NCBI RefSeq assembly: GCF_000384115.1
Contig: NZ_KB913029.1
Location: 1,336,907 to 1,400,906 of the forward strand
Direction of reading: 5' to 3'
From: Sporichthya polymorpha DSM 43042
GTDB lineage: Bacteria; Actinomycetota; Actinomycetes; Sporichthyales; Sporichthyaceae
DNA: 64,000 nt
Under the pieces are notes generated by a model. The model ran no database searches. It was given only the letters and a program-made list of their open reading frames with translations, and was not told where the DNA came from. Numbering within the stretch: the stretch's first letter is position 1; each line of letters opens with the position of its first letter. The translations under genes were made by a program, and so were the position numbers. Below, one piece after another: positions 1 to 64,000 of this stretch.

Positions 1-1114
1 CCGAGACGTCGGACGTGCCGGTCGCGAGCATCGTGGAGTCGATGCCGGCGCGGAGCAGGTCCAGGACGTTCTCGACGCCGGCCTGGCCGTTGGCGGCGAG
101 GCCCCACAGGTAGGCGCGGCCAATCATGACGGCGCGGGCGCCGAGGGCGAGCGCCTTCACGACATCGCTGCCGCGGCGGATGCCGCCGTCGAGCACGATT
201 TCGATCTGGTCACCCACCGCGTCGGCGACCGCGGGCAGCGCGCGGATCGCCGCGGGGGTGCCGTCCAGGTTGTTCCCGCCGTGGTTGGACACCGAGATCG
301 CCGAGACCCCGGCATCGACCGCGCGCTTGGCGTCATCGACCCGGCACACGCCCTTGAGCATGAACGGCCCGTCCCACTGCGAGCGCAGCCAGGCCACGTC
401 CTCCCAGGACGGGGGCGGGGTCATCATCCACTCGCCGTAGGCCTCGAAGAACCCCGGCGACGGCTCGGCCCGCGGGCGCACGTTCGGCACGCCCAGGTCC
501 GGCAGCTTGCCGGTCTTCGCGAACGCCAGCAGCCACTGCGGACGGATCGCCACCTCGGGGGCGAACTTCACCGCGGTCTTGAGATCGATCGACTGCGGGA
601 TCGACGGCGAACCCCAGTCGCGCTGGTGGGAGAACGACCAGTCCAGCGTCAGGATGATGCCCGCGGCCCCGGCGGCCTTCGCCCGCTCCAACCGCCCGAT
701 CAGGGTCTCGCGGGACCCGGACCAGTAGAGCTGGAAGAAGGTCGGGACCCCCGTCGCGGCGACGTCTTCGAGCGGCTTGGACGCGAAGGAGGACAGCCCC
801 ATCGCGATCCCCCGCGCGGCGGCGGCGCGGGCCACCGCGACCTCCCCGTCGGGGTGGACGGCCTGCACACCGGTCGGGGAGATCAGGACCGGCATCGAGA
901 TGTCCTGGCCCATCACGCGCACGCCCTGCTCACGCTTGGCCGACCCCCCGGCCACGTGCGGGGCGAACCCCAGCTCACCGAACGCGCGCAGGTTGTCCTC
1001 CAGGGACAGGCCCTGCTCCGACCCGGCGATCAGCGCCTTGTACACCGACCGCGGCAACCGCCGCTTGGCCCGCCGCTGCGCCTCAGCGACCGTCTCGAAC
1101 CAGGAATTTGCCAT
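1..1114 (-). CDS. mftD: MftD, FMN-dependent pre-mycofactocin synthase (3' end outside window)
   Basis: Member of the FMN-dependent alpha-hydroxyacid dehydrogenase family. MftD converts the mycofactocin precursor AHDP to pre-mycofactocin, the redox-active core of this peptide-derived cofactor. The 371 visible residues start MANSWFETVAEAQRRAKRRL and carry HQRDWGSP, the FMN/substrate signature VSNHGGNNLDGTPA and the phosphate-binding stretch LDGGIRRGSDVVKALALGAR. They align almost without gaps to the remembered Mycobacterium MftD (about 396 aa), so only about 25 residues are missing. The ATG at 1112-1114 follows a GGAG ribosome site. No mftA, mftB or mftC precedes it, so here mftD begins its own transcript. 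The rest of the mft locus is either beyond the left edge or elsewhere. Confidence 0.9.
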   Translation of the reverse strand, partial: MANSWFETVAEAQRRAKRRLPRSVYKALIAGSEQGLSLEDNLRAFGELGFAPHVAGGSAKREQGVRVMGQDISMPVLISPTGVQAVHPDGEVAVARAAAARGIAMGLSSFASKPLEDVAATGVPTFFQLYWSGSRETLIGRLERAKAAGAAGIILTLDWSFSHQRDWGSPSIPQSIDLKTAVKFAPEVAIRPQWLLAFAKTGKLPDLGVPNVRPRAEPSPGFFEAYGEWMMTPPPSWEDVAWLRSQWDGPFMLKGVCRVDDAKRAVDAGVSAISVSNHGGNNLDGTPAAIRALPAVADAVGDQIEIVLDGGIRRGSDVVKALALGARAVMIGRAYLWGLAANGQAGVENVLDLLRAGIDSTMLATGTSDVS

Positions 1115-1567
1115 GCGGACTCCGCTTCGTCTGTGCATGTAGGTGCTCTCAGTTCGACCCAAAGCAGTGACGTCGAGGGGCGCTCGCTTGCGCGCGGGCC
1201 CCTACGGAGATCAGTTATTGGGGGGTCGCGAGGTGGAGTTCTTGATATTTGGCGATGCGCTCGTTCAGGTCGCGTGGCGGACCGACCCACCCGTCGTAGC
1301 GCGAACTGAGCGTCGCTATCCGAAACCGTCGGCCCTGCCCGCCGAGGCCTCTGTGGTCCTGGATCCAGACGGTCAAACTGACGTCCATTCAGATGCGCAG
1401 CGAGGCGCAGGTAGGGCAAGTGGTCGGCATAGCCCAGCGCGAGCATGATGTTGCCGCGGCGGCCGTCCTGGAACCCAACGAAGGAGCAGGCCGTCTGGAC
1501 CGACGGTCATGCCTTCTTTTCGGCGGATCGCTTCTCCCTTTGAATCGCCGGTCCGGGCTCCCATGGG
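1115..1567. other. Non-coding gap between mftD and livF
   Basis: This stretch lies upstream of mftD and downstream of the livF stop. The open frames on both strands have no family resemblance. A hairpin with arms AGGGGC (1176-1181) and GCCCCT (1198-1203) is the only structure noted, and it has no U-tract. The region must hold the mftD promoter, but no convincing -35/-10 pair is visible. Confidence 0.5.
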
Positions 1568-2323
1568 TCAGTGCCCGTCGAGCGCCAGGTCGGCCTGCGT
1601 GGCTTCCTGGCCGACGTGCCCGGCCATGTACACCTCCGACAGCACTGGGTTGGAAATGAGTTCGGCCGGGGTGCCCGTCAGCACGATCTCGCCCTTGTTG
1701 AGGGCGACGACCTCGTCGGCCAGCTTGAGGGCGAACTCCACGAACTGCTCGACGAGGACGATGGTCATCGATGTCTTGACGAGTGCGCCGAACACCTCGT
1801 ACAGGTGCTCGACGACCATCGGGGCCAGGCCGAGACTTGGTTCGTCCAGCAGCAGCAGCTTCGGGTCGCTCATGAGCGCCCGGGCAACCGCGACCATCTG
1901 CTGCTCCCCGCCCGACAGACTCCCAGCCGCCTGCTTGGGCAGAGTTTTCAGCTTCGGGAAGTAGGTAACGACCTGGTCGTATCGCGCCCGGTAGACCGAG
2001 GCTGACGGTCGTTCCCAATAAGCGCCCATCCGGAGGTTCTCCTCGACGGACAAGGCGGGGAAGATGCCGCGACCCTCGGGCACCAGAACAATCCCGGCGT
2101 GCAGCCGTCGCTCGGGGGGTTCCGCGCTGAGGTCCACCCCGTTCCAGTGGACCGAGCCCGACCCGGGGCTCATCACACCGGCGATCAACTTCAAGAGCGT
2201 GGACTTCCCCGCTCCGTTGCGGCCGAGCAGCGCGAGGCACTGACCTGCTTCCAGGGAAACCGAGACCTCACGCACCGCCGCGATTTGGCCGTAACTGGCC
2301 GACACGTTGCGCAGTTCCAGCAC
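1568..2323 (-). CDS. livF: LivF-type ABC transporter ATP-binding protein
   Basis: Second ATPase of a branched-chain-amino-acid-type (HAAT family) importer. It hydrolyses ATP on the inner face of the membrane, paired with LivG and the LivHM permease. The 251-residue length is normal. Walker A GRNGAGKST is at residues 34-42, the ABC signature LSGGEQQ in the middle, and Walker B LLLLDEPSLGLAP follows directly. It is the last gene of the minus-strand importer unit, 3 bp after livG. In actinobacteria such systems often import aromatic or isoprenoid acids instead of amino acids, and the catabolic neighbours suggest that here. The substrate cannot be read from the sequence. Confidence 0.93.
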   Translation of the reverse strand: MLELRNVSASYGQIAAVREVSVSLEAGQCLALLGRNGAGKSTLLKLIAGVMSPGSGSVHWNGVDLSAEPPERRLHAGIVLVPEGRGIFPALSVEENLRMGAYWERPSASVYRARYDQVVTYFPKLKTLPKQAAGSLSGGEQQMVAVARALMSDPKLLLLDEPSLGLAPMVVEHLYEVFGALVKTSMTIVLVEQFVEFALKLADEVVALNKGEIVLTGTPAELISNPVLSEVYMAGHVGQEATQADLALDGH

Positions 2324-2326
2324 GAC

Positions 2327-3214
2327 TTACACCCCCGCCGGGGTGTTGGTGTCCGCGTGGCCGACGTACGCGGCCACCACCGCGGGATCATTCAGCACGT
2401 CCCGAGTCGCCCCTCCGGCCAGCAGCGTTCCGAAGTCCAGGACATAGGCGTACTCGGAGACCGAGCGCACGAGTTCGAGGTCGTGCTCAACCAGGAGCAC
2501 CGTGACGCCCCAGTGGTCCCGGATCCCGCGGATGGCGCGGACCAGGTCACGGCTCTCGGTGTTGTCCAGGCCTGCGGCCGGCTCGTCCAACAACAACAGG
2601 CGCGGGCTGAGGCACAGGGCCCGCGCGAGCTCCAGTCGACGGAGATCGCCGTATGGCAAGGACGACGCTGGGGTGTCGGAGAGTTCCGAAAGGCCCACGG
2701 CTTCGATCGCCTGCCGCGCGACGTTCGTCGTCCGGCGGTCCGAGCGCGCGACATGGGGCAGCCCCAGGATCGCCGACCCGACGCCATAGGAGGCGAAGCG
2801 GCTCGCTCCGACGCGCACGTTCTCCAGCACGGTGAGTTCGCCAACGACCGAGAGGTTCTGGAAGGTACGTCCCATCCCCAAACGTGCCCGGACGTGGCTC
2901 GGCGCGCTAGTGATGTCGGTACCCGCGAACCGAACCGAGCCGGAGGCGATACGTTGCTGACCGCTGATGACGTTGAACATGGTGGTCTTGCCCGCACCGT
3001 TCGGCCCGAGCAGCGCGGTGATCGACCCCTCGCGACAGTGGAAGCTGACGTCGTTGTTGGCGACGACACCGCCGAACCGAACCGTAATACCCTCCACCTC
3101 GAGCAAGGACCCGGCCTCGATGTCCGGGGCGGGTACCCGGCGGGCCGCCACTCCTGTCGGGCGGTGTTTTGGCCCCCGTCCCAACGAGTCACGGAGTTTT
3201 TGCCGCACGGACAT
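2327..3214 (-). CDS. livG: LivG-type ABC transporter ATP-binding protein
   Basis: First ATPase of the HAAT importer. It has 295 residues with Walker A GPNGAGKTT at about 70-78, signature-region residues LPYGDLRRLELARAL and Walker B LLLLDEPAAGLD. About 35 residues precede the usual LivG start (SLLEVEGITVRFGGV), so either translation begins further in or this protein has a basic N-terminal extension. The ATG at 3212-3214 lies just after GAGGAAACC, a plausible ribosome site. It sits between a small membrane-protein gene and livF on the same strand. Confidence 0.92.
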   Translation of the reverse strand: MSVRQKLRDSLGRGPKHRPTGVAARRVPAPDIEAGSLLEVEGITVRFGGVVANNDVSFHCREGSITALLGPNGAGKTTMFNVISGQQRIASGSVRFAGTDITSAPSHVRARLGMGRTFQNLSVVGELTVLENVRVGASRFASYGVGSAILGLPHVARSDRRTTNVARQAIEAVGLSELSDTPASSLPYGDLRRLELARALCLSPRLLLLDEPAAGLDNTESRDLVRAIRGIRDHWGVTVLLVEHDLELVRSVSEYAYVLDFGTLLAGGATRDVLNDPAVVAAYVGHADTNTPAGV

Positions 3215-3251
3215 GGGTTTCCTCCTGAGCGAGTTGAAACCTGACGTGACG

Positions 3252-3674
3252 TCAGACGCCGGTGGAGTGCCGGCGGCCGTTCAGGTCGGCGCGCAGTGCG
3301 TCGAACTCGGACGCCAGCCCGAACTCCAGTCGGTCCAGCCGCTCCACCAGCCGAGCCATGCTCTCGCGGTCGGCGACGTGCTCGTAGGAGATGAGCAGCG
3401 CGAGCCCGCAGGCAAGCAGTGCCGCTCCGCCCACACCTCCGGACAGGAAATACGACAGCTGCTCCGCCGTCCGGTTGGTTCCGCTGAGGCCGTACCACCC
3501 CAGAATCATCAGCAATGGCCCGAGAATGGCGAGCCCGATGCCAGCCGCCTGTCGCCAGTCAAGCTTCAGGGGCGCCTTTCGGCCGCGCGAACTACTCGAG
3601 GACTCAAGCAAGGTCGGTGGCTCAGTCTCAAGCAGTATGTGGTCCTGGCGGAGGGTTGCGTCTCGCTGGCTCAT
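3252..3674 (-). CDS. Small two-helix membrane protein in the importer unit
   Basis: A 140-residue protein without a recognised family. A polar, Ser-rich N-terminus is followed by two predicted transmembrane helices, about residues 43-62 (AAGIGLAILGPLLMILGWYG) and 75-95 (YFLSGGVGGAALLACGLALL). A charged C-terminal helix (ESMARLVERLDRLEFGLASE) may form a short coiled coil. It lies between livG and the gene for a large exported protein, about 37 and 60 bp apart, all on the minus strand, so co-transcription is likely. It may be an accessory of the permease or of the exported protein; that is inference only. Confidence 0.7.
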   Translation of the reverse strand: MSQRDATLRQDHILLETEPPTLLESSSSSRGRKAPLKLDWRQAAGIGLAILGPLLMILGWYGLSGTNRTAEQLSYFLSGGVGGAALLACGLALLISYEHVADRESMARLVERLDRLEFGLASEFDALRADLNGRRHSTGV

Positions 3675-3734
3675 GTGTCGGGGCTCCTGACTTCTCGGAT
3701 ACGGATGGATCTGACCTCCGCCCGGCGGCGGGTG

Positions 3735-5207
3735 CTACCCGGCATCGCCGCGGCGAAGGAACGGAATCGCGCGGACGCGGCACAGGACGGCGGTCAGAGC
3801 GACGACGGCAGCGAAGGCGACATAAAGGTCGTTTAGGTCCTCGGCGGGGAGCGCGACAACCGCTCCGACCGGGATCCCGGAGAGCAGCACCGCATTGCCT
3901 GCCTGCTGGGCGAACCCCGCGACGCCGTCCGGCGGCGGGACGTTTGCTGTGGGCACGGTCCCGGTGACCTCCGGTACTGCGCCGATGCCGGCCGCTGCGC
4001 TGACGCCGTCAATACCTGCCGCCACAGGGTTGGCGGCACCGGCTCCTGACATGGCGGGTGCGGTTCCCCCGTTCGCGCCCGCGACGGTGTCGGTGGAGCC
4101 ACCGGCGGCGGCCGGAGTGGGGACTGCGACTACCGATGCGGTGGTGTAACCGATCCGGCCGGAGTAGCGCACGGCGTCGGTCAGGTAGCTGAACTCGATC
4201 CCTCCGCTGGACATGGAGACCTTCGAGCCGTCGCGGGTCAGCGCCGTTGGGGGGAATGTCCGCAGCGTGAACTGCTCGACGTTGAAGGCGCTGTTGAGCT
4301 GGTCGATCAGCGCCCTGGTCGCGGCGGGGTCACCCGCGTTCTCCCCGGCGATAGTGAAGCCCTGGGAGTCGATGGTGACCGGAACCCCGAAGATCGATGC
4401 CTTCTGCACCGAGAAGTTGGAGGTCCCGGCGTAGCCCTCCTTGGTGCCGTCGAAGGCGATGTCAGTTTCGGAGTGGATCCCGTCGAGGCGCACGGTGTCC
4501 CCGAGCAACCGGAAGCCGGCGATGGTCGCCGACGACAGAGCCTCGGGTATGCCTTGTGTGTTCAGGCCCGCGGCGGCCCTAGCCTCGTAGTTGGAGATCC
4601 TCACTCCGACCGGTGAAACCCCGGCACCCGCTCCGCGAGAAAGTGCCTCGGTGACCGCGCTCAAGGCCTCATCCGGATCGCCAGTGGCCGAGACACGGCC
4701 CGACGCCGCGTCCAGGGTGAAACCTAGGGAAGGGTCGTCCTGGGCCGGGCCCCCGCAGGAGGCTTCGGTGGTTGTGGTCCCGGACGCGGGGAACGATGCC
4801 TGGCAGTAGTTGGGCAGTTTCGTGTAGTCGACGCTGCGTGCGCCATCCTGGATCTGCTGCGGGATGGGCTGCCCCGTGACGGGGTCCTTCTGCGGGACGA
4901 TGATTCCGAGGCTGGTCAGGGCGGGCACGGGCGCCACGCCGGCGATCCCCAGCGCGAGCGGGCCCTGCCGGGCCGACGCGGTGGCGGCGAGAATGCCGCC
5001 CGTGGCCTCCAGTGGAAGAACGTCCGGGACGAGCGCCGTGAAATCGAAGATCGCACCCGATGCGCGGCTATCGAAGGTGATGTAGTGACCGGTCGCCGCC
5101 GAGGCGGAGCCGGGGAGCACGGCGATGCCGGTGCCCAGCGTCACGACCACAGCACCGAGTCCGGCTGTGCCCCAGCTCATGCGGCGGAGTCCACGTTGGA
5201 CGTTCAT
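3735..5207 (-). CDS. Exported, C-terminally anchored protein of unknown function
   Basis: A 490-residue protein. An N-terminal signal peptide (basic start, hydrophobic core GTAGLGAVVVTLGTGIAV, cleavage near SASA-ATGHY) is followed by a long extracytoplasmic part with few charges. Then comes an Ala/Pro/Gly-rich linker (about 370-440) and a final hydrophobic helix ending in RVRAIPFLRRGDAG. This layout is that of a surface protein held by a C-terminal membrane helix. Its ATG overlaps the livHM stop by 4 bp (ATGA at 5204-5207), so translation is coupled to the permease. No domain is recognised. A role in capturing or passing a hydrophobic substrate to the importer is plausible but unproven. Confidence 0.8.
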   Translation of the reverse strand: MNVQRGLRRMSWGTAGLGAVVVTLGTGIAVLPGSASAATGHYITFDSRASGAIFDFTALVPDVLPLEATGGILAATASARQGPLALGIAGVAPVPALTSLGIIVPQKDPVTGQPIPQQIQDGARSVDYTKLPNYCQASFPASGTTTTEASCGGPAQDDPSLGFTLDAASGRVSATGDPDEALSAVTEALSRGAGAGVSPVGVRISNYEARAAAGLNTQGIPEALSSATIAGFRLLGDTVRLDGIHSETDIAFDGTKEGYAGTSNFSVQKASIFGVPVTIDSQGFTIAGENAGDPAATRALIDQLNSAFNVEQFTLRTFPPTALTRDGSKVSMSSGGIEFSYLTDAVRYSGRIGYTTASVVAVPTPAAAGGSTDTVAGANGGTAPAMSGAGAANPVAAGIDGVSAAAGIGAVPEVTGTVPTANVPPPDGVAGFAQQAGNAVLLSGIPVGAVVALPAEDLNDLYVAFAAVVALTAVLCRVRAIPFLRRGDAG

Positions 5208-7378
5208 TTGCGCTCCTGTGCGGAAGAGGTGGGCGTAATGGATTGCTCGGAGTAGTCACCAAGGGAGGTGCGGGTCCCGGAGGTGACCAGCCGTCGCTGG
5301 GGCGGCCGCGACGGCACAGCCGGGGGTCGTTCGAGTCCCGCAGCCAGTGTCGCTCGGTCCTCCGTCGGGCGCCGCAGAGTCGCTGAAACCGGGTCGGAGG
5401 GCCGGGCACTCGTAGGGACCTTCCGGCCGCGGAACGTTGCCGACGGGCTCGTGGAGCCCGCGAGGACCAGGCTCTCCCGAGCCCACTCGCCGATGCTCGC
5501 CAGTCCCTGCGGGGCCGCGACGACCAGGATCAATGCGAGCGCGCTGCTGGCGATCTGCGGGAAGGCGTTGGCGTCCGCGGAGGACAGGTTCGCGGCGAGC
5601 ACCGGGCCGTACCCGAAGATCAGCCCGGCGATCACGGGGCCGAGCAGGCTGCGTAGCCCACCGACGAAGGCGGCGAGCAGCACGATGACACCGATCAGCG
5701 GGATGAATTGGAAGGTGGTGAAGCTGCTGACGAGCAGTCCGTAGGTGACGCCGGCTGCACCGGCGATACCGGCCGAGAGGGTGAACACCACCAGCTCGAG
5801 CCGGGCGGCGTTCACGCCGAAGGTGGACAGCAGGTTGGTTCCCGATCGCAGGGTTCGGAAGCTGACGCCGAGCGCGCTCCGCCGGAAGTTGAATACCAGA
5901 AGAGTGGCGACCGCGAACAGTCCGAAGGCGACGGCGAAGGCGTAGTTGCTCACCAACAGGTCGACACCGAAGAACGTCGGGTTCCCCGCGCTGGTACGCA
6001 TGAAGTTGAGATTGAGGACGTAGTCGCTGATCATCGCCCCGAAGGTCAGGGAGAGGATCGCGAAGGCCGCCCCGCGGAACCGAAGCGTCAGCGCGCCGAC
6101 AACCAAGCCCGCGACCAGCGCGGCGCCGATCGCGATGAGCGCCGCCCACCCGAACGGCATGTCGTTCTGCTGCAGCGAGGCGGCGGTGTAGGCCCCGATG
6201 CCCGCGAATCCGATCTGCACGAACGTCGGCTGGCCGCCGTCACCGGCGGGCAGCAGCACGCTCAGGGCCAGCAATGCCCAGAAGACACAGGCGAGCCCGA
6301 TCGACCCGTAGTAGGCGCTGGTCAACGGGTAATACAGGAAAGCGAGCCCGGCCACGAACCATACAATCCGCGGCACGCGACGCGTCACGCTGGAGGCCCC
6401 GGCGATGGCAATGGCTGCGCGTAGCCGCGCCGGTCCGGGCGCAGCAGCGGTGGACCGTCCGCCGACGGCAGCCAGCTGCGCGATCTTGCGCCGGTTGATC
6501 CCCACGCTGAGCAGGGTCACTGCGGCGATGCCAACGGTGGCACTGCCGGTCTGCTCGAAGTAATAAGGGGTCAGGGCCTCAACCGCGCCCAGGAGCAGCC
6601 CGCCCGCGAACGTGAGCGGCAGCGAGACCAGGCCGCCCAGCAGCGCCGCGGCGACGCCTTTCGCCAACAGGAAGGAGAAGGTGCCGATGTTGACCACGCT
6701 GACGGGCGCGATCAGGACGCCGGCCAACCCGGCCAGGGCGCCGCCGAGGGCCCAGTTGAAACGGGAGGTCGTGGCGGGCTTGACACCGAAGAGCTGGACC
6801 ACGTCGGGTCGCTGGCCGGCTGCACGGACCCCAAGGCCGAACCAGGAGCGCGACAGGACTGCCGCGATGAGGAGCATGACCGAGGCAGACACGATCAGGA
6901 TCCCCAGTCGCTGGTTGTCGACGACCACGCCCTCGATCGTGAAGGACCCGGAGGGGAACAACTCCTGGTCCTGGGGCACGCCGCGGGGCTGCGGGCCGTA
7001 GATCTGCAACATGATGCCCGAGGCGAGACCGAGAACCGCCGCGGTCGCGATCGACTTCCGAATGATGTCCGAGCCCTCCAGCGGGCGGATGACGAGCCGT
7101 TCCACCACGAGCCCGGCCACCGTCGTCACCGCGATGCAGACCCCGGCCGCGATCCACGGATGCGGGAAGGTCGGCTGCCCGCACTCGGTGCCCGTCGAGC
7201 TCGGGCACGAGAACCCCGAGTACAGGTATGCCCCGGTGAGGGCGAAACCCGCGTGGGCGAAGGAGAGGATGCCCGTGGACCGGAACATCAGCGTGAGCGT
7301 CGACCCGATCAGGCCGTACAACGTGCCGACCATGATGCCGACAATGAGGAGCTGGACCACGATGGTCACGGCATCCAC
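5204..7378 (-). CDS. livHM: Fused LivH-LivM permease of the HAAT ABC importer
   Basis: A 724-residue protein joining both membrane subunits. Residues 1 to about 300 match LivH (GIMVGTLYGLIGSTLTLMFR near the start). Residues about 335-650 match LivM (FVQIGFAGIGAYTAA, GAAFAILSLTFGAMI, LLGPVIAGLIFGYGP). A roughly 65-residue basic, Ser/Pro-rich cytoplasmic tail follows. Many predicted membrane helices are visible throughout. The start is GTG (7376-7378). LivH and LivM are usually separate, so the fusion fixes a 1:1 heterodimer. It lies between the genes of two exported proteins of unknown function and overlaps the downstream one by 4 bp. Confidence 0.93.
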   Translation of the reverse strand: MDAVTIVVQLLIVGIMVGTLYGLIGSTLTLMFRSTGILSFAHAGFALTGAYLYSGFSCPSSTGTECGQPTFPHPWIAAGVCIAVTTVAGLVVERLVIRPLEGSDIIRKSIATAAVLGLASGIMLQIYGPQPRGVPQDQELFPSGSFTIEGVVVDNQRLGILIVSASVMLLIAAVLSRSWFGLGVRAAGQRPDVVQLFGVKPATTSRFNWALGGALAGLAGVLIAPVSVVNIGTFSFLLAKGVAAALLGGLVSLPLTFAGGLLLGAVEALTPYYFEQTGSATVGIAAVTLLSVGINRRKIAQLAAVGGRSTAAAPGPARLRAAIAIAGASSVTRRVPRIVWFVAGLAFLYYPLTSAYYGSIGLACVFWALLALSVLLPAGDGGQPTFVQIGFAGIGAYTAASLQQNDMPFGWAALIAIGAALVAGLVVGALTLRFRGAAFAILSLTFGAMISDYVLNLNFMRTSAGNPTFFGVDLLVSNYAFAVAFGLFAVATLLVFNFRRSALGVSFRTLRSGTNLLSTFGVNAARLELVVFTLSAGIAGAAGVTYGLLVSSFTTFQFIPLIGVIVLLAAFVGGLRSLLGPVIAGLIFGYGPVLAANLSSADANAFPQIASSALALILVVAAPQGLASIGEWARESLVLAGSTSPSATFRGRKVPTSARPSDPVSATLRRPTEDRATLAAGLERPPAVPSRPPQRRLVTSGTRTSLGDYSEQSITPTSSAQERK

Positions 7379-7514
7379 CTCATTCCATCCTGCGTGGGCA
7401 CCTGACCGCAGGCACGCACGCGACTGGCACTTGCCCGAATGTCGTCAACAGTCCGCCGGCTCAGCGGCTGCGCCTGGGGCCTCGGCGCCCGCGTGGTGCG
7501 ATCTGGAGTCACGA

Positions 7515-8654
7515 TCATTGCCCGATCAACGCCATGGGGTCGAGCACGGGGAGTCCTCCCGGCAAACCCTTGTCGACCGGATCACCCGGGTTGAGGGTGG
7601 GGGGATGCCCGTCGAACGCACCGCCCTGCAGGAGGAGGTCCTCGGACGCGGCGCCCGGGAGAGTGAGGGACGCATCCACGAATCCCGAAGCCGAGCCCAG
7701 GAGGCCCAGCGCGGAGTTCCACAGCCGCGTGCCGATCAGTGTCAGCCGCTCGGATTGCTCCGGCACCCGATGGTTCTCCGCGTCCCCTTCGGCGCTTTCA
7801 CCGAGCACGAGGACCGCAAGGCGCAGACCGTTGACCGCTTCCTGTGCCACCGGGTCGCTCACCGGAGCGGCAAGCTGACGCTGTGCATCATCGAAAACGG
7901 TCCTGGTGGTCGACGCGTCGCGTGTCATCTCCGCGACGCGGGCCAGATCTGCCGCGTGGGCCCGGCTCCAGACATCGGGCGGAGCGGGCGCCGGCACCGG
8001 GCCGGCAGCTGCCACCGGACCCGGAGTCCGAGGAGCTTCGACATCGCCGGGTACGGCCGGCGGGAACCGGAACTCGCTGGGCGAGAGCGCACTACCAGCG
8101 TTCAACAGGCGGAACGCGCTGTCGAACATGCGATCACCCAGCGTGTAGAGCCGCTCACCCTGCATCGCAGTCGCCTTCCGCGGGGCCGGTGCGGCCGCGC
8201 TCACCGCTGCGGAGGCGGCCCGCGCCGCCTCGACATAGAGCATGGCGCCGGTCTCGTAGAGGCGGGCCGCCTCGACGGCGCCCGTGGTCTGAGCCGGGGG
8301 AGTCAACCGCCGGACCAGATCGCGGGCGGTCGCGTAGTCGCCCTCCCAAGTCGCGATGGAAGTCGCGAGTGCGGGCGAAACCGCCGCGTCCGAACTGGCC
8401 AGTCCCTGCAGGGTCGCGGGGAATACACGCAGGTGCTGAACCAACGGAGCCATCGACTGACGCACGGATTGGTAGTAGGCCACCGTTGCCGCCCTATCGT
8501 CCCCGTCGGACTGGGCCGAGCCCTCGGACTGCAGCGCGAACACTGCAGGCACCGCCACGACAGACGCCAGGACAGCGACCGCGATGATGGCCGGGCGTCT
8601 CCGGACCGCCGGGGCGGCCCGGAAACGGTGCAGCTTCGAGGACGAGGACGTCAC
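7515..8654 (-). CDS. Membrane-anchored exported protein of unknown function
   Basis: A 379-residue protein with a basic N-terminus and a single helix at about 22-42 (PAIIAVAVLASVVAVPAVFA). A mostly helical extracytoplasmic domain rich in Ala, Leu and Arg follows, interrupted by a Pro/Ala linker around residue 210. The two halves have similar spacing of elements (ALQGLASSD... and ERLYTLGDRMFDSAFRLL versus ERLTLIGTRLWNSALGLL), which suggests an internal duplication. Its start overlaps the stop of the binding-protein gene (ATGA, 8651-8654), so the two are translated together. No family is recognised. Anchored beside a solute-binding lipoprotein, it could be a second receptor or scaffold. Confidence 0.8.
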   Translation of the reverse strand: MTSSSSKLHRFRAAPAVRRRPAIIAVAVLASVVAVPAVFALQSEGSAQSDGDDRAATVAYYQSVRQSMAPLVQHLRVFPATLQGLASSDAAVSPALATSIATWEGDYATARDLVRRLTPPAQTTGAVEAARLYETGAMLYVEAARAASAAVSAAAPAPRKATAMQGERLYTLGDRMFDSAFRLLNAGSALSPSEFRFPPAVPGDVEAPRTPGPVAAAGPVPAPAPPDVWSRAHAADLARVAEMTRDASTTRTVFDDAQRQLAAPVSDPVAQEAVNGLRLAVLVLGESAEGDAENHRVPEQSERLTLIGTRLWNSALGLLGSASGFVDASLTLPGAASEDLLLQGGAFDGHPPTLNPGDPVDKGLPGGLPVLDPMALIGQ

Positions 8655-10294
8655 TGCAGGCCCGCGTCAGCCATCTTGCCTGTTAGGCACTTACCCGCGC
8701 CGGGCAGGATCTGGTTGGCCAGGGAGTCCGGATAGTTCGCGACGCCGCCGTAGGGCTTCCAATCGCTCTGCACGAGGCTGCCGTCAGGCTGGCGCTTCCA
8801 CTGGAAGATCCACGTCTTGCCGCCAGTCTTGCACTCGGGCTTGAACGACACCGGCTGCACCAGACCGGACTCCCAGTTCGTCAAACTCTGGATGTACTGG
8901 TTCACGCCCTTCCAGGTGATCGCCTGGGACTGCTTGGACACCGCCTCGGCAACCAACTTGGCCATCGCCCAGCTCGTCTGGGTCCAGATATTCTCCAGGG
9001 AGCTCATGTCGGAACTGTTCGGCCCGTAGGTCTTCATCGAGCTGACGTAGTTGTCGACCTCCGGCGCGCGGTTGTTCTTGGCCTGCGGGTAGGGCTGCCC
9101 GGTGTTGATGGCGATCTGGACCCCAACCGTCTGCGCGTAGACGTCGTTAGACCCTTGGCCGGCCCCGCCGACGAACTTGGCGTCGGCACTGTACGGTCCG
9201 CCGATGCCGAACGGCGGCTTGTAGCCCTGCCGGGCCGCGGCGGCAAGACAGATCGGCCAGCCCAGCGACTGGCCCGCCTGCCAGAAGTCGATCTTGAGGT
9301 TGCGCATCTTCGTGACGATCTGGTCGCAGTTGGCGTCGGAGAGGTTGAAGGCGTCCGTGCTCACGACCTTCACGCCGTGGACCTCCCACGCCTTCACCAT
9401 GAAGTCCAGCCAGGGCTTGATCGCCATGTTCTGGGTGTCGTAGAGAATCCCGACCGTCTTGATCGGTGCCTTCTTGACCTTCATGAAGTAGTTGGCCATC
9501 GAGACGACGGATTCGACGGTGTTGAGCGTCACCGGGTAGGTGGTTGGGTACTTCGAGGAGTAAGCGGGCGGGGTGATGCCCACCACCACGTTCGGGATGC
9601 CCTTGCTGGTCACGTACGGGGCGGGGGAGTCACCGAGCACCCCCATCAGGGCGAACACCTTCTCCTGCTCGACCAGGCGGCGGGCGCCGGTGGCCTCGTT
9701 CGCCGGGTCGAACGCGGTGTCCACAACTACCGTCCGGAACGTCCGCCCCTTGACGCCCCCCTTGGCGTTGAGCATCCCGAAGTACCCGTTGATGCCGTCT
9801 ACCTCGTTCTGCCCGAGGAAGCCCGCCGCACCCGAGATGGGCGCCAGAACGCCGACCTTGACCTCGGTGTCCGTGACGCCTTGCGAGTTGGGCCCGGAGA
9901 TCGCGATGTCGCCGCCGGTTCCGCCTGCCGTCGCGCCCTGGCCGGCCGAGGCAGCGGGCTTCCCCGAGCCGGCACCGCCGCTGCCGCCGCCCTGACCGGC
10001 CGTCGTTGCGGTTCCTGCACCGGCGCCCGCGCCGGCCGCGCCCGCTGCAGTATCCGAGGCTCCCGGCGCGGCGGCGCCCGGGGCTGGCGCGATCGCGCCT
10101 GTGGTGTCCGTGGCCGCCGTGGTGGTACCGGGCGCGCCGGTTGTCCCGGTCGTCTGCGCACCCGGGGCCGCTCCTTGCGACACGACCGTGTCCGCGGGCA
10201 CACGCATGGAGCAGCCGCTGATCAGCACGACGCCGGCGGACACAATCGCCGCGGACCGCGTCACCCGCGGGCTCCGCCATCTAAGGTTCAGCAT
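8651..10294 (-). CDS. livJ: HAAT-type ABC substrate-binding lipoprotein
   Basis: Periplasmic-binding-protein-like lipoprotein of 547 residues that delivers substrate to LivHM. I place the start at the ATG at 10292-10294, which follows a strong AGGAGAAG site. The frame is open about 175 codons further upstream, but that part is Arg/Pro-rich and reads as antisense to the P450 gene. The signal peptide ends in the lipobox VLISGC, so Cys is lipidated. A Gly/Ala/Thr-rich linker of about 100 residues follows, then the type I binding fold (TEVKVGVLAPISGAAGFLGQ, GVKGRTFRTVVVDTAFDPAN, TKMRNLKIDFWQAGQSLGWP). The long flexible linker is unusual and could let the domain reach through the cell wall. Confidence 0.92.
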   Translation of the reverse strand: MLNLRWRSPRVTRSAAIVSAGVVLISGCSMRVPADTVVSQGAAPGAQTTGTTGAPGTTTAATDTTGAIAPAPGAAAPGASDTAAGAAGAGAGAGTATTAGQGGGSGGAGSGKPAASAGQGATAGGTGGDIAISGPNSQGVTDTEVKVGVLAPISGAAGFLGQNEVDGINGYFGMLNAKGGVKGRTFRTVVVDTAFDPANEATGARRLVEQEKVFALMGVLGDSPAPYVTSKGIPNVVVGITPPAYSSKYPTTYPVTLNTVESVVSMANYFMKVKKAPIKTVGILYDTQNMAIKPWLDFMVKAWEVHGVKVVSTDAFNLSDANCDQIVTKMRNLKIDFWQAGQSLGWPICLAAAARQGYKPPFGIGGPYSADAKFVGGAGQGSNDVYAQTVGVQIAINTGQPYPQAKNNRAPEVDNYVSSMKTYGPNSSDMSSLENIWTQTSWAMAKLVAEAVSKQSQAITWKGVNQYIQSLTNWESGLVQPVSFKPECKTGGKTWIFQWKRQPDGSLVQSDWKPYGGVANYPDSLANQILPGAGKCLTGKMADAGLQ

Positions 10295-10330
10295 GACTTC
10301 TCCTGATCGGGCCGTGAGGGCGTGAGGCTG

Positions 10331-10360
10331 CCGCATCGGCGGCGGGCGCGCCGCCTGCGG
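10331..10360. terminator. Intercistronic hairpin after the P450 gene
   Basis: Arms CCGCA/TGCGG (10331-10335 and 10356-10360) and GGCGGC/GCCGCC (10338-10343 and 10350-10355), with a 2-base bulge and 6-base loop. It begins 3 bp past the minus-strand P450 stop and has no U-run. It could attenuate read-through into the binding-protein gene or protect the P450 message. Confidence 0.4.
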
Positions 10361-10362
10361 TG

Positions 10363-11682
10363 TTACGGGCGGTCTTGGGGAAGGGGGTTCTGGGAGGGAT
10401 CCCAGGTGGCCAGCACATGCCGCGGACCGCGGAAGCTGGCGTTCGGGCTGAACTCGAACTGTTGGTCGGGCACCAGCTCCAGGTGTGGGAGCCGACGGGT
10501 CAACTCTTCCAGGAAGACACGCATCTCGAGGCGGGCCACCGGGGCACCGAGGCACGTGTGATTTCCGACGCCGAAGGATAGGTGGAATTTGGCGTCGGGC
10601 CGAGTGATGTCGAATCGGTCGGGGTCGGGAAAGCGATCCGGGTCCCGGTTGGCGGATCCGATCACAAGGAGCAGCCGCGCCCCCTCGGGAATGGCGATGT
10701 CGCCGACCTGGGTGGCCTTCAGCGCGCGGCGGTGCCAGGCGTTGATCGGCGGATTGAACCGGAGGATCTCCTCGATCGCGTTGGGGATCAGCGAGCGGTC
10801 TTCGCACACCATTTGCCATTGCTTTCGGTCTTGCAACAGGTTGATGAAGCCGCTGGCGGAACCTGAGGTGGTGGTTTCATGCCCGGCGAACATGAAGTTC
10901 AGCAGGTAGCTGTGCACCATGAGTTCCGGGAACAGTTCCGGATCCTCGTCGCTGAAGCGGATGAGGGTGCTGGTGACGTCGTCGCCCAACTTCTCGCGAA
11001 GGCGAGCGATGTGGCGCTCGCAGTATTGGGCGAACGCTCCGACCTCGCCGGCCATCCGGTTCTGCACTTCTTCACTCGGGCGACCCCAGCTGAACAGCGC
11101 CCGCTCCGCCGTGAACTCTTTGACGTAGTGCGCGTCTTCGTCCGGCACCCCCATGAGCCGGAACAGCACGCGTACCGGGATCTCCCAGACGAAGTCGTCC
11201 ACGAGATCGGCGTGCCCGCGCTTGACGAAACGGTCGATGTAGTCGGTCGTGTACTCGCGGACATGCTCCTCCAGGAGCGCCACCGTTTTCGGCAGGAACG
11301 GTGGCGTGATCCGCCGGCGCCGCATCATGTGTTCCGGCTCGTCCTCGTTCACCAGCGTCGGGCCGGTCACGTACTGGATGGCGCGGCCCCACTTGGCGAA
11401 CTCCTCCATCGTGGAGGGCCACGGGGGGGTCATTGGCTCGGTGGTCGGGGAAGGCGAGAAGACCTCGGGGTTCCGGAAGATATTCCGGATGTCCTCGTAG
11501 CGCGTGACCACGAAGTAGTCGATCTCCGGGCTGTAGAAGATGGGGCTCTGGCTTCGAGCTTCCGCAAGCCAGCTGTAGGGATCGGACAGATACGGGTCGT
11601 CGAACGGATCGAAATCCGGGCGGAACGGGCAGCCCGCGGCCGCGGCGGCTTCCGCAAGCGGAGAAGCGGCGTTGGTTGTCAT
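10363..11682 (-). CDS. Cytochrome P450 (class I bacterial)
   Basis: A 439-residue haem monooxygenase. Oxygen-activation motif AGHETT in helix I is at 266-271, ExxR (EEILR) at 304-308, and the haem loop FGVGNHTCLG at 370-379 with Cys377 as the iron ligand. It probably hydroxylates a small hydrophobic substrate using ferredoxin electrons, but no ferredoxin gene lies next to it. It is the first gene upstream of the importer unit. A 13-bp motif 75 bp before its start is shared with the PaaA-like gene. Substrate is unknown. Confidence 0.95.
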   Translation of the reverse strand: MTTNAASPLAEAAAAAGCPFRPDFDPFDDPYLSDPYSWLAEARSQSPIFYSPEIDYFVVTRYEDIRNIFRNPEVFSPSPTTEPMTPPWPSTMEEFAKWGRAIQYVTGPTLVNEDEPEHMMRRRRITPPFLPKTVALLEEHVREYTTDYIDRFVKRGHADLVDDFVWEIPVRVLFRLMGVPDEDAHYVKEFTAERALFSWGRPSEEVQNRMAGEVGAFAQYCERHIARLREKLGDDVTSTLIRFSDEDPELFPELMVHSYLLNFMFAGHETTTSGSASGFINLLQDRKQWQMVCEDRSLIPNAIEEILRFNPPINAWHRRALKATQVGDIAIPEGARLLLVIGSANRDPDRFPDPDRFDITRPDAKFHLSFGVGNHTCLGAPVARLEMRVFLEELTRRLPHLELVPDQQFEFSPNASFRGPRHVLATWDPSQNPLPQDRP

Positions 11683-11753
11683 CGTGTTCCTTCACGGTTG
11701 GGGGCGGTCTGGTGCGGCCACATCGAGCGCGGCACGCCCATGAAGAATTTGTT

Positions 11754-11771
11754 CTACCGACTGGAAGGTAG
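11754..11771. promoter_or_regulatory. Candidate repressor site upstream of the P450 gene
   Basis: CTACC (11754-11758) and GGTAG (11767-11771) form an inverted repeat around the core CCGACTGGAAGGT (11757-11769). The same 13-mer in opposite orientation lies at 17087-17099. Both sit exactly 75 bp upstream of a minus-strand start codon (11682 and 17012). A TetR/GntR-type operator is likely. Confidence 0.55.
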
Positions 11772-11974
11772 CATGGTTGGTGATTTTCATCATGTCAATC
11801 GGGGCGGTGCGGGCTTTTCCAACGCGTTACGCGCATCAGGCCGAGGGCGGGCGCTGTGTGCGCCGGTCTGCCTGCATCAGCAGCTTCCGACAGCAGGTAG
11901 ACGAGAGCGGTCGAGGCGTACGTGGCGCTGGCCCCGGGGTCGACCGAGCGGTCGGAGCCAGGCCCGCAGCCGGG

Positions 11975-12211
11975 CTACGACGCCCCCTCTGCCGTCAGTG
12001 GCTTAAAAGCCCTGTCTTGCTCCGGGAAGAGATGGTCGACGTAGCCGAGATAACTCAAGGCGATGAACAGGTAGTAGTCGGCGGTCTCGAGAGCTCGGGC
12101 TACACCCGGGCTTGTAGCGGCCTGCTGTTCAGATCGCAGTGCCTCACGAACGTCGAGCAGCCGGGTCAGTTGGCCGTCCGCACCGAATGACACGTCGCCA
12201 CTTGCCGTCAC
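11975..12211 (-). CDS. Small 78-residue protein translationally coupled to the CoA ligase
   Basis: The GTG start (12209-12211) overlaps the ligase stop as GTGA, a common coupling arrangement here. The 78 residues form a plausible soluble helical protein (QLTRLLDVREALRSEQQ, ARALETADYYLFIALSYLGY, LFPEQDRAFKPL) with composition unlike the shadow frame upstream. No family is recognised. It may be an accessory subunit or chaperone of the ligase. It is the last gene before the P450 promoter. Confidence 0.6.
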   Translation of the reverse strand: MTASGDVSFGADGQLTRLLDVREALRSEQQAATSPGVARALETADYYLFIALSYLGYVDHLFPEQDRAFKPLTAEGAS

Positions 12212-13605
12212 CGCGTCGCTCCTCCCAGGTTGGCCGCGGGACGCTCCTCGGCGGCTCGGTGGTCGAACACCCGCTTCGTTTTGAGCTCGTACCGCGGTAG
12301 AGCATCGGGGGCCAGAATCTCCGTCTCCAGCCGGACCCCGATCGACTTCCGGAGGAGCTCGCTCAATTCGCTGTCCAGTTCCTGCGCCGCCCGCGGCGAC
12401 GCCCCGTCCTTCTCCACTTTCACCAGCATGCGGTCGAAGCCGGCCTCCCGCGTGATGTGCAATTCGTAATGGTTGGACAGGCCGCTCACCTCCCCCAGGA
12501 GGTTCTCCACCGCGGTGGGGTACACGTTGACGCCGCGAATCGTGACCATGAAGTCCGCGCGGCCCAGCACCACCCCGGGCAGGTGGGCAAACGTCCATCC
12601 GCAGCCGTGGTCCGGGTTCCGGTCCATTCGCACGAGGTCGTGCGTGCGGTACTTGATGAAGGGCTGACTGAAGCGGGAGAAGCTGGTGATCACGTGCTCG
12701 CCCACCTCACCATCGGCAAGGGGCTCGCCACTCTCGGGGTCCACGATGTAGGAGTGGATGTTGTCTTCGATCACATGGACCCCGCCACCCCACTCGCGAC
12801 AGGACTGGGCGATCGACAGGGCTTCCCCGACACCGTAGGCATCCATCACTCGATCCCCGACGTTCCAGGCCTCGGACACTCGCTCGCGGGTAGCGGTGAT
12901 CGAGAGGCCCGCCTCTCCTCCGCCGGCGACCATGGGAACGCCGGCCGACCGCAGATCGATGCCGTTCGCCTCCGCGACCTCGGTGAGATGCAGCAAGTAG
13001 GTTGGGGTCGCGACGACGATGGTGGGTTTGTACTTGACGATCTGCTCGACTCGCTCCAGAGTGCTGCTCCCACCGCCTGAGATGACGCGGAGCCCGAGGG
13101 TACGCGCACCCCAGTAGAAGCTCCAGAGACCGATCCAACTGCCCCAGTTGAAGCAGAAGTACATGGAGTCACCGCGCCGCACTCCATAGTCCCAGAGCGC
13201 GTAGCAGTACTGGGTCCCCGCCTTCTGCATCTCGTACTCGGTGAAGGTCTCGTTGAGGAAGCGCCCCGTCGTGCCCGTCGTGTGGAAGTACTGCTGCCAA
13301 CGGTCCGGGCCCAGGGCCGTCCCCCCGAAACCGGACGGGTGTTCTTCCTGATCGCGGAGGTAATCGGGCTTGTCCGTGAACGGAAGACGGTAGTGGTAAT
13401 CATCCCAGGTGCGGATGTCGGCCGGTTTGATGCCCGCCTCGTCATAGAGCCGTCGATGCAGCGGGGAGTTCTCATAGGCCCAGCCCACCATGCGGCGCAG
13501 ACGGCCGAGATGGTGTGCGTCCAACACTTCTCGCGGCGCCGTCTGGGTCAGCTTGTTCCAGTACCGGTCATCGCCTTGCGGGGATTCGATCACTGTATTC
13601 TCCAC
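12208..13605 (-). CDS. Phenylacetate-CoA ligase-like (PaaK family) adenylate-forming enzyme
   Basis: A 465-residue AMP-forming ligase that activates a carboxylic acid to its CoA thioester. The PaaK-type nucleotide motif reads FHTTGTTGRFLNE near residue 110. The C-terminal domain has IKYRTHDLVRMD and the hinge region GVVLGRADFMVTIRGVNVYP, typical of PaaK. The start is GTG (13603-13605). It lies downstream of an enoyl-CoA hydratase (27 bp gap) in the minus-strand operon with MaoC, SDR and PaaA-like genes, so it probably primes an aromatic or cyclic acid for that pathway. Confidence 0.88.
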   Translation of the reverse strand: MENTVIESPQGDDRYWNKLTQTAPREVLDAHHLGRLRRMVGWAYENSPLHRRLYDEAGIKPADIRTWDDYHYRLPFTDKPDYLRDQEEHPSGFGGTALGPDRWQQYFHTTGTTGRFLNETFTEYEMQKAGTQYCYALWDYGVRRGDSMYFCFNWGSWIGLWSFYWGARTLGLRVISGGGSSTLERVEQIVKYKPTIVVATPTYLLHLTEVAEANGIDLRSAGVPMVAGGGEAGLSITATRERVSEAWNVGDRVMDAYGVGEALSIAQSCREWGGGVHVIEDNIHSYIVDPESGEPLADGEVGEHVITSFSRFSQPFIKYRTHDLVRMDRNPDHGCGWTFAHLPGVVLGRADFMVTIRGVNVYPTAVENLLGEVSGLSNHYELHITREAGFDRMLVKVEKDGASPRAAQELDSELSELLRKSIGVRLETEILAPDALPRYELKTKRVFDHRAAEERPAANLGGATR

Positions 13606-13632
13606 ACCTGAAGGTCGGGCGGACGGGGCAGA

Positions 13633-14427
13633 TCAGGTGGCGCTCCATTGCGGGGCCCGCTTCTCGATGAACGCGGACGCGCCCTCTCGGTGGTCGTTCG
13701 TGGTCTTGAGCACGCTCTGTCCCAGGCGTTCCAGCCGACGACCGGTCTCACTGTCGACGTCCGTGCAGGTGTTCAGCACTAACTTGGCCATGCCGATGGC
13801 GAGGGGCGCGCGCGCGACGAGGTCCTGCGCCAGGGAGATGGCGGCCTCGCGTGCCTGCCCACCAGCTACGACGCGGGTCGCCAGCCCGGCGGCAGTGGCT
13901 CCCGCCGCGTCAAGGTTGGCGCCGAGCATCACCAGCTCTTTGGCGCGACCCAGCCCGACGTAGCGGACGAGCCGTGAGCAGCCACCCGAGCCCGGGATCA
14001 GGCCGACCTTCGCCTCTGGCATCACCAGCCGCGAGCTCTCTCCGAGCACTCGGAAGTCGCAGGACAAGGCGAGTTCGAAGCCGCCGCCGGCGGCGACACC
14101 GTCGATAGCAGCGATGACCGGGATCTCCATCGCCTCGATGGTGTCGAACACGTCGTGGATCCGCCGTGCGACTGAACGGAAGCCCCGCGTCCCGATCGCG
14201 GCGAGTTCGGGCATGTCACTGACGTCCTCGCCGGCGGAGAACGCCCGGCCGGCGCCGGTAAGGATCAGCACCCGCAGGTCGGGATCCTCCGATGCGCGCT
14301 CGACCGCGTCCCGCAACTCGGCGCGCATCGCGGTGTTCCAGGCGTTCAGCCGCTCGGGACGGTTGAGGGTGAGGATGCGGATCGTCTTGTCCAGATCTTC
14401 TTCGAGCAAGTGCTGGTAGGTCGTCAC
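13633..14427 (-). CDS. Enoyl-CoA hydratase/isomerase family protein
   Basis: A 264-residue crotonase-fold enzyme. The oxyanion-hole segments are GAGRAFSAGEDVSDM and IDGVAAGGGFELALSCD, followed by the acidic segment PEAKVGLIPGSGG. It likely hydrates or isomerises an enoyl-CoA, though crotonases also include ring hydrolases. The GTG start overlaps the stop of the MaoC gene (GTGA, 14424-14427). Confidence 0.9.
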   Translation of the reverse strand: MTTYQHLLEEDLDKTIRILTLNRPERLNAWNTAMRAELRDAVERASEDPDLRVLILTGAGRAFSAGEDVSDMPELAAIGTRGFRSVARRIHDVFDTIEAMEIPVIAAIDGVAAGGGFELALSCDFRVLGESSRLVMPEAKVGLIPGSGGCSRLVRYVGLGRAKELVMLGANLDAAGATAAGLATRVVAGGQAREAAISLAQDLVARAPLAIGMAKLVLNTCTDVDSETGRRLERLGQSVLKTTNDHREGASAFIEKRAPQWSAT

Positions 14428-14765
14428 TCGGCCACCTCCAGGGTCACTTTCGCCGCCACGCTGCCGTCGGCCTTGCGCACGATGATGCCCTCGCCGCCAA
14501 AGTCGACCGTGAGCTCGTCGTCGGGAAAGACCGGCGCCGCCAGGCGCACGTCAAACTTTCGGATGGCGTCGGGCCCCACCTGGTCCGCGATCAGGTCGAG
14601 GATCAGGGAGGCGGTGAGCGGACCGTGCGCGATCACCGACGGCAGTCCGCGTTTAGCCGCGAAGGCCTCGTCCACGTGCACGGGGTTGAAGTCGCCGACC
14701 GCACAGGCGTAGCGCGCGATCTGGAGGCGGCTGATCGGAGCCGTTGTCCGAGATTCCAATGGCAT
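14424..14765 (-). CDS. MaoC-like hydratase, catalytic subunit
   Basis: A 113-residue hot-dog-fold protein with the hydratase motif DFNPVHVDEAFA followed by PSVIAHGPLTASLIL; the Asp-His pair is the catalytic dyad. It is half the size of a fused MaoC. The gene immediately upstream encodes the matching N-terminal-type subunit (2 bp gap), so the two probably form a heteromeric R-specific enoyl-CoA hydratase, as in actinobacterial steroid and fatty-acid pathways. Confidence 0.88.
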   Translation of the reverse strand: MPLESRTTAPISRLQIARYACAVGDFNPVHVDEAFAAKRGLPSVIAHGPLTASLILDLIADQVGPDAIRKFDVRLAAPVFPDDELTVDFGGEGIIVRKADGSVAAKVTLEVAE

Positions 14766-14767
14766 CG

Positions 14768-15157
14768 TCAGGCTCCGATCGACTCAATGAAGGTGGCGTT
14801 CTGACGGTGAATCAGCTGTCCTGACTTGTCGCTGAATTCGGTGACCACCACCCCGAACCGGTTTGTGCCCTTGTCGAAGACTTTCGCGATCAGGACGCGG
14901 ACGGCGACCGATTCGTCGGCTACGAAGGGCCGCACCCACTCGTAGCTGAGACCCGCGAGAAGAGCGCGGGACAGATCTAGGTCCAATGCTTCGACGAACT
15001 GCTTCTCACCGGCGACCGTGGGGCCGAACCACGGGACTAGGGTCGCGGTCTCCGTGGCAGCAGGTGTATCGATCGCCTCGGCCAACTTACGCAGCTGCGT
15101 GGCCGACACGATCTCCTCACCCTCATAAACAAGTGTGCCGGCGGCATCGACTCTCAT
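14768..15157 (-). CDS. MaoC-N (FAS1-like dehydratase domain) subunit
   Basis: A 129-residue protein resembling the MaoC N-terminal half (LSYEWVRPFVADESVAVRVLIAKVFDKG; EFSDKSGQLIHRQNATFIE). It lacks the catalytic Asp/His motif. Such subunits bind the CoA substrate and pair with a catalytic MaoC half, here encoded directly downstream. Confidence 0.85.
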   Translation of the reverse strand: MRVDAAGTLVYEGEEIVSATQLRKLAEAIDTPAATETATLVPWFGPTVAGEKQFVEALDLDLSRALLAGLSYEWVRPFVADESVAVRVLIAKVFDKGTNRFGVVVTEFSDKSGQLIHRQNATFIESIGA

Positions 15158-15245
15158 GTTCGGTCCCTCATGTCTCTCCCACTAGGGATGATGACCACGG
15201 CCGGGCGCCGCGGCATGATTCTCTTCTCGGGCGGCGCAGACGTAC

Positions 15246-15974
15246 TCACAATGACCAGCCCCCGTCCACGGTGAGCACGGCACCCGTGCAATAGGTCGCG
15301 TCAATGGCGAGGAACACCGCGGCCTGCGCAATCTCGTCGGCGGTGCCGAAACGGCGCAGCTGCGTAGCGTGCAGGATCCCCGCCCGACTGCGATCGGGGA
15401 TCTGCGCGGTCATGTCGGTCTCAACGAAGCCCGGTGCCAGGACATTCGCCCGCGTGCCTTCCCGGCCCACTTCCTTCGCCAGTGAGCGGGCCAGCCCCAC
15501 CATCGCGGATTTCGCCGACGCGTAGGCGGTGTCACCGGGAAACCCGATCAACGCGACCGCGGAGGAGACGAAGGTGATCGAGCTACCTTCGCGGGCGTTG
15601 AGGATCGGCACGGCGGCAGCGGCAAGCCGCCCGGCTCCGCGCAGATTCGCCTCAATGACCGCCCACCAATCGACTGGGTCCATCTCGGTCAACCGCCCGC
15701 CGGCCCAAACCCCGGCGTTGAGGACGAGGGCGTCCAGTCCACCCCCCCACACGGCGGTCGAGCGGACAAGCTCCTGCGGGTCAGACTCCAGCAGGTCGTA
15801 GTGGAAGGCGGTCGCGCGGCCTGGGGCGCCTTCGCAATCGGCAAGCACCTTCTCTGCCGCATCAAGCGCACCGCGGTAGGTGAAGGCGACATCGATCCCG
15901 CGCGCGACGAGCTGGCACACCACGGCGGCCCCGATGCCGCGGGATCCGCCGGTGACCAGTGCCGTCCGAGTCAT
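15246..15974 (-). CDS. SDR-family oxidoreductase
   Basis: A 242-residue short-chain dehydrogenase. The cofactor loop TGGSRGIG is at 8-15, followed by LNAG, catalytic Ser in TFVSSAVALIG, and YASAKSA (Tyr and Lys). It ends TVDGGWSL. The ATG at 15972-15974 gives a normal SDR N-terminus; the 52 upstream codons in frame are antisense-like and rejected. It probably oxidises a beta-hydroxyacyl-CoA or alcohol made by the neighbouring hydratases. Confidence 0.9.
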   Translation of the reverse strand: MTRTALVTGGSRGIGAAVVCQLVARGIDVAFTYRGALDAAEKVLADCEGAPGRATAFHYDLLESDPQELVRSTAVWGGGLDALVLNAGVWAGGRLTEMDPVDWWAVIEANLRGAGRLAAAAVPILNAREGSSITFVSSAVALIGFPGDTAYASAKSAMVGLARSLAKEVGREGTRANVLAPGFVETDMTAQIPDRSRAGILHATQLRRFGTADEIAQAAVFLAIDATYCTGAVLTVDGGWSL

Positions 15975-16002
15975 AACGGCATCGCGCAAGGATGCGCGGG
16001 GC

Positions 16003-16272
16003 TCATCGAACGACCCCGACCGCCTGCCACACCTGCTGGAGGGCCTCGTCATCGTCAAGGTCGTCGCGCCACCCATAGGGCTTCGGGAAGACGAAGACCT
16101 GCGCCTCTTTGTAGATCGCGTCCGGTTCATGCATGACGATCGTCAGCGAATGCTCCCCTTCAGCCACCGCGAAGAACTCGCGATAGTCGGACAGGCTCAC
16201 GTCGAACAGCGTCATTCGCGGATGGGGCCGCGTGACCTCGACCGCCCACGACCCGAGCCGCGCAGCCACCAT
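16003..16272 (-). CDS. 89-residue partner of the PaaA-like protein, unknown family
   Basis: This gene overlaps the PaaA-like stop (TGATG at 16270-16274), so the two are translationally coupled. The protein is small and acidic (RMTLFDVSLSDYREFFAVAE, MHEPDAIYKEAQVFVFPKPY, WRDDLDDDEAL). In the phenylacetyl-CoA epoxidase complex, PaaA is accompanied by the small subunit PaaB (about 95 aa). This protein has that size and position, but I see no clear PaaB sequence match. It may be an analogous small subunit. Confidence 0.7.
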   Translation of the reverse strand: MVAARLGSWAVEVTRPHPRMTLFDVSLSDYREFFAVAEGEHSLTIVMHEPDAIYKEAQVFVFPKPYGWRDDLDDDEALQQVWQAVGVVR

Positions 16273-17012
16273 CAGAGGTAGCGCCGGTTGGCGGTGTCAT
16301 CCGGCACGGTGATGCCGAGCTTGTCCAGCATCGGCCGGGTATCGGCGATGTACTGCTCGCGCAGCTCAGCGTTGTTCTTCTTGCGCAAGCCCCAACGCAC
16401 ATACGCGTCGGAGAAGGACGAGTCCGACCGACCGAACATGTCCAGCGCGGCAGGCCACCAGATCTTGATCCTCTCATTCGCCTCCGCCAACCCCTCCGGC
16501 GTGGCCACGATCCGGCGCAAGTTGTTCATCCCGAACGTCGCGTGGAAGACCTCGTCCTTGTGCAGCCGGTCCGCCACCTCCAGCAACGGCCGGTACGGCA
16601 CCCCCTCCCAGGTCTCCCCGATGTAACAGCCCACCCGGTCCCCAACGCCATTGAAGAACGCCAGATCACAGAAGGACTCGATCGGCAGGTGGAAAAAATA
16701 CTGCTGAATCGGCGCATCAATCGGGCCCACCCCCAGACCCTCCAGAATCCGCGCCGTGATCGCCCCGTGCTCGACCTCCTGCTGCATCAACTTCGCGAAC
16801 GTCACCTTCAACCGCTGATCCGGGATCAGGGTCATCCCCCGCTCCCACAGCTGGTTCAGCAACGCCGTGTACTGCGGATTCGTCGAGTTCTCCAGGTGAT
16901 GGCTCAACATCCGCACCAGCAGCTCACGGAACTCCGCCGGCATCTCCGGATCACCCTCGGCGTACACCCGCCCCTGCGCCGGGGCAACCCCAGACTCCAC
17001 CGTCAGCGTCAC
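16272..17012 (-). CDS. PaaA/PaaC-like diiron protein
   Basis: A 246-residue helical protein resembling the phenylacetyl-CoA epoxidase catalytic subunit family. Two ExxH motifs that could bind iron are visible: EVEH within KLMQQEVEHGAI and EVFH within LHKDEVFHATFG. The family activates O2 at a diiron centre to epoxidise aromatic CoA thioesters. I choose the GTG at 17010-17012, which follows GAAGGGGA. The frame is open upstream to 17219 but would overlap the divergent gene. A ring-epoxidising or hydroxylating role fits the nearby CoA ligase and hydratases. Family assignment is from motifs only. Confidence 0.68.
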   Translation of the reverse strand: MTLTVESGVAPAQGRVYAEGDPEMPAEFRELLVRMLSHHLENSTNPQYTALLNQLWERGMTLIPDQRLKVTFAKLMQQEVEHGAITARILEGLGVGPIDAPIQQYFFHLPIESFCDLAFFNGVGDRVGCYIGETWEGVPYRPLLEVADRLHKDEVFHATFGMNNLRRIVATPEGLAEANERIKIWWPAALDMFGRSDSSFSDAYVRWGLRKKNNAELREQYIADTRPMLDKLGITVPDDTANRRYL

Positions 17013-17086
17013 AGCCGTCCCCTTCCACCGCGTTTGACCAAGCCACACCGTCACACTCAGGCTCCACCCCCCACGGCATATTGTCA

Positions 17087-17099
17087 ACCTTCCAGTCGG
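17087..17099. promoter_or_regulatory. Second copy of the shared 13-bp operator motif
   Basis: ACCTTCCAGTCGG is the exact reverse complement of 11757-11769. It lies in the 118-bp divergent promoter between the PaaA-like gene (start 17012, 75 bp away) and the acyl-CoA dehydrogenase gene (start 17131). TTGACA on the minus strand adjoins it (17083-17088). One regulator probably controls both units and the P450 gene. Confidence 0.55.
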
Positions 17100-17130
17100 A
17101 TGAAATAATGCCTTGACGACAAGGAGCTCC

Positions 17131-18342
17131 GTGGACTTCTCAAATACCGAGCGCAGCCGTGACCTGCAGGGACAGGTGCGTGCTTTCTTGCACGAGCGAG
17201 TGCTCCCCGCCGAGGCCATCTACCGACAGCAGCTCAACGCCCTCCCAACCCGCCATCACGAGCCGCCTGTAATCGCGGAGCTCAAGCACGACGCGAAGGC
17301 CGCCGGACTATGGAATCTCTTCATGCCGGATCCGGCATGGGGCCCTGGCCTGTCGAACGCCGAGTACGCACCGTTGGCGGAGCTGATGGGCCGCAGCCTG
17401 ATCGCGCCCGAGGTGTTCAACTGCAACGCGCCGGACACGGGCAACATGGAGGTGCTTTCCATGTTCGGCACACCCGACCAGCAGGAGCGCTGGCTCCGGC
17501 CCCTGCTGGCAGGCGAGATCCGCAGCTGTTTTCTCATGACGGAGCCGGCAGTGGCGAGCTCGGACGCCACCAATATGGGCGCCACGATCCGCCGCGACGG
17601 AGACGAGTACGTCCTGAACGGCCGGAAGTGGTGGATCACGAACGGCCCCCGGCCGCACTCCGCCATCGGGATCTTCATGGGGATCAGCGACCCGGAGGCA
17701 CCTCAGCATCGGCGGCATTCCATGATGCTGGTCGAGCTTGACCGACCTGGCATCCGGATCGAACGAACGCTCAGTGTCTTCGGCTATGACGAAGGCGACG
17801 GCCACGCAGAGATCGTGTTCGAGGACGTACGAGTGCCGGCCTCCAACCTGCTGCAGCAAGAGGGCGATGGCTTCCGCATCGCACAGGGCAGGCTCGGGCC
17901 GGGCCGCATCCATCACTGCATGCGTGCCGTGGGCCAATCCGAGCGCGCCCTCGAACTGATGATCCGCCGCGCCGCGGAGCGTCAGACGTTCGGGGCCTCG
18001 CTCATCGACCGCGACCTAATCCGTTCCTACATCGCCGAGTCCAGGATGGACATCGACCAGAGCCGCCTGCTGACCCTCCACGCGGCGTGGCTGATCGACC
18101 AGGTAGGCGCGAAAGCTGCGCGCAAGGAAATCAGCATGATCAAGGTGGCAGTACCGCGAGCCGCCCTTCGGGTGATCGACCGCGCCATGCAGACGTTCGG
18201 CGCCGCCGGACTGTCCCAGGACACGCCGTTGGCGCACCACTACGCCCACGCCCGAACGCTGCGCATCGTCGACGGTCCTGACGAGGTGCACATCCTCACC
18301 GTGGCCCGCCTGGAGATCGCGCAACAAATGGCCGGCATTTGA
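17131..18342 (+). CDS. Acyl-CoA dehydrogenase
   Basis: A 403-residue FAD enzyme catalysing alpha,beta-dehydrogenation of an acyl-CoA. It has the ETF/FAD region CFLMTEPAVASSDATNMGAT, the middle beta domain RKWWITNGPRPHSA and the C-terminal helical domain with QTFGAAGLSQDTPLAHHYA and the acidic DGPDEVH. The GTG at 17131 is preceded at ideal spacing by AAGGAG, so I prefer it to the TTG 18 bp upstream. It resembles the larger ACAD10/11-like group. It begins the plus-strand operon divergent from the PaaA-like unit. Confidence 0.92.
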   Translation: MDFSNTERSRDLQGQVRAFLHERVLPAEAIYRQQLNALPTRHHEPPVIAELKHDAKAAGLWNLFMPDPAWGPGLSNAEYAPLAELMGRSLIAPEVFNCNAPDTGNMEVLSMFGTPDQQERWLRPLLAGEIRSCFLMTEPAVASSDATNMGATIRRDGDEYVLNGRKWWITNGPRPHSAIGIFMGISDPEAPQHRRHSMMLVELDRPGIRIERTLSVFGYDEGDGHAEIVFEDVRVPASNLLQQEGDGFRIAQGRLGPGRIHHCMRAVGQSERALELMIRRAAERQTFGASLIDRDLIRSYIAESRMDIDQSRLLTLHAAWLIDQVGAKAARKEISMIKVAVPRAALRVIDRAMQTFGAAGLSQDTPLAHHYAHARTLRIVDGPDEVHILTVARLEIAQQMAGI

Positions 18343-18812
18343 ACACCGACCCGCCGGGTCGGTTGATTCTCGACCGGCCCCAGGAACTCCTTGACCACAT
18401 CGGCTTTGGCCTCGGTCCCTCGTCCTGGTACACCGTAGAGCAGAGTGCGGTGGATGCCTTCGCCGACGCGACGGCCGACCGGCAGTGGATCCACGTCGAC
18501 CCTGAACGGGCCGCCAAGGGACCATTCGGCACGACGATCGCCCACGGGTACATGAGCGTGGGACTCATTACTCCTCTCTTCAGCGAAGTGCTCGTAGTTC
18601 ACGACCAGAGCATGATCGTCAACTACGGGATGGAGCGAGTCCGTTTTCCGGCGCCAGTGCTGCTACCGGCCCGCGTCCGTCTCACCGGAACGATCGCCCA
18701 CGCCGAGCCGGTGGCGCGCGGTATCCATCTCGCGAGCGACGTGATCCTCGAGCTTGAGGGCAGCGCAAAACCGGCGTGCGTCGCGCGCGTTCTTTACCGC
18801 TACCTGACCTGA
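18339..18812 (+). CDS. MaoC-family enoyl-CoA hydratase
   Basis: A 157-residue R-hydratase with the hot-dog motif DRQWIHVDPERAAKGPFG and TTIAHGYMSVGLI. It would hydrate the enoyl-CoA produced by the dehydrogenase encoded upstream. The TTG start overlaps the dehydrogenase stop (TTGA, 18339-18342). Confidence 0.88.
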   Translation: MNTDPPGRLILDRPQELLDHIGFGLGPSSWYTVEQSAVDAFADATADRQWIHVDPERAAKGPFGTTIAHGYMSVGLITPLFSEVLVVHDQSMIVNYGMERVRFPAPVLLPARVRLTGTIAHAEPVARGIHLASDVILELEGSAKPACVARVLYRYLT

Positions 18813-18883
18813 CCCCTTCGTCCTTCGAACCCTTGGCCTTCACCTCACCTCTTCAACCGTTCGTCTGAACCCTGGGAGAAATC

Positions 18884-20023
18884 ATGCGCGACGCCGTGAT
18901 CGTCGAGGCAGTACGGACACCCATCGGCAAGCGGAACGGTGGGCTCGCGAGTGTTCACCCCGCCGACCTATCGGCTCAGGTCCTGATCGCCCTGACGCAG
19001 CGCAGCGGCATCGACCCGGCCATCGTGGACGACGTGATCTGGGGGTGCGTAAACCAGGTCGGCGAGCAGACCTTCGACCTCGCCCGCACTGCGGCGCTAT
19101 CGGCGGGCTGGCCGGAGTCAGTACCGGGCACGACCGTGGATCGACAGTGCGGATCCTCGCAACAGGCGGTGCACTTCGCCGCCGCGGGTGTCATCGCCGG
19201 ACACTACGACATGGTGGTTGCCGGCGGAGTTGAGTCGATGACCCGAGTCCCCATGGGCTCGACGATGATCGCCAACCCACTCGGGCAGAGGTACATCGAG
19301 CGTTACGGAGTCGAGTTCCCGAACCAGGGAATCGGTGCCGAGGAGATCGCCGACCGCTGGGGACTGTCACGGGCCCAACTCGACGAGTTCTCGCTCGAGT
19401 CCCATGAGAAGGCGGCGCGTGCCACCGACGAGGGCCGATTCCAAGACCAGATCGTTCCGGTTCCGACAGTGGAAGGCCTGATCAGCATCGACGAGGGGAT
19501 CCGACGCGGCAGCACCGTCACGAAGCTCGCCACGCTCGCACCGGCATTCCGACCCGATGGGTGCATCACGGCGGCGAACTCCTCCCAGATCTCCGACGGA
19601 GCGGCCGCCCTCCTCATCACCAGCTCCGAGAACGCCGAGCGTCTCGGACTCCGCCCCCTGGCCCGGATCCACACCGCAGTTCTGGCGGCCCTTTCTCCAA
19701 TGCCGATGCTCCACGCACCAATGCCGGCCACGGAGAAGGCGCTGGCAAAGTCGGGCCTTCAACTCACGGACATCGGCGCGTTCGAAGTCAACGAAGCGTT
19801 CGCCTCGGTGCCACTCGCATGGCTGAAGGACATCGGTGCAGACCCGGCCCTGCTCAATCCGCTCGGAGGCGCGATCGCCTTGGGTCATCCCCTCGGCGGT
19901 TCAGGGGCCCGCCTGATGACGACCCTTGTGCACCACATGCGCGACGAGAACATCCGGTATGGCCTCCAGACCATGTGTGAGGGTGGAGGCCAGGCAAACG
20001 CGACCATTCTGGAACTGTTGTGA
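18884..20023 (+). CDS. Acetyl-CoA acyltransferase (thiolase)
   Basis: A 379-residue degradative thiolase cleaving a 3-ketoacyl-CoA with CoA. Nucleophilic Cys89 is in DRQCGSSQQAVHFAA, the second active-site segment is GHPLGGSGARLMTT, and the final Cys is in TMCEGGGQANATILE. GGGAGAAATC precedes the ATG. It completes the plus-strand dehydrogenase-hydratase-thiolase set and is the last intact host gene before the debris region. Confidence 0.94.
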   Translation: MRDAVIVEAVRTPIGKRNGGLASVHPADLSAQVLIALTQRSGIDPAIVDDVIWGCVNQVGEQTFDLARTAALSAGWPESVPGTTVDRQCGSSQQAVHFAAAGVIAGHYDMVVAGGVESMTRVPMGSTMIANPLGQRYIERYGVEFPNQGIGAEEIADRWGLSRAQLDEFSLESHEKAARATDEGRFQDQIVPVPTVEGLISIDEGIRRGSTVTKLATLAPAFRPDGCITAANSSQISDGAAALLITSSENAERLGLRPLARIHTAVLAALSPMPMLHAPMPATEKALAKSGLQLTDIGAFEVNEAFASVPLAWLKDIGADPALLNPLGGAIALGHPLGGSGARLMTTLVHHMRDENIRYGLQTMCEGGGQANATILELL

Positions 20024-20086
20024 GGATGGCAAATCCGCAGCCGCTGCTCTTCAAGCGCCGAATCGGAACGACGTCGTTGATCGTCC

Positions 20087-20175
20087 TGGAGCTGACCCGG
20101 TTCAGCGGACACGGGATTCATCACAGTCGTGCTGCAGGGCGGCCGGATCGGCCGCGCGGTGGAGCTGACCCGGTT
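20087..20175 (+). repeat. Two copies of an IS3-type end sequence
   Basis: TGGAGCTGACCCGGTT occurs at 20087-20102 and again at 20160-20175, each followed by a similar GGACAC segment. It resembles the terminal repeat of an IS3-type element and lies just before an orfA remnant, so it suggests nested or abortive insertions. Confidence 0.5.
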
Positions 20176-20222
20176 GCGTGGACACTTTGATCTTGGGCTT
20201 TGGCCCAGGAGAGGAGTAGCCG

Positions 20223-20457
20223 ATGGGGCGTCCAGCGAAGTACCCGCCGGAGTTCGTGACGCGGCGGTAGAGATGGTGCGCGAGAGCGGCCGGCCCGTCG
20301 CCGAGGTGGCCCGCGAGCTCGGGACTTGACCCCAAGGTCAACGAAGGCACGTTGGGCAACTGGATCAGCCGGAACCGCAAGCCTCGCGGCGAGGTCGAGG
20401 AGCCCGAGCTCTGCGAGTCGGATCGCCAGGAGCTGGCCCGGTTGCGGGTTGACCCCC
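20223..20457 (+). pseudogene. IS3-family orfA transposase remnant
   Basis: ATG at 20223 gives MGRPAKYPPEF. The reading then shifts frame (premature TAG at 20268) into AVEMVRESGRPVAEVAREL, and again into KVNEGTLGNWISRNRKPRGE and VEEPELCESDRQELARLR. This is the usual helix-turn-helix part of IS3 OrfA. At least two frameshifts and a missing 3' end show that it is dead. orfB is absent. Confidence 0.8.
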
Positions 20458-20517
20458 GGGTGCGCCCGGCACCGAGGCGCTCGCCGATCCCGGCACGGGC
20501 CTGGCCCGGCCCGGCCG

Positions 20518-21335
20518 AGCGTCATCCCGACCGGGTTGCCGTGGCAGGAGCCCGACCCGCAGTGGGGCACCCGGATCGAGGGGACCGGGCGCTTCCACCT
20601 GCACGCGGCCATCGACGGCGAGGGCCGGCGCACCGAGGCCCGCTCGGACATCGACGCCGCCTACGGAGACTGGGACAGCGTGCGCGAGCAGGCCGTGCGC
20701 ATCGCCGGACGGACCGGTCCGGTCTCGGCGCGTCTGGACGGCGAGGTGGCCGCGGCGCTGCGGGCGGCGGAGTCCGACCCCGCGAACCTGACGAATGCTC
20801 AGGCCCTGGCGCTGATGGCCAGCGACGATCCCGAGCTCGCGGCCCTGGTCGCGCTGGCCGACGCCATCCGCCGCGACGTCGTCGGTGATGCGGTCACCTA
20901 CGTGGTGAACCGGAACATCAACTTCACCAACGTCTGCTACACCGGCTGACGGTTCTGCGCGTTCCCCCAGCGGCGTACCGACGCCGACGCCTACACCCTG
21001 TCCGTGAAACAGGTCGGTGACCGCGCGGTGCAGGCGTGGAAGCTCGGAGCAACCGAGGTGTGCATGCAGGGCGGCATCGACCCGGACCCGCCCGGCACGG
21101 CGTACTTCGACCTGGCCCGGGAGGACAAGCGGCGCGTCCCGGCATGCACGTCCATGCCTTCAGCCCGATGGAGATCGTCAACGGCGCGGCGCGACCCGGC
21201 ACCGGGGTCTCGATCCGCGAGTGGCTGACGGAAGCTCAACCGGCGGTCTGGGCAGCATTCCCGGCACCGCCGCGGAGATCCTCGACGACGAGGTCCGCTG
21301 GGTGCTGACCAAGGGCAAGCTGCCGGCCCCTGGGT
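20518..21335 (+). pseudogene. fbiC: Internal fragment of fbiC (F0 synthase)
   Basis: FbiC joins the two radical-SAM modules (CofG and CofH) that make the F420 precursor F0. The fragment starts near LPWQEPDPQWG and includes YVVNRNINFTNVCYTG, then an opal TGA (20947-20949) exactly where the middle Cys of the CX3CX2C cluster motif belongs, then [17 protein letters not shown] and [13 protein letters not shown]. At least two later frameshifts break it (near 21140 and 21240). Both ends of the gene are missing. It is a non-functional relic; a working fbiC must be elsewhere if the organism makes F420. Confidence 0.85.
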
Positions 21336-21345
21336 GCACTACTGG

Positions 21346-21764
21346 AGGACTCCACGATTGCCGCCCAGCTCGTGGTGCGGCGGCTGCCGCTCAGATACCC
21401 GCGGGTCCCCATGATCGTGCCGCACCTGGGTGGGGTGATGCCGATCTACCTGGAGCGGATGAACAACCAGCTCGCGCACGCCCTCGAGGACACCGGACTG
21501 CGCCCCGGTGACGTCGCCAGACTGCTGTATTACGACAGTGTGTCACACAGCTCGGAAGTGGCCCTCCACGCCGCCTGCCGTTCTCTGGGACCAGATCGGT
21601 TGCTCCTCGGCAGCGACTATCCCGCGTTGGAGTACTTCGAGCCTTACCCGCGCAGTACCAACTACATCCGGCAGTCGGGTCCGCCGCCCGCCGACATCGG
21701 CGCGATCCTCGCCGGCAACGCCTCGAACCTCTTCCCACCCCAGACGTCGTCGCGTCGTCGCTGA
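21346..21764 (+). pseudogene. C-terminal fragment of an ACMSD-like amidohydrolase
   Basis: About 138 residues match the end of amidohydrolase_2 / ACMSD-type metal-dependent decarboxylases and hydrolases: [56 protein letters not shown] and ILAGNASNLFP. The metal-binding N-terminal HxH half is missing, so it is not functional. It abuts the fbiC fragment, so the two were joined by rearrangement. Confidence 0.8.
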
Positions 21765-21823
21765 CGGATCGACGCCTCTGCCTTCACGAGCCGTGGAAAT
21801 CCCCTCGAACCATGGAAGGTTGG

Positions 21824-21847
21824 GTCAGGTATCTGACACTACGTCAG
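21824..21847. repeat. Nested short inverted repeats, possible IS end
   Basis: GTCAG-GTAT-CTGAC-ACTAC-GTCAG gives two overlapping 5-bp palindromic pairs within 24 bp, between the amidohydrolase fragment and the IS256-type fragment. It may be a terminal repeat of a lost element. Confidence 0.3.
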
Positions 21848-22071
21848 CTCGTATCCATATGTATTCCGTTGGTGCTCGTCCTTGGCTGTGAGGTAAGGCA
21901 ACGTCGACACTGCCCCACCGGGTCACGTACCTCAAGCTGCTGACCTGGCGGCAGGACCGGACCGGGGGTTCACCGAGTTCGTGCCGTTGCCGTCCGTGCA
22001 TCACAGCGCGCCGCTCTACCTGGCCGGGGTGGCCCGCCCTGGCCCGACCGCCCGGGATAACCTTGCCATAC

Positions 22072-22310
22072 ATGCCATGGCGCGGCGCCGGCGCATCGAC
22101 CGGGCGCTGTTCGCGGTGGTGATGGAGGCCTACGTCCACGGCGTCTCCACCCGCAAGGTCGATGACCTGGTCCAGAACCTCGGGGTCGGGACCGGCATCT
22201 CCAGGAGCGAGGTGTCCCGGATCTGCGGCGAGCTCGACACCGACCTCAAGGCCTTCCGCGAGCGCTCCCTGGCCCACGTGCAGTTCCCTGCACCAGAGTG
22301 GAGTCGACGT
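22072..22310 (+). pseudogene. IS256 (mutator)-family transposase fragment
   Basis: The segment [38 protein letters not shown] and [20 protein letters not shown] matches the region just before the first catalytic Asp of mutator-type transposases. Reading then leaves the family after LAHVQFP, so the DDE domain is absent. It is the last piece of debris before the conjugative element. Confidence 0.8.
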
Positions 22311-22569
22311 CTGCGGACGACACAGCCCCCAGTGTGCTCCGAGGTCACCGCCGCCGCTCCTGACGGACCATCATGGCTACGCGCGGACGCTGACGGACCC
22401 TGGCGGACGTGGGCGGGAAACGGCCAAGCTGACGGCACGTCAGCACCACCGGAGTCGGACCGCCACCTCACCGCGCTGAGCGCACCGGCACATTCACATC
22501 CCCCCGCGCACAGGGCAGCGAAGCTCCCGCGCACTTACTCATCTGGCTCCACAGAGATGTCGACGGCGG

Positions 22570-23298
22570 TCAGCCAGCCTGCGGCCGACCGGGCGTGAGA
22601 AGTTCGAGCGCCGCGGCCGAACGTGCAAGCAACGCTTCCAAAGCGGACTTTCCCTTATCGGCGGTGGCGAGAGACGGCCGGCCAATCACGCCGTGTGGTG
22701 TGTAACCGGCCATTCCCAGGGTGTGAAGCAACGAGCGGTCCTCGGACAGGTGGTCCAGCTCGCCGGCCCCGGCGCCCACCAACTCGGGATGGGCATGCAT
22801 CAGGATCGAAACCTCGAGCTCACCGCCGTGCATGTCCTCGCTGTTGGTGGCCTCCATCCCGGCCTCGCGGCGGGCAGCATCCCAGTCGTACCGGGACGGG
22901 TACAGCGCCATCCGCGGCCCGTCGACGTTCGCCTCCTGGACAACGTTGCCGAGGACGTAGTTCCCGCCGTGCCCGTTCACGATCAGCAACTTGTCAGCGC
23001 CAGTATGGGCGGCGGAATCGGCGATGTCGGTGACCACCGCGTACAACGTCCGCGCGCTGATGCTGACCGTCCCCGGCCAGGCGGAATGCTCGTGGGAGCA
23101 GGAGATCGTGATCGGCGGGAGCAGTAGCAGATCGTGCGCGGCGGCGATCTCGCGTGCGATCACGCACGCGATGACGGTGTCGGTGATCAGCGGGAGATGA
23201 TCGCCGTGTTGTTCGAAGCTGCCGACCGGCAGGACGGCGATGCGGGCGGCGCGGCGGCGCTCGTCCGCGGTCGTCGCGGTGGTGAGCAGGTGATCCAC
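22570..23298 (-). CDS. Creatininase-family amidohydrolase paired with HTH-TPR regulator
   Basis: A 242-residue metal-dependent amidohydrolase. It keeps the creatininase ligands: E29 and H31 in [12 protein letters not shown]40, the NGHGGN loop at 108-113 and the HGGE motif ending at E160. The family opens cyclic amides or cleaves small amides (creatinine, formamides, the mycofactocin precursor peptide for MftE). The N-terminal half is shorter and different from MftE, so I do not call it mftE. It begins 13 bp after the stop of the HTH-TPR regulator, on the same strand. A role in making or destroying the regulator's ligand is an inference. Confidence 0.85.
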
Positions 23299-23311
23299 CC
23301 GCCGGCCCTCC

Positions 23312-24490
23312 TCATGCCGCGCCCTCGCCGGTCAGATCGGCCAGGCCTGCTTCGAACTTCTGAGCACCCCTGACCGTACGCGACCCGGCCAACAGGGCAC
23401 GCACCTGACGCAGCTGGTCGATCGACCGGGCCGACGGGGCCTGCCGCACCACGTTGGTCGCGTCGAGGCCGACCGCCACACCCGTGTCCAGGTCGCCGCC
23501 GACCGCGTGCGCCAGCGCGAGCCGGGACAAGCACAGGCCCCGGTCCCGCTCCTGGTCGGCCGGCCACTGCGTCAGAGCGCTCTCGAGCTGGGCGATAGCG
23601 CGGGCCGGAGCGCGCAGCACAATCCAGCACCCACCCGCTTCCGACTGCACGTAGGCCGGGGTGCAGTAGCCCGCCGGGTCCCCTAGGCCTTCCCCGACCG
23701 ACCCGCTGGCGGCTTCCAGCGCCTGCCCGAGCGCGCGCTCGCAGTCCTGCCGCTCGCCCAGCAACGCCAACGCGTTCGCGCGCTGCCGCAGCGCGACCGC
23801 GCGCAACGTGCCCGGCAGCTCGGCCGGGCGGCGGAGGGCCGCCTCGGCCAGACCGATTCCACGGCCGGGACGCCCGGCCTGGGTCGCGATGTTGCTCTTG
23901 CGGTGCAGCACGTACGCCATGGCCCGCAGGTCATCGATCTCGTGCGCCGCGTCCAGAGCCCGGTCGGTCCAGGCCATTGCGGCGTCGTGATCCCCGGCCT
24001 CCTGGTGCAGCCACCCGGCGAACTCCGCGTACCGGCCGACCAGCCGCAGCAACCCCTCCCGCTGAACCCCGCTCGCCCACCGAGCGCGCGCTTCGAGGAA
24101 GCCGGCCTGATCGGTGACGGCCACGAGAAGCGGACGGTGTCCGGCCAGATGATCGAGAGCGGTGTAGCCGGCGAGGATGGTCTCGAACTGAGCCAGCGCG
24201 TCGGGCTGTACGGAGGGCCACTCCTCGACCGGCGGCCCCAGGCTGGGCAACGCCATCGGGGCGAACCCGAGGTCGAAGTCGGTCAACCCGAACGCTGCTC
24301 GGAACAGCTGGCGGTAGAACTCCTCGGGGACCCGGTGGCCGTTCTCCCACCGCGAGATCGCGGTCCTCATCGTGTCGTCGGCTGGCAACGTCACCCCGAC
24401 CTCACCTGCGGCCCGCGTCAGCTCGCGCATCAAGCGGGTTTGTGACCAGCCGCGGTTCTCCCGCGCCGCTCGCAGCTTGTTCTTGGCCAT
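23312..24490 (-). CDS. XRE-type HTH regulator with TPR-like C-terminal domain
   Basis: A 392-residue protein. An N-terminal helix-turn-helix (about 3-75: LRAARENRGWSQTRLMRELT, TAISRWENGHRVPEE) is followed by about 280 residues of helical repeats resembling tetratricopeptide units (HDAAMAWTDRALDAAHEI, GRGIGLAEAALRRPAEL, ERALGQALEAASGSVGEG). This is the layout of RRNPP-like sensors and of Streptomyces element regulators. It diverges from the transfer operon. A perfect 12-bp inverted repeat lies 59 bp upstream, a likely autoregulatory operator. Confidence 0.88.
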   Translation of the reverse strand: MAKNKLRAARENRGWSQTRLMRELTRAAGEVGVTLPADDTMRTAISRWENGHRVPEEFYRQLFRAAFGLTDFDLGFAPMALPSLGPPVEEWPSVQPDALAQFETILAGYTALDHLAGHRPLLVAVTDQAGFLEARARWASGVQREGLLRLVGRYAEFAGWLHQEAGDHDAAMAWTDRALDAAHEIDDLRAMAYVLHRKSNIATQAGRPGRGIGLAEAALRRPAELPGTLRAVALRQRANALALLGERQDCERALGQALEAASGSVGEGLGDPAGYCTPAYVQSEAGGCWIVLRAPARAIAQLESALTQWPADQERDRGLCLSRLALAHAVGGDLDTGVAVGLDATNVVRQAPSARSIDQLRQVRALLAGSRTVRGAQKFEAGLADLTGEGAA

Positions 24491-24548
24491 CGCCGCCCTC
24501 CCCCGGGGGTTCGATGGCCGCCACCTTGCCGCACGAACCGGTCATTTC

Positions 24549-24579
24549 GGGGGGTTATCCACGGATTGGATAACCCCCC
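24549..24579. promoter_or_regulatory. Perfect 12-bp inverted repeat, likely operator
   Basis: GGGGGGTTATCC (24549-24560), a 7-base spacer, then GGATAACCCCCC (24568-24579). It sits in the 365-bp gap between the divergent regulator and transfer genes. One arm with its flank recurs at 35962-35979. The rest of the gap (24491-24855) holds no convincing gene; AAGGAGAG ends it just before the 24856 start. Confidence 0.65.
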
Positions 24580-24855
24580 GGCACCTTCCACAGACCCGCA
24601 CCCCGGGCTTGAGATCGAGGCCATCGCCGCACTCGATGAGCGGAGGCACCGTGCGGATCCACCCGCCATTCCGACCGATTCCCGGCCCGCCACAACGCCC
24701 CGTCACACATCGCAGCGAGGCGCCGCGGAGCCGCCGGTGGTGGGCGGGCCATCCGCGACGGACCGGAGCTCGGTACCGGGAGCCGCGCATGCGTTCCCGC
24801 CGACGACGACGGCGACGACCCACCGACGATCCCTCGACCTCCAAGGAGAGCCCCG

Positions 24856-25209
24856 ATGATGACCGCCCCGCTGATGACCACGCCCGGATCGACCAGCCCG
24901 GTTGCCGACTCCTGCGAATTGGCCTGGCGCCTGCTCGATGAGAACCGAGACCTCCACGCCAGCCTGTCCTTCGCCCGTTTGCGATCCAGCGGCCCCCGCG
25001 TCGTCCTGCACACCCGACCGGAGGTCGATGCCCTGCCCGATCTCGCCGACTGGGCCGCCCGGTTCGGCGGCACGATCATCGGCTCCACCGCCACCGATGA
25101 GCGCGGCAATCCCTGGCGCTCGTGCCGGGTCGCGTTCGAGTTCCTCGGTGAACGGGTCGAGGTCTGCGCCTACATCCCGCGAGCCGACGGCGGCGTGCCC
25201 GATGCCTGA
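24856..25209 (+). CDS. Small conserved-looking element protein, unknown function
   Basis: A 117-residue protein preceded by AAGGAGAGCCCCG. A polar start is followed by a compact domain (CELAWRLLDENRDLHASLSF, LADWAARFGGTIIGSTATDE, SCRVAFEFLGERVEVCAYIP). No family is named with confidence. It is the first gene of the plus-strand transfer direction and faces the regulator, so it may be an early control or accessory protein. Confidence 0.7.
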   Translation: MMTAPLMTTPGSTSPVADSCELAWRLLDENRDLHASLSFARLRSSGPRVVLHTRPEVDALPDLADWAARFGGTIIGSTATDERGNPWRSCRVAFEFLGERVEVCAYIPRADGGVPDA

Positions 25210-25335
25210 GCCGTCGGAGTTCGGACGAGTTTGTCCGTTTCGCTGCGAACGTCGCGGATTCCCTGATAGGCCTGCTTCGTCACCCGGTCTGCCGAGCGCG
25301 GACCGGGCGGGGGATGAGTCGTCGGGGGGCGAGTC

Positions 25336-26391
25336 ATGACAGTTGCGCTGTGCGCAGCGGCGGTGACGTCGGTGATGGTGGCCATGCCGCTCGGAGCCGC
25401 TGTCGCCGCGGGCGGACTCGCCGAGGCCGCACCCGCGTGCAGCATCTCGATCGAATCTGAAACTCCCTCAGGCACGGGGCTCGCCGGTCTCGACACCGAA
25501 CAGACCGCCAATGCGCGCGCGATCGTGGCCACGGTGGCGCAGCGCGACCTGCCGGCCCGGGCTGCCGTGCTCGCGCTTGCCGCCGCGTTGCAGGAATCCT
25601 CGCTGCGTAACCTGCGCCACGGCCACGCCGATTCCCTCGGCCTGTTTCAGCAGCGCCCCTCGCAGGGGTGGGGCACCCCGATCCAGGTCCTCGACCCGGT
25701 CCACGCCACGCACGCCTTCCTGGACCGGCTTGTCGAGGTTCCGCGGTGGCAGGTCAGACCCCTGACTCGGGTCGTACAGGCGGTGCAGCGCAGCGCTTAC
25801 CCGGATGCCTATGCTCGCTGGGAACGCACGGCAGACGAGCTCGTCTCCGCCGCGCTGGGCCGGGCCAGCTACGGCCCCGACGCGGACTGGCCGGTCCAGA
25901 GCGTTGCCGCCGATGAGACCGGCTCGGCCGGCCCGACGGAGATCCAGGCGGCCGACTGCCTGCCGGCACTCGACGTCGGCTCCGGCTGCGGCTTCGCCTT
26001 GGCGCGCGGGAACCCGCGCTCCTGCCAGAACGCGGTGCGCTGGGCGGTGGCGATGACGCAGGGCCCGCCGGTCTGGAAGCGACGGTGCCTGAACTTCGTC
26101 GCCCAGGCCTACGGCTACCGCGCCTCGGGGGTCCTGACCGCCGCTGACTTCTGGGTCACTGCGGAGCAGCGGTACGCGCCGATCCCCGAGCCTCCGGTTG
26201 GGTCGCTGGTCTTCTGGGCCACCGATGATCCGGCCGGACATGTGGCGCTGTCGTTGGGCGAGGGGATGGTCGTGTCCAACGACGTCCTACGTCCCGGTGC
26301 GATCTCCGTCGTCCCGCTGTCCGAAATCGCGGAGCGCTGGGGTGCGTACTACCTCGGCTGGGCCCCACCCCACTTCCCCGACGCTGTCTGA
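25336..26391 (+). CDS. Two-domain cell-wall hydrolase for conjugation
   Basis: A 351-residue exported protein. The signal-like N-terminus (VTSVMVAMPLGAAVAAGGLA) precedes a lysozyme/transglycosylase-like domain (about 55-180) with Glu near 87 in LAAALQESSLRNL and the family motif HADSLGLFQQRPSQGWG. The second domain (about 230-345) looks NlpC/CHAP-like, with Cys near 252 in RRCLNFVAQAYG and His near 301 in AGHVALSLGEG. It corresponds to VirB1/Orf14-type enzymes that open peptidoglycan for the transfer channel. Confidence 0.82.
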   Translation: MTVALCAAAVTSVMVAMPLGAAVAAGGLAEAAPACSISIESETPSGTGLAGLDTEQTANARAIVATVAQRDLPARAAVLALAAALQESSLRNLRHGHADSLGLFQQRPSQGWGTPIQVLDPVHATHAFLDRLVEVPRWQVRPLTRVVQAVQRSAYPDAYARWERTADELVSAALGRASYGPDADWPVQSVAADETGSAGPTEIQAADCLPALDVGSGCGFALARGNPRSCQNAVRWAVAMTQGPPVWKRRCLNFVAQAYGYRASGVLTAADFWVTAEQRYAPIPEPPVGSLVFWATDDPAGHVALSLGEGMVVSNDVLRPGAISVVPLSEIAERWGAYYLGWAPPHFPDAV

Positions 26392-26437
26392 TGCCACGTC
26401 ATTTGCCCGAACCCGGGCCTGCGCGAAGGAGCAAATC

Positions 26438-26734
26438 ATGATCGCAACTGACCTCTCGGTGCTCGCCGCGGAGCTACCGCCCGTCGACCCGGACCGCTCC
26501 GGGATGCCCGGCGGACAGGCCATCGACACCCTGATGAGCTGGGCGATGTACCTCGCGCTCACCGCATGCGTGCTCGCGGCCATCGGCGCCGGTGCCGCGA
26601 TCGCGCTGGGCATGCTCAGCCAACGCCCGATGTGGGCCGAACGCGGGAAGGTCGCCTTGATCTGCTCCGTGCTGGGTGCCGTGGTCGTCGGGTCCGCGGT
26701 CACCATCGTCAACACCGGCTTCGCGCTGGCATGA
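26438..26734 (+). CDS. Small two-helix membrane protein, VirB2/TrbC-like position
   Basis: A 98-residue protein. I place the start at the ATG at 26438, after GAAGGAGCAAATC; the open frame upstream is antisense-like. Two membrane helices (MYLALTACVLAAIGAGAAIA and VALICSVLGAVVVGSAVTIV) are joined by a short basic loop (SQRPMWAERGK). Its size and location before VirB8- and VirB6-like genes match a pilin- or VirB2/VirB3-like component, though sequence alone does not prove it. Confidence 0.75.
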   Translation: MIATDLSVLAAELPPVDPDRSGMPGGQAIDTLMSWAMYLALTACVLAAIGAGAAIALGMLSQRPMWAERGKVALICSVLGAVVVGSAVTIVNTGFALA

Positions 26735-27495
26735 GGACGACGATGGACCCGGGCGCACGGGCGTTGTTGGGCGACCGTCCACGCCGCGGCCTGTCCGCTG
26801 TAATCGCCCTGACTGGCTCGACACTCGTGGCCGTCCTCGCGCTCGGCCTGATCCTGCGTGCCGCCTGGCCCGGTAACGACGATGCGCCGGCCGCCGCCCC
26901 GGCCGTCGCCGAGCCGATGCCCAGCACCACGCCGGCGCCGAGGATCCCGGCCGCCGGGGAGCCGCTGCTGCTGCCGCAACCGACCGGCACAATGGACGGC
27001 GTCGCGATCGGGTTCCCGGCGACTGCCGCAGGTGCGGTCGCCGCCGCATACGCCTACACCCGCATCGCGACCGGCCTCGACGCCGCCGCGACCCTGCGCG
27101 CTCTTGAGCAGGTTGCCGAACCGAGGGCCGGATGGCTGGCCCAGCAGCGGACCGCGATCGCCGACGGGGTCGCGGCCCAGCGGGCGTCGCTCGGTCTGGC
27201 GCCGGTGGGCCCGTCCGAGTCGGCCACGCTGACTCTGACGCCAGCGGGTTACCAGTTCGAGGGCAAGCCGGGAACCACCACGGCGACCGTGCTGACGCTG
27301 GCTGTGCTGTCCGGCACCGCGGTCGACGGGACCCGCACCACCGGCCCGATCGTGTTCCGCTGGGACTTGCGCTGGGACGGCGAGCGGTGGCGGGCGATCC
27401 GCCCGCACGTCGACGAGGCCGTGGCCGACCTGGCCGCGGTGCCGCTGACCTCGGAGGCCGCCGCCAAGGGTTGGCGGGAGGCACGCGGTGGATAG
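26731..27495 (+). CDS. Bitopic T4SS protein, VirB8/TcpC-like candidate
   Basis: A 254-residue protein whose ATG overlaps the previous stop (ATGA, 26731-26734). A basic N-terminus and one membrane helix (VIALTGSTLVAVLALGLILR) are followed by a Pro/Ala linker and an extracytoplasmic domain (GAVAAAYAYTRIATGLDAAA, ATVLTLAVLSGT, GPIVFRWDLRWDGERWR). The last part resembles an NTF2-like fold such as that of VirB8/TcpC. The assignment rests on layout and context. Confidence 0.7.
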   Translation: MRTTMDPGARALLGDRPRRGLSAVIALTGSTLVAVLALGLILRAAWPGNDDAPAAAPAVAEPMPSTTPAPRIPAAGEPLLLPQPTGTMDGVAIGFPATAAGAVAAAYAYTRIATGLDAAATLRALEQVAEPRAGWLAQQRTAIADGVAAQRASLGLAPVGPSESATLTLTPAGYQFEGKPGTTTATVLTLAVLSGTAVDGTRTTGPIVFRWDLRWDGERWRAIRPHVDEAVADLAAVPLTSEAAAKGWREARGG

Positions 27496-28747
27496 CTGCT
27501 CGCGGTTCGACCTGCTCTGCCAGGCCCGGAGCGGGGTCGGTGGGGTGGTGTCCGGCGTGGCCGGGAGCGCGTTCGAGCGGATGTGCCAGGCCTTCGCCGA
27601 CGCCGGCGCGACCGTGCTCAGCGAGGTCGCCGAGACCTTCCTCGCCACCTCAACGGTCGACCTGCAGCGCAGCGGCGTCGACGGGGTCTTCGCGGTGACC
27701 GCGTCCATCGGGGCGCTGGTGGCGGTGTTGCTGTTGCTGGGTCAGGTGATCCGGACCGGGCTGACGTTTCGCGGGGAGCACCTCGCGCACGGCGTCGTCG
27801 GGGTCCTCAAGGCCGGGCTCGCCATCGGGTGCGTGACCGCGACCGCCGCGCTGCTGCTCGCCGTTGCCGATGACCTCAGCGAGATCATCATGACCGAGAC
27901 GGTCGGCGGCCGGGACGCCTTCACCGAGCGGTTGGCGAACTCGGTGTCGTTCACCAGCACCGGCGGCAACCCCGCCGCCCCGGCGGCCCTGATGCTCATC
28001 TTCGGGCTGGTCGCGATCGTCGTCGGCGTGGTCCTGTTCGCCGAGATGATCTTCCGCCACGCGTTGATCGTCGTGCTCGTCGCGGTGAGCCCCATCGCCG
28101 CGGCCGGGATGGTGGCCGGGCATGCCGCGCCGTGGTTCCGCAAGCTCGTCACCGCGGGGCTGCAGCTGATCTTCCTCAAGCCGCTGATCGTGTTGATCTT
28201 CGGCGTGTCCTTCAGTGTCGCCGGTTCCGCTACCGGCGTCGTCGCCGTCCTGGCCGGGCTGACGACGCTCGCCCTGGCCGCGTTCGCGTGGCCGCTGCTG
28301 GCCAAGGGCTGCACCTGGAGCGCCGGCCAGGTAGGGGCGGCCGGTGGGGCCGGCGCGTTGGTCGGCGGGTTGGCCGGCGCCGGGTCGGTCGCGATGCTGG
28401 CCCGCGGCGGGTCCGGGGCCGGTGCGGCATCGATAGTGGACTCCGACCGGGCGACGATGGCGCGTCACCACCTCGCGATGAGCGCCGCATCGGCCGGGGC
28501 CGGTCGTATGGGTCCGGCATCGAGCGCCGGGTTCGGGTCGGCCGCGCGCACCGGCGGCGTCGGCGCGCTGGCCATGGCGGGCTCGGCGGCCGGCGGGCAG
28601 GTCCGGACCGGCATGGACCGCATGACCGCCTACGCCGGTCTCGACGCCGGCCCTCCCCCGCCACCACCGCCCGCCGTCCCCGGACCGGTTCTTCCGGGTC
28701 CGATGCCGCCGCCGCGTCCGTCCGGCCCGTCCCCTGCAGGAGCGTGA
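27488..28747 (+). CDS. VirB6/TrbL-like polytopic membrane protein
   Basis: A 419-residue protein starting with GTG, overlapping the previous gene by 8 bp. Six or more membrane helices are visible (IGALVAVLLLLGQVI, GLAIGCVTATAALLLAVADD, LMLIFGLVAIVVGVVLFAEM, ALIVVLVAVSPIAAAGMVAG). A Gly/Ala-rich and finally poly-Pro C-terminal tail follows. The motif around VSPIAAAGMVAGHAAPWFRK is typical of TrbL/VirB6 channel proteins. It probably forms the inner-membrane pore of the transfer apparatus. Confidence 0.85.
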   Translation: MDSCSRFDLLCQARSGVGGVVSGVAGSAFERMCQAFADAGATVLSEVAETFLATSTVDLQRSGVDGVFAVTASIGALVAVLLLLGQVIRTGLTFRGEHLAHGVVGVLKAGLAIGCVTATAALLLAVADDLSEIIMTETVGGRDAFTERLANSVSFTSTGGNPAAPAALMLIFGLVAIVVGVVLFAEMIFRHALIVVLVAVSPIAAAGMVAGHAAPWFRKLVTAGLQLIFLKPLIVLIFGVSFSVAGSATGVVAVLAGLTTLALAAFAWPLLAKGCTWSAGQVGAAGGAGALVGGLAGAGSVAMLARGGSGAGAASIVDSDRATMARHHLAMSAASAGAGRMGPASSAGFGSAARTGGVGALAMAGSAAGGQVRTGMDRMTAYAGLDAGPPPPPPPAVPGPVLPGPMPPPRPSGPSPAGA

Positions 28748-28750
28748 TCC

Positions 28751-30310
28751 ATGGAAACCTCGACCGCCCCGACGACGCCGCTCCGCTACGGCGGTTGGCA
28801 GCGTGAACGCTGCGGGTTCTTGTTCGGGATGTCGGGCGCCCGGTTCGCCCTGGTCGCGCTCGGGCTGCTGTGCCTCATCGCGCCGATCAGCACCCGGTCG
28901 CTCGGGGTGATGCTGGTGACCTGGCCCACCGCCGCGGTGCTCGCTGGCTTGGTGTGGCTGCGGGTGGCCGGCCGGACGGCGACGGAGTGGGCCGGGCTCG
29001 GGTTGGCGCACACGTGGAACACCGCGCGGCGGCAGAACCTGTTCTTCTCCGGCGCCTTCGCACCGCGGGATCCAGCCGATCCGACCGCCCCGGCGCCGAT
29101 GGACCTGCCCGGCCCGCTGGCCGCGCTGCGGTTCCTGGAGGCCGACGCCCGAGGGCTGCTCGCGGGGACAGCCGGGCCTGCCGAGGCGATCGCCGTGGTG
29201 CACCACCCGCTGGAGGAGACCTACACCGCCATCGCCCGGATCCGCTACCCGGGGATCGCGCTGGCCGACGGCACGCGCCGCGAGACCAGGATCGCCGCGT
29301 GGGGCGGCTTGCTCGCCCAGCTGTGCAGCGACGCCAGCCCGTTCGTGCGGATCGCGATCGTGCAGCGCACCGTGCCCGACGACGGGACAGCGCTGCGAGC
29401 CTGGCACGCCTCGGCGCTGCGCGCCGACGCACCCGCGGCCGCGGTAGAGGCCGTCACCACGCTGCTCGAACACAGCGCGGCGACCGGCGCGCAGCACGAG
29501 GCGTGGTTGGTCCTCACTCTCGACCGGGCCCGGGCCCGGGGGCAGATTCGGGCCGCAGGTGGTGGGGACGCCGGCGCCCTGGCGGTGCTGACCCGGCAGC
29601 TCGCCGCGGTCACGCCCGCGGTCGGTGGCGCGCAGCTGGAGATCACCCATTGGCTCGGCGTTCGCGAACTCGCGGCGGTCGTCCGCACCGCGTTCGACCC
29701 CTCGGCGGTCGGTCCCTTGGCGGGCCGCTCGTCGCTGGTCGAGGGGGCCCTGGCGCCCGGCCTGGATCCGCGACTCGCCGGCCCGGCAGCGGCGGACGCG
29801 CGCTGGTCGTACTACCGGCACGACTCCGGGTTCTCGGTCACGTTCGAGGTATTGAACTGGCCACGGGCGGGCGTGCCGGCGTGGTTCCTCCGCCCCATTC
29901 TGACGGCACATCACACCGCACGGCGCAGCGTGGCGCTCGTCGTCGAACCCATCGGAGCCCGCCGGGCCGAGCAGACGGTGATGCGGGCACGCACCCGGCG
30001 GTCGGTGGCGGTCGGGCTGCGGCACAAGACCGGCCAGCTGGTGCCCGAGCACGAACGGCAAGCCCTGGCCGAGGCAGAGGACCAGGACCGGTTGCGCGCC
30101 GCGGGGCACGGGCTCGTGCGGTTCGTCGCCTACCTCACCGTCACGGTCACCGACGGGGCCGCGCTGGACCTGGCCTGCTCGGAGCTGGAGACCGACGCCG
30201 GGCAGTGCGGGCTGGACGTGCGACGGATGTGGGGCGCGCAGGACATCGGCTTCTACGCCGGGGCTCTGCCGTTGGGTCTGGGTCTGCCGAAGATGCGGAG
30301 CTGGGCATGA
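28751..30310 (+). CDS. SCO6880-like T4SS protein (VirB3/VirB4 N-terminal type)
   Basis: A 519-residue protein. Two N-terminal membrane helices (FALVALGLLCLIAPI and TWPTAAVLAGLVWLRVAG) are followed by a large cytoplasmic domain (RTATEWAGLGLAHTWNTA, WRARGH-free stretch, SYYRHDSGFSVTFEVLNWP). This matches the actinobacterial SCO6880 family, thought to combine VirB3 and the N-terminal part of VirB4. It lacks an ATPase motif. The following gene, overlapping by 4 bp, supplies the ATPase. Confidence 0.82.
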   Translation: METSTAPTTPLRYGGWQRERCGFLFGMSGARFALVALGLLCLIAPISTRSLGVMLVTWPTAAVLAGLVWLRVAGRTATEWAGLGLAHTWNTARRQNLFFSGAFAPRDPADPTAPAPMDLPGPLAALRFLEADARGLLAGTAGPAEAIAVVHHPLEETYTAIARIRYPGIALADGTRRETRIAAWGGLLAQLCSDASPFVRIAIVQRTVPDDGTALRAWHASALRADAPAAAVEAVTTLLEHSAATGAQHEAWLVLTLDRARARGQIRAAGGGDAGALAVLTRQLAAVTPAVGGAQLEITHWLGVRELAAVVRTAFDPSAVGPLAGRSSLVEGALAPGLDPRLAGPAAADARWSYYRHDSGFSVTFEVLNWPRAGVPAWFLRPILTAHHTARRSVALVVEPIGARRAEQTVMRARTRRSVAVGLRHKTGQLVPEHERQALAEAEDQDRLRAAGHGLVRFVAYLTVTVTDGAALDLACSELETDAGQCGLDVRRMWGAQDIGFYAGALPLGLGLPKMRSWA

Positions 30311-31803
30311 CGGCTCGGCGGTGGCGCCGCGATCCGGGTGCCGTGCCGGCGGTGGACATGGCCGGGCTGGTGGGGCTGCCCCTTCCGGTCCCGGCGCCCC
30401 GGGCGGCCGCGCAACCGCGACCGGTGACGCGCCCGACGCCGCCGCGACGTGGGTGGCGCGGTCCCGGGGCTGGGCGGGCGGCAGTGCTGTGGAGGCCGGA
30501 GGCGCACCGGGCCTCGACAGCGCAGGCCCAGGGGGTGTACCCGTTCCTGGCCGGAGCGGCGATGGCGGCGGTCGGACCGGTGATGGGCTGGGACGTGCTG
30601 ACCCGGGCAACCTTCACGTGCCATCCGGTCGAGTGGCTACGCCGCGACCTGGTGACCAACCCCAACATGATCTTCACCGGCGTCCCCGGCTCGGGGAAGT
30701 CCGCCACGATGAAGGCCCTCGCGCTGCGACTGATGGCCTTCGGGGTCAAGGTCCTGGTGGCGGGCGACCTGAAGAACGAGTACGCGCCGATCGCCACCGC
30801 GCTGGGGTGCGCGCCGGTGCAGCTGGGTCTGGGACTACCGACACGGCTCAATCCGCTCGACGCGGGTCCGCTCGGGCAGGGGCTGCCGACCGACCCTGAG
30901 TCCGCGCGGGAACGGCTCGCCGAGATCCATCGCCGGCGCGTGACGTTGCTGGACTCGCTGCTGACGATGCAGATCGGGCGTGGGCTCTCTCCGTTGGAGA
31001 AGGCGGCGCTGGGACTGGCCGTGCGGCGGTGCAGCGGGGAGCTGGGCGGGGCGTCGACGCTTGTCGACCCGACGATCCCCGAGGTGTGGCGCGTGATCGC
31101 CGAGCCGGACGTCGAACTCGCCCGGGACCTGGGCCTGCCGCGGGCCGACGTCGACCTTGCGCGGGACCGGCTGGAGAACCTCCGGCACGGGCTGGGGAAC
31201 ATGGTCGCAGGGCCACTCGGCGGGATCTTCGACGCCCAGTCGACGGTGCGACTGGACTTCGATGCGCCGATCCAGACCGTCGACCTGTCCCGCCTCGACG
31301 GCCGCGGAGACGAGTCGGTGGCGATGACGCTCGCCTGCGTGTCCTCATGGGCGCAGGCGGCGATCGACCTGCCCGGTGGGGTGCGGGCCGTCGTGCGTGA
31401 CGAGGTGTGGCGATCGATGCGGGTGCCGGCGATGATCCGCAAGATCGACTCCGACCTGCGGCTGTCGCGGGCGCACGGGACGATCCAGATGCTCGCCACC
31501 CACCGCCTGTCGGACTTCGAGCAGGTCGGTGCCGCAGGCAGCGAGGAGGTCGCGATCGCGCGGCACCTCATCGCCTCCTGTGACACCCGGGTGCAACTCG
31601 CGCAGGACACCGGGCCGTTGGCGATGACCCGGGAGGCGATCGGGCTCACCGATGCCGAGTGCGAGCACATCGGGTCCTGGACAGCCGAGCATAAGGGCTA
31701 CGCGCTGTGGAAGGTCGGGCGGGCGTCGTCGCACATCGTGCGGACGATGCTCACCGCGACCGAGCTGGAGCTCTTCCATACGAACGAGAGGATGGTGGTC
31801 TGA
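30307..31803 (+). CDS. VirB4-like conjugation ATPase
   Basis: A 498-residue P-loop ATPase. I place the start at the ATG at 30307 (ATGA overlap with the SCO6880-like gene), not at the far upstream start of the open frame. Walker A GVPGSGKS is at 125-132, and a Walker B-like segment VRAVVRDEVWRSM is near 360. The C-terminal motif IQMLATHRLSDFEQ is typical of VirB4/TraC. It energises assembly of the secretion channel. Confidence 0.9.
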   Translation: MTARRWRRDPGAVPAVDMAGLVGLPLPVPAPRAAAQPRPVTRPTPPRRGWRGPGAGRAAVLWRPEAHRASTAQAQGVYPFLAGAAMAAVGPVMGWDVLTRATFTCHPVEWLRRDLVTNPNMIFTGVPGSGKSATMKALALRLMAFGVKVLVAGDLKNEYAPIATALGCAPVQLGLGLPTRLNPLDAGPLGQGLPTDPESARERLAEIHRRRVTLLDSLLTMQIGRGLSPLEKAALGLAVRRCSGELGGASTLVDPTIPEVWRVIAEPDVELARDLGLPRADVDLARDRLENLRHGLGNMVAGPLGGIFDAQSTVRLDFDAPIQTVDLSRLDGRGDESVAMTLACVSSWAQAAIDLPGGVRAVVRDEVWRSMRVPAMIRKIDSDLRLSRAHGTIQMLATHRLSDFEQVGAAGSEEVAIARHLIASCDTRVQLAQDTGPLAMTREAIGLTDAECEHIGSWTAEHKGYALWKVGRASSHIVRTMLTATELELFHTNERMVV

Positions 31804-31804
31804 C

Positions 31805-32056
31805 GTGCCATCAGGTGTGGTCGTCACGGCTTCCGGTCCAGCAGTCGGAACCCAGCTGTCGGCCGGCATGCTTGTCGTCCTCCTGATTGTGGCACTGCTC
31901 GTGAGCGCGGTGTGGCTCAGGGAACGCGGGTCGCGAGCGTCGCGCGGTTTCGCCTCGACGATGCAGCTGCGATCGGTGTTGGGACGGCGAGCGCTGCGCC
32001 GCGGGGCGCGTGAGCTGCGGCCCGGCCTGCACCCCAGGCGGAAGGCCGACGCATGA
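31805..32056 (+). CDS. Single-helix membrane protein, probable anchor of the coupling protein
   Basis: An 83-residue protein from a GTG 1 bp after the VirB4 stop. It has one membrane helix (AGMLVVLLIVALLVSAVWLR) and a basic tail (ASTMQLRSVLGRRALRRGAR). It overlaps the VirD4-like gene by ATGA. That coupling protein lacks the N-terminal membrane anchor, so this peptide looks like the detached anchor half. Confidence 0.75.
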   Translation: MPSGVVVTASGPAVGTQLSAGMLVVLLIVALLVSAVWLRERGSRASRGFASTMQLRSVLGRRALRRGARELRPGLHPRRKADA

Positions 32057-33474
32057 GCACTGCGCCGACGGAGTACGGGTACCGGCTGGGCCGCTCGGTC
32101 CGGCCACGTGGCGTCGAACTGTGGTCACGTCTGGACCGCTCGACCCGCGTGATCGGGCCGATGGGCTCGGGCAAGACGATGCGGCTGATCGCCCCGGCGC
32201 TACGGGAGGCACCCGGGGCGGCGCTGGCCACGTCGACGAAGGCCGACCTGTACGAGCTGACCGTCGTGCCTCGCCGCGCCCGAGGGCCGGTAGTGGCAAT
32301 GGACCCGCTCCGGATCGTGCCTGGGGCAGAGCCGCTGCGGTGGTCCCCGATACATGGGGCGGAACGGTCGAGGGTGGCCGAGCACCGCGGCCGCGCGTTT
32401 ACGGCCGGCGTCCGGACTGGCATGACCGTTGCCAGCGAAGGTGCGATCTTCTACCGGCACCGAGCCGGTTCGCTGATCATGTGTCTATTGCACGCGGCTG
32501 CGCTCGATGGCGCCTCCATCCGGCAGGTGCTCGCGTGGTCACGCCGGCCGCACGACCCGGCCCCCCGGCGGATCCTCGACACGCATCCCGGCGCGGAGCC
32601 CGGATGGGCGGACAAGCTGGCCGGCATCGTCACCGGCGACGACCGGACCATCGGGAACACCATGGCGACCGTCGAACAGGCCCTCGCCGCGTTCGACCAC
32701 GAGGAACTCACCGCGGCTATCGACCTGCCAACGGAGAAGTGCACCGACGTGCGCGCGCTGATCCGAGCGAACGGAACGGTGTACGCGCTCGGGAAGGACA
32801 CCGCCTACGGGTCGGTGGCCCCGCTGGTGACGGCGATTGTCGAGGACGTCCTCGACGCTGCCGAGGAGATCGGCTACGAGCGCCCTGGTGGGCGACTCGA
32901 CCCACCGTTTCTCGCCGCGCTCGACGAGGCGCCGAGCATCGCGCCGATTCCGACGCTGCGTCAGCGGGTCGCCGACGGCCGCGGGCGAGGGATCTGCGTC
33001 ATCTACGCCGCCCAGGGCTGGGCCGGAGTCGTCGCGCGGTGGGGCGCTGCGGAGGCCGCCGAACTGGCGGCCATCACGTCCAACCTGGTCGTGTACGGCG
33101 GGTGCAAGGACCCGGACTTCCTGCACGAGATGGAGCGGCTGTGCGGACAACGGCGCATCACCGTCGCGAACCGCAGTCGCACCCACGGACGCTACGGATC
33201 CGCCTCAGTGTCCACGCAGGAGACCTGGGAGCCGGTGTTGCGAGCCCACGAGATCGGCACCCTCGACGTAGCCCGCGGCAACGCCTTGGTGCTCGCCGAG
33301 AACCTCCCGCCAGTGATTGCCCGTCAGACTGCACTCTTCGAACGGCGCCGGCTGTGGCGCAGCGTCGTCGAGCCGGAACTGAAGGAGGTTCGGGCCGAGG
33401 CGGCTCGCGTTCGATCCCGGGAGAACCCCGCGCTCTGCGCGTCCCAACGCTCGGCGGGGGCGACGGGTGAGTGA
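32053..33474 (+). CDS. VirD4/TraG-like type IV coupling protein ATPase
   Basis: A 473-residue cytosolic ATPase that brings the relaxase-DNA complex to the channel. Walker A GPMGSGKT is at 35-42, a Walker B-like LAALDEAPSI is near 288, and the T4CP C-terminal motif is CVIYAAQGWAGVVARWG. No membrane helix precedes the P-loop; the anchor seems to be the product of the preceding gene. It overlaps the next gene by 8 bp. Confidence 0.9.
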   Translation: MSTAPTEYGYRLGRSVRPRGVELWSRLDRSTRVIGPMGSGKTMRLIAPALREAPGAALATSTKADLYELTVVPRRARGPVVAMDPLRIVPGAEPLRWSPIHGAERSRVAEHRGRAFTAGVRTGMTVASEGAIFYRHRAGSLIMCLLHAAALDGASIRQVLAWSRRPHDPAPRRILDTHPGAEPGWADKLAGIVTGDDRTIGNTMATVEQALAAFDHEELTAAIDLPTEKCTDVRALIRANGTVYALGKDTAYGSVAPLVTAIVEDVLDAAEEIGYERPGGRLDPPFLAALDEAPSIAPIPTLRQRVADGRGRGICVIYAAQGWAGVVARWGAAEAAELAAITSNLVVYGGCKDPDFLHEMERLCGQRRITVANRSRTHGRYGSASVSTQETWEPVLRAHEIGTLDVARGNALVLAENLPPVIARQTALFERRRLWRSVVEPELKEVRAEAARVRSRENPALCASQRSAGATGE

Positions 33475-33928
33475 CTCCCATACATCTGTCCCCCGCTGGC
33501 CGGCACTGCCCCCGACGCTGAGGGACCTGCTGGGCAAGATCGAAGCAGAGACCGAGGACGATCTCCGCCATCCTCGGCCCTGGGACTTGGCATCTCTTCC
33601 TGATGAGTTGCATGCGTCGGTCTGGGGCTGGCTGGCCCAGGCCGTTGCATGGATCAACGAGTGCTACGCCTGGCAACCGGAGACCGTGATTCCACCGTGC
33701 TGGCGGGAACATCCGCACCTCGCGCTGGAACTGGCCGTTCTTGCGTTCGGGCGCGAGATCGCGCATCGATCGTCGGGCACGCAGGAACCCGCCCAGTGGC
33801 ACCAGGACCTTCACGACTTCCACAGCCGCATGGCTGCGGCGCTCGGAGCGATCGGGCTGCAGGAGTGTCAGCGAGGCATTCATGGCGAGCGCCCTGCCCG
33901 CTACGAGCTCGAAAGGTACGCCAGCTGA
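33467..33928 (+). CDS. DUF4913-like protein
   Basis: A 153-residue soluble protein from a GTG inside the end of the coupling-protein gene. It has the pattern WLAQAVAWINECYAW, PPCWREHPHLALELAVLA and a Trp/His-rich C-terminal part (WHQDLHDFHSRMAAAL). This resembles DUF4913 proteins found in actinobacterial plasmids and conjugative elements, whose function is unknown. It is the last plus-strand gene before the convergent minus-strand mobilisation genes. The 239-bp gap that follows holds no supported gene. Confidence 0.65.
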   Translation: MSDSHTSVPRWPALPPTLRDLLGKIEAETEDDLRHPRPWDLASLPDELHASVWGWLAQAVAWINECYAWQPETVIPPCWREHPHLALELAVLAFGREIAHRSSGTQEPAQWHQDLHDFHSRMAAALGAIGLQECQRGIHGERPARYELERYAS

Positions 33929-34167
33929 AGTGGCTCTGGGCGCCGCGCTCAGCGGGCGCTACCAGGGCGGCGGTCGGCGCGGTCAGGACGAGAGCAGCGA
34001 TCAGAGCAATCTCGGCGCGTAGCTCACTCCGACGCCTAGCATCCGCCCGCCGACCATGCCTGCGGAGCAGCGATTCGGCAATGGCGCACCGCCTTCCAGC
34101 ACACACCAGGTGCGCCGCCAGGCCGCCAGGCCAGCCGAACCGTCAGAAGTGGACTGGCGCGGGCCGG

Positions 34168-35595
34168 TTATCGACGAATGGGTCCGGGGGTGATGTCGCC
34201 GGGTGGACGCCGCAAGCGGGTGCGGCTCCGACGTCGGTTTTCCTCGGCCGACCGTCGGCGTTCCGTCCGCTGGTTCGGATGCACCGGGAGCGGCTCCTCC
34301 GACGCGCGACGCGTCCGGACATGCTCGGCAAGCACCGACGTGACTCGCTCTGGCCGATCGGCAGCGTCTATGTACGCGCCGAGGTCGCGGAGATCCTCGC
34401 GCGCCCGCCGTACCGCCCGGACCACCTCCGGCGACGCGCCGGGCACGACGGGGTGCCAATGCCGGGCGTCAGCGGGCCCGGAGTCGCTCGGACGGCCAAG
34501 CAGACGCCGGTCACGATGAGCTGCGGTGAGCGCGTGATCGAGAGCCGCGACGACCGCGGGAACGTCGCGAACCCAGCCATCCAGCCCGCCACGCAGCTTG
34601 GCGTGGCCCTCGAGGCGGGACCGGGGGTCGGCGAGGTCGTCGAGCTGGTCGCAGAGCCGATGGAGGATCCGGAACTGGCGGGAGATGTCGCCGCCCAGTA
34701 CCCGAAGGGTGGAGTCCGGCGATACGTCGTTGAGGGTCGCGAGCGGGGTGTGCAGCAGCTGCTTGAGGTGACCGGCCGTGCTGGCGACGGGGGATACGGC
34801 TGGGTCACAGGGAGCCCCGTTCCCGCCGGTGGAGTGCACGCGCGCGGCGAGATCAAGGCCCTCGACCAGCACGCGCGCGGCAGCACGGATCTCGGGCGCG
34901 CTGATCTCCGCCGACCGACGGCGGAGCAGCGCGGCGAGGTCCGCATTGGCAGTGGGCAGGTCGTTGATCGTGCGCACCGGACGTACAACGAGCCTTGAGC
35001 TTCGACTGACGACGAGGTCGCCGCCCAGGGCGCGGCGGACCGACTCCAACTGGGCCGCGGCAATGCGGAGGGCGCCGTGACGACCGGCGTCGACGACCGG
35101 GCCCGCGCGGTGGCGATGAAGGTCGTCGTCGAGGCACGGGACGGCGGTGGCGAGGTTGCCGATGTCGCCGATCACCTTCCACGCGAACGGGCCGGGGAGG
35201 TCGGGCAGGGCGTCGCTGTAGGGCTCCAGGAACAGAGCAGCGCGGGCGAGTTCCTGCCACTCCTTCTGTCCGGGGCGCGAGGGGACGGTGAGGATGTCGA
35301 CGAGGAGCGGCGGGTTCCGTTCGCTCAGCAGCGGCAGGTCCGCGAGCGCGCTGTAGAGCGCGCCAGCGGGATCCGTGGTGATGTCGCGGGCGAGGAAGTT
35401 CTCCAGGGTGGGGCCGGTGCCGGTGATCAGCCCGCACATCACGCGCAGCCGCGTGAGCGCGATGTCCCGGGCGGCCAGCGCGATCTCCGGCGGCGTCCGG
35501 TCGGCTCGGTGCGACTCCTCGTCGCGGCCGATCAGGGTGGCGAGCGCGCACGCGAAGTTGTCGAGGTCGTCGGCGTAGCTCACGAGCGCCCCCAC
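34168..35595 (-). CDS. Large unknown protein downstream of the relaxase
   Basis: A 475-residue, mainly helical, Arg/Asp-rich soluble protein with a basic C-terminal tail (RRSAEENRRRSRTRLRRP). No catalytic motif is recognised. The GTG start lies inside the end of the preceding 101-residue gene; a second GTG at 35583 is also possible and would give a GTGA overlap. The basic tail and position after the relaxase suggest a DNA-binding mobilisation accessory, but this is only inference. Confidence 0.7.
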   Translation of the reverse strand: MGALVSYADDLDNFACALATLIGRDEESHRADRTPPEIALAARDIALTRLRVMCGLITGTGPTLENFLARDITTDPAGALYSALADLPLLSERNPPLLVDILTVPSRPGQKEWQELARAALFLEPYSDALPDLPGPFAWKVIGDIGNLATAVPCLDDDLHRHRAGPVVDAGRHGALRIAAAQLESVRRALGGDLVVSRSSRLVVRPVRTINDLPTANADLAALLRRRSAEISAPEIRAAARVLVEGLDLAARVHSTGGNGAPCDPAVSPVASTAGHLKQLLHTPLATLNDVSPDSTLRVLGGDISRQFRILHRLCDQLDDLADPRSRLEGHAKLRGGLDGWVRDVPAVVAALDHALTAAHRDRRLLGRPSDSGPADARHWHPVVPGASPEVVRAVRRAREDLRDLGAYIDAADRPERVTSVLAEHVRTRRASEEPLPVHPNQRTERRRSAEENRRRSRTRLRRPPGDITPGPIRR

Positions 35596-35885
35596 ACCGC
35601 CTCAGCGGCGGAGAGGTCGCGCAGCGCGAAGCCGATCGCGATTGCGGCCCGGTCCCCGACGAGCGGCAGGACGTCGCGCAGGGACGCGACCATGTCAGCG
35701 AGCTCGGTCCGCGGATCCAGTGGGTGCCTGGGCTCGACCGGTTCCGGCAGAGCGGTCGAGTCGAGCAGGTGATCGGCGGCGGAACTGAGTAGCGCCACGA
35801 CCCGGCTCGGCAGTTCGGCGCCGTTGCGTTCGAGCAGGTCGGTCAGGCGGGCGTGGGCCTGGTGGACGGCGTCGGTGGGTTGCAC
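35580..35885 (-). CDS. Small helical protein between relaxase and 475-aa gene
   Basis: A 101-residue soluble helical protein (DAVHQAHARLTDLLERNG, SRVVALLSSAADHLLDST, RTELADMVASLRDVLPLV) with a GTG start, overlapping the next gene by 16 bp. It shares no recognised domain. A copy of the GGTGCCGGGGGTTATCCA motif lies about 80-95 bp upstream, so the element regulator may control it and its partner. Confidence 0.65.
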   Translation of the reverse strand: MQPTDAVHQAHARLTDLLERNGAELPSRVVALLSSAADHLLDSTALPEPVEPRHPLDPRTELADMVASLRDVLPLVGDRAAIAIGFALRDLSAAEAVWGRS

Positions 35886-35961
35886 GGGCGCTCCCGGTGT
35901 CGACGAGTGGGATCTCGTCGATCGTCGGCGGGGCGATCGGCACCCCGACAGGTGCCGCCGG

Positions 35962-35979
35962 GGTGCCGGGGGTTATCCA
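35962..35979. promoter_or_regulatory. Second copy of the element operator half-site
   Basis: GGTGCCGGGGGTTATCCA matches, apart from one G, the minus-strand sequence of 24567-24585 at the large palindrome. It lies between the relaxase stop (36001) and the start of the 101-residue gene (35885). A common regulator is likely. Confidence 0.5.
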
Positions 35980-36000
35980 GCCGTGCCGGATCCGGCGGGC

Positions 36001-39000
36001 TCAGCGGCCGATCGTGCGGTCATGCCCGCGGTCGGGTGCGGCACGTCGCTCACGGCGCGGCGAAGCACGGCGGGCGGCGGCCTCGACGTCTCGTCGACGG
36101 CGGGGAATCGACGCTGCCCCGGGGGCACCGTCGCGTGGCGAGCCGTCGTTCCGCCCGCTCGGCGGATCGGTTGGAGCCTGCCGCGGGGCGGCGGCCACGA
36201 CCTCGTCCAGCACGGTGCGGCGGTCGAGATCCAACCGGTCCGCCAGTGCTGCGATACGCACGCCCACTTCCTCGGTCGGGAGTTCGGCAACCAGCGGTGC
36301 GACGTCACGCAGGGCGGCGACCCGGCCCTCGACCCAGCGCAGCTGGTCGCCGCGGGCGGCAAGGCGGTGCTCGATCACGTCGTCGATCAGCGGTCGCGAG
36401 GCGTCGAGTCTGCGCAGCAGCGCGTCCGGTCCCGCCGCGGCGAGGTAACTGGCCGGGTCGGCCCCGTCGGGCAGCCGCAGGGCACGCGGGAGCGGGGACA
36501 ACTCGCGGGCCCTCGGGTAGGCCCGGGCTGCGGCGGATTGGCCGGCGGGGTCGGCGTCGAAGGCCACGATGATGTCGCGCACGACTCCGACCAGCTGAGC
36601 CAACGCGTGAAGGTGACGGTCTGTCACAGCAGTGCCCAGCGGGGCGAGGCCGACGTACCTACCGGCACCGGCGCGAGTGATTGCGGCGGCGTCGAGCGCA
36701 CCTTCAGCGAGGACGGGTATCGCTCCCCCGCGGAGCGCGTCGGCCTGCTCGCCGAGGCCGTAGAGCAGGTGGCCCTTGGAGTAGAGGTCGGTCTGCGGGG
36801 TGTTCAGCCACTTCGGTGCCAGCGTTGCGGACGGGTGCGCGCGGCCCAGGAAGGCGACCGGGTCGATCTCGTCGCGGATCGGCAGGATCAGTCGGCCGCG
36901 CAGCCGGTCGATCAGCGTGCCGTCGCGGCTGGGGGTGAGCAGGCCGGCGGCGATGAGCTCCTCATCGCCGAAGCCACGGGAGCGAAGGTGGTCTCGCAAG
37001 GCGGTGGGCTCAGGTGGGGCGTAGCCCGCGCCGGGCAGGTCGGCCAGCGTGAGGCCGCGGCCGGCCAGGTACGCCGGGACCCACACCGGGTGCGGCTGGG
37101 CGGCGTAGAACTCGGCCGCCGCCGCGACCGCGGCGCGTAGCCGCTCCGCCGCAATCCCGGCGGGCTGGTCGACGGCCGGGGCGGGCCGAGGGGTCGAAAT
37201 CAAATCTCGCGGGGAGGTGGCGCGGACCAGTTCCAGAGAGACCATCGGCTCCGGGGTGGTCGTGATGGCGGCGGCGAGACCTTCGACCGCGCGCTTCCGC
37301 ACCGCGGCCGGGTCAGACTGAGGCGCCGGGCCGAGGCGGAGCTGGGCGATCTCGTCCTCGACCTGGTCCAGGCCGATGAACAGGTGCAATTCGTTCCGGT
37401 GCCGGGTGAGCGCTGGGTAGGCGGCGTTGGCGTCCATCCCGGCCGGGTACACCAGCGCGACGTCGGCGGTCTGGCCTTGGGCGGCGTGGTCGGTAATGGC
37501 GTAGCCGTGCGAGAGCGCGCCGCGGGCAATCTCGGCGGCGGTGACCACCGTGTTCCGGACCGGCTCGTCGCCGAGGGTCCAAGTGACGGTGATCGACCCG
37601 TTGCGGTGCAGCGCGCTGATCAGGCCGCGGTGGCCGTTGAGCAGGGCCTTGTCCGGGTCGGTGCGCGACCACAGATTCGTCCGGACCCGGACAGTGTCCC
37701 CGACCGCCAGGGCAAGGGTGTCCCCGCCGGCGAGGTGGTAGGTCCGCTCGGCGGTGCTGACCTCGCCGGCCTGCTGGAGCAGGGCGCGGGCGCCGTGGTT
37801 GAGGGCGGTGACGTCGGCGTTGGTGTACGCGATCATCAGCACCTGCCGCAGCCGCTGCTGCGGGTCGGGGTAGCCGGCGCGGTGGTCAAGGAAGGCAGTG
37901 ACCATCGCGACGAGGGCGTCCTCGCGGGTGGCGGTGGCGTGAACGTGTCCGCGGGCGGCCCAGTCGCGCAGGGCGTCGGCGTAGCGGCCGTCGCGGGCGA
38001 GCGCGACGGCGGCGCGGTCGGCGGGGTCGCGCTGACGACGGTTGGTCGTGAGGGTGAGTCCGTCGATGATGTGGTGGACGTGGGCGAAGGACCCGCCGGG
38101 GCCAGCGGCGCGTAGCTGCTTCGGGTCACCGATCGCGACGATCTTCGTGCCCTGCTGTCCCGCCGCGGCGACAAGCGCGGCCATGGCGCGCTCGTCGACC
38201 ATCGCGGCCTCGTCAACGATCAGCACGTCGCCGAGGACATGGGCGCCGTGCAGCAAAGCGGCAATGGTCGTGGTGGGGATGCCGGCTTCGGCGCGCAGGT
38301 GCTGGGCGGCCACGGCAGCGGTGGCCGTGCCGGTGACGGTGTACCCGGCGGCGTGCCAGGCTTCGCGAGCGGCGGCGATGATCGCGGTCTTGCCGCTGCC
38401 GGCGACGCCGATCAGGGCGTCGATGCCGTGGCCGCCGCCGACGAGGCGGTGGTAGGCGGCGCGTTGCTCGTCGGACAGGGTCCGGCCGGTGCGGGCTTCG
38501 TAGGCGCCCAGGGCCGCGGTGGCGACCGGGCCCGGGACGGCCGCGGCGCCGACGCCGATGCGGTCGCGGGCGGAGGACAGGACCGTCTGCTCGGCGGTGA
38601 CGAGGTCGGCGGTGGTGTAGCGGGCGACGTCGGACATGTGTTGCGGGCCGGCGGGCGGCAGGGCGATCGCCTGCGGGGATCGGTCCAGGATGGCGTCGAC
38701 GATGCGGTCGGCGGTGGGGAGGTCAGGGACGCCGTCGGGGAGGAGCTCGAGGATGCGGGCGAAGGCGGCGGCGCGGTCGAAGATCTTGCGGTTGGCGGTC
38801 AGCCCGGTCGCGGGGTCGAAGACGCGGGCGGCGATCGCGTTGAGGTCGAGCGGGTGCGGGGGTCGTCCGCGGAGGCGTCGGACGATCGCGACGATCCGGG
38901 CCGGGTCGTCGCCGTAGGCGCGGGCTTCGGCGTGCCAGCGGGCGCGGAGGTCGGCGTCAGAGACTGCGGCGTCGGGGTCCTTGACGTCGCGGGTGGCGTC

Positions 39001-40221
39001 GCGGGCGGTGCGCCGAACGCCCAGGCTGGCGCCGTCCCAGGTCAGGCCGAGCCGGTGCAGGAACGAGCGGATCTGGTCGTCTCGCTTGGAGAACAGGCGG
39101 ATCGTCGCGGGCGGGATCCCGTCGATCTCCCACTGTCCGGAGTCGAGGTTGCGGCTGCAGGTGATGCCGAACCGGGTGTGCAGCAGGTCGCGGGTGCGGG
39201 CTTCGAAGTAGGCGCCGATGGCGTGGGTGTGGCGCATCAGATCCCGACCGCCGGCGGCGATCGCCGACCACTGTCCGTCCGTGCCGTTCGTCATGTTGGC
39301 GATGCAGAGGTGGACATGGTGGTGCGGGTCGCCGGCCCGGCTGGTCCGGTGGATCAGTGACCAACCCACGAATCCGGAGCCGTCGATTCGCTCGGCGGAA
39401 CGGCCGTCGCCGTGGTGGCCGCGCATCCCGTAGGCGGCGACGGACTCGGCGTAGCGCAGGGTGTCGTGGACGGCGCCGTCGAAGACCTGCCGTTCGAGGT
39501 CCGCGGCCAGGGCGGGCGGGGCGAAGGCGAGCAGGACGGAGAAGGATTTCGGCAAGGTCAGGGCGATGTCGTAGCCGCGGTTGCGGACGTCGATGCGGTC
39601 GTTGCGATGACGCAAGGCGTCGGTGAACGTCTGGCCCCAGATCGCAGGGGGGTCCAGTCCGGCGGCTTCGGCGAGCGGGGCGGCGAGGTCGACGTGGAGC
39701 GCGTACAGCTCGCCGCGGGCCCGGACGCCGCGCTCGAGACGGCGAAGCAACTGGCGGTGGCGGTCAGTGCTGAGCAGCTCGTCGGGGTCGAGGTCGCGGC
39801 GGTTCGCTTCGGCCCGGATTGCCTGGAGCAGCGGGGCGCCGGGAACCTTGGCCGACGGGGCCGCCTCCACCTTCGCCGCGACGAGCCGCTCGCCGGTCCG
39901 CCAGTCGACCCCGTCCATGAGCTGACGGGCCTTGGCGAGGTCTCCGGCCCGGAACGGAGCGCCTTCGATCACGCCATAGTCAGCGCACCCGGCACCGACC
40001 CAGCGGAGGGGTCGCTCACCGTCGGCGCGGTAGTCGATCTGGGGATCAGAGCTTGTGCCCTGGTCGACGGCGGAGGGCGGGGCAGCGTCCGCGCCCGCTG
40101 GCGGATCGGTAGCTGACGGGCCGTCGAAATCGGGTCGCATCTGCGTCCCGCAGCCCGCCCCCGCCACAAGCCGGTACTCGACCTGGGCCACCGACGGACC
40201 GATGCGCGTGACGTACGCCAT
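36001..40221 (-). CDS. traA: MobF relaxase fused to helicase and DnaG-like primase core (TraA)
   Basis: A 1406-residue protein from the ATG at 40219-40221, after GGGGGAG. The domains in order are: N-terminal TrwC-type relaxase with the metal-binding His triad in AGDPHHHVHLCIANM (near 300); RecD-like helicase with Walker A IGVAGSGKTA (near 607) and VLIVDEAAMVDE; then a DnaG-type primase core from about 1040 (HPVWVPAYLAGRGLT, RGRLILPIRD, TOPRIM Glu in VLAEGALDAAAI, Asp pair in IIVAFDADPAGQSAA near 1220). It would nick oriT, unwind the strand and possibly prime the copy. The catalytic Tyr is not assigned with certainty; YRLVAG near residue 16 is one candidate. Confidence 0.9.
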   Translation of the reverse strand: MAYVTRIGPSVAQVEYRLVAGAGCGTQMRPDFDGPSATDPPAGADAAPPSAVDQGTSSDPQIDYRADGERPLRWVGAGCADYGVIEGAPFRAGDLAKARQLMDGVDWRTGERLVAAKVEAAPSAKVPGAPLLQAIRAEANRRDLDPDELLSTDRHRQLLRRLERGVRARGELYALHVDLAAPLAEAAGLDPPAIWGQTFTDALRHRNDRIDVRNRGYDIALTLPKSFSVLLAFAPPALAADLERQVFDGAVHDTLRYAESVAAYGMRGHHGDGRSAERIDGSGFVGWSLIHRTSRAGDPHHHVHLCIANMTNGTDGQWSAIAAGGRDLMRHTHAIGAYFEARTRDLLHTRFGITCSRNLDSGQWEIDGIPPATIRLFSKRDDQIRSFLHRLGLTWDGASLGVRRTARDATRDVKDPDAAVSDADLRARWHAEARAYGDDPARIVAIVRRLRGRPPHPLDLNAIAARVFDPATGLTANRKIFDRAAAFARILELLPDGVPDLPTADRIVDAILDRSPQAIALPPAGPQHMSDVARYTTADLVTAEQTVLSSARDRIGVGAAAVPGPVATAALGAYEARTGRTLSDEQRAAYHRLVGGGHGIDALIGVAGSGKTAIIAAAREAWHAAGYTVTGTATAAVAAQHLRAEAGIPTTTIAALLHGAHVLGDVLIVDEAAMVDERAMAALVAAAGQQGTKIVAIGDPKQLRAAGPGGSFAHVHHIIDGLTLTTNRRQRDPADRAAVALARDGRYADALRDWAARGHVHATATREDALVAMVTAFLDHRAGYPDPQQRLRQVLMIAYTNADVTALNHGARALLQQAGEVSTAERTYHLAGGDTLALAVGDTVRVRTNLWSRTDPDKALLNGHRGLISALHRNGSITVTWTLGDEPVRNTVVTAAEIARGALSHGYAITDHAAQGQTADVALVYPAGMDANAAYPALTRHRNELHLFIGLDQVEDEIAQLRLGPAPQSDPAAVRKRAVEGLAAAITTTPEPMVSLELVRATSPRDLISTPRPAPAVDQPAGIAAERLRAAVAAAAEFYAAQPHPVWVPAYLAGRGLTLADLPGAGYAPPEPTALRDHLRSRGFGDEELIAAGLLTPSRDGTLIDRLRGRLILPIRDEIDPVAFLGRAHPSATLAPKWLNTPQTDLYSKGHLLYGLGEQADALRGGAIPVLAEGALDAAAITRAGAGRYVGLAPLGTAVTDRHLHALAQLVGVVRDIIVAFDADPAGQSAAARAYPRARELSPLPRALRLPDGADPASYLAAAGPDALLRRLDASRPLIDDVIEHRLAARGDQLRWVEGRVAALRDVAPLVAELPTEEVGVRIAALADRLDLDRRTVLDEVVAAAPRQAPTDPPSGRNDGSPRDGAPGAASIPRRRRDVEAAARRASPRRERRAAPDRGHDRTIGR

Positions 40222-40410
40222 CGCTCCCCCAGCCCGTCGAGTTTCCGGGCCAGCGGCCCGGCGTATCGCCATGCGATACCTGAGCCCTCCGACTCGACAA
40301 CTGGGATTCGAACGGGGCGCCGGACAATGGCACCCGTCGACAAAAGGCGCCGAAGAATGATCACGCCGTTGTGGGCGACGTAGCCGTGCGCCGTCTGATA
40401 CTCCTGGGTC
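40222..40410. other. Candidate origin of transfer (oriT)
   Basis: The gap between relaxase and HipA-like genes has two tandem perfect hairpins: CCGGGCC-AGC-GGCCCGG (40245-40261) and GTATCGC-CAT-GCGATAC (40263-40279). Both are enclosed by GTCGAGT (40236-40242) and ACTCGAC (40292-40298). Nested inverted repeats next to a relaxase gene are typical of oriT. The nick site is not identifiable. Promoters of both divergent genes must also be here. Confidence 0.6.
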
Positions 40411-41343
40411 GTGGCATCCGACCCGTTCGTCGTCGTCGATGTCACCGCCTGGCCCGTGAGGCTCGACGAGCCCGCCGGCGGAGAGGAGAAGTGGGGCTGG
40501 TTGGAGGCTCCCGACGGTCAGCTTTGGCTGTTCAAGCCTCGGTCGCAGCGCGACGGACGAACCCAGGGAGAGGACTGGGCGGAGAAGATCGCCGCCGAAC
40601 TCGGGAAGCTTGTCGGCCTGCCCTGCGCCACCGTTGAGCTCGCGATCAGGGGTGGGCGTGTGGGCACGCTGTCGTTGGATCTCAGGCCCGAGCGGTGGTC
40701 GCTGCATTCGGGAGCACAATTGCTGGCGGGCGCGGACCCGGACTACGTCCCGCGCACGAAAGCGAGCGACGGCACAGTCGTCGGACGCGACCGTCGCGGT
40801 CACTCCCTAATGAACATTCAGCGAGCTCTCGCCGGGGTAGCGCCACCACCCGGGGCCGGCGTCCCGCCAGGCTTCGGGGCGTTCGACGTCTTCACGGCCT
40901 ATGTCATGTTCGACGCCTGGATCGCCAACCAGGATCGTCATGAAGAGAATTGGGCGGTGCTCCGGGGCCCGACCGTCCACGAGCCGGACCGGTTGGCTGG
41001 CTCCTTCGACCACGGCTCCTCGCTCAGCTACCGCCTCCCAGATTCCGAGCGTCTCGACCACCTCCATCACAAAACCGTGGGAGCTTGGGCCGCCAAGGGG
41101 AAGGCAGCAAAGTTCGAGCGCCACCCGAGCGGGCGACGATGGGGTTTGGTCGAGCACGCCGCCCACGCGTTTTCCCTGGTCAGACCCGAAGTGCGTGCAT
41201 ACTGGACCCAACGGTTACAGGAAGTGACTCCGCCCAGGACCGACGAGATTCTGCACCGGGTTCCGGACTTGTCAGACCCGACCCGTACGTTTTTGGCTGC
41301 GTTGTTGGCGATCAACCAAAGGAGGCTGCTCGATGCATGTTGA
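40411..41343 (+). CDS. HipA-like kinase without a HipB partner
   Basis: A 310-residue protein resembling the HipA C-terminal kinase domain. FKPRSQRDGR with EDWAEKIAAELGKLVGLP forms the ATP-binding part. The catalytic loop is IANQDRHEENW (173-180) and the metal-binding segment is SFDHGSSL (199-202). HipA toxins are Ser/Thr kinases that inactivate targets such as GltX. The HipA N-terminal subdomain and any HTH antitoxin gene are absent. The start is GTG. The gene overlaps a HIRAN-domain gene by 11 bp, so the pair is one unit next to the attachment end. Confidence 0.82.
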   Translation: MASDPFVVVDVTAWPVRLDEPAGGEEKWGWLEAPDGQLWLFKPRSQRDGRTQGEDWAEKIAAELGKLVGLPCATVELAIRGGRVGTLSLDLRPERWSLHSGAQLLAGADPDYVPRTKASDGTVVGRDRRGHSLMNIQRALAGVAPPPGAGVPPGFGAFDVFTAYVMFDAWIANQDRHEENWAVLRGPTVHEPDRLAGSFDHGSSLSYRLPDSERLDHLHHKTVGAWAAKGKAAKFERHPSGRRWGLVEHAAHAFSLVRPEVRAYWTQRLQEVTPPRTDEILHRVPDLSDPTRTFLAALLAINQRRLLDAC

Positions 41344-42118
41344 CGCATTTCCAGCCGCCTCGACGAGCACGACGACCCAGTGGGACTGTGCCCTGATCGT
41401 CGCCTGGCAGCATCCCGAGACTCGCTCCATCAGCCCGGTCGGACTGCTCGAACGACGCGGCGACGACTACCGGTTCCGCTACCTGCGCGTCGCAGAAGAC
41501 GTCGCGGGATTCCGTCCGTTCCTTAACTTTCCCGAGCTACGGGCGAACTACGTGGCGAAAACTCTGTTCCCGCTTTTCGGTGAGCGCGTCATGAGTCCGC
41601 GCCGCCCCGACTTCGGCCGCTACTTGGCGACCCTGCATCTGGATGCGGACTCCACTCCGATGGAAATTCTCGCGCGGTCCGAGGGCCGGCGCGAGGCAGA
41701 CAACGTTCAACTGCTCCCCATCCCCGATGTCGACGCCGACGGCCGCACCACCTGTCGGTTCCTCGTCCATGGCGTTCGACACGCAATACGGCAGGACCCA
41801 CGAGCCGAGGCGCGCATCAGCTCCCTGCAGGCGGGGAACCGGTTAGTGCTCGTCCCCGAGCCCACCAACCCGAAGAACCCGCATGCCCTGCTCACCTGCA
41901 CCTCGGATGACGCGCAGCACAGCATCGGGTGGGCCCCAGACCTCTTGGTTCCCTACTTGCACGCGGTGCGCAGCGTGGCCGAACCCGAGATCACCGTGGA
42001 ACACGTGAACGGCCCTGAGGTCCCCGCCCATCTACGCGTACTCGCCCGGCTCTCCGGCCGGATGCCGGTCGGTTTTCGCCCATTCTCTGGACCCGAGTGG
42101 TCCACGTTCAGCGACTGA
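41333..42118 (+). CDS. HIRAN-domain protein paired with HipA-like kinase
   Basis: A 261-residue protein. The N-terminal half (about 1-110: ALIVAWQHPETRSISPVGLL, YRFRYLRVAEDVAGFRPFLN) resembles HipA N-terminal-type or related domains that describe protein context. The C-terminal part (about 140-225) reads as a HIRAN domain: CRFLVHGVRHAI, LQAGNRLVLVPEPTNPKNPH and SIGWAPDLLVPYL. HIRAN domains bind damaged or single-stranded DNA ends. It may act as antitoxin, sensor or second half of a split HipA-type system. Confidence 0.75.
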   Translation: MHVDAFPAASTSTTTQWDCALIVAWQHPETRSISPVGLLERRGDDYRFRYLRVAEDVAGFRPFLNFPELRANYVAKTLFPLFGERVMSPRRPDFGRYLATLHLDADSTPMEILARSEGRREADNVQLLPIPDVDADGRTTCRFLVHGVRHAIRQDPRAEARISSLQAGNRLVLVPEPTNPKNPHALLTCTSDDAQHSIGWAPDLLVPYLHAVRSVAEPEITVEHVNGPEVPAHLRVLARLSGRMPVGFRPFSGPEWSTFSD

Positions 42119-42269
42119 GAGTCCGGCTCCGCTCCCCCGCGGATCGGCGGAGCCCAGGCCAGTTCGCTCTGGGTCCCCAGAAGCGAGGCAGCGAAAAGGC
42201 ATCAAAAGCGTCGCCACCCAGTGACTCCTGCCGACACCGGTCGACACGAACATCAAGCTCAGCGACATA

Positions 42270-42299
42270 ATCGGCCATCGGCCGATACCTGTCGACAGG
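42270..42299. repeat. Palindromes beside the attachment site
   Basis: ATCGGCC (42270-42276) runs into the palindrome ATCGGCCGAT (42277-42286), followed by the perfect 12-bp palindrome CCTGTCGACAGG (42288-42299). They lie 10 bp inside the tRNA fragment and could be arm sites for the lost integrase or its excision factor. No gene is seen in 42119-42308. Confidence 0.4.
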
Positions 42300-42308
42300 C
42301 TGTATCCG

Positions 42309-42352
42309 CGTTCGGGACGAAGAGGTCGTGGGTTCAAATCCCGCCACCCCGA
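42309..42352 (+). other. tRNA-Pro(CGG) 3' fragment = element attachment site
   Basis: The sequence starts in the anticodon loop (TTCGGGA at 42311-42317, anticodon CGG). It continues with the 3' anticodon stem CGAAG, variable loop AGGTC, T stem/loop GTGGG-TTCAAAT-CCCGC, acceptor CACCCCG (42345-42351) and discriminator A. The 5' half is missing: upstream bases do not pair with CGAAG or the acceptor. This is the displaced host end (att site) left by integration into tRNA-Pro. The reconstituted tRNA should lie at the other end, outside this window. Confidence 0.82.
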
Positions 42353-42362
42353 CAAAACCGCA

Positions 42363-42403
42363 GGTCAGGGGCCCTTTCCGGGATACGGAGAGGGCCCTTG
42401 ACC
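42363..42403 (+). terminator. Native terminator of the interrupted tRNA-Pro gene
   Basis: Two 17-base arms (42363-42379 and 42387-42403) pair with only two mismatches around a 7-base loop and begin 11 bp after the tRNA end. It marks where host chromosome resumes. The remaining bases to 42616 show nothing recognisable. Confidence 0.75.
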
Positions 42404-42616
42404 TCTTCGCACGGGACGGAGAGGTCACGGCCAGCGTCGGATCAGACCGCCGGCCTCTACATGGACCCGGCCACCGCCGCCTCGACGCCGTCCTGTCCTC
42501 TGCTGGTTCACCGGGTCGAAAAGGCCGTTAGCGCCAGCGAGTACGGACTGGCCAGTACCCCAACGCACGCGCCGCCCGCGCGGGTTCATGCCGGCGCCCA
42601 GATGAGCCGCTACCGC

Positions 42617-44416
42617 TCAAGAAGGCGATCGTCGTCCGCTCAGCTCACGCACTGCCCGCGCGACGAGCTCGAACTTCTTCACCCGCCCGGTCACGGTCAT
42701 GGGGATGTCGCCAGCGGCGGTGAAGAGCACCGCTGCGGGCACCTTGAACCGCGCCAGTCGCTCCTTGCAGTGGGCGATCAGCGCCTCAGGCTCCGGCACC
42801 TGGCCCGGATCAGCCGGCACGATCCAGGCGCATCCGACCTCTCCCATACGGTCGTGCGGAATCCCGACGACGTGCACAGCCGCGACTCCGGGAAACCCGG
42901 AGAGCACTTCCTCGACCTCGCTGGGGAGCACGAGTTCGCCACCGCACCGGTAGGACTCCTTCTTCCGGCCGGTGAGCCTGATGTAGCCGTACTCGTCGAA
43001 AGACCCGAGATCGCCCGTGTGCAGCCACCCCTCGGCGTCGATCAGCTCCGCGGTTTCCGCGGGCTTGTCGAAATAGCCGCGGGTGACGATGGGGCCACGC
43101 ACGATCAACGCGCCGATCTCGCCCGGCGGCAGTTCCTCGCCCTGGGGGCCAACCACCTTGTAGCGGGCGAGCACCCCGCCGAGTGCGGGATCGCCCGCGA
43201 TCCCCGCCGGTTTGTGGCACCCCAACGTCGTCTGGAGTGTGTCGACGGAGTCCCCGGGCTGGACGCACGTGGTCGAGGCCGTGGTCTCGGTCTGCCCGTA
43301 GGCAGTGAAGAGTCGGGATACCCCGAGGACCTCCTTCATCTCGGCGAACATGCCGGGACGATGCGCCGCACCGGAGGAGAACATCGTCGTCAGGCTGCCG
43401 AGGTCGTAGCTTCCCGACCGCGCCTCGTCGAGCATCGGGGCGGTCATCGCCGGGACCGCCATCAACTCGGCCAGCTGATGCCGGCCCACGGCTCCCAGCA
43501 GGTCAGCGGCGTCGAAGGTCGGTTTCGGGCAGATGGCCCCGCCGACCCACGGCACCGACATCGTCGCCTCGACGTAGCCGAACACGTGATAGATCGGCAT
43601 CGCGAATCCGATGCGGTAACCGTCGTCCATCGCGCGGGTGTACGCGCTCGCGTAGGCGGTCCGCAGCACGCCGTCGTGCGTGAGCATCGCGCCCTTGGCG
43701 GCACCGGTGGTGCCCGAGGTGTACAGCAGGTCGGAGACCGAGTGTGGATCGACCGCGCCGGTCCGCGCCAGCACCTCGGTGTTAGAGATGTGCCCACCCG
43801 ACTCGACGAGTGCGTCCAGGGACCGACCACGCCCGGCAGCCCTCGCACCTGTCGGATGCACGAACACCCCCGTCAGGTCGGGCAACCCGGTGAAGTCTCC
43901 GGACTCCCATCCCGGAGCGAGCCCGTCCAGCGCCGCGAGGTAGTCGAGGTCGCGGAAGGTGTCCATCGTGATCAGCAACTTCGCCCGAGACTGCCGCAGG
44001 ACGTAACCGAGTTCCTCCTGCCGGAGCAGGAAGTTGATCGACACGGTGGTCGCGCCGAGCCGGCCAACGGCGTACTTCAGTGCCACGGTCTCCGGGAAGT
44101 TCGCCAGGTCGACCGCCACGTGGTCACCCGGTCCGATTCCCTGTGATGCGAGTCCGGCAGCCAGACGTACCGACCACGCCGCGATGTCGGCGTACGAGTA
44201 CGCCCGCTCGTCGGTCAGCACGTACGGCCGGTCGGGATGCTCGTCCGCCACCGTGTCGATCAACTGCGGGATGGTCCGTGGCTGCCAGATCTTCCACCGA
44301 TCCTCGAGTGCCTGCCGTCGCTCCGCGGCCTCGGCGACGGCCACCTGGTCAGTGTCGGGACGCGCGCTCACGCCGAGGTCCCCACTCGAAGAGAACGTCC
44401 GCTGCGATCGCTTCAT
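42617..44416 (-). CDS. Acyl-CoA synthetase (AMP-forming)
   Basis: A 599-residue ANL-superfamily ligase. The P-loop is LLYTSGTTGAAKGA, the A5 segment is FTAYGQTETTAST, the A7/A8 hinge is GWLHTGDLGSFDEYGYIRLT and the C-terminal catalytic Lys is in PMTVTGRVKKFEL. It activates a fatty or cyclic acid to CoA. The stop overlaps nothing; its start overlaps the CoA-transferase stop by 4 bp, so it is the second gene of that operon. The first 40 residues are an extension without clear function. Confidence 0.9.
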   Translation of the reverse strand: MKRSQRTFSSSGDLGVSARPDTDQVAVAEAAERRQALEDRWKIWQPRTIPQLIDTVADEHPDRPYVLTDERAYSYADIAAWSVRLAAGLASQGIGPGDHVAVDLANFPETVALKYAVGRLGATTVSINFLLRQEELGYVLRQSRAKLLITMDTFRDLDYLAALDGLAPGWESGDFTGLPDLTGVFVHPTGARAAGRGRSLDALVESGGHISNTEVLARTGAVDPHSVSDLLYTSGTTGAAKGAMLTHDGVLRTAYASAYTRAMDDGYRIGFAMPIYHVFGYVEATMSVPWVGGAICPKPTFDAADLLGAVGRHQLAELMAVPAMTAPMLDEARSGSYDLGSLTTMFSSGAAHRPGMFAEMKEVLGVSRLFTAYGQTETTASTTCVQPGDSVDTLQTTLGCHKPAGIAGDPALGGVLARYKVVGPQGEELPPGEIGALIVRGPIVTRGYFDKPAETAELIDAEGWLHTGDLGSFDEYGYIRLTGRKKESYRCGGELVLPSEVEEVLSGFPGVAAVHVVGIPHDRMGEVGCAWIVPADPGQVPEPEALIAHCKERLARFKVPAAVLFTAAGDIPMTVTGRVKKFELVARAVRELSGRRSPS

Positions 44417-45609
44417 CGGGTGTACTCCTCGGTGATCTTCGCGATGTCGTCGGCCGAGAATCCAGCCTCGGCAAGAACTTCGTCGGTGTGCTCACCGACG
44501 ACGGGCGGCTGACGAAGCGGAGCCGACCGCTCGTTGTCCATCGGCAGGTGCAGCTGCTGCAGATCAGGAATCCGGCCCGGCTCCGCGCTGGCCAGCAGGC
44601 CGCGTTCCTTGGTGAGCGGATCCGCGAGAGCAGCCGCAAGATCGTGCACGGGCCCCGCCGGAACCCCTGCCGCCCAGAGCCTTTCCAGCCAGTCGCCCGC
44701 CCCGCGCGTTCCCAGGACAGCACCGATCTCGGCCGCCAGCACGTCCCGGTGGGCGAGCCGGTCCGGCATGGTGCGGTATCGCGGGTCGTCGGCCAAGTCC
44801 GGCCGTTCGAGGACACGGCACAACGTCGTGTAGGTCCGATCGGTGGACGTCGCGATCATGATCGGACGGTCCGCGGTGTTCCAGACCTGATACGGCGCCG
44901 CACTCGGGGCCGCCGAGCCGAGCCGCGTCGGGGACGTGCCGGCGCCGAGGTACCCCATGATCTGGTGGGTCATCAGAAACAGACCGGTATCGACGAGCGT
45001 CGCTTCCAACTGCTGGGGTCCGGGCTCTGAGTCGCGCCGGTGCAGCGCCGCCTGAACCGCCAAGGCGGCCCACATGCCGGTTGTCATGTCGATGATCGAC
45101 GGAGCGGCCCGGCACGGCCCGCCGCCCGGTTCACCGGTGGCGTCGAGAATTCCGCTGAACGCCTGGATGAGCGCGTCATAGCCGGCGCGATCGTGCCCGA
45201 TGGGACCGGTGCCGAAGGCCGAGACCGCACAGTGGACGAGCCGGTCGTTGACGGCGGCAAACGCCTCGAAATCCAAGCCGAGGCGGGTGGCCACGCCCGG
45301 CCGGAAGGACTCGACGACGACATCGACATCCCGTCCGATGCGCAGCACCGCGTCCCTCGCCTCCGGTCGGCGGACGTCGATGGCCAGGCTCCGCTTGTTG
45401 CGATTGAACCCAAGGAAGACCGTCGCTTCTCCCCCGTCCGCAGAGTCCCAGCGCGGCGGGAGGGTCCGGGTGGCGTCACCGGTCCCCGGGCGCTCCACCT
45501 TGACCACGTCCGCGCCGAGATCGGCCAGGATCATGCAGGCCAGCGGCCCCGCGATGTTCTCGCTCAGATCGAGCACGCGCAGGCCGGAGTACGTCTGCAC
45601 GAACGGCAT
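44413..45609 (-). CDS. CaiB/BaiF family (class III) CoA transferase
   Basis: A 398-residue enzyme that moves CoA between acids. It starts LRVLDLSENIAGPLACMILA, has the catalytic Asp174 in PSIIDMTTGMWAALAVQ and the family segment NRNKRSLAIDVRRPEAR. A palindrome CGAAC-N4-GTTCG lies 13 bp before its start, so a TetR-type repressor probably controls it and the ligase gene downstream. Confidence 0.9.
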   Translation of the reverse strand: MPFVQTYSGLRVLDLSENIAGPLACMILADLGADVVKVERPGTGDATRTLPPRWDSADGGEATVFLGFNRNKRSLAIDVRRPEARDAVLRIGRDVDVVVESFRPGVATRLGLDFEAFAAVNDRLVHCAVSAFGTGPIGHDRAGYDALIQAFSGILDATGEPGGGPCRAAPSIIDMTTGMWAALAVQAALHRRDSEPGPQQLEATLVDTGLFLMTHQIMGYLGAGTSPTRLGSAAPSAAPYQVWNTADRPIMIATSTDRTYTTLCRVLERPDLADDPRYRTMPDRLAHRDVLAAEIGAVLGTRGAGDWLERLWAAGVPAGPVHDLAAALADPLTKERGLLASAEPGRIPDLQQLHLPMDNERSAPLRQPPVVGEHTDEVLAEAGFSADDIAKITEEYTR

Positions 45610-45621
45610 CGCGCCTCCAAA

Positions 45622-45635
45622 CGAACGGTGGTTCG
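45622..45635. promoter_or_regulatory. CGAAC-N4-GTTCG palindrome upstream of CoA transferase
   Basis: CGAACGGTGGTTCG, matching the sites at 57696-57709 and 57860-57873. It lies in the divergent promoter between the CoA transferase gene (start 45609) and the thiolase-tetR unit. Confidence 0.6.
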
Positions 45636-45731
45636 CCCACCGTACTATGACCTACGTCCCAGTCAAGGGCCTGCGCCACTGACTGGCCACCTGCGCTCAA
45701 TTGACAGCGCACGGGCGCCGACCTAGCGTTC

Positions 45732-45746
45732 GTTCGGTAACCGAAC
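45732..45746. promoter_or_regulatory. Perfect 7-bp inverted repeat upstream of thiolase-tetR operon
   Basis: GTTCGGT-A-ACCGAAC, 20 bp before the thiolase start and just before its AGGAGG site. Its half-sites are related to the CGAAC/GTTCG palindromes, but the arrangement is inverted. It probably serves autoregulation by the TetR protein. Confidence 0.55.
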
Positions 45747-45766
45747 CCGCAGGAGGGGGGCCCGTC

Positions 45767-46996
45767 GTGGCCGAGGTTTACGTCGCAGGCGCCGCGATGA
45801 CGCCCTTCGGCAAAGCGGACGGCACGGTCTCCGATCTCGCCGGGGCGGCGGTGCGCGGCGCGCTCTCCGACGCCGGTGTCGAACCAGCCGAGGTGCAGCA
45901 GGTCTTCTTCGGCAACTCGGCCTCCGGTCTTCTGCAGGGCCAGGAGATGATCCGCGGGCAGGTCTACCTCGCCGAGACCGGGCTGCTGGGCGCCGCGATC
46001 GTGAACGTCGAGAACGCCTGCGCCGCCTCGTCCTCCGCCTTCTCGCTCGCTTGCGCCGCGGTCGGGTCGGGGCAGGCCGACGTCGCGCTGGCCGTCGGCG
46101 CGGAGAAGCTGGTGGTGCCTCAGAAGGTGCGCGCTTTCGCGGCGCTGGCCTCTGCCACGGACCTCGAACGCCGCCCGGAGATGCGCGAACTCGTCTGGGA
46201 CCTCGCCCTCGGTGGGAGCCCGGAACCGACGATGCCCTCGAGCTCGCCGTTGATGGTGCACTACGCCGAGAAGGGCGCGGCTTACCTCGAGCGATCCGGC
46301 GGCACCGTCGAGGACCTGGCGCGCGTGGTCGTCAAGAGCCGCCACGCCGGTTCGCTCAGCCCCTACGCCCAGTTCCGCACACCGGTCACGATCGACGAAG
46401 TCCTGGCCGGCCGGCTCATCCATCCCCCGCTGCACATGGCGATGTGTTCCCCGCTCTCCGACGGCGCCGCTGCACTCGTCGTGATGAGCGCGGACGCAGC
46501 CCGCCGCCGCGGACGCGCAAACCTGCGCGTGCGTGCCACCGCAATCGCGTCCAACAACCCGCTCTCCGGAGTGACGCCGACTCAGGCGGCCTCCACGGCG
46601 GCCTACGAGCGAGCCGGGCTCGGTCCCGCCGATCTCGACGTCGTGGAGGTCCACGACGCGGCCGCCCCCGCAGAACTCCTCCTGATCGAAGAACTGGGGC
46701 TGACACCGCCAGGAACGGCGATCAAGCTGCTGCGCGACGGGGAGACCGCGCTGGGCGGGTCCATCCCGGTCAACACCGGCGGCGGCCTGCTGTCGCGCGG
46801 CCATCCCATCGGCGCCACCGGCGCCGCACAGATCGTGGAAATCGCCGACCAGCTCCGCGGACGTGCGGGGCCACGACAGGTCACCGGCGCCCGGATCGGC
46901 CTCGCGCAGAACGGCGGCGGGGTCTTCTTCGACGACGAGGCGACGGTGACGATCACGATCCTCGAACGCGTCGACGCCGCGGGTATCTCGGCATGA
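45767..46996 (+). CDS. Thiolase / SCP-x-type acetyl-CoA acetyltransferase
   Basis: A 409-residue thiolase with nucleophilic Cys85 in VENACAASSSAFSLA, the central VVEVHDAAAPAELLLIEELG and the His segment SRGHPIGATGAAQIVEI. The GTG at 45767 follows AGGAGGGGGG. It belongs to the SCP-x/lipid-transfer thiolases used for branched or steroid-like side chains. It is followed by tetR with an ATGA overlap. Confidence 0.9.
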   Translation: MAEVYVAGAAMTPFGKADGTVSDLAGAAVRGALSDAGVEPAEVQQVFFGNSASGLLQGQEMIRGQVYLAETGLLGAAIVNVENACAASSSAFSLACAAVGSGQADVALAVGAEKLVVPQKVRAFAALASATDLERRPEMRELVWDLALGGSPEPTMPSSSPLMVHYAEKGAAYLERSGGTVEDLARVVVKSRHAGSLSPYAQFRTPVTIDEVLAGRLIHPPLHMAMCSPLSDGAAALVVMSADAARRRGRANLRVRATAIASNNPLSGVTPTQAASTAAYERAGLGPADLDVVEVHDAAAPAELLLIEELGLTPPGTAIKLLRDGETALGGSIPVNTGGGLLSRGHPIGATGAAQIVEIADQLRGRAGPRQVTGARIGLAQNGGGVFFDDEATVTITILERVDAAGISA

Positions 46997-47601
46997 CGGT
47001 GACGAAGAGCGCATCGCGTGCCCCGCACGCGGTGCCCGACACCATCGTGCGTGAGGCGATCCGGTTGTTCGGCGAGAAAAGCTACCCCGTCGTCGGGATG
47101 CGCGACCTCAGCAAGGCGGTGGGAGTCCAACCCGGCAGCCTTTACGCGCACATCAGCAGCAAGGAGGCGCTGCTGATGGCGATCGTCGAGGAGGGCATCA
47201 CCAACTACATCGACGCCATAACCGCGGCGACGGCAACAGACGACACCATCGAAGCACGCATGCGCGCGGCGATCCGCGCGCACATGCGCGTCCTCGCGGA
47301 CACGACCGAGCAGACGAAGGTGACGTTCGGTCAGTGGCACTTCCTGGGCCCGGAGAACAAGGAACGGGTCATCAAGCTGCGCCAGCAGTACGAGAGCATC
47401 TTCCTGGAGATCGCTCAGGAAGGCATTGCGTCCGGCGCACTCCGCCCCGTCCCCCATCTGAAGGCGACGTTGCTCGGTGTCATCGGCGGGTTGACCTTCG
47501 CTGCCGAGTGGTACTCCCCCGCGAAGTCGGACGGCCCAGACGGCATTGCCGACGCGATCTGCGATGTCCTTCTCCGGGGGTTGATCGCGGACGAGCGCTG
47601 A
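46993..47601 (+). CDS. TetR-family transcriptional regulator
   Basis: A 202-residue regulator. The HTH lies at about 14-60 (IVREAIRLFGEKSYPVVGMR, LSKAVGVQPGSLYAHISSKE), followed by the usual helical ligand domain. Its ATG (46993) overlaps the thiolase stop (ATGA). The palindromes of the catabolic cluster are the best candidates for its operators. The inducer may be a CoA thioester or a pathway intermediate. Confidence 0.92.
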   Translation: MTVTKSASRAPHAVPDTIVREAIRLFGEKSYPVVGMRDLSKAVGVQPGSLYAHISSKEALLMAIVEEGITNYIDAITAATATDDTIEARMRAAIRAHMRVLADTTEQTKVTFGQWHFLGPENKERVIKLRQQYESIFLEIAQEGIASGALRPVPHLKATLLGVIGGLTFAAEWYSPAKSDGPDGIADAICDVLLRGLIADER

Positions 47602-47610
47602 GTCGGCCGG

Positions 47611-48435
47611 CTATTCTCCGAACCCCTGGTTGAAGCGCGGGGCACGCTTTTCCAGGAAAGCCTCGACGGCTTCCAGCAGATCGGGTTGCCGGTGCAACGC
47701 GTCGGTGACCTGGTAGCTGGTGTTCATGGCGGTGGCGAAGTCCTGGGTCCAGGACGCCCGCAACGCCTGTTTCGTCGCCTCCAACGCCCGCCAGGGCTTG
47801 TTCGCGATCCGCGCCGCGAGTTCCAGCGCCGTCGGCAGCAGCTGCTCGGGCTCCACCACCCGGGAGACCAGGCCCAGCTCCAATGCGCGGCTGGCGTTGA
47901 TCACGTCGCCGGTGAGGGCGAGCTCGGCAGCCACGCCGGACCCCACGAGCTTCGGCAGCAGCCAGCTCCCGCCGTTCCCGGGGGCGAGGCCCATGTTGAT
48001 GTAGGTCTCCCCCAGTTTGGCGGCCGTTGAGGCGATCCGAAGGTCACAGGCGAGCGCGAAGTCGAGTCCGCCCGCGGTGGCGCCCCCGTTGATCGCCGCG
48101 ACGAAGACCAGTCGGGACGCCAACAGACGCTGCGTCAGCGGGAACAATGCCCGTGCGTTGAACGGCTCGTTCCGGACCGGGAGCTCGTGCAGGAGGTACT
48201 CGCGCATTGCGACCAGGTCCGCGCCGGCGGAGAACTGCTTGCCCGCTCCCGTCAGCACCACCACGCGGACCGACGGATCGGGCTCCCAGGCGTCGAGCAC
48301 CTCGAACAGATCGCGCACGAGTTCCACGACGACCCCGTTGCCGCGCTCAGGCCGGTTCAGGGTCACCAGTCCGACACCCGGCGCGGGGCGCTCGTGGTAG
48401 AGCGTCTCGAGGTCGACGCGCTTGTTCTCCGTCAC
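47611..48435 (-). CDS. Enoyl-CoA hydratase/isomerase
   Basis: A 274-residue crotonase. Oxyanion-hole segments are GAGKQFSAGADLVAM and INGGATAGGLDFALACDLRI, followed by NMGLAPGNGGSWLLPKLVG. In many hydratases GGG(x)E carries the first Glu; here the position reads GGLDFA, so the catalytic acid may differ and an isomerase or hydrolase role is possible. It ends 9 bp from the tetR stop (convergent) and overlaps the upstream ligase gene by 4 bp. Confidence 0.88.
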   Translation of the reverse strand: MTENKRVDLETLYHERPAPGVGLVTLNRPERGNGVVVELVRDLFEVLDAWEPDPSVRVVVLTGAGKQFSAGADLVAMREYLLHELPVRNEPFNARALFPLTQRLLASRLVFVAAINGGATAGGLDFALACDLRIASTAAKLGETYINMGLAPGNGGSWLLPKLVGSGVAAELALTGDVINASRALELGLVSRVVEPEQLLPTALELAARIANKPWRALEATKQALRASWTQDFATAMNTSYQVTDALHRQPDLLEAVEAFLEKRAPRFNQGFGE

Positions 48436-50003
48436 GAGGAACTTCCCCCGGCGATGCCTCGGTCGGCGCCCCAGTAGCGGGCGCGGACCTCGCGACGCAG
48501 CACCTTGCCGTACGCGGACGTCGGCAGTTCGTCGACGAAGTCGACGTTCTTCGGCTTTTTGTAACCGGCCATGAACCCGGCGCAGTAGTCGATGAGTTCC
48601 TTCGCCGTCGGCTCGGTACCGGGCTCGGGCACGACCACCGCGTGCACCGCCTCGCCCCAGTAGTCGTCAGGGATCCCGACCACACACACATGAGCAACGG
48701 ACGGATGGGTGATGAGGACCTCCTCCACCTCCCGCGGATACACGTTGTTCCCGCCCGAGATGATCATGTCCTTCGTGCGGTCGAGAAGGAACAGGTAGCC
48801 GCCCTCGTCGAACTGGCCCACGTCCCCGGTGTGGAGCCAGCCGCCGCGCAGGGTCTCCGCGGTGGCCTCCGGGTTGTCCCAGTACCCGGCCATCACGATG
48901 TCGCCGCGCACCACGATCTCGCCCGAGACGCCGGGCGGGCACTCGAGATCGTTCTCGTCGAAGACCTTGACCTCGACGTCGGTCCGGACGAATCCCGCCG
49001 ACGCCAGCCGGGGGTCGTCGTTCTTGACCAGCTCGAGGTGCTCCTCCCGCGGAAGCACCGTCGCGGTGATCGGGCATTCTCCCTGGCCGTAGATCTGCAC
49101 CCATACCGGGCCGAAGGTTTCCACCGCCTGCCTGAGATGCTCGACGTAGATCGGGGCGCCGCCGTAACAGGTTGCCTGCCAGGTCGAGAGGTCGTACTTT
49201 CCCGGGACGAATTCCTCCAGGCACTTCACGATCTGTGTCGGTGCCATGAAGGCGATGTGGGTGACGCCGAGCCTCTCGACGTCCGCGAAGGTCGAGTCGG
49301 GCGAGAAGCTGGCGGACGTCGAGATAGCGTTGTTCGCTCCGCGGGCGACCGCCGGCAGCGCCACGATGCCCGAGCCGTGCGAGAGCGGGGCCACGTGCAG
49401 CAGCACGTCGTCGGAGGTGATGTTGTAGCAGTCGGCCAGGTAGTTCATGACGCAGACGCGGACCACGCGGTGGGTCCACGTGGCGCCCTTGGGCTTCCCG
49501 GTGGTGCCGGACGTGTAGAACAGCCAGCACGCGTCGGTGTCGGTGACGTCGACCGGGGCGGCCAGCGCTCGCGGACTGGTCGTCAGTTCCGTGTAGGGCG
49601 TGAGCGCTTCGGAGCATTCGACGCCGAAGCGCAGCTCAACTCCGCCGAACTGGGTCCAGTGCTGGTTCAGCGGCGCCTCGAACTCGCCGGTGTGGATGAG
49701 CGCCCGCGCACCTGAGTTATGGACGAGGTACGCCATCTCGAGCGGATGGAGCCGCGCGTTCATCGGAACGACGACCAGACCAGCCGCGAAGCATCCAAAG
49801 ATGACCTCGAGGATCTCCGGGCGGTTCGACATCGCGAACGCGACCCGGTCACCCTTCTTCAGCCCACGGGCGAGCAGCCCACCCCCGATCGAGAGCGCGC
49901 GGTCGGCGAACTGACGGTACGTCGTCACCTCGTCGCCGTACTGCAGCGCCGGTCGCTCCGGGAAGCGCACGGCGGACTTTGTGAGGAAGGTCGCGGCGTT
50001 CAT
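48432..50003 (-). CDS. Acyl-CoA synthetase (AMP-forming), FadD-like
   Basis: A 523-residue ANL ligase. The ATG at 50001-50003 overlaps the DUF35 stop (TGATG); the longer open frame is rejected. The P-loop is LFYTSGTTGKPKGATWT, the hinge is GWLHTGDVGQFDEGGYLFLL and the C-terminal Lys is in PTSAYGKVLRREVR. It supplies a CoA ester to the downstream hydratase and to the thiolase, DUF35, MaoC and dehydrogenase genes upstream in the same operon. Confidence 0.92.
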   Translation of the reverse strand: MNAATFLTKSAVRFPERPALQYGDEVTTYRQFADRALSIGGGLLARGLKKGDRVAFAMSNRPEILEVIFGCFAAGLVVVPMNARLHPLEMAYLVHNSGARALIHTGEFEAPLNQHWTQFGGVELRFGVECSEALTPYTELTTSPRALAAPVDVTDTDACWLFYTSGTTGKPKGATWTHRVVRVCVMNYLADCYNITSDDVLLHVAPLSHGSGIVALPAVARGANNAISTSASFSPDSTFADVERLGVTHIAFMAPTQIVKCLEEFVPGKYDLSTWQATCYGGAPIYVEHLRQAVETFGPVWVQIYGQGECPITATVLPREEHLELVKNDDPRLASAGFVRTDVEVKVFDENDLECPPGVSGEIVVRGDIVMAGYWDNPEATAETLRGGWLHTGDVGQFDEGGYLFLLDRTKDMIISGGNNVYPREVEEVLITHPSVAHVCVVGIPDDYWGEAVHAVVVPEPGTEPTAKELIDYCAGFMAGYKKPKNVDFVDELPTSAYGKVLRREVRARYWGADRGIAGGSSS

Positions 50004-50425
50004 CAGGCGGCGGTGAACCAGGCGGCGGCGCGCTCGGCGATCTCTCCGGCATCGGCAGGGGCGAAACGCACCCGCTGGTCGCACGCGTAGGAGTCCCAGG
50101 TCCCGTCCGGGCCCGGGTGCAGGCGGCACATAAGCTGCGGACCCTCGTCGAGCTCCACGATGCCGATGCCGTAGGGCGGGTCGACCGCGAACGAACTGGG
50201 CGGCCCCATGCGCAGGATCGTGAACGTCTGCAGCTGACCCTCACCGGAGACCTGCTGCCAGCCGAGGTTGCCACTGAAGCACGCCGGACACCGGTACTTC
50301 GGGTACATGATCAACTGCGCGCAGTCGTTGCACTTCTGCACGACCAGACGGCCCTCGGCCAACGCGGCCGCGAACGGAGCCGTCAGCTCGTCCGCGTTCT
50401 GGATATAGCCGGTGTCAACGCTCAT
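50003..50425 (-). CDS. DUF35 OB-fold protein with zinc ribbon
   Basis: A 140-residue protein. The rubredoxin-like zinc ribbon (Cys32, Cys35, Cys46, Cys49 in KCNDC and RCPAC) is followed by an OB fold (GEGQLQTFTILRMGPPSSFA, YGIGIVELDEGPQLMCRL). Such proteins bind thiolase-like aldolases, as ChsH2 does with Ltp2 in steroid side-chain removal. The gene overlaps the Cys-less thiolase gene by 4 bp, a strong sign of a complex. Confidence 0.9.
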   Translation of the reverse strand: MSVDTGYIQNADELTAPFAAALAEGRLVVQKCNDCAQLIMYPKYRCPACFSGNLGWQQVSGEGQLQTFTILRMGPPSSFAVDPPYGIGIVELDEGPQLMCRLHPGPDGTWDSYACDQRVRFAPADAGEIAERAAAWFTAA

Positions 50426-51639
50426 CGGGTGGCCCTTTCCAACATCATGATCTGCGCGTCCATGTACGAGCCGCCGGTTCCGCCGACGATGCAGCGCTGG
50501 GCGTTGGGGACCTGACGGTCGGGGCCGGCGCGGTGCAGGAGCTGGCGGATGCCCTCGATGAGGAGCGCGGTGCCGCCGCCGACACCGGTGTGGCCGGCGG
50601 AGAGCAGGCCGCCGTTGGTGTTGAGCGGGAATTCCCCACCCGGGGAGAAGCGGCCCTTGTGGAACTCACGCGCGGCCTCGCCCTTCGGTGAGATCTGCAG
50701 TCCCTCCAACGCGATGGCGAGGACCGCGGCGTAGGAGTCGTAGACCTCGCCGAGGTCGGCGTCCTCGGGCCCCCAACTCGCAGCCTCGTACGCCTCCTTC
50801 GCCGCCTCGACCCAGCCGAGGACCCCGAGATCGGCGTCCTGCCCGGCCGAGTAGTGCGATACGCACCCACCCGAACCGCCGATGCGTACCCAGGCGTCGT
50901 GCTTCTTCCGCGCCTCGGTCGCACTGGTCATCACGAATGCACCGGCGCCGTCGGCGAGGAACGGACACTCGAAGGCGTGGATGGGGTCCGAGATCATCTT
51001 CGAGTTGAGGATCTTCTCGATCGTCAACTTCTTGGAGTAGTACATGGCGTTCGGGTTCAGGTTTGCCCAGTCCCGCAGCGCGACACAGATCGCCGCCATC
51101 TCCTCGGCCGTCGACCCCGACTGATGCATGTACCGCTGCGTGATCAGGCCGCCGATGGCGTTGAACTGCAGACCGGTCGGAGCTTCCCACTCACGGGGAA
51201 TGCCGTTCACCGACAGCATGTCGATCATCGCTTGGAGGTCGGCCGAGCCCCACCGCTCCGAGTAAACGACGAGCACGTTGCGCGCCTGGCCGGAAGCGAT
51301 GAGGCCCGCGGCCATACGCGTCGCGTTGTCGGACGTCGAACCCCCGGAGTGGACCATGACCGAACTCTTGGCGCGGCCGTGCAGACCGAGCTCCTCCACG
51401 ACGCGACTGAAGATCAGGTCAGCCTGGTCCGGGATGCCATGCAGGCAGGGGATCAGCACGATCTGGTCGATGTCGGTGTGCTGCAACTGCGCGTCCGCGA
51501 TCGCCCGTGCGGAAGCCTCGACGATCTGCGCCATGAAGCCGCGCTCACGGTAGACACCGGACGGAATCTCGCCGATACCGATGAACGCGGCGTCGTTCGC
51601 GCTCCCCGGCTCGGGGTACGGCGGGGTCCACTCACTCAT
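50422..51639 (-). CDS. Thiolase-fold protein lacking nucleophilic Cys, Ltp2-like aldolase candidate
   Basis: A 405-residue thiolase-superfamily protein. Where the active Cys belongs, the sequence reads VMVHSGGSTSDNATRMAAG with no Cys. The second motif is SAGHTGVGGGTALLIEG, and a Tyr-containing segment VYDSYAAVLAIALEGL is in the place used by Ltp2. In Ltp2, Tyr residues catalyse retro-aldol cleavage with a DUF35 partner; that partner is encoded next door. The ATG at 51637-51639 overlaps the MaoC stop. Retro-aldolase is more likely than thiolase, but this is inferred. Confidence 0.85.
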   Translation of the reverse strand: MSEWTPPYPEPGSANDAAFIGIGEIPSGVYRERGFMAQIVEASARAIADAQLQHTDIDQIVLIPCLHGIPDQADLIFSRVVEELGLHGRAKSSVMVHSGGSTSDNATRMAAGLIASGQARNVLVVYSERWGSADLQAMIDMLSVNGIPREWEAPTGLQFNAIGGLITQRYMHQSGSTAEEMAAICVALRDWANLNPNAMYYSKKLTIEKILNSKMISDPIHAFECPFLADGAGAFVMTSATEARKKHDAWVRIGGSGGCVSHYSAGQDADLGVLGWVEAAKEAYEAASWGPEDADLGEVYDSYAAVLAIALEGLQISPKGEAAREFHKGRFSPGGEFPLNTNGGLLSAGHTGVGGGTALLIEGIRQLLHRAGPDRQVPNAQRCIVGGTGGSYMDAQIMMLERATR

Positions 51640-52115
51640 CAGATCTCCAGGGGCGTGCGACGGCGGGCCAACATGACCCAGTGGAAGTTCATGACCGACT
51701 CGTCCTTCTGGTTGATCACGTCGTACCCGACGTGGAGGACGCCGTACTTGGGACTCTTGTGCGGCTCGGTCTCGAGGACGGTGGCCCGCACACGCAGGGT
51801 GTCGCCCGATCGGACCGGTGCGGTGGCTCGCATTGAGCGGCACTCGATCAGCGCCTCGATGCAGTCCGAGTACCAGCCGGTCAGGGCGACGAGCCCCACC
51901 GCTATGCTGAAGGTCAGCGGCCCGTGGGCGATGCGCTCACCGAATCGCCCGGTCTCGGCCCACATCGCGTTCACGTGCAGCGGGTAGTTGTCGCCGGTCA
52001 GGCCGGCGAACAAGTTGATGTCCGCCTGGTCGACGGTGCGGCCACCGGTCAGGATTTCCTGCCCGACCGGGAAGTCCTCGAAGTAGCGCTCCTCTGGCGC
52101 CCAGGTGCTCGTCAC
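51639..52115 (-). CDS. MaoC-family hydratase
   Basis: A 158-residue hot-dog protein with FAGLTGDNYPLHVNAMWAET and ERIAHGPLTFSIAVGLVA, carrying the Asp/His dyad. The start is GTG and overlaps the dehydrogenase stop (GTGA, 52112-52115). It should hydrate the enoyl-CoA before retro-aldol cleavage by the next gene product. Confidence 0.9.
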   Translation of the reverse strand: MTSTWAPEERYFEDFPVGQEILTGGRTVDQADINLFAGLTGDNYPLHVNAMWAETGRFGERIAHGPLTFSIAVGLVALTGWYSDCIEALIECRSMRATAPVRSGDTLRVRATVLETEPHKSPKYGVLHVGYDVINQKDESVMNFHWVMLARRRTPLEI

Positions 52116-53260
52116 CGCGGGTCACTCAGACCCATGTGCCGGGCGATGACCGTCTTCTGGATCTCGTTGGCGCCGCCACCGACCATGCCGTGCTTGGCCT
52201 CGCGGAAGTAGCGCTCCATGTCGTACTCCGGGAGCTGGGCATAACCGCCGTAGGCCTGCATCCCGTTCGTCGCGATCCGGAAGAACGTCTCGGCGGCGAA
52301 CACCTTGGCCATCGAGACCTCCTTCGAGGCCTTCTCGCCGCGTAGCATCTTCGTGGCGGCGTTGTAAACCAGCAGCCGCGCGGCCGTCAGTGCCGTCTCG
52401 TCCTCCGCCATGCGGTGCTTGAGGACCTGGAGGCTCGACAGCGGACGACCGAAGGCGATGCGGTCCTTCGTGTAGGCGATCGTGTCGTCGAGCGCGGTCC
52501 GTGCGTTGCCGACGTAGGAAGCGGCGAGGCCGAGACGCTCGTAGTCGAGGTGCTCGCCGATGTACTCCCAGCCCTTGCCGATCTCACCGATCACGTTCGA
52601 GTCGGGAACCCGGACGTCCGTCAAGAAGATCTCGGTGGTGCCAAGGCTCCGGCGAACCATCGTCGGCATCTTGCGGATGTCGAGACCCTCGGCGGTGTTG
52701 GGCATGAGGAACGTGCTGAGGCCCGCGTGCCGTTCCGGCCCGGTCCGCGCCAGCATGACGATCCAGGCGCCGGGAAGGTGCGCACCGGAGCACCAGGTCT
52801 TGTTGCCGTTGAGGACCCAGTCTCGTCCGTCGTGGACCGCCTTGGTGCTGACGTTGGCGGCATCGGACCCGGCCTGCGGTTCGGAGATCGAGATCGAAAA
52901 GCGGCGCTCCCCCTTGAGGAAGGCCGGGATGTGCTCGTCCTTCTGCTCTTGGGTCCCGTGGTAGACGACGTTGCTGATCGTGAACATCGACGTCATCAGA
53001 CAGGCCGCAGTGTCGAGGCTGTACTTGGCGATGGCCTCACAGAAGATCGCGTACATGACCGGGTCCGCGGCGACGCCACCGAGTTCCTCGGGCACCAGCA
53101 GTCCCAGCCACCCGTTGTCGGCGCACTTCCGGTAGAGCTCGTCGGGGAACTCTCGGTCCTGGTCGTGCTCTCGCGTGTACTCGCGCCCCACCTCCTTTTC
53201 CATGAAGCGGTGCAGCGTGTCCTTCCAGGCCAGCTGGTCCTCGGTGTGCCGGAAGTCCAC
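52112..53260 (-). CDS. Acyl-CoA dehydrogenase
   Basis: A 382-residue FAD enzyme: FSISISEPQAGSDAANVSTKA for FAD/substrate, the NKTWCSGAHLPGAW beta domain and the C-terminal GMQAYGGYAQLPEYDMERYF with VGGGANEIQKTVIARH (Glu in the usual C-terminal base region). It is the first gene of the minus-strand operon. A degenerate CGAAC/GTTCG-type site lies about 50 bp upstream. Confidence 0.93.
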   Translation of the reverse strand: MDFRHTEDQLAWKDTLHRFMEKEVGREYTREHDQDREFPDELYRKCADNGWLGLLVPEELGGVAADPVMYAIFCEAIAKYSLDTAACLMTSMFTISNVVYHGTQEQKDEHIPAFLKGERRFSISISEPQAGSDAANVSTKAVHDGRDWVLNGNKTWCSGAHLPGAWIVMLARTGPERHAGLSTFLMPNTAEGLDIRKMPTMVRRSLGTTEIFLTDVRVPDSNVIGEIGKGWEYIGEHLDYERLGLAASYVGNARTALDDTIAYTKDRIAFGRPLSSLQVLKHRMAEDETALTAARLLVYNAATKMLRGEKASKEVSMAKVFAAETFFRIATNGMQAYGGYAQLPEYDMERYFREAKHGMVGGGANEIQKTVIARHMGLSDPR

Positions 53261-53307
53261 GGCGAACTCCTTCGCGAGAGCGGGGGCGACTTGCGATCAA
53301 CCCTAGA

Positions 53308-53321
53308 CAATCGTTCGTTCG
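53308..53321. promoter_or_regulatory. Degenerate member of the CGAAC-N4-GTTCG family
   Basis: CAATCGTTCGTTCG keeps the right half and 3 of 5 bases of the left half. It lies between the divergent acyl-CoA dehydrogenase (53260) and oxocamphor-hydrolase-like (53389) genes. Confidence 0.35.
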
Positions 53322-53388
53322 AGCGGAAGAGTAGCGGACAACACATCTCCAGCCGCTTGTGTGCCATCTTCCGGAAGGAACTCTTGCC

Positions 53389-54174
53389 GTGACGCGCATC
53401 GCCCCGCAGTTCTCTGACTATCAGGACAAGTACGCGAACGTTGCGTTCGAGCGGAACGACGGCATCCTCGAGATGACGCTCCATACGGAGGGCAAGCCGC
53501 TCGTCTGGAGTGCGACCTCCCACGACGAGATCGCCTACGCGTTCGGGGACGTCGCCAACGACCCGGACAACAAGGTCGTCATCGTGACCGGGGCCGGCGA
53601 CGCCTGGTGCCCCGAGATCGATTTCAGTTCGTTCAACCTGGCGACGGCGGCGGCGTGGGCCGAGATCATTTACGAGGGCCAGCGCCTGATCAACAACATG
53701 CTCGCCATTCAGGTGCCGGTCATCACCGCCGTGAACGGCCCGGTGCTCAACCACCCGGAGCTGCCGGTCCTCGGCGACATCGTCCTCGCCTCGGAGAACG
53801 CGACCTTCTCCGACTCGCCCCACTTCGCCTCGGGCATCGTTCCCGGCGACGGCGCGCACATCGTCTGGACTCACTTGTTGGGCCCCAACCGGGGGCGCTA
53901 CTTCCTGCTGACCGGACAGACGCTCGACGCCCAGCAAGCGCTGGATTACGGCGTCGTCAGCGAGGTGCTGCCGGCCGACCAGCTGCTCCCCCGCGCCCGC
54001 GAGCACGCTGCGAACATCGCGGCGAAGACGCCGATTGCGCGCCGGTACGCCAGGGCTGTCGTCACTCGCGAGTGGAAGCGGCTCATGGAGGCCAACCTCG
54101 GCTTCGGCCTGGCACACGAGGCGCTCGGTGTGCTCGACCTGATGGACGTGATGAAGGCGCAAGCCGAGAGTTGA
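53389..54174 (+). CDS. camK: 6-oxocamphor hydrolase-like beta-diketone hydrolase
   Basis: A 261-residue crotonase-fold enzyme that cleaves a C-C bond in cyclic beta-diketones (retro-Claisen). From a GTG after AAGGAA, it aligns without gaps to the remembered Rhodococcus 6-oxocamphor hydrolase, with all residues of that active site at the same numbers: Trp40 (KPLVW), His122 (NHPEL), His145 (SPHFASG), Asp154 (PGDGAH) and Glu244 (LAHEAL). Ordinary enoyl-CoA hydratases lack this set. The substrate is probably a bicyclic or cyclic diketone. The exact ketone and the camK name are inferred from homology. Confidence 0.85.
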
Positions 54175-54188
54175 TCTGAGTCCGATTC

Positions 54189-54226
54189 ATCGGAGGGACG
54201 TGGGCGACGGCTCGCGTCCCTCCGAT
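54189..54226. terminator. Bidirectional terminator between convergent genes
   Basis: Perfect 12-bp stem ATCGGAGGGACG (54189-54200) / CGTCCCTCCGAT (54215-54226) with a 14-base loop, between the ends of the hydrolase (+) and SMP-30 (-) genes. Confidence 0.75.
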
Positions 54227-54231
54227 CGCGC

Positions 54232-55194
54232 TCAGCGCCAGTGATGCAGCGGGAGCCCGGCGACCGGGCTGCGCAGCGAATGCACCGCCGAGTTTCCGAG
54301 GCCGCCGAGGTAGATGGTCTTCAGATCCGGCCCCCCGAAGGCGAGGCTGGACAGGTTGGCCACCCTCGAGCCGCGGCTCCGGGCGATCTGATCGAAGGTC
54401 AGAGTCCCGCGGGCGTAGGACTCAATCGCCTCGGACCCACCGGGGCCGAGGTCCTCGAAGAGGACCTTCCAGCTCAGATCCGGCGTTACCCGGATCAGGC
54501 GGTTGGTGATGACGCTGGTGACCCAAAGCGCGCCCTCGCTGTCGAAGGCGAGGCCGTCCGGGAAGGTGTCCTTCGAAAACTCGATCCGCGTTGGTTCGGA
54601 CAGGCCGCCGTCATCCGCGACGACATACCGGGTCGTGCGACACGCGAAGGTCTCGTTGACGAAAAGGTAACGGCCATCGGGCGAGAGCCGGAGCTCGTTG
54701 GTCCAGTTCAACCCTTCCGCCGCGACGCTGACCTTGCCGTCCTGTACGAGGAGGATCTGACCACTTCGCTCGTCGGCGGTGTAGTGATCGTGCGCACGTG
54801 TTCGGGCGCTGATGGTGATCCAGGCGCGTTCGCCGTCCAGCAGCACGAAATTCGCGTGCGGTACGCGGTCACCGTCGAGCTCAGTGGCGAACGGGCGCGG
54901 GTCGCCGGCGGGGCCAACGCGCCAGACCCCTCCACCCCGGCCCAGGTTGGCGAACAGGAAGTCGCCGCCGGCCGTCAACGCGATGCCGTTCGGCCGGAAT
55001 CCCTGCCCGATCAGGTCTGCCTCGACAGCCGGAACCGTGGTCCCGTCGGGGGCGATGCGCGCGATGCCCACCGTCCAGTCGCCGGTGTAGAGCGATCCGT
55101 CGGGGGCAGCCAGCACACACTCGGGCCGGTTCAGACCGCTGCCGACTTGTGCCAGGTCCGCGGGCCGGAACGGTCCGATCTCGGTGAGTGTCAC
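54232..55194 (-). CDS. SMP-30/gluconolactonase-family lactonase
   Basis: A 320-residue six-bladed beta-propeller hydrolase. Metal-ligand regions typical of the family are visible: GLNRPECVLAAPDGSLYTGD (Glu), FRPNGIALTAGGDFLFANLG (Asn), WTNELRLSPDGRYLFVNET (Asn) and DTFPDGLAFDSEGALWVTS (Asp). It opens lactones. The GTG start overlaps the SDR stop (GTGA, 55191-55194). It fits hydrolysis of the lactone made by the nearby Baeyer-Villiger enzyme. Confidence 0.88.
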   Translation of the reverse strand: MTLTEIGPFRPADLAQVGSGLNRPECVLAAPDGSLYTGDWTVGIARIAPDGTTVPAVEADLIGQGFRPNGIALTAGGDFLFANLGRGGGVWRVGPAGDPRPFATELDGDRVPHANFVLLDGERAWITISARTRAHDHYTADERSGQILLVQDGKVSVAAEGLNWTNELRLSPDGRYLFVNETFACRTTRYVVADDGGLSEPTRIEFSKDTFPDGLAFDSEGALWVTSVITNRLIRVTPDLSWKVLFEDLGPGGSEAIESYARGTLTFDQIARSRGSRVANLSSLAFGGPDLKTIYLGGLGNSAVHSLRSPVAGLPLHHWR

Positions 55195-55931
55195 AAAGCT
55201 AGGTAGCCGCCGTCGACCGGGATCGTGACCCCGGTGACGTACGACGACATGTCGGAGGCCAGGAAGACGGCCGGGCCGGCGATCTCGTCGGTTTCGCCCA
55301 ACCGGCCGAGCGGCACGCGCTCGAGGTACTTCGCGTGTCCCGCACCGTCGGCGACCAGGCCACTGAACATCCGTCCCGGCGCCAGTCCGTTTGCTCGGCC
55401 ACCCGTGGGACCAAGGGTTCGCGCGAAGTACTGGACCAGCGAACGGATCCCCGCCTTCGTCGCGCCGTAGGCGGCGCTGGACCGCGGCGCGGCAAAGCCG
55501 GCGATCGAGGACAGGAAGATCATGCTCGCCCCGGGGTGCTTCATGGCCTCCAGCACGGAGACGCTCATGTCCCACTGCCCGGTGAGGTTGACGCTCACAA
55601 CCTGGTCCCACACCTGCATCTGGTCGGGATCGCCGGGCCGGCTGCGGGGCGAGATTCCGGCGTTGTTGACCAGCACGTCGATCTTGCCGTGCTGGTCGGA
55701 GATGCGGGCGCCGAAGGCCATCACCTTCTCCCGGTCCGCGATGTCGAGCGTCTCGGCGGCGGCCGAGCCGCCGGACGCCGCGATCTTCTCAGCCATCTGC
55801 TCCGCCGCGTCGGCGTGCCGGTCGACGACCAGGACGTGCGCGCCCTCCAACGCGAGCGCGGTTGAGATGGCCGCGCCCAGGCCGCCACCGCCGCCGGTCA
55901 CGACCGCCGTCTTGCCCGACAGCAGGTCCAT
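55191..55931 (-). CDS. SDR-family oxidoreductase
   Basis: A 246-residue dehydrogenase. TGGGGGLG is at 13-20, NNAGISPRSR and the catalytic Ser in IFLSSIAGFA follow, then YGATKAG (Tyr, Lys); it ends PVDGGYLAL. I take the ATG at 55929-55931 with GGAGAAGGAGC upstream. It likely oxidises a cyclic alcohol to the ketone used by the monooxygenase encoded just upstream. Confidence 0.92.
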   Translation of the reverse strand: MDLLSGKTAVVTGGGGGLGAAISTALALEGAHVLVVDRHADAAEQMAEKIAASGGSAAAETLDIADREKVMAFGARISDQHGKIDVLVNNAGISPRSRPGDPDQMQVWDQVVSVNLTGQWDMSVSVLEAMKHPGASMIFLSSIAGFAAPRSSAAYGATKAGIRSLVQYFARTLGPTGGRANGLAPGRMFSGLVADGAGHAKYLERVPLGRLGETDEIAGPAVFLASDMSSYVTGVTIPVDGGYLAL

Positions 55932-55978
55932 TGCGTGCTCCTTCTCCAGCGAAACCGTGCACCGGGGCGAGGGCCCGG

Positions 55979-57616
55979 TCAGGACATGACGTAGCCCGCG
56001 TAGTCGCGCTCGCGCACGTCGTCGCAGTAGGCCCGGAACCGGGCGTTCCCGCCGACGAACAGCAGCACCTCGCGCTTGTCCCGGCCCTCGATGTTCTGGT
56101 TCACCCCGGTGAACCACGAGTTGGTCTGGCCCAGCAGCAGCTTGTTCTGCAGCTTGGCCGCATAGGCCGTGAAGGCTTCCGCCGCTTCGACCTCGGCCTC
56201 GATCCGCTCGACACCGTTCTTCTTCGCGTAGATCATCATCTCGCTCAGCCAGTCGATGGCCAGGGCCGAACAGCGCGGAATGTTGCAGAAGGTGGCGCCG
56301 CTCTGCGGACCGACCAGCATGAAGAAGTTGGGGAACCCGGGGCACTGCATGCCCATGTAGGTCTTGATGCCCTTGTCCCACTCCTCCTTCAGCGATTTCC
56401 CCTCCGTGCCGCGGATGTCGATGTGGTTCCACGCGCCCTTGATCGCGTCGAATCCGGTCGCGTAGATGATGACGTCGAATTCGTGCAGACCTTCGGTGGT
56501 TTCGATGCCCTCGGGGGTGATGCGGGTGATCGACGTCGCGTGCAGGTCGACGACCGAAACGTTGTCTTGGTTGTAGACCTCGTAGTAGTTGGTCTCGAGC
56601 GGGACCCGCTTCATCCCGAAGCCGTGGTCCTTGGGGATGAGGATTTCGGCGATTCGCGGGTCCTTGACGCGCTGGCGGATCTTGTTCGCCACGAATTCCG
56701 ACACGTACTTGTTCGCGTCGGGGTCCGACAGGACGTCCTGATACGAGCCGAGCCACAGGGAGAAGCCCGGGCCCTGATAGAGCTCCTCCAGCTTGGCGTC
56801 GCGCTCTTCCTTCGGCACGTCGAACAAATTCTGCGGGATGAACTCGTGGCGGTAGCCAGCGAGAGAGTTGTCGCACTTGGCAATGAACTCGTGGTAATTC
56901 GCCTTGATGGAGTCCATCCGCTCCTGGGTCATCGGCCCGTTGCCGAGCGGGGTGCACCAGTTCGGTTCGCGCACGAAGACCGTCAGGTGACCAGCGACTT
57001 TGGCCATCTCCTGGATCACCTGCACGCCGGTTGAGCCCACGCCGATCACCGCGACGCGCTTGCCGGTGAAGTCCAAGGGCGCCGGGCCGAAGCCGTTCGG
57101 GTCACGGGGCCACCGGGCCGTGTGGATGCTCTCGCCCTTGAACGTGTGGATTCCCGGGATCTTCGGCATCTGTGGCCACGACAGGGGGCCCAGCGCCGAG
57201 AACACGAAGCGCGCGGTCACCGGAGCGCGGTCCGGCTGGACGAAGCCCAGCTTCCACAGCTTGTTCTTCTCGTCCCAGATCGCGCTGTCGACCTTGGCGT
57301 TGAAGAGGTAGTCCTTGCGGATGTCCATGATCTCGGCAGCGCGGTGGAGGTAGGCCAGGACGTCGGGCTGCGCGGCGAAGCGCTCCGGCCAGTTCCACTC
57401 CTGCATGAGCTGGTCGTTCCAGAAGTAGCCGTAAATCTCGCTCTCGGAGTCGGTGCGACAGCCCGGGTAGCGGTTGTGGTGCCAAACGCCCCCAATGTCG
57501 TCGGAGCCTTCGATCCCCAACACGCGGTAGCCCATCTCACGCAACCGGTAGGCCTGGTAGAGGCCACTGATACCCGCGCCGATCACGACTGCGTCGAAGT
57601 CTGGTTCCTGCGTCAT
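55979..57616 (-). CDS. Baeyer-Villiger monooxygenase (type I flavoprotein)
   Basis: A 545-residue FAD/NADPH monooxygenase that converts ketones to esters or lactones. FAD-binding GAGISG is at 13-18, NADPH-binding GVGSTG at 192-197, and the Baeyer-Villiger fingerprint FKGESIHTARWP at 159-170. RYPGCRTDSESEIYGYFW also matches cyclohexanone-type enzymes. It is the first gene of a three-gene operon with the SDR and lactonase, a classical alcohol-ketone-lactone-hydroxyacid set. A CGAAC-N4-GTTCG palindrome lies 80 bp upstream. Confidence 0.94.
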   Translation of the reverse strand: MTQEPDFDAVVIGAGISGLYQAYRLREMGYRVLGIEGSDDIGGVWHHNRYPGCRTDSESEIYGYFWNDQLMQEWNWPERFAAQPDVLAYLHRAAEIMDIRKDYLFNAKVDSAIWDEKNKLWKLGFVQPDRAPVTARFVFSALGPLSWPQMPKIPGIHTFKGESIHTARWPRDPNGFGPAPLDFTGKRVAVIGVGSTGVQVIQEMAKVAGHLTVFVREPNWCTPLGNGPMTQERMDSIKANYHEFIAKCDNSLAGYRHEFIPQNLFDVPKEERDAKLEELYQGPGFSLWLGSYQDVLSDPDANKYVSEFVANKIRQRVKDPRIAEILIPKDHGFGMKRVPLETNYYEVYNQDNVSVVDLHATSITRITPEGIETTEGLHEFDVIIYATGFDAIKGAWNHIDIRGTEGKSLKEEWDKGIKTYMGMQCPGFPNFFMLVGPQSGATFCNIPRCSALAIDWLSEMMIYAKKNGVERIEAEVEAAEAFTAYAAKLQNKLLLGQTNSWFTGVNQNIEGRDKREVLLFVGGNARFRAYCDDVRERDYAGYVMS

Positions 57617-57695
57617 GCGTACTTCCCCTTCAATGCGTCGGCGCCGGTATCACGAACGGCGCGCGCTCATCCCTTCGGCGCTCCCGGGAACCCGA

Positions 57696-57709
57696 CGAAC
57701 GAACGTTCG
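57696..57709. promoter_or_regulatory. CGAAC-N4-GTTCG palindrome upstream of the BVMO operon
   Basis: CGAACGAACGTTCG contains the 12-bp perfect palindrome ACGAACGTTCGT (57699-57710). It is 80 bp before the monooxygenase start, within the 294-bp divergent promoter region (57617-57910). Confidence 0.65.
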
Positions 57710-57842
57710 TATCAGCGTCGCATCGGCATCGCCCACGGTCAAGCCCGTGCCGGGGACGGACGAGACGGAATTTGCCGAACGCGACGACATTCACGCTTGC
57801 CACCCGCCAACTCCGCCGCAACCGCGCAGCTTCCCGGACCCC

Positions 57843-57873
57843 TTGACACCCGCACCCAACGAACGTACGTTCG
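57843..57873 (+). promoter_or_regulatory. Promoter with overlapping operator for the SDR-P450 operon
   Basis: TTGACA (57843-57848), 17 bp, then TACGTT (57866-57871). The -10 lies inside the perfect 14-bp palindrome CGAACGTACGTTCG (57860-57873), the same CGAAC-N4-GTTCG pattern. A repressor here would directly block RNA polymerase. Confidence 0.65.
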
Positions 57874-57910
57874 CCGCAGTGACCGACCCCACAGAGAGCG
57901 GAGCGAACCC

Positions 57911-58651
57911 ATGTCCGGACGCCTAGACGGCAAGGTTTCGATCATCACGGGCGCCGGGTCAGGAATCGGCGCGGCGACGGCCCGGCGCTTTCACGCCGAA
58001 GGCGCCAAGGTTGTGCTCGCGGACATCTCCGGAGCGCAGGAGGCCCTGGCCAAGGAGCTCGGCGACGGTGCCCTTGCCGTTCACGCCGATGTGTCCAAGG
58101 GCGAGAGCGTCCAGGCGATGGTGCAGTCCGCCGTCGAGACCTTCGGCGGCTTGCACGTCCTCTACAACAACGCCGGCATCGACGGCGAGATTGCCGCTGT
58201 GGCCGACATGTCCGAGGAGGGCTGGGACCAGGTCCAGGCCATCAACCTGCGCGGCGTCTTCCTCGGTATCAAGTACGCGGTTCCGGCGATGATCGCCTCC
58301 GGCGGTGGCTCGATCATCAACACCGCCTCGATGGCGGCAACGGTTGCCTTTCCCCAGATGGCCAGCTACTGCGCGGCCAAGGGCGGCGTCGTGATGCTGA
58401 CCAAGACGGCGGCCGCGGAGTACGCCGCCCAGAAGATCCGGGTGAACTCGATCAGCCCGGGCACCATCCAGACGGCGATCACCGAGCACCTTCCGCAGGA
58501 CATGATCACCGCGATCATCGCCCGCAACCCGGTCGGCCGGATCGCCGACGCCGGCGAGGTCGCGAGCCTCGCGTTGTTCCTGGCCAGTGACGAGTCCGCG
58601 TTCATCACCGGCTCCGACTACCTGATCGACGGCGGCTACACGCTGCTCTAG
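57911..58651 (+). CDS. SDR-family oxidoreductase
   Basis: A 246-residue dehydrogenase: TGAGSGIG near 14, NNAGIDGE, catalytic Ser in NTASMAATV, and SYCAAKGG (Tyr, Lys). It ends LIDGGYTLL. It opens the plus-strand operon with P450 and ferredoxin, and probably oxidises the alcohol made by that P450, as 6-hydroxycamphor dehydrogenase does in camphor breakdown. Confidence 0.92.
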   Translation: MSGRLDGKVSIITGAGSGIGAATARRFHAEGAKVVLADISGAQEALAKELGDGALAVHADVSKGESVQAMVQSAVETFGGLHVLYNNAGIDGEIAAVADMSEEGWDQVQAINLRGVFLGIKYAVPAMIASGGGSIINTASMAATVAFPQMASYCAAKGGVVMLTKTAAAEYAAQKIRVNSISPGTIQTAITEHLPQDMITAIIARNPVGRIADAGEVASLALFLASDESAFITGSDYLIDGGYTLL

Positions 58652-58697
58652 TCCCTCTTTCGCACGAGCTCGCCCGGCCCCAGGAGGTACACCCGCA

Positions 58698-59948
58698 ATG
58701 GGCTTCAAAGCACAGGAAACCGAGTTCCACCCACCGACGCAGGCCGACATCGAGGAATCGATCGCCAAGTACGGCCGCGACATCTACAACGACTTCGACC
58801 TCGACGCGCCCGTCTTCAACGAGAAGCACGTTGAGATCATCGACGACCTGGTCAACAAGTGCCCGATCGCCCATTCGAAGGTGGGCGAGGGCTACTACCT
58901 GGTCTCCCAGAACAAGCTCGTGCGCGAGGTCGGTCAGAACTGGCGCACGTTCTCCGCGGCCAAGGGATACATGCCGAACCGCCCGGACGGGTTGCCGTAC
59001 CTGTACCCCGAGGAGTCGGACCCGCCGCTGCACACCGCGTGGCGGCAGTCACTGAACCCCTTCATGGGTCCCTCGACCATCGCGCCGTACGAGGCCACCA
59101 TCCGGGCCGACGCGAACGCCCTGATCGACCGCTTCATCGACAAGGGCGAGTGCGAGTTCGTCTCCGAGTTCGCGGCGCTCCTCCCGGGGTGGGCGTTCTT
59201 CAAGAACGTGCTCGGGGTGCCGATCGACGACCTCGACCGCCTTGTCGACGGCGTCGAGGACGGGACCTTCAACCCCGACCCCGAGGTCCGAGCCGCCAAG
59301 TTCGGCTACGTCTTCCAGTACCTCGGCGACTACTTGGAGAAGCGCTCCAAGGAGCCGCCGCGCGGCGACATGGTCGACATGATCGCCGCGGGCGTGACCT
59401 ACGAGGACGGCACCGAGTCAGCCTGGGCCGACCGCGTCTCGGTCCTGGTCGACATGACCTTCGGCGGTATCGCGACCACGACGTACGTCATGGCTTCCGG
59501 TATGCACTGGCTGGCGGAGAACCCCGACGCCCGCAAGCTGCTGATCGAGGATCCGGACACCTACATGCCGCGGGCGATCGAGGAGTTCGCCCGCGTCTTC
59601 GCCCCCGTCGTCGCCCTCGGGCGCACGTGCACCAAGGACGTCGAACTCGGCGGGCGGCAGCTCAAAGCCGGCGACTTCGTGATGATGGTCTACGCCGGTG
59701 CCTCGCGCGACCCCCGTGTCGTCGAGGATCCCCAGCGCATCGACATCACCCGGGAGACTGTGCTGCACTCCGCCTTCGGCGTCGGCATCCACCGCTGCAT
59801 CGGGTCGAACCTCGCGCGCCTCGAGCTGCGCACGACGTTCGAGGAGTTCCTGCGCCGCATCCCGGACTACAAGGTCAAGCCGGGCGGTGAGCCGACCTAC
59901 GTCTCCGGGTTCCTGCGCTCGATGCGTTCCGTCACGTTCGAGTGGTGA
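58698..59948 (+). CDS. Cytochrome P450 lacking the helix-I acidic residue
   Basis: A 416-residue haem monooxygenase. ExxR is EEFAR near 295-299; the haem loop FGVGIHRCIG has Cys367. In helix I the usual AGxDT/AGxET reads FGGIATTT (255-262): Thr is kept, but the acid is Ala261-like, so proton delivery must differ. The gene is preceded by CAGGAGG and followed, with GTGA overlap, by its ferredoxin gene. It probably hydroxylates the cyclic substrate. Confidence 0.93.
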   Translation: MGFKAQETEFHPPTQADIEESIAKYGRDIYNDFDLDAPVFNEKHVEIIDDLVNKCPIAHSKVGEGYYLVSQNKLVREVGQNWRTFSAAKGYMPNRPDGLPYLYPEESDPPLHTAWRQSLNPFMGPSTIAPYEATIRADANALIDRFIDKGECEFVSEFAALLPGWAFFKNVLGVPIDDLDRLVDGVEDGTFNPDPEVRAAKFGYVFQYLGDYLEKRSKEPPRGDMVDMIAAGVTYEDGTESAWADRVSVLVDMTFGGIATTTYVMASGMHWLAENPDARKLLIEDPDTYMPRAIEEFARVFAPVVALGRTCTKDVELGGRQLKAGDFVMMVYAGASRDPRVVEDPQRIDITRETVLHSAFGVGIHRCIGSNLARLELRTTFEEFLRRIPDYKVKPGGEPTYVSGFLRSMRSVTFEW

Positions 59949-60169
59949 GTGCGGTGAAGGCACACATCGCCATCGGCATCGACGGCGGTCAGCAAGGCTG
60001 CACCGGGCACGGCCGTTGCGCGGTCATGGCCGGTGACGTGTACGAACTCGACGACAATGGCTACAACATTGCGCGCGGCAGCTACGTCGAGGTTCCGCCA
60101 GGTCTCGAGGAGTCCGCGCGCTACGGGGCCCGGGTCTGCCCCGAGCGGGTCATCACCATCGAGGAATAG
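59945..60169 (+). CDS. P450-associated ferredoxin, 3Fe-4S type
   Basis: A 74-residue ferredoxin. Cys19 and Cys25 are in GCTGHGRC and Cys65 is in ARVCPERV. His takes the middle position of the C-x2-H-x2-C(n)CP motif, a variant known in ferredoxins that serve actinobacterial P450s. GTG at 59945 overlaps the P450 stop; GTG at 59942 or 59954 are alternatives. It passes electrons to the P450. No ferredoxin reductase is encoded nearby. Confidence 0.9.
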   Translation: MSAVKAHIAIGIDGGQQGCTGHGRCAVMAGDVYELDDNGYNIARGSYVEVPPGLEESARYGARVCPERVITIEE

Positions 60170-60182
60170 ACACCAGGGTCGC

Positions 60183-60218
60183 CAGTGGGCCGGTCGGAGA
60201 CTTCCGGCCGGCCCACTG
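60183..60218. terminator. Hairpin between ferredoxin and SDR genes
   Basis: Perfect 11-bp stem CAGTGGGCCGG (60183-60193) / CCGGCCCACTG (60208-60218) with a 14-base loop, 14 bp after the ferredoxin stop. There is no U-tract. It could end or attenuate transcription. Confidence 0.5.
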
Positions 60219-60241
60219 CCGTATTTCGAGAGGAGCACGTC

Positions 60242-61075
60242 GTGGGACGGCTGGACAACAAGGTTGCGTTCATCACCGGTGCTGCCCGTGGCCAGGGCCG
60301 CGCGCACGCCATTCGAATGGCCGAGGAGGGCGCGGACATCATCGGGGTCGACATCTGCGAGCCCATCGGCACGGTCCCCTACGAGCTCGGGACGATGGAG
60401 GAGCTCGAGGAGACCGCCGCCACGGTGGAGAAGCTGGACCGGCGCATGGTGATCGCGAAGGCGGACGTCCGAGATCTGAGCTCGCTGCAGGCCGCGGTCG
60501 AACACGGCGTCGCGGAACTCGGTCGGCTCGACATCGTCAGCTCGAACGCCGGCATCTGGTCCGCCGGTCTGTTCACGGATATGGACGAGCAGACCTACCG
60601 CGACATGATCGACGTGCAGATGCACGGGGCGTACTACACCTGCAAGGCGACGGTTCCGAAGCTGATCGAACAGGGTTCAGGTGGCTCGATCGTCCTCACC
60701 AGCTCGGTCGCGGGACTCAAGGGGTTCCCCAACCAGGTGCACTACAACATGGCCAAGCACGCCGTCGTCGGCCTGATGCGGACGCTGGCGAACGAGCTGG
60801 CCCCGCACTTTATCCGCGTCAACAGCGTGCACCCCAGCTCGACGTTCACCAAGATGATCGACAACGCGGCGATCCACTCGGCCTTCGCCCCCGGCGTCGA
60901 GAACCCGAAGCTCGAGGACTTCGGCGACACCTTCACCGCGATGAATCTGCTCCCGATCCCCTGGATGGAGGCCGTCGACATCTCCAACGCCGTCCTATGG
61001 CTCGCCTCCGACGAGGCCCGCTACGTCACCGGAGTTACGCTTCCGGTCGACGCGGGCTTCATGGCCAAGCTCTGA
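60242..61075 (+). CDS. Mycofactocin-coupled SDR-family oxidoreductase
   Basis: A 277-residue dehydrogenase. It has TGAARGQGRAHAIRMAEEG near the N-terminus, the insert GTVPYELGTMEELEETAATV and SSNAGIWSAG, then catalytic Ser in VLTSSVAG and YNMAKHA. The GRxH and the insert match the mycofactocin-coupled SDR group (TIGR03971-like), which holds NAD(H) tightly and passes electrons to mycofactocin. The GTG start follows GAGAGGAGC. This fits mftD at the left edge of the window. Confidence 0.88.
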   Translation: MGRLDNKVAFITGAARGQGRAHAIRMAEEGADIIGVDICEPIGTVPYELGTMEELEETAATVEKLDRRMVIAKADVRDLSSLQAAVEHGVAELGRLDIVSSNAGIWSAGLFTDMDEQTYRDMIDVQMHGAYYTCKATVPKLIEQGSGGSIVLTSSVAGLKGFPNQVHYNMAKHAVVGLMRTLANELAPHFIRVNSVHPSSTFTKMIDNAAIHSAFAPGVENPKLEDFGDTFTAMNLLPIPWMEAVDISNAVLWLASDEARYVTGVTLPVDAGFMAKL

Positions 61076-61085
61076 CCGCAGCAGC

Positions 61086-62042
61086 GTGGAGCTGCGCACC
61101 ACCGATCCCGACGCCGCGGCGGCGGCCCTGGCTGACGAGTACACCGACGTCACGATCCAGGCGCCGCGCGGACGTCGCTTCGTCATGGAGTTGGACGCGT
61201 TCCCCTTGCCGCAGTTGCGGTACGGCCAGCTCATCTTTTCGGAGTCGCGAGTGCTGACCCGCGCGTACCCCAGCTACAACCTGTGCGTCCCGGTCGGCGG
61301 CTCCCTGCTCGCGACTGCTGACGACGTCGACGACGTCGTCAGCGGAACCGACCTGGTGATGATCTCGCCGGGCAGCCGCATCGACGCCCGGTATCCGCTC
61401 GACGGCGTCGTTCTGCGAACGGTGCAGTTCGACGCCGATCTCGCGCTGACGGAGCTGTCCGCCCTGCTCGGGCGCTGCGTGGCGACTCCGCCGCGATTTC
61501 GCTTTGCGATGCGGCCGGCCGCATCCGCCTCGATTCGCCGCGCCGTGGCCATCCTGAACGACGAGCTTCGGGCCGCCACGCCCATCGCCGGCGAGCCGGT
61601 GCTGATCGATCGACTGAGCCGCGTGATCATCTCCGCTCTACTGCTCGGCCAGACGCACACGTACTCGGCAGAACTGCAGGGCCGACCCTACGTCGAGGGT
61701 CCCCGCACGATCCGGGCGCTGGTTTCCCGCTTGGAAGCCGATCCCCTAGCCTTCGCCACCGTCGGGGACCTTGCGGCGGCGGCCGGTCTGAGCGTCCGCG
61801 CCCTCCAGGACGGCTTCCGGCGTCACCTCGGTGTCTCCCCGATGCGCCATCTGCGCCAAGCTCGGTTGGACCGGGCGCACCAGGCTCTCCTGGCTGCAGA
61901 TCCCAGGGCCGTTACGGCGACGGCGATTGCGCACGCGTGGGGCTTCGCCCACTACGGGCGGTTCGCCGGCGAGTACCGCGCACGGTTCGGCGTAACTCCG
62001 ACTCAATCGCTTCGCCGAACCCGAGCGGACGAGCATCGTTAA
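61086..62042 (+). CDS. AraC-family transcriptional regulator
   Basis: A 318-residue protein from a GTG 10 bp after the SDR stop. An N-terminal ligand-binding cupin-like domain (AraC_binding_2 type: RRFVMELDAFPLPQLRYGQL, YNLCVPVGGSLL) is followed by the C-terminal double HTH at about 220-312 (VGDLAAAAGLSVRALQDGFR, IAHAWGFAHYGRFAGEYRA). It probably controls the adjacent catabolic operons in response to a pathway compound. Confidence 0.9.
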   Translation: MELRTTDPDAAAAALADEYTDVTIQAPRGRRFVMELDAFPLPQLRYGQLIFSESRVLTRAYPSYNLCVPVGGSLLATADDVDDVVSGTDLVMISPGSRIDARYPLDGVVLRTVQFDADLALTELSALLGRCVATPPRFRFAMRPAASASIRRAVAILNDELRAATPIAGEPVLIDRLSRVIISALLLGQTHTYSAELQGRPYVEGPRTIRALVSRLEADPLAFATVGDLAAAAGLSVRALQDGFRRHLGVSPMRHLRQARLDRAHQALLAADPRAVTATAIAHAWGFAHYGRFAGEYRARFGVTPTQSLRRTRADEHR

Positions 62043-62104
62043 TCGGACTGAGGTGCGCGCAATCCGGCTGTTCCCAGCCGACGCCTCATCGTAACTTGCT
62101 CGAC

Positions 62105-63589
62105 ATGAAGGCCCTCACCGTCGTCCCACTGGCGTGCGCCCTCGCGCTCGCTCCGCTGGCGGTCGCGACCGGATACCCCGCCAGTGCCGACTCCACGGCA
62201 ATCGCGGATTCCGCGGTGCCCAGAGCGACCTGCGGCCCGGGGAGCTCGCCGGAGACCGGCCTCCAAGGTCAGGTGCCACTGAGGGACCGGCAGAGCGGCC
62301 GCAGCCAGCAGGGGTACTGGTGCAACCTGGAGCTGCTGGGACAGCACCAAGGTGAAGGCACCACCTGGGTGAACCCGCAGTACAAACACTGCGCCTACAA
62401 CGCCACCGCGTTTGCCGGCATCCCGACCAAGAAGTCCCAAGGCGTGCAGGTGATCGACGTCGGCAACCCGCGCAAGCCCCGACTGACCGCCAATCTCACG
62501 AGCCCGGCGATGTTGGCCGGGACGTGGGAGACGCTCAAGGTCAACGAGGAGCGCGGATTGCTCGCCGGGGTAAGCGTCGGCCCAGTCGTCGGCGCGCTGT
62601 CCTTCGACGTCTACGACATCTCGACCGACTGCACGCGCCCGAAGCTGCTGAACTCCTTCTCATCCGCGGACTTCACGCTTCCCGCGTCGACCATCAATCA
62701 CGAGGGCCAGTGGTCCCCCGACGGCAGGACCTACTGGTCCTCCTCTCTCGCCGGCGGCGGACTCACCGCCATCGACGTCAGCGACCCGACCAAGCCGCGG
62801 ATCGCCGGGGTGGGCACGGTCGGGGTTGCGAACCACGGCTTCGAGTTGAGCGAGGACGGCAACCGGCTGTACCTGAGCACCGCGTTCGGAGCCGGCGTCA
62901 TCATCCTCGACGTCAGCGAGGTGCAGGCGCGCAACCCGGTGCCGGTGATCCGCCAGCTCGGCAGCGTCTTCTGGGGCGGCCCGGCGTCGGTCGGCCAGCA
63001 CACCATCCCGGTGACGTGGAGCGGCAAGCCGTACCTGATCGCCGTCGACGAGTTCGCCGGCGAGGGCGTACACATCATCGACATAAGCGACGAGACCCGG
63101 CCTCGCATCGTCCGCCAACTGCAGCTCGAGATTCAGCAGCCGCAGAACGCGGCGGTGAGCGCCGAGGACACCAAGGGCAACGGGCTGTTCGGATACGACG
63201 CGCACTACTGCACCGTCGACCGCAGAACAGATCCGACCGCGCTGGCCTGCGGAATGATGCAGTCCGGCGTCCGCGTCTTCGACGTCCGTAACCCCCTGAC
63301 CCCCCGCGAGATCGCCTACTACAACCCACCGGCGCAGGTCGGACGGAACGCCGATCTCTCCGGTTCGGAGCACGCGACCTACAACTTCATCTCGCAGAGC
63401 TCCAACGTCTCCGACATCCGCGACGCCGGCCCCTCCGTGCTCCTCGGAGCCAGCCCGTACGCCAATCTCACTGCCGACTGGTGCAGCTCGCCCCCTCGGT
63501 TCGTGGGCAAGGACCAGCTCTGGGTGAGCTGCCAGGACAACGGCTTCCTCGCACTCAAGTTCACCAACAAGGCTTACCGACGTCCATGA
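62105..63589 (+). CDS. Exported LVIVD-repeat beta-propeller-like protein
   Basis: A 494-residue exported protein. The signal peptide (MKALTVVPLACALALAPLAV, cleavage near ASA-DST) precedes repeats of about 45-60 residues ending in short LVIVD-type strands: GVQVIDVGNPRKPRL, GLTAIDVSDPTKPRI, GVIILDVSEVQARNP, GVHIIDISDETRPRI and GVRVFDVRNPLTPRE. Such propellers occur in surface proteins. The product overlaps the DUF305 gene by 4 bp, a frequent pairing. Function is unknown; metal or redox-related roles have been proposed for the partner family. Confidence 0.87.
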   Translation: MKALTVVPLACALALAPLAVATGYPASADSTAIADSAVPRATCGPGSSPETGLQGQVPLRDRQSGRSQQGYWCNLELLGQHQGEGTTWVNPQYKHCAYNATAFAGIPTKKSQGVQVIDVGNPRKPRLTANLTSPAMLAGTWETLKVNEERGLLAGVSVGPVVGALSFDVYDISTDCTRPKLLNSFSSADFTLPASTINHEGQWSPDGRTYWSSSLAGGGLTAIDVSDPTKPRIAGVGTVGVANHGFELSEDGNRLYLSTAFGAGVIILDVSEVQARNPVPVIRQLGSVFWGGPASVGQHTIPVTWSGKPYLIAVDEFAGEGVHIIDISDETRPRIVRQLQLEIQQPQNAAVSAEDTKGNGLFGYDAHYCTVDRRTDPTALACGMMQSGVRVFDVRNPLTPREIAYYNPPAQVGRNADLSGSEHATYNFISQSSNVSDIRDAGPSVLLGASPYANLTADWCSSPPRFVGKDQLWVSCQDNGFLALKFTNKAYRRP

Positions 63590-64000
63590 CGAGCCGCCTC
63601 ATGACGCCCGCTTTGGCTGCGATTGGCGCTCTGGTCCTCGGACTCGGCGCCGGCCTGGCCGCGGGAAGCGATGCCGAAAGCGCGACCACCGCCACCGCGC
63701 CGGGACCCGTCGACATCGGCTTCAGCCAGGACATGATCGTGCACCACGAACAGGCCGTGCTGATGGCGCAGCTGGTCCGCGCACGGACCCGCGACGCCAC
63801 AGTCGCCGCGCTGGCCGACGGCATCATCGCCGATCAACTCCTCGATATCGGAACCCTGCGCGGCTACCTCGCGCTTTGGCAAGCTCCGGTCCTGCCGACA
63901 GGAGGCCCGATGAGTTGGATGGCAGCGAGTCACGAACACGTTCACGCCGGCGCCGGCGCCGGAAGCATGCCGGGAATGGCCACCGCCGCCGAGCTCAACT
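63586..64000 (+). CDS. DUF305-family exported protein (3' end outside window)
   Basis: The start codon overlaps the previous stop (ATGA, 63586-63589). The visible 138 residues have a signal/anchor helix (MTPALAAIGALVLGLGAGLA) and the DUF305 core DIGFSQDMIVHHEQAVLMAQ, with the HHE pair typical of this four-helix, metal-binding-like fold. A His/Met/Gly-rich stretch (HEHVHAGAGAGSMPGM) follows. The family often accompanies copper or other metal proteins. Truncated by the window edge. Confidence 0.9.
   Translation, partial: MTSRLMTPALAAIGALVLGLGAGLAAGSDAESATTATAPGPVDIGFSQDMIVHHEQAVLMAQLVRARTRDATVAALADGIIADQLLDIGTLRGYLALWQAPVLPTGGPMSWMAASHEHVHAGAGAGSMPGMATAAELN

Follow-up and report, generated by a model that had tools for sequence, protein, structure and literature searches.

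A conserved 6-oxocamphor hydrolase homologue within a candidate catabolic cluster for camphor-like terpenoids

Gene content of the locus

The window, meaning the whole stretch of 64,000 nucleotides that was analysed, holds a real, compact and coherent gene cluster in which a homologue of 6-oxocamphor hydrolase (OCH) is flanked by every kind of neighbour that the first-pass annotation had named: SMP-30, SDR, type I Baeyer-Villiger monooxygenase (BVMO), SDR, P450, ferredoxin, SDR and a CoA-dependent set. Its genes and promoter elements are as follows.

42617–44416, minus strand: acyl-CoA synthetase (AMP-binding, PF00501); relatives lie close to OCH
44413–45609, minus strand: CoA-transferase of family III (PF02515); relatives lie close to OCH
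45622–45635, no strand: operator-like palindrome in the gap separating the divergently oriented CoA-transferase and thiolase genes (CGAACGNNCGTTYG, one mismatch); sites also stand at this promoter in G003 and G004
45701–46996, plus strand: SCP2/BbsB-type thiolase, likely a true thiolase (best PDB match benzoylsuccinyl-CoA thiolase 7pxp; NACAASS Cys, GHPIG His)
46993–47601, plus strand: TetR regulator (PF00440, PF17932), candidate reader of the palindromes
47611–48435, minus strand: second crotonase (PF00378) with a non-canonical active site, candidate C–C hydrolase
48432–50129, minus strand: acyl-CoA synthetase (PF00501), true start probably near 50006
50003–50425, minus strand: DUF35 protein (zinc ribbon plus OB fold, ChsH2-type; PF12172, PF01796), likely aldolase partner
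50422–51636, minus strand: thiolase-fold protein, likely Ltp2/Sal-like side-chain aldolase (HSGGSTSD, no nucleophilic Cys; YDSY motif)
51639–52115, minus strand: MaoC-type enoyl-CoA hydratase (PF01575)
52112–53260, minus strand: acyl-CoA dehydrogenase (ACAD; PF00441, PF02770, PF02771)
53308–53321, no strand: imperfect operator-like palindrome, one mismatch on one strand, in the promoter region from which ACAD and OCH diverge
53389–54174, plus strand: OCH homologue, predicted beta-diketone hydrolase of the crotonase superfamily (alignment, residues, predicted fold, tree)
54232–55200, minus strand: SMP-30/gluconolactonase-like protein (PF08450), candidate lactonase; adjoins the BVMO in six loci
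55191–55931, minus strand: SDR1 (PF13561), which travels with the BVMO
55979–57616, minus strand: type I BVMO, OTEMO-like (best PDB match OTEMO 3uov; FKGESIHTARWP)
57696–57709, no strand: operator-like palindrome 5′ of the BVMO, exact match; also upstream of the G003 BVMO
57860–57873, no strand: operator-like palindrome 5′ of SDR2-P450-ferredoxin, exact match; also 5′ of SDR2 in G003, G004, G001 and G299
57911–58651, plus strand: SDR2 (PF13561; 81% in a Rhodococcus plasmid), next to the P450, candidate hydroxyketone dehydrogenase
58698–59948, plus strand: cytochrome P450 (PF00067)
59942–60169, plus strand: single-cluster ferredoxin with three Cys (PF13459, sequence)
60185–61075, plus strand: SDR3, a mycofactocin-coupled SDR (TIGR03971), possible terpene-alcohol dehydrogenase
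61086–62042, plus strand: AraC-type regulator (PF12833, PF14525)

A ferredoxin reductase gene lies just beyond the window end, at 64194–65471 in window numbering. Conjugation genes adjoin the cluster.

The OCH homologue and its partner enzymes

The reading frame at 53389–54174 opens with GTG, and GGAAGGA stands immediately 5′ of this start codon. OCH is a model enzyme for biocatalysis, and its structures 1o8u and 1szo presumably come from Rhodococcus strain NCIMB 9784. The top PDB match of the window protein is 1o8u (E 6.4e-109, residues 2–251 on 2–251), with 160 of 250 positions identical (64%) and no gaps; W40, H122, H145, D154 and E244 all fall at the OCH positions, as the first-pass annotation had proposed. 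These five residues are present in 14/14 close relatives, and none of the seven aligned crotonases from the same genome, which has 47 other matches, combines them. They are not exclusive to OCH, since two more distant homologues (L083 and L084) also have all five, a third (L082) has three and Anabaena ABDH has four. The genome contains 48 places matching the OCH homologue at E ≤ 0.001, itself counted, and at that cut-off no other match exceeds 36% identity.

An AlphaFold model built from 8 sequences (mean pLDDT 80.6) has 1szo and 1o8u as its first matches, with TM 0.87–0.90 by query length, so that the suggested comparison with OCH led to the same enzyme by sequence and by predicted fold. The model is weak at 152–156 and 238–248, and the setting of D154 and E244 is therefore unconfirmed by it. 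In a tree built without the genome's own paralogues L002 and L006, 1o8u clusters with 10 actinomycete sequences (support 0.997), and the window protein falls in a 16-member OCH group (support 0.914) rather than with other beta-diketone hydrolases; L017 and L018, at 28–31% identity, were kept out of the OCH comparison. Homology to OCH is thus well supported, and the putative activity is to hydrolyse 6-oxocamphor, giving an acid of campholonic type.

For the BVMO, the top PDB match is OTEMO 3uov (E 1.4e-175; 256 of 538 positions identical), which at 588 bits outscores phenylacetone monooxygenase at 458. The type I BVMO fingerprint, FxGxxxHxxxW, is present, along with two GxGxxG motifs (GAGISG and GVGSTG). 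The adjoining SMP-30 protein carries an SGL domain (PF08450, 63.6 bits) that makes it a candidate lactonase; a PDB sequence search gave no close solved relative for it, the matches being mostly designed Pizza propellers. SDR3 scores 395 bits against TIGR03971 (cut-off 300). In the PDB search with the P450, the best P450cam chain reached 164 bits, under CYP125MRCA at 180 bits, which points away from close CYP101 kinship. We had considered the P450 as a guide to the substrate, and it proved uninformative because its nearest solved relatives are distant.

Within the CoA-dependent set, the second crotonase has Asp, Tyr and Asn in place of ECH Glu144, Glu164 and Ala, which we take to be the reference positions, and this substitution is constant in 10/10 aligned sequences. 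The Cys-less HSGGSTSD and the YDSY motif of the thiolase-fold protein at 50422–51636 are likewise found in 10/10. Because the nucleophilic Cys is absent, the YDSY motif is present and a DUF35 partner is encoded beside it, this protein is more likely an Ltp2/Sal-like aldolase than a thiolase, and its signature suggests that it is likely suited to cleaving the acetate side chain that remains after OCH. As judged by the portion of PMC12329534 that describes Ltp2 and Sal, we file it as neither, since the third motif residue is Ser in 10/10 aligned sequences, as against His in Ltp2 and Cys in Sal.

Occurrence in other genomes and a common promoter palindrome

Genes of the OCH module are found in Actinomycetes and Proteobacteria. 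OCH occurs in 8 of 393 sampled genomes of the class and a BVMO of at least 69% identity in 2 of the 393, both OCH-positive; the claim that having both enzymes in one locus is unusual thus fits genomes at large, but 7 of the 15 OCH-carrying genomes or records examined have the pair. In six of those seven, BVMO, SDR1 and SMP-30 form an intact block in a single order. Where present, the BVMO is 69–88% identical, which makes it as conserved as OCH. It was absent at that threshold from 8 of the 13 OCH genomes searched whole, one of which (G398) has a 47% BVMO, and P450 orthologues of at least 52% occur in 9 of the 13 OCH genomes searched. The near relatives G001 and G004 keep the P450, SDR2 and the aldolase set without such a BVMO, so either the BVMO is non-obligatory or these two use another substrate.

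Most of the suite is also found on plasmid pR8L1 of Rhodococcus sp. 008, where 15 of 18 queries match at 50% or more and MaoC matches at 67%. The counterpart of the ligase at 48432–50129 reaches just 36% there, and the search turned up no relative for the AraC-type regulator. Of the 37 plasmid records with an OCH match, we accepted as OCH just the one at 69%; the remaining 36 fall below 60%. The three of these that were inspected (L082–L084) have no BVMO annotated nearby; a P450 is present in one, and in another, L083, an SMP-30 gene adjoins the OCH-like gene without a listed BVMO. Sampling more widely around the Rhizobiales carrier (its class, 337 genomes) and the Nocardioides carrier (its order, 391) gave one hit each, the centre itself, and no further OCH loci. 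The adjacent conjugation genes and the plasmid location of the Rhodococcus relative indicate that the cluster is possibly mobile.

The palindrome stands at four promoters of the cluster, those of OCH, BVMO and P450 among them, and the window has no further copy with one mismatch or fewer. It recurs at the corresponding promoters of six relatives, and ACAATCGTTYGTT is present in 6/6 aligned ACAD/OCH intergenic regions; no sites were found in the proteobacterial loci scanned. The pattern was built from these very sites, and its count was equalled in 1 of 100 shuffles; looser forms are only modestly above chance (25 against 14.4, and 36 against 25.7). Being common to four cluster promoters, the palindrome suggests that the cluster is one regulon.

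A proposed pathway, its alternatives and known systems

That this is a catabolic locus for a camphor-like terpenoid, as first proposed, is well supported. We think it probable that the cluster forms a regulon for the breakdown of a bicyclic monoterpenoid ketone of camphor type, whose two rings would be opened one after the other. We infer from the gene content each reaction, the reaction order and the substrate, which could be camphor, fenchone, borneol or a different bicyclic compound. The P450 and ferredoxin would hydroxylate the bicyclic ketone, possibly after oxidation of an alcohol such as borneol by SDR3, and SDR2 would convert the hydroxyketone to a bicyclic beta-diketone. Retro-Claisen hydrolysis by the OCH homologue would yield a cyclopentanone-acetic acid of campholonic type, which a CoA ligase would activate. 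Insertion of oxygen beside the ring ketone by the OTEMO-like BVMO would give a lactone, for hydrolysis by the SMP-30 protein, and SDR1 would oxidise the released alcohol. ACAD and MaoC could then form a tertiary beta-hydroxyacyl-CoA, to be cut by the Ltp2/Sal-like aldolase with DUF35, releasing acetyl-CoA, and the thiolase, CoA-transferase and second crotonase would serve the last steps. For camphor, the carbon would balance as three acetyl-CoA and isobutyryl-CoA, the same end products as reported for P. putida.

In OTEMO's own substrate, the ketone occupies a different ring position than in campholonic acid. We assign the BVMO to the second ring because OTEMO, its nearest PDB relative, opens the second camphor ring of P. 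putida and takes as substrate the CoA ester left by the first opening, according to the parts of PMC4097962 and PMC6352141 that cover it. The lactone opens spontaneously there (PMC6352141, same part), which leaves the need for a lactonase unproven; the SMP-30 gene of L083, next to an OCH-like gene without a listed BVMO, likewise counts against that role. Candidate enzymes for retro-Claisen and lactone chemistry are both encoded, as the first-pass annotation had it; the two routes that it drew from them are less likely than one. We read the steps as consecutive because the BVMO is OTEMO-like, recurs with OCH across classes and has the common promoter motif.

Two parallel routes would have OCH hydrolyse the diketone and the BVMO turn the bicyclic ketone into a lactone for the SMP-30 protein to open; they would fit the adjacency of all the genes and the fact that type I BVMOs can be promiscuous. 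Type II diketocamphane monooxygenases are luciferase-like, and no type II BVMO domain was found among the Pfam-scanned cluster proteins. Such type II enzymes are the first-ring monooxygenases of P. putida in the relevant part of PMC6352141, and the nearest characterised BVMO uses a ring-opened CoA ester, so we hold parallel routes to be decidedly unlikely. It is unlikely that the side chain goes first. In that order the aldolase set would strip campholonyl-CoA of acetate while the second ring is still closed, the resulting cyclic 1,3-dione would be hydrolysed by the second crotonase or OCH, and the BVMO would be an accessory for another ketone. The conserved non-hydratase active site of the second crotonase speaks for this order, as does its retention with the aldolase set in five genomes that yielded no such BVMO (G001, G004, G299, G259 and G180); the promoter motif common to the BVMO and its OCH-like conservation where present argue against it. 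Carried further, and quite unlikely as a whole, an oxygen-sparing line would open both rings hydrolytically: OCH first, then release of a cyclopentane-1,3-dione by the aldolase set and its hydrolysis by the second crotonase, the OTEMO-like block serving as a plug-in that offers another way to open the second ring. If true, a pathway of camphor type would make both of its ring cuts by retro-Claisen cleavage, and the YDSY enzyme would represent a third type of thiolase-fold aldolase.

The same chemistry may well act on something other than camphor, such as fenchone, a compound derived from borneol, a sesquiterpenoid with two rings or some other bicyclic ketone, at nearly even chances. This is compatible with the consecutive openings that we favour, which leave the substrate unfixed. 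A P450 remote from P450cam, an SDR3 that hints at an alcohol and an OCH homologue differing from Rhodococcus OCH at 36% of positions lean that way, against the clustering of a camphor degrader's OCH with these sequences in the tree. It is very improbable that the locus is an island for the general breakdown of steroids or acyl-CoAs, with an ordinary enoyl-CoA hydratase: ACAD, MaoC, DUF35 and the aldolase do look like steroid side-chain genes, but the OCH residues are kept and the protein is at most 36% identical to the other crotonase matches of its genome.

What is known of the camphor-breakdown route via OCH concerns chiefly its first steps, and in the open-licence literature (subscription papers were outside the scope) we found no gene assignment beyond the first ring-opened acid; PMC10891995 likewise contained no pertinent passage. 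The cluster and its relatives offer a candidate gene for each later step, including a second-ring BVMO and a likely side-chain aldolase, and the missing half becomes directly testable.

Compared with Rhodococcus 6-oxocamphor hydrolase (1o8u, 1szo), the window protein, known from its sequence, is alike in fold and five active-site residues. The logic of P450, dehydrogenase, CoA ligase and type I BVMO is shared with the CAM plasmid camphor pathway of P. putida as far as the published accounts used here describe it; there a diketocamphane monooxygenase opens the first ring, whereas here the opening would be hydrolytic, and the P450s are distant kin only. Against OTEMO (CamG) of Pseudomonas putida, the window BVMO, 48% identical over 538 positions and a candidate second-ring opener, is accompanied by a lactonase-like gene. 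With the steroid side-chain aldolases Ltp2-ChsH2 DUF35 and Sal-Shy, within the part of PMC12329534 drawn on, the thiolase-fold protein has in common the Cys-less fold, the Tyr of the YD motif and the DUF35 neighbour, while its motif is YDSY in place of YDHF or YDCY and DUF35 and MaoC are separate proteins here.

The 6-oxocamphor hydrolase homologue

The product of the open reading frame at 53389-54174 belongs to the crotonase superfamily (Pfam PF00378), and a PDB sequence search gave 6-oxocamphor hydrolase (OCH, 1o8u) as its top solved relative (E 6.4e-109), followed by the Anabaena beta-diketone hydrolase (ABDH; E 7.8e-68) and then other crotonases from E 9.7e-24. It aligns to OCH without gaps over residues 2 to 251, with 160 of 250 positions identical, and this alignment bears out the first-pass annotation in placing Trp40, His122, His145, Asp154 and Glu244 at the OCH positions. 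All five are present in 14 of 14 close relatives in a multiple alignment; ABDH has four, with Phe replacing Trp40, and the full set occurs in none of the seven own-genome paralogues aligned. The five residues are not fully diagnostic of OCH, since two of the three more distant homologues checked also have all of them. Structure prediction, suggested at the same time, agreed: 1szo and 1o8u were the first fold matches of a model with pLDDT 80.6, whose weak stretches include Asp154 and Glu244. In a tree of 25 sequences, 1o8u clusters with 10 actinomycete sequences (support 0.997), and the 16 OCH sequences form a group (support 0.914) that excludes ABDH, all three distant homologues and five paralogues of the own genome.

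The two distant OCH-like homologues with all five residues (L083:9007-9771 and L084:8971-9750) are encoded near genes for xanthine-dehydrogenase-type molybdenum hydroxylases and, in L083, next to an SMP-30 gene. These probably belong to another beta-diketone hydrolase pathway.

The cluster and its relatives

The cluster around the OCH gene is genuine, is conserved in two phyla and makes sense as one pathway. Its order is acyl-CoA synthetase, CoA-transferase III, thiolase, TetR, second crotonase, acyl-CoA synthetase, DUF35 protein, thiolase-fold protein, MaoC hydratase, acyl-CoA dehydrogenase (ACAD), OCH, SMP-30, SDR1, Baeyer-Villiger monooxygenase (BVMO), SDR2, P450, ferredoxin, SDR3 and AraC, so that the P450 with ferredoxin, SDRs, Baeyer-Villiger enzyme, SMP-30 protein and CoA-dependent genes reported around OCH are all there.

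Features in and around the cluster
32053-33474, TraD/TrwB-like coupling protein, conjugation-type, directly beside the cluster
36001-40803, TrwC relaxase of 1600 aa fused to helicase and primase domains, conjugation-type
42617-62042, cluster, from acyl-CoA synthetase to AraC
47611-48435, second crotonase
50422-51636, thiolase-fold protein
53389-54174 (+), OCH homologue
55979-57616 (-), BVMO
60185-61075, mycofactocin-coupled SDR (SDR3)
62105-63589, predicted protein with no Pfam match at E 1e-6, encoded downstream of AraC
64194-65471, ferredoxin reductase, just past the window end

A mycofactocin radical-SAM maturase is encoded in the same genome (G000:C1:862137-863150), above its cut-off. The GC content of the conjugation-type region (32053-40803) is 0.71-0.74, versus 0.65-0.69 in the cluster, and the related cluster of Rhodococcus sp. 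008 is located on a plasmid, pR8L1. Of 18 window proteins searched against it, 15 find a relative there at 50% or above (SDR3 at 49.8 being rounded to 50), DUF35 at 57% among them; MaoC, compared separately, is at 67%. The ligase at 48432 reaches only 36%, and a search with the window proteins found no AraC relative on this plasmid.

Fifteen genomes or records carrying OCH (at least 53%) were compared. A BVMO of at least 69% occurs in seven, the window included, and in five of the 13 OCH genomes searched whole, a sixth (G398) having one at 47%; the BVMO-SDR1-SMP-30 order is intact in six of the seven. A P450 orthologue (at least 52%) is found in nine of the 13 searched genomes, plus the window and pR8L1. 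The thiolase-fold protein and DUF35 lie near OCH in 10 of 15 carriers, several of the remaining contigs being short.

OCH carriers: BVMO identity to the window (%; dash, outside the count at 69% or more); thiolase-fold protein and DUF35 near OCH; palindromes at matching promoters
Window; query; yes; four places
G001; dash; yes; contig 370, none in contig 182
G003; 88; yes; found, with extra off-target matches
G004; dash; yes; both contigs, with extra off-target matches
G299; dash; yes; contig 43, none in contig 73
G259; dash; yes; none in both contigs
G180; dash; yes; off-target only
G206; dash; dash; off-target only
G393 (L011), Nocardioides sp. Root1257; 83; yes; found
G394 (L012); dash; yes; none in L012
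G395 (L013); 76; dash; none in G395 or L013
G396 (L014); 78; dash; none in both contigs
G397 (L015); 69; dash; none
G398 (L016); dash; dash; none in L016
L019, plasmid pR8L1; 82; yes; found, with two extra off-target matches

Among 393 genomes sampled from the class, OCH was detected in eight (E<=1e-60) and the BVMO in four (E<=1e-150). Two of these BVMOs are at least 69% and both fall among the eight OCH-positive genomes; the remaining BVMOs, at 43 and 47%, come from genomes outside the eight. As both searches scored few candidates per genome and both genomes are of one family, this co-occurrence is support and not proof. The pairing had been called unusual, which holds for the sampled genomes (eight and two of 393) but not among OCH carriers, where seven of 15 have it.

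The palindrome ACAATCGTTYGTT is present in the divergent ACAD/OCH promoter of six of six aligned loci. When no more than one mismatch is allowed, the related palindrome CGAACGNNCGTTYG has four sites across the 64-kb window: the CoA-transferase/thiolase gap, the ACAD/OCH gap, upstream of BVMO and upstream of SDR2-P450. Its seven strand matches, versus 1.83 expected (one of 100 shuffles gets seven), are not an independent test because the pattern was derived from those sites, and looser forms are only modestly above chance. The scan of 20 contig stretches of relatives (table) is the better test.

Putative side-chain removal

Where thiolases have their nucleophilic Cys, the thiolase-fold protein has Gly; it also carries a YDSY motif, and neither feature varies among the 10 sequences aligned. 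In the excerpted account of PMC12329534, the corresponding motifs are YDHF in Ltp2, YDCY in Sal and HDCF in SCP2 thiolases, and Sal likewise has Gly for the nucleophilic Cys. The protein's DUF35 neighbour matches ChsH2 domains. Since YDSY differs from both aldolase groups, and since 4u4e and other structures named as thiolases are also among the protein's near relatives in a PDB search, we assign it to neither group. This putative aldolase with DUF35, MaoC and ACAD would be equipment to cut an acetyl unit off a side chain with a ring or branched beta carbon, such as the expected OCH product carries. In the second crotonase, Asp and Tyr stand at the positions of the two hydratase glutamates, and Asn at that of the PGAGG-loop alanine. 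These residues, a non-hydratase active site, are invariant in 10 sequences, and the protein is found in 10 of 10 loci having the aldolase set. It may, conjecturally, be a C-C hydrolase of a diketone or an alpha-quaternary beta-ketoacyl-CoA.

Proposed order of ring openings

The BVMO contains the type I fingerprint and is closest to OTEMO, the type I BVMO of the Pseudomonas putida camphor pathway (PDB 3uov; 588 bits, 48% identity), with phenylacetone monooxygenase at 458 bits. The OCH product from 6-oxocamphor is a monocyclic keto acid of the campholonic type; the title of PDB entry 1szo includes, in its available part, 'Natural Product (2S,4S)-alpha-'. In P. putida, according to excerpts of PMC4097962 and PMC6352141, the first ring is already open when OTEMO comes into play: its substrate is the monocyclic acid that remains, as CoA ester, and its reaction starts second-ring cleavage. 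Because OCH leaves a keto acid of the kind that OTEMO takes as CoA ester, the two ring cuts fit in sequence, and we lean towards reading the cluster in this way. Candidate enzymes for two types of ring cleavage thus do share one locus, as the first-pass annotation had it, but two separate routes are less likely than one, since an OTEMO-like BVMO fits the step after OCH.

Counting against sequential ring opening, a BVMO of this kind was not found in whole-genome searches of the draft assemblies of two near relatives, G001 and G004, nor in the 9 and 12 kb sequenced beyond their SDR2; both retain P450, SDR2, OCH and the aldolase set. The need for a lactonase is also called into question, as the OTEMO lactone opens spontaneously in P. 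putida (excerpt of PMC6352141); for the saturated lactone expected from the window pathway, spontaneous opening may fail.

Judged from sequence, camphor is a candidate substrate. Under sequential ring opening, campholonyl-CoA would be converted via a lactone, a hydroxy acid and a keto acid to a tertiary hydroxyacyl-CoA, which would yield three acetyl-CoA and isobutyryl-CoA, accounting for all ten carbons. This would match the products with which the P. putida pathway ends.
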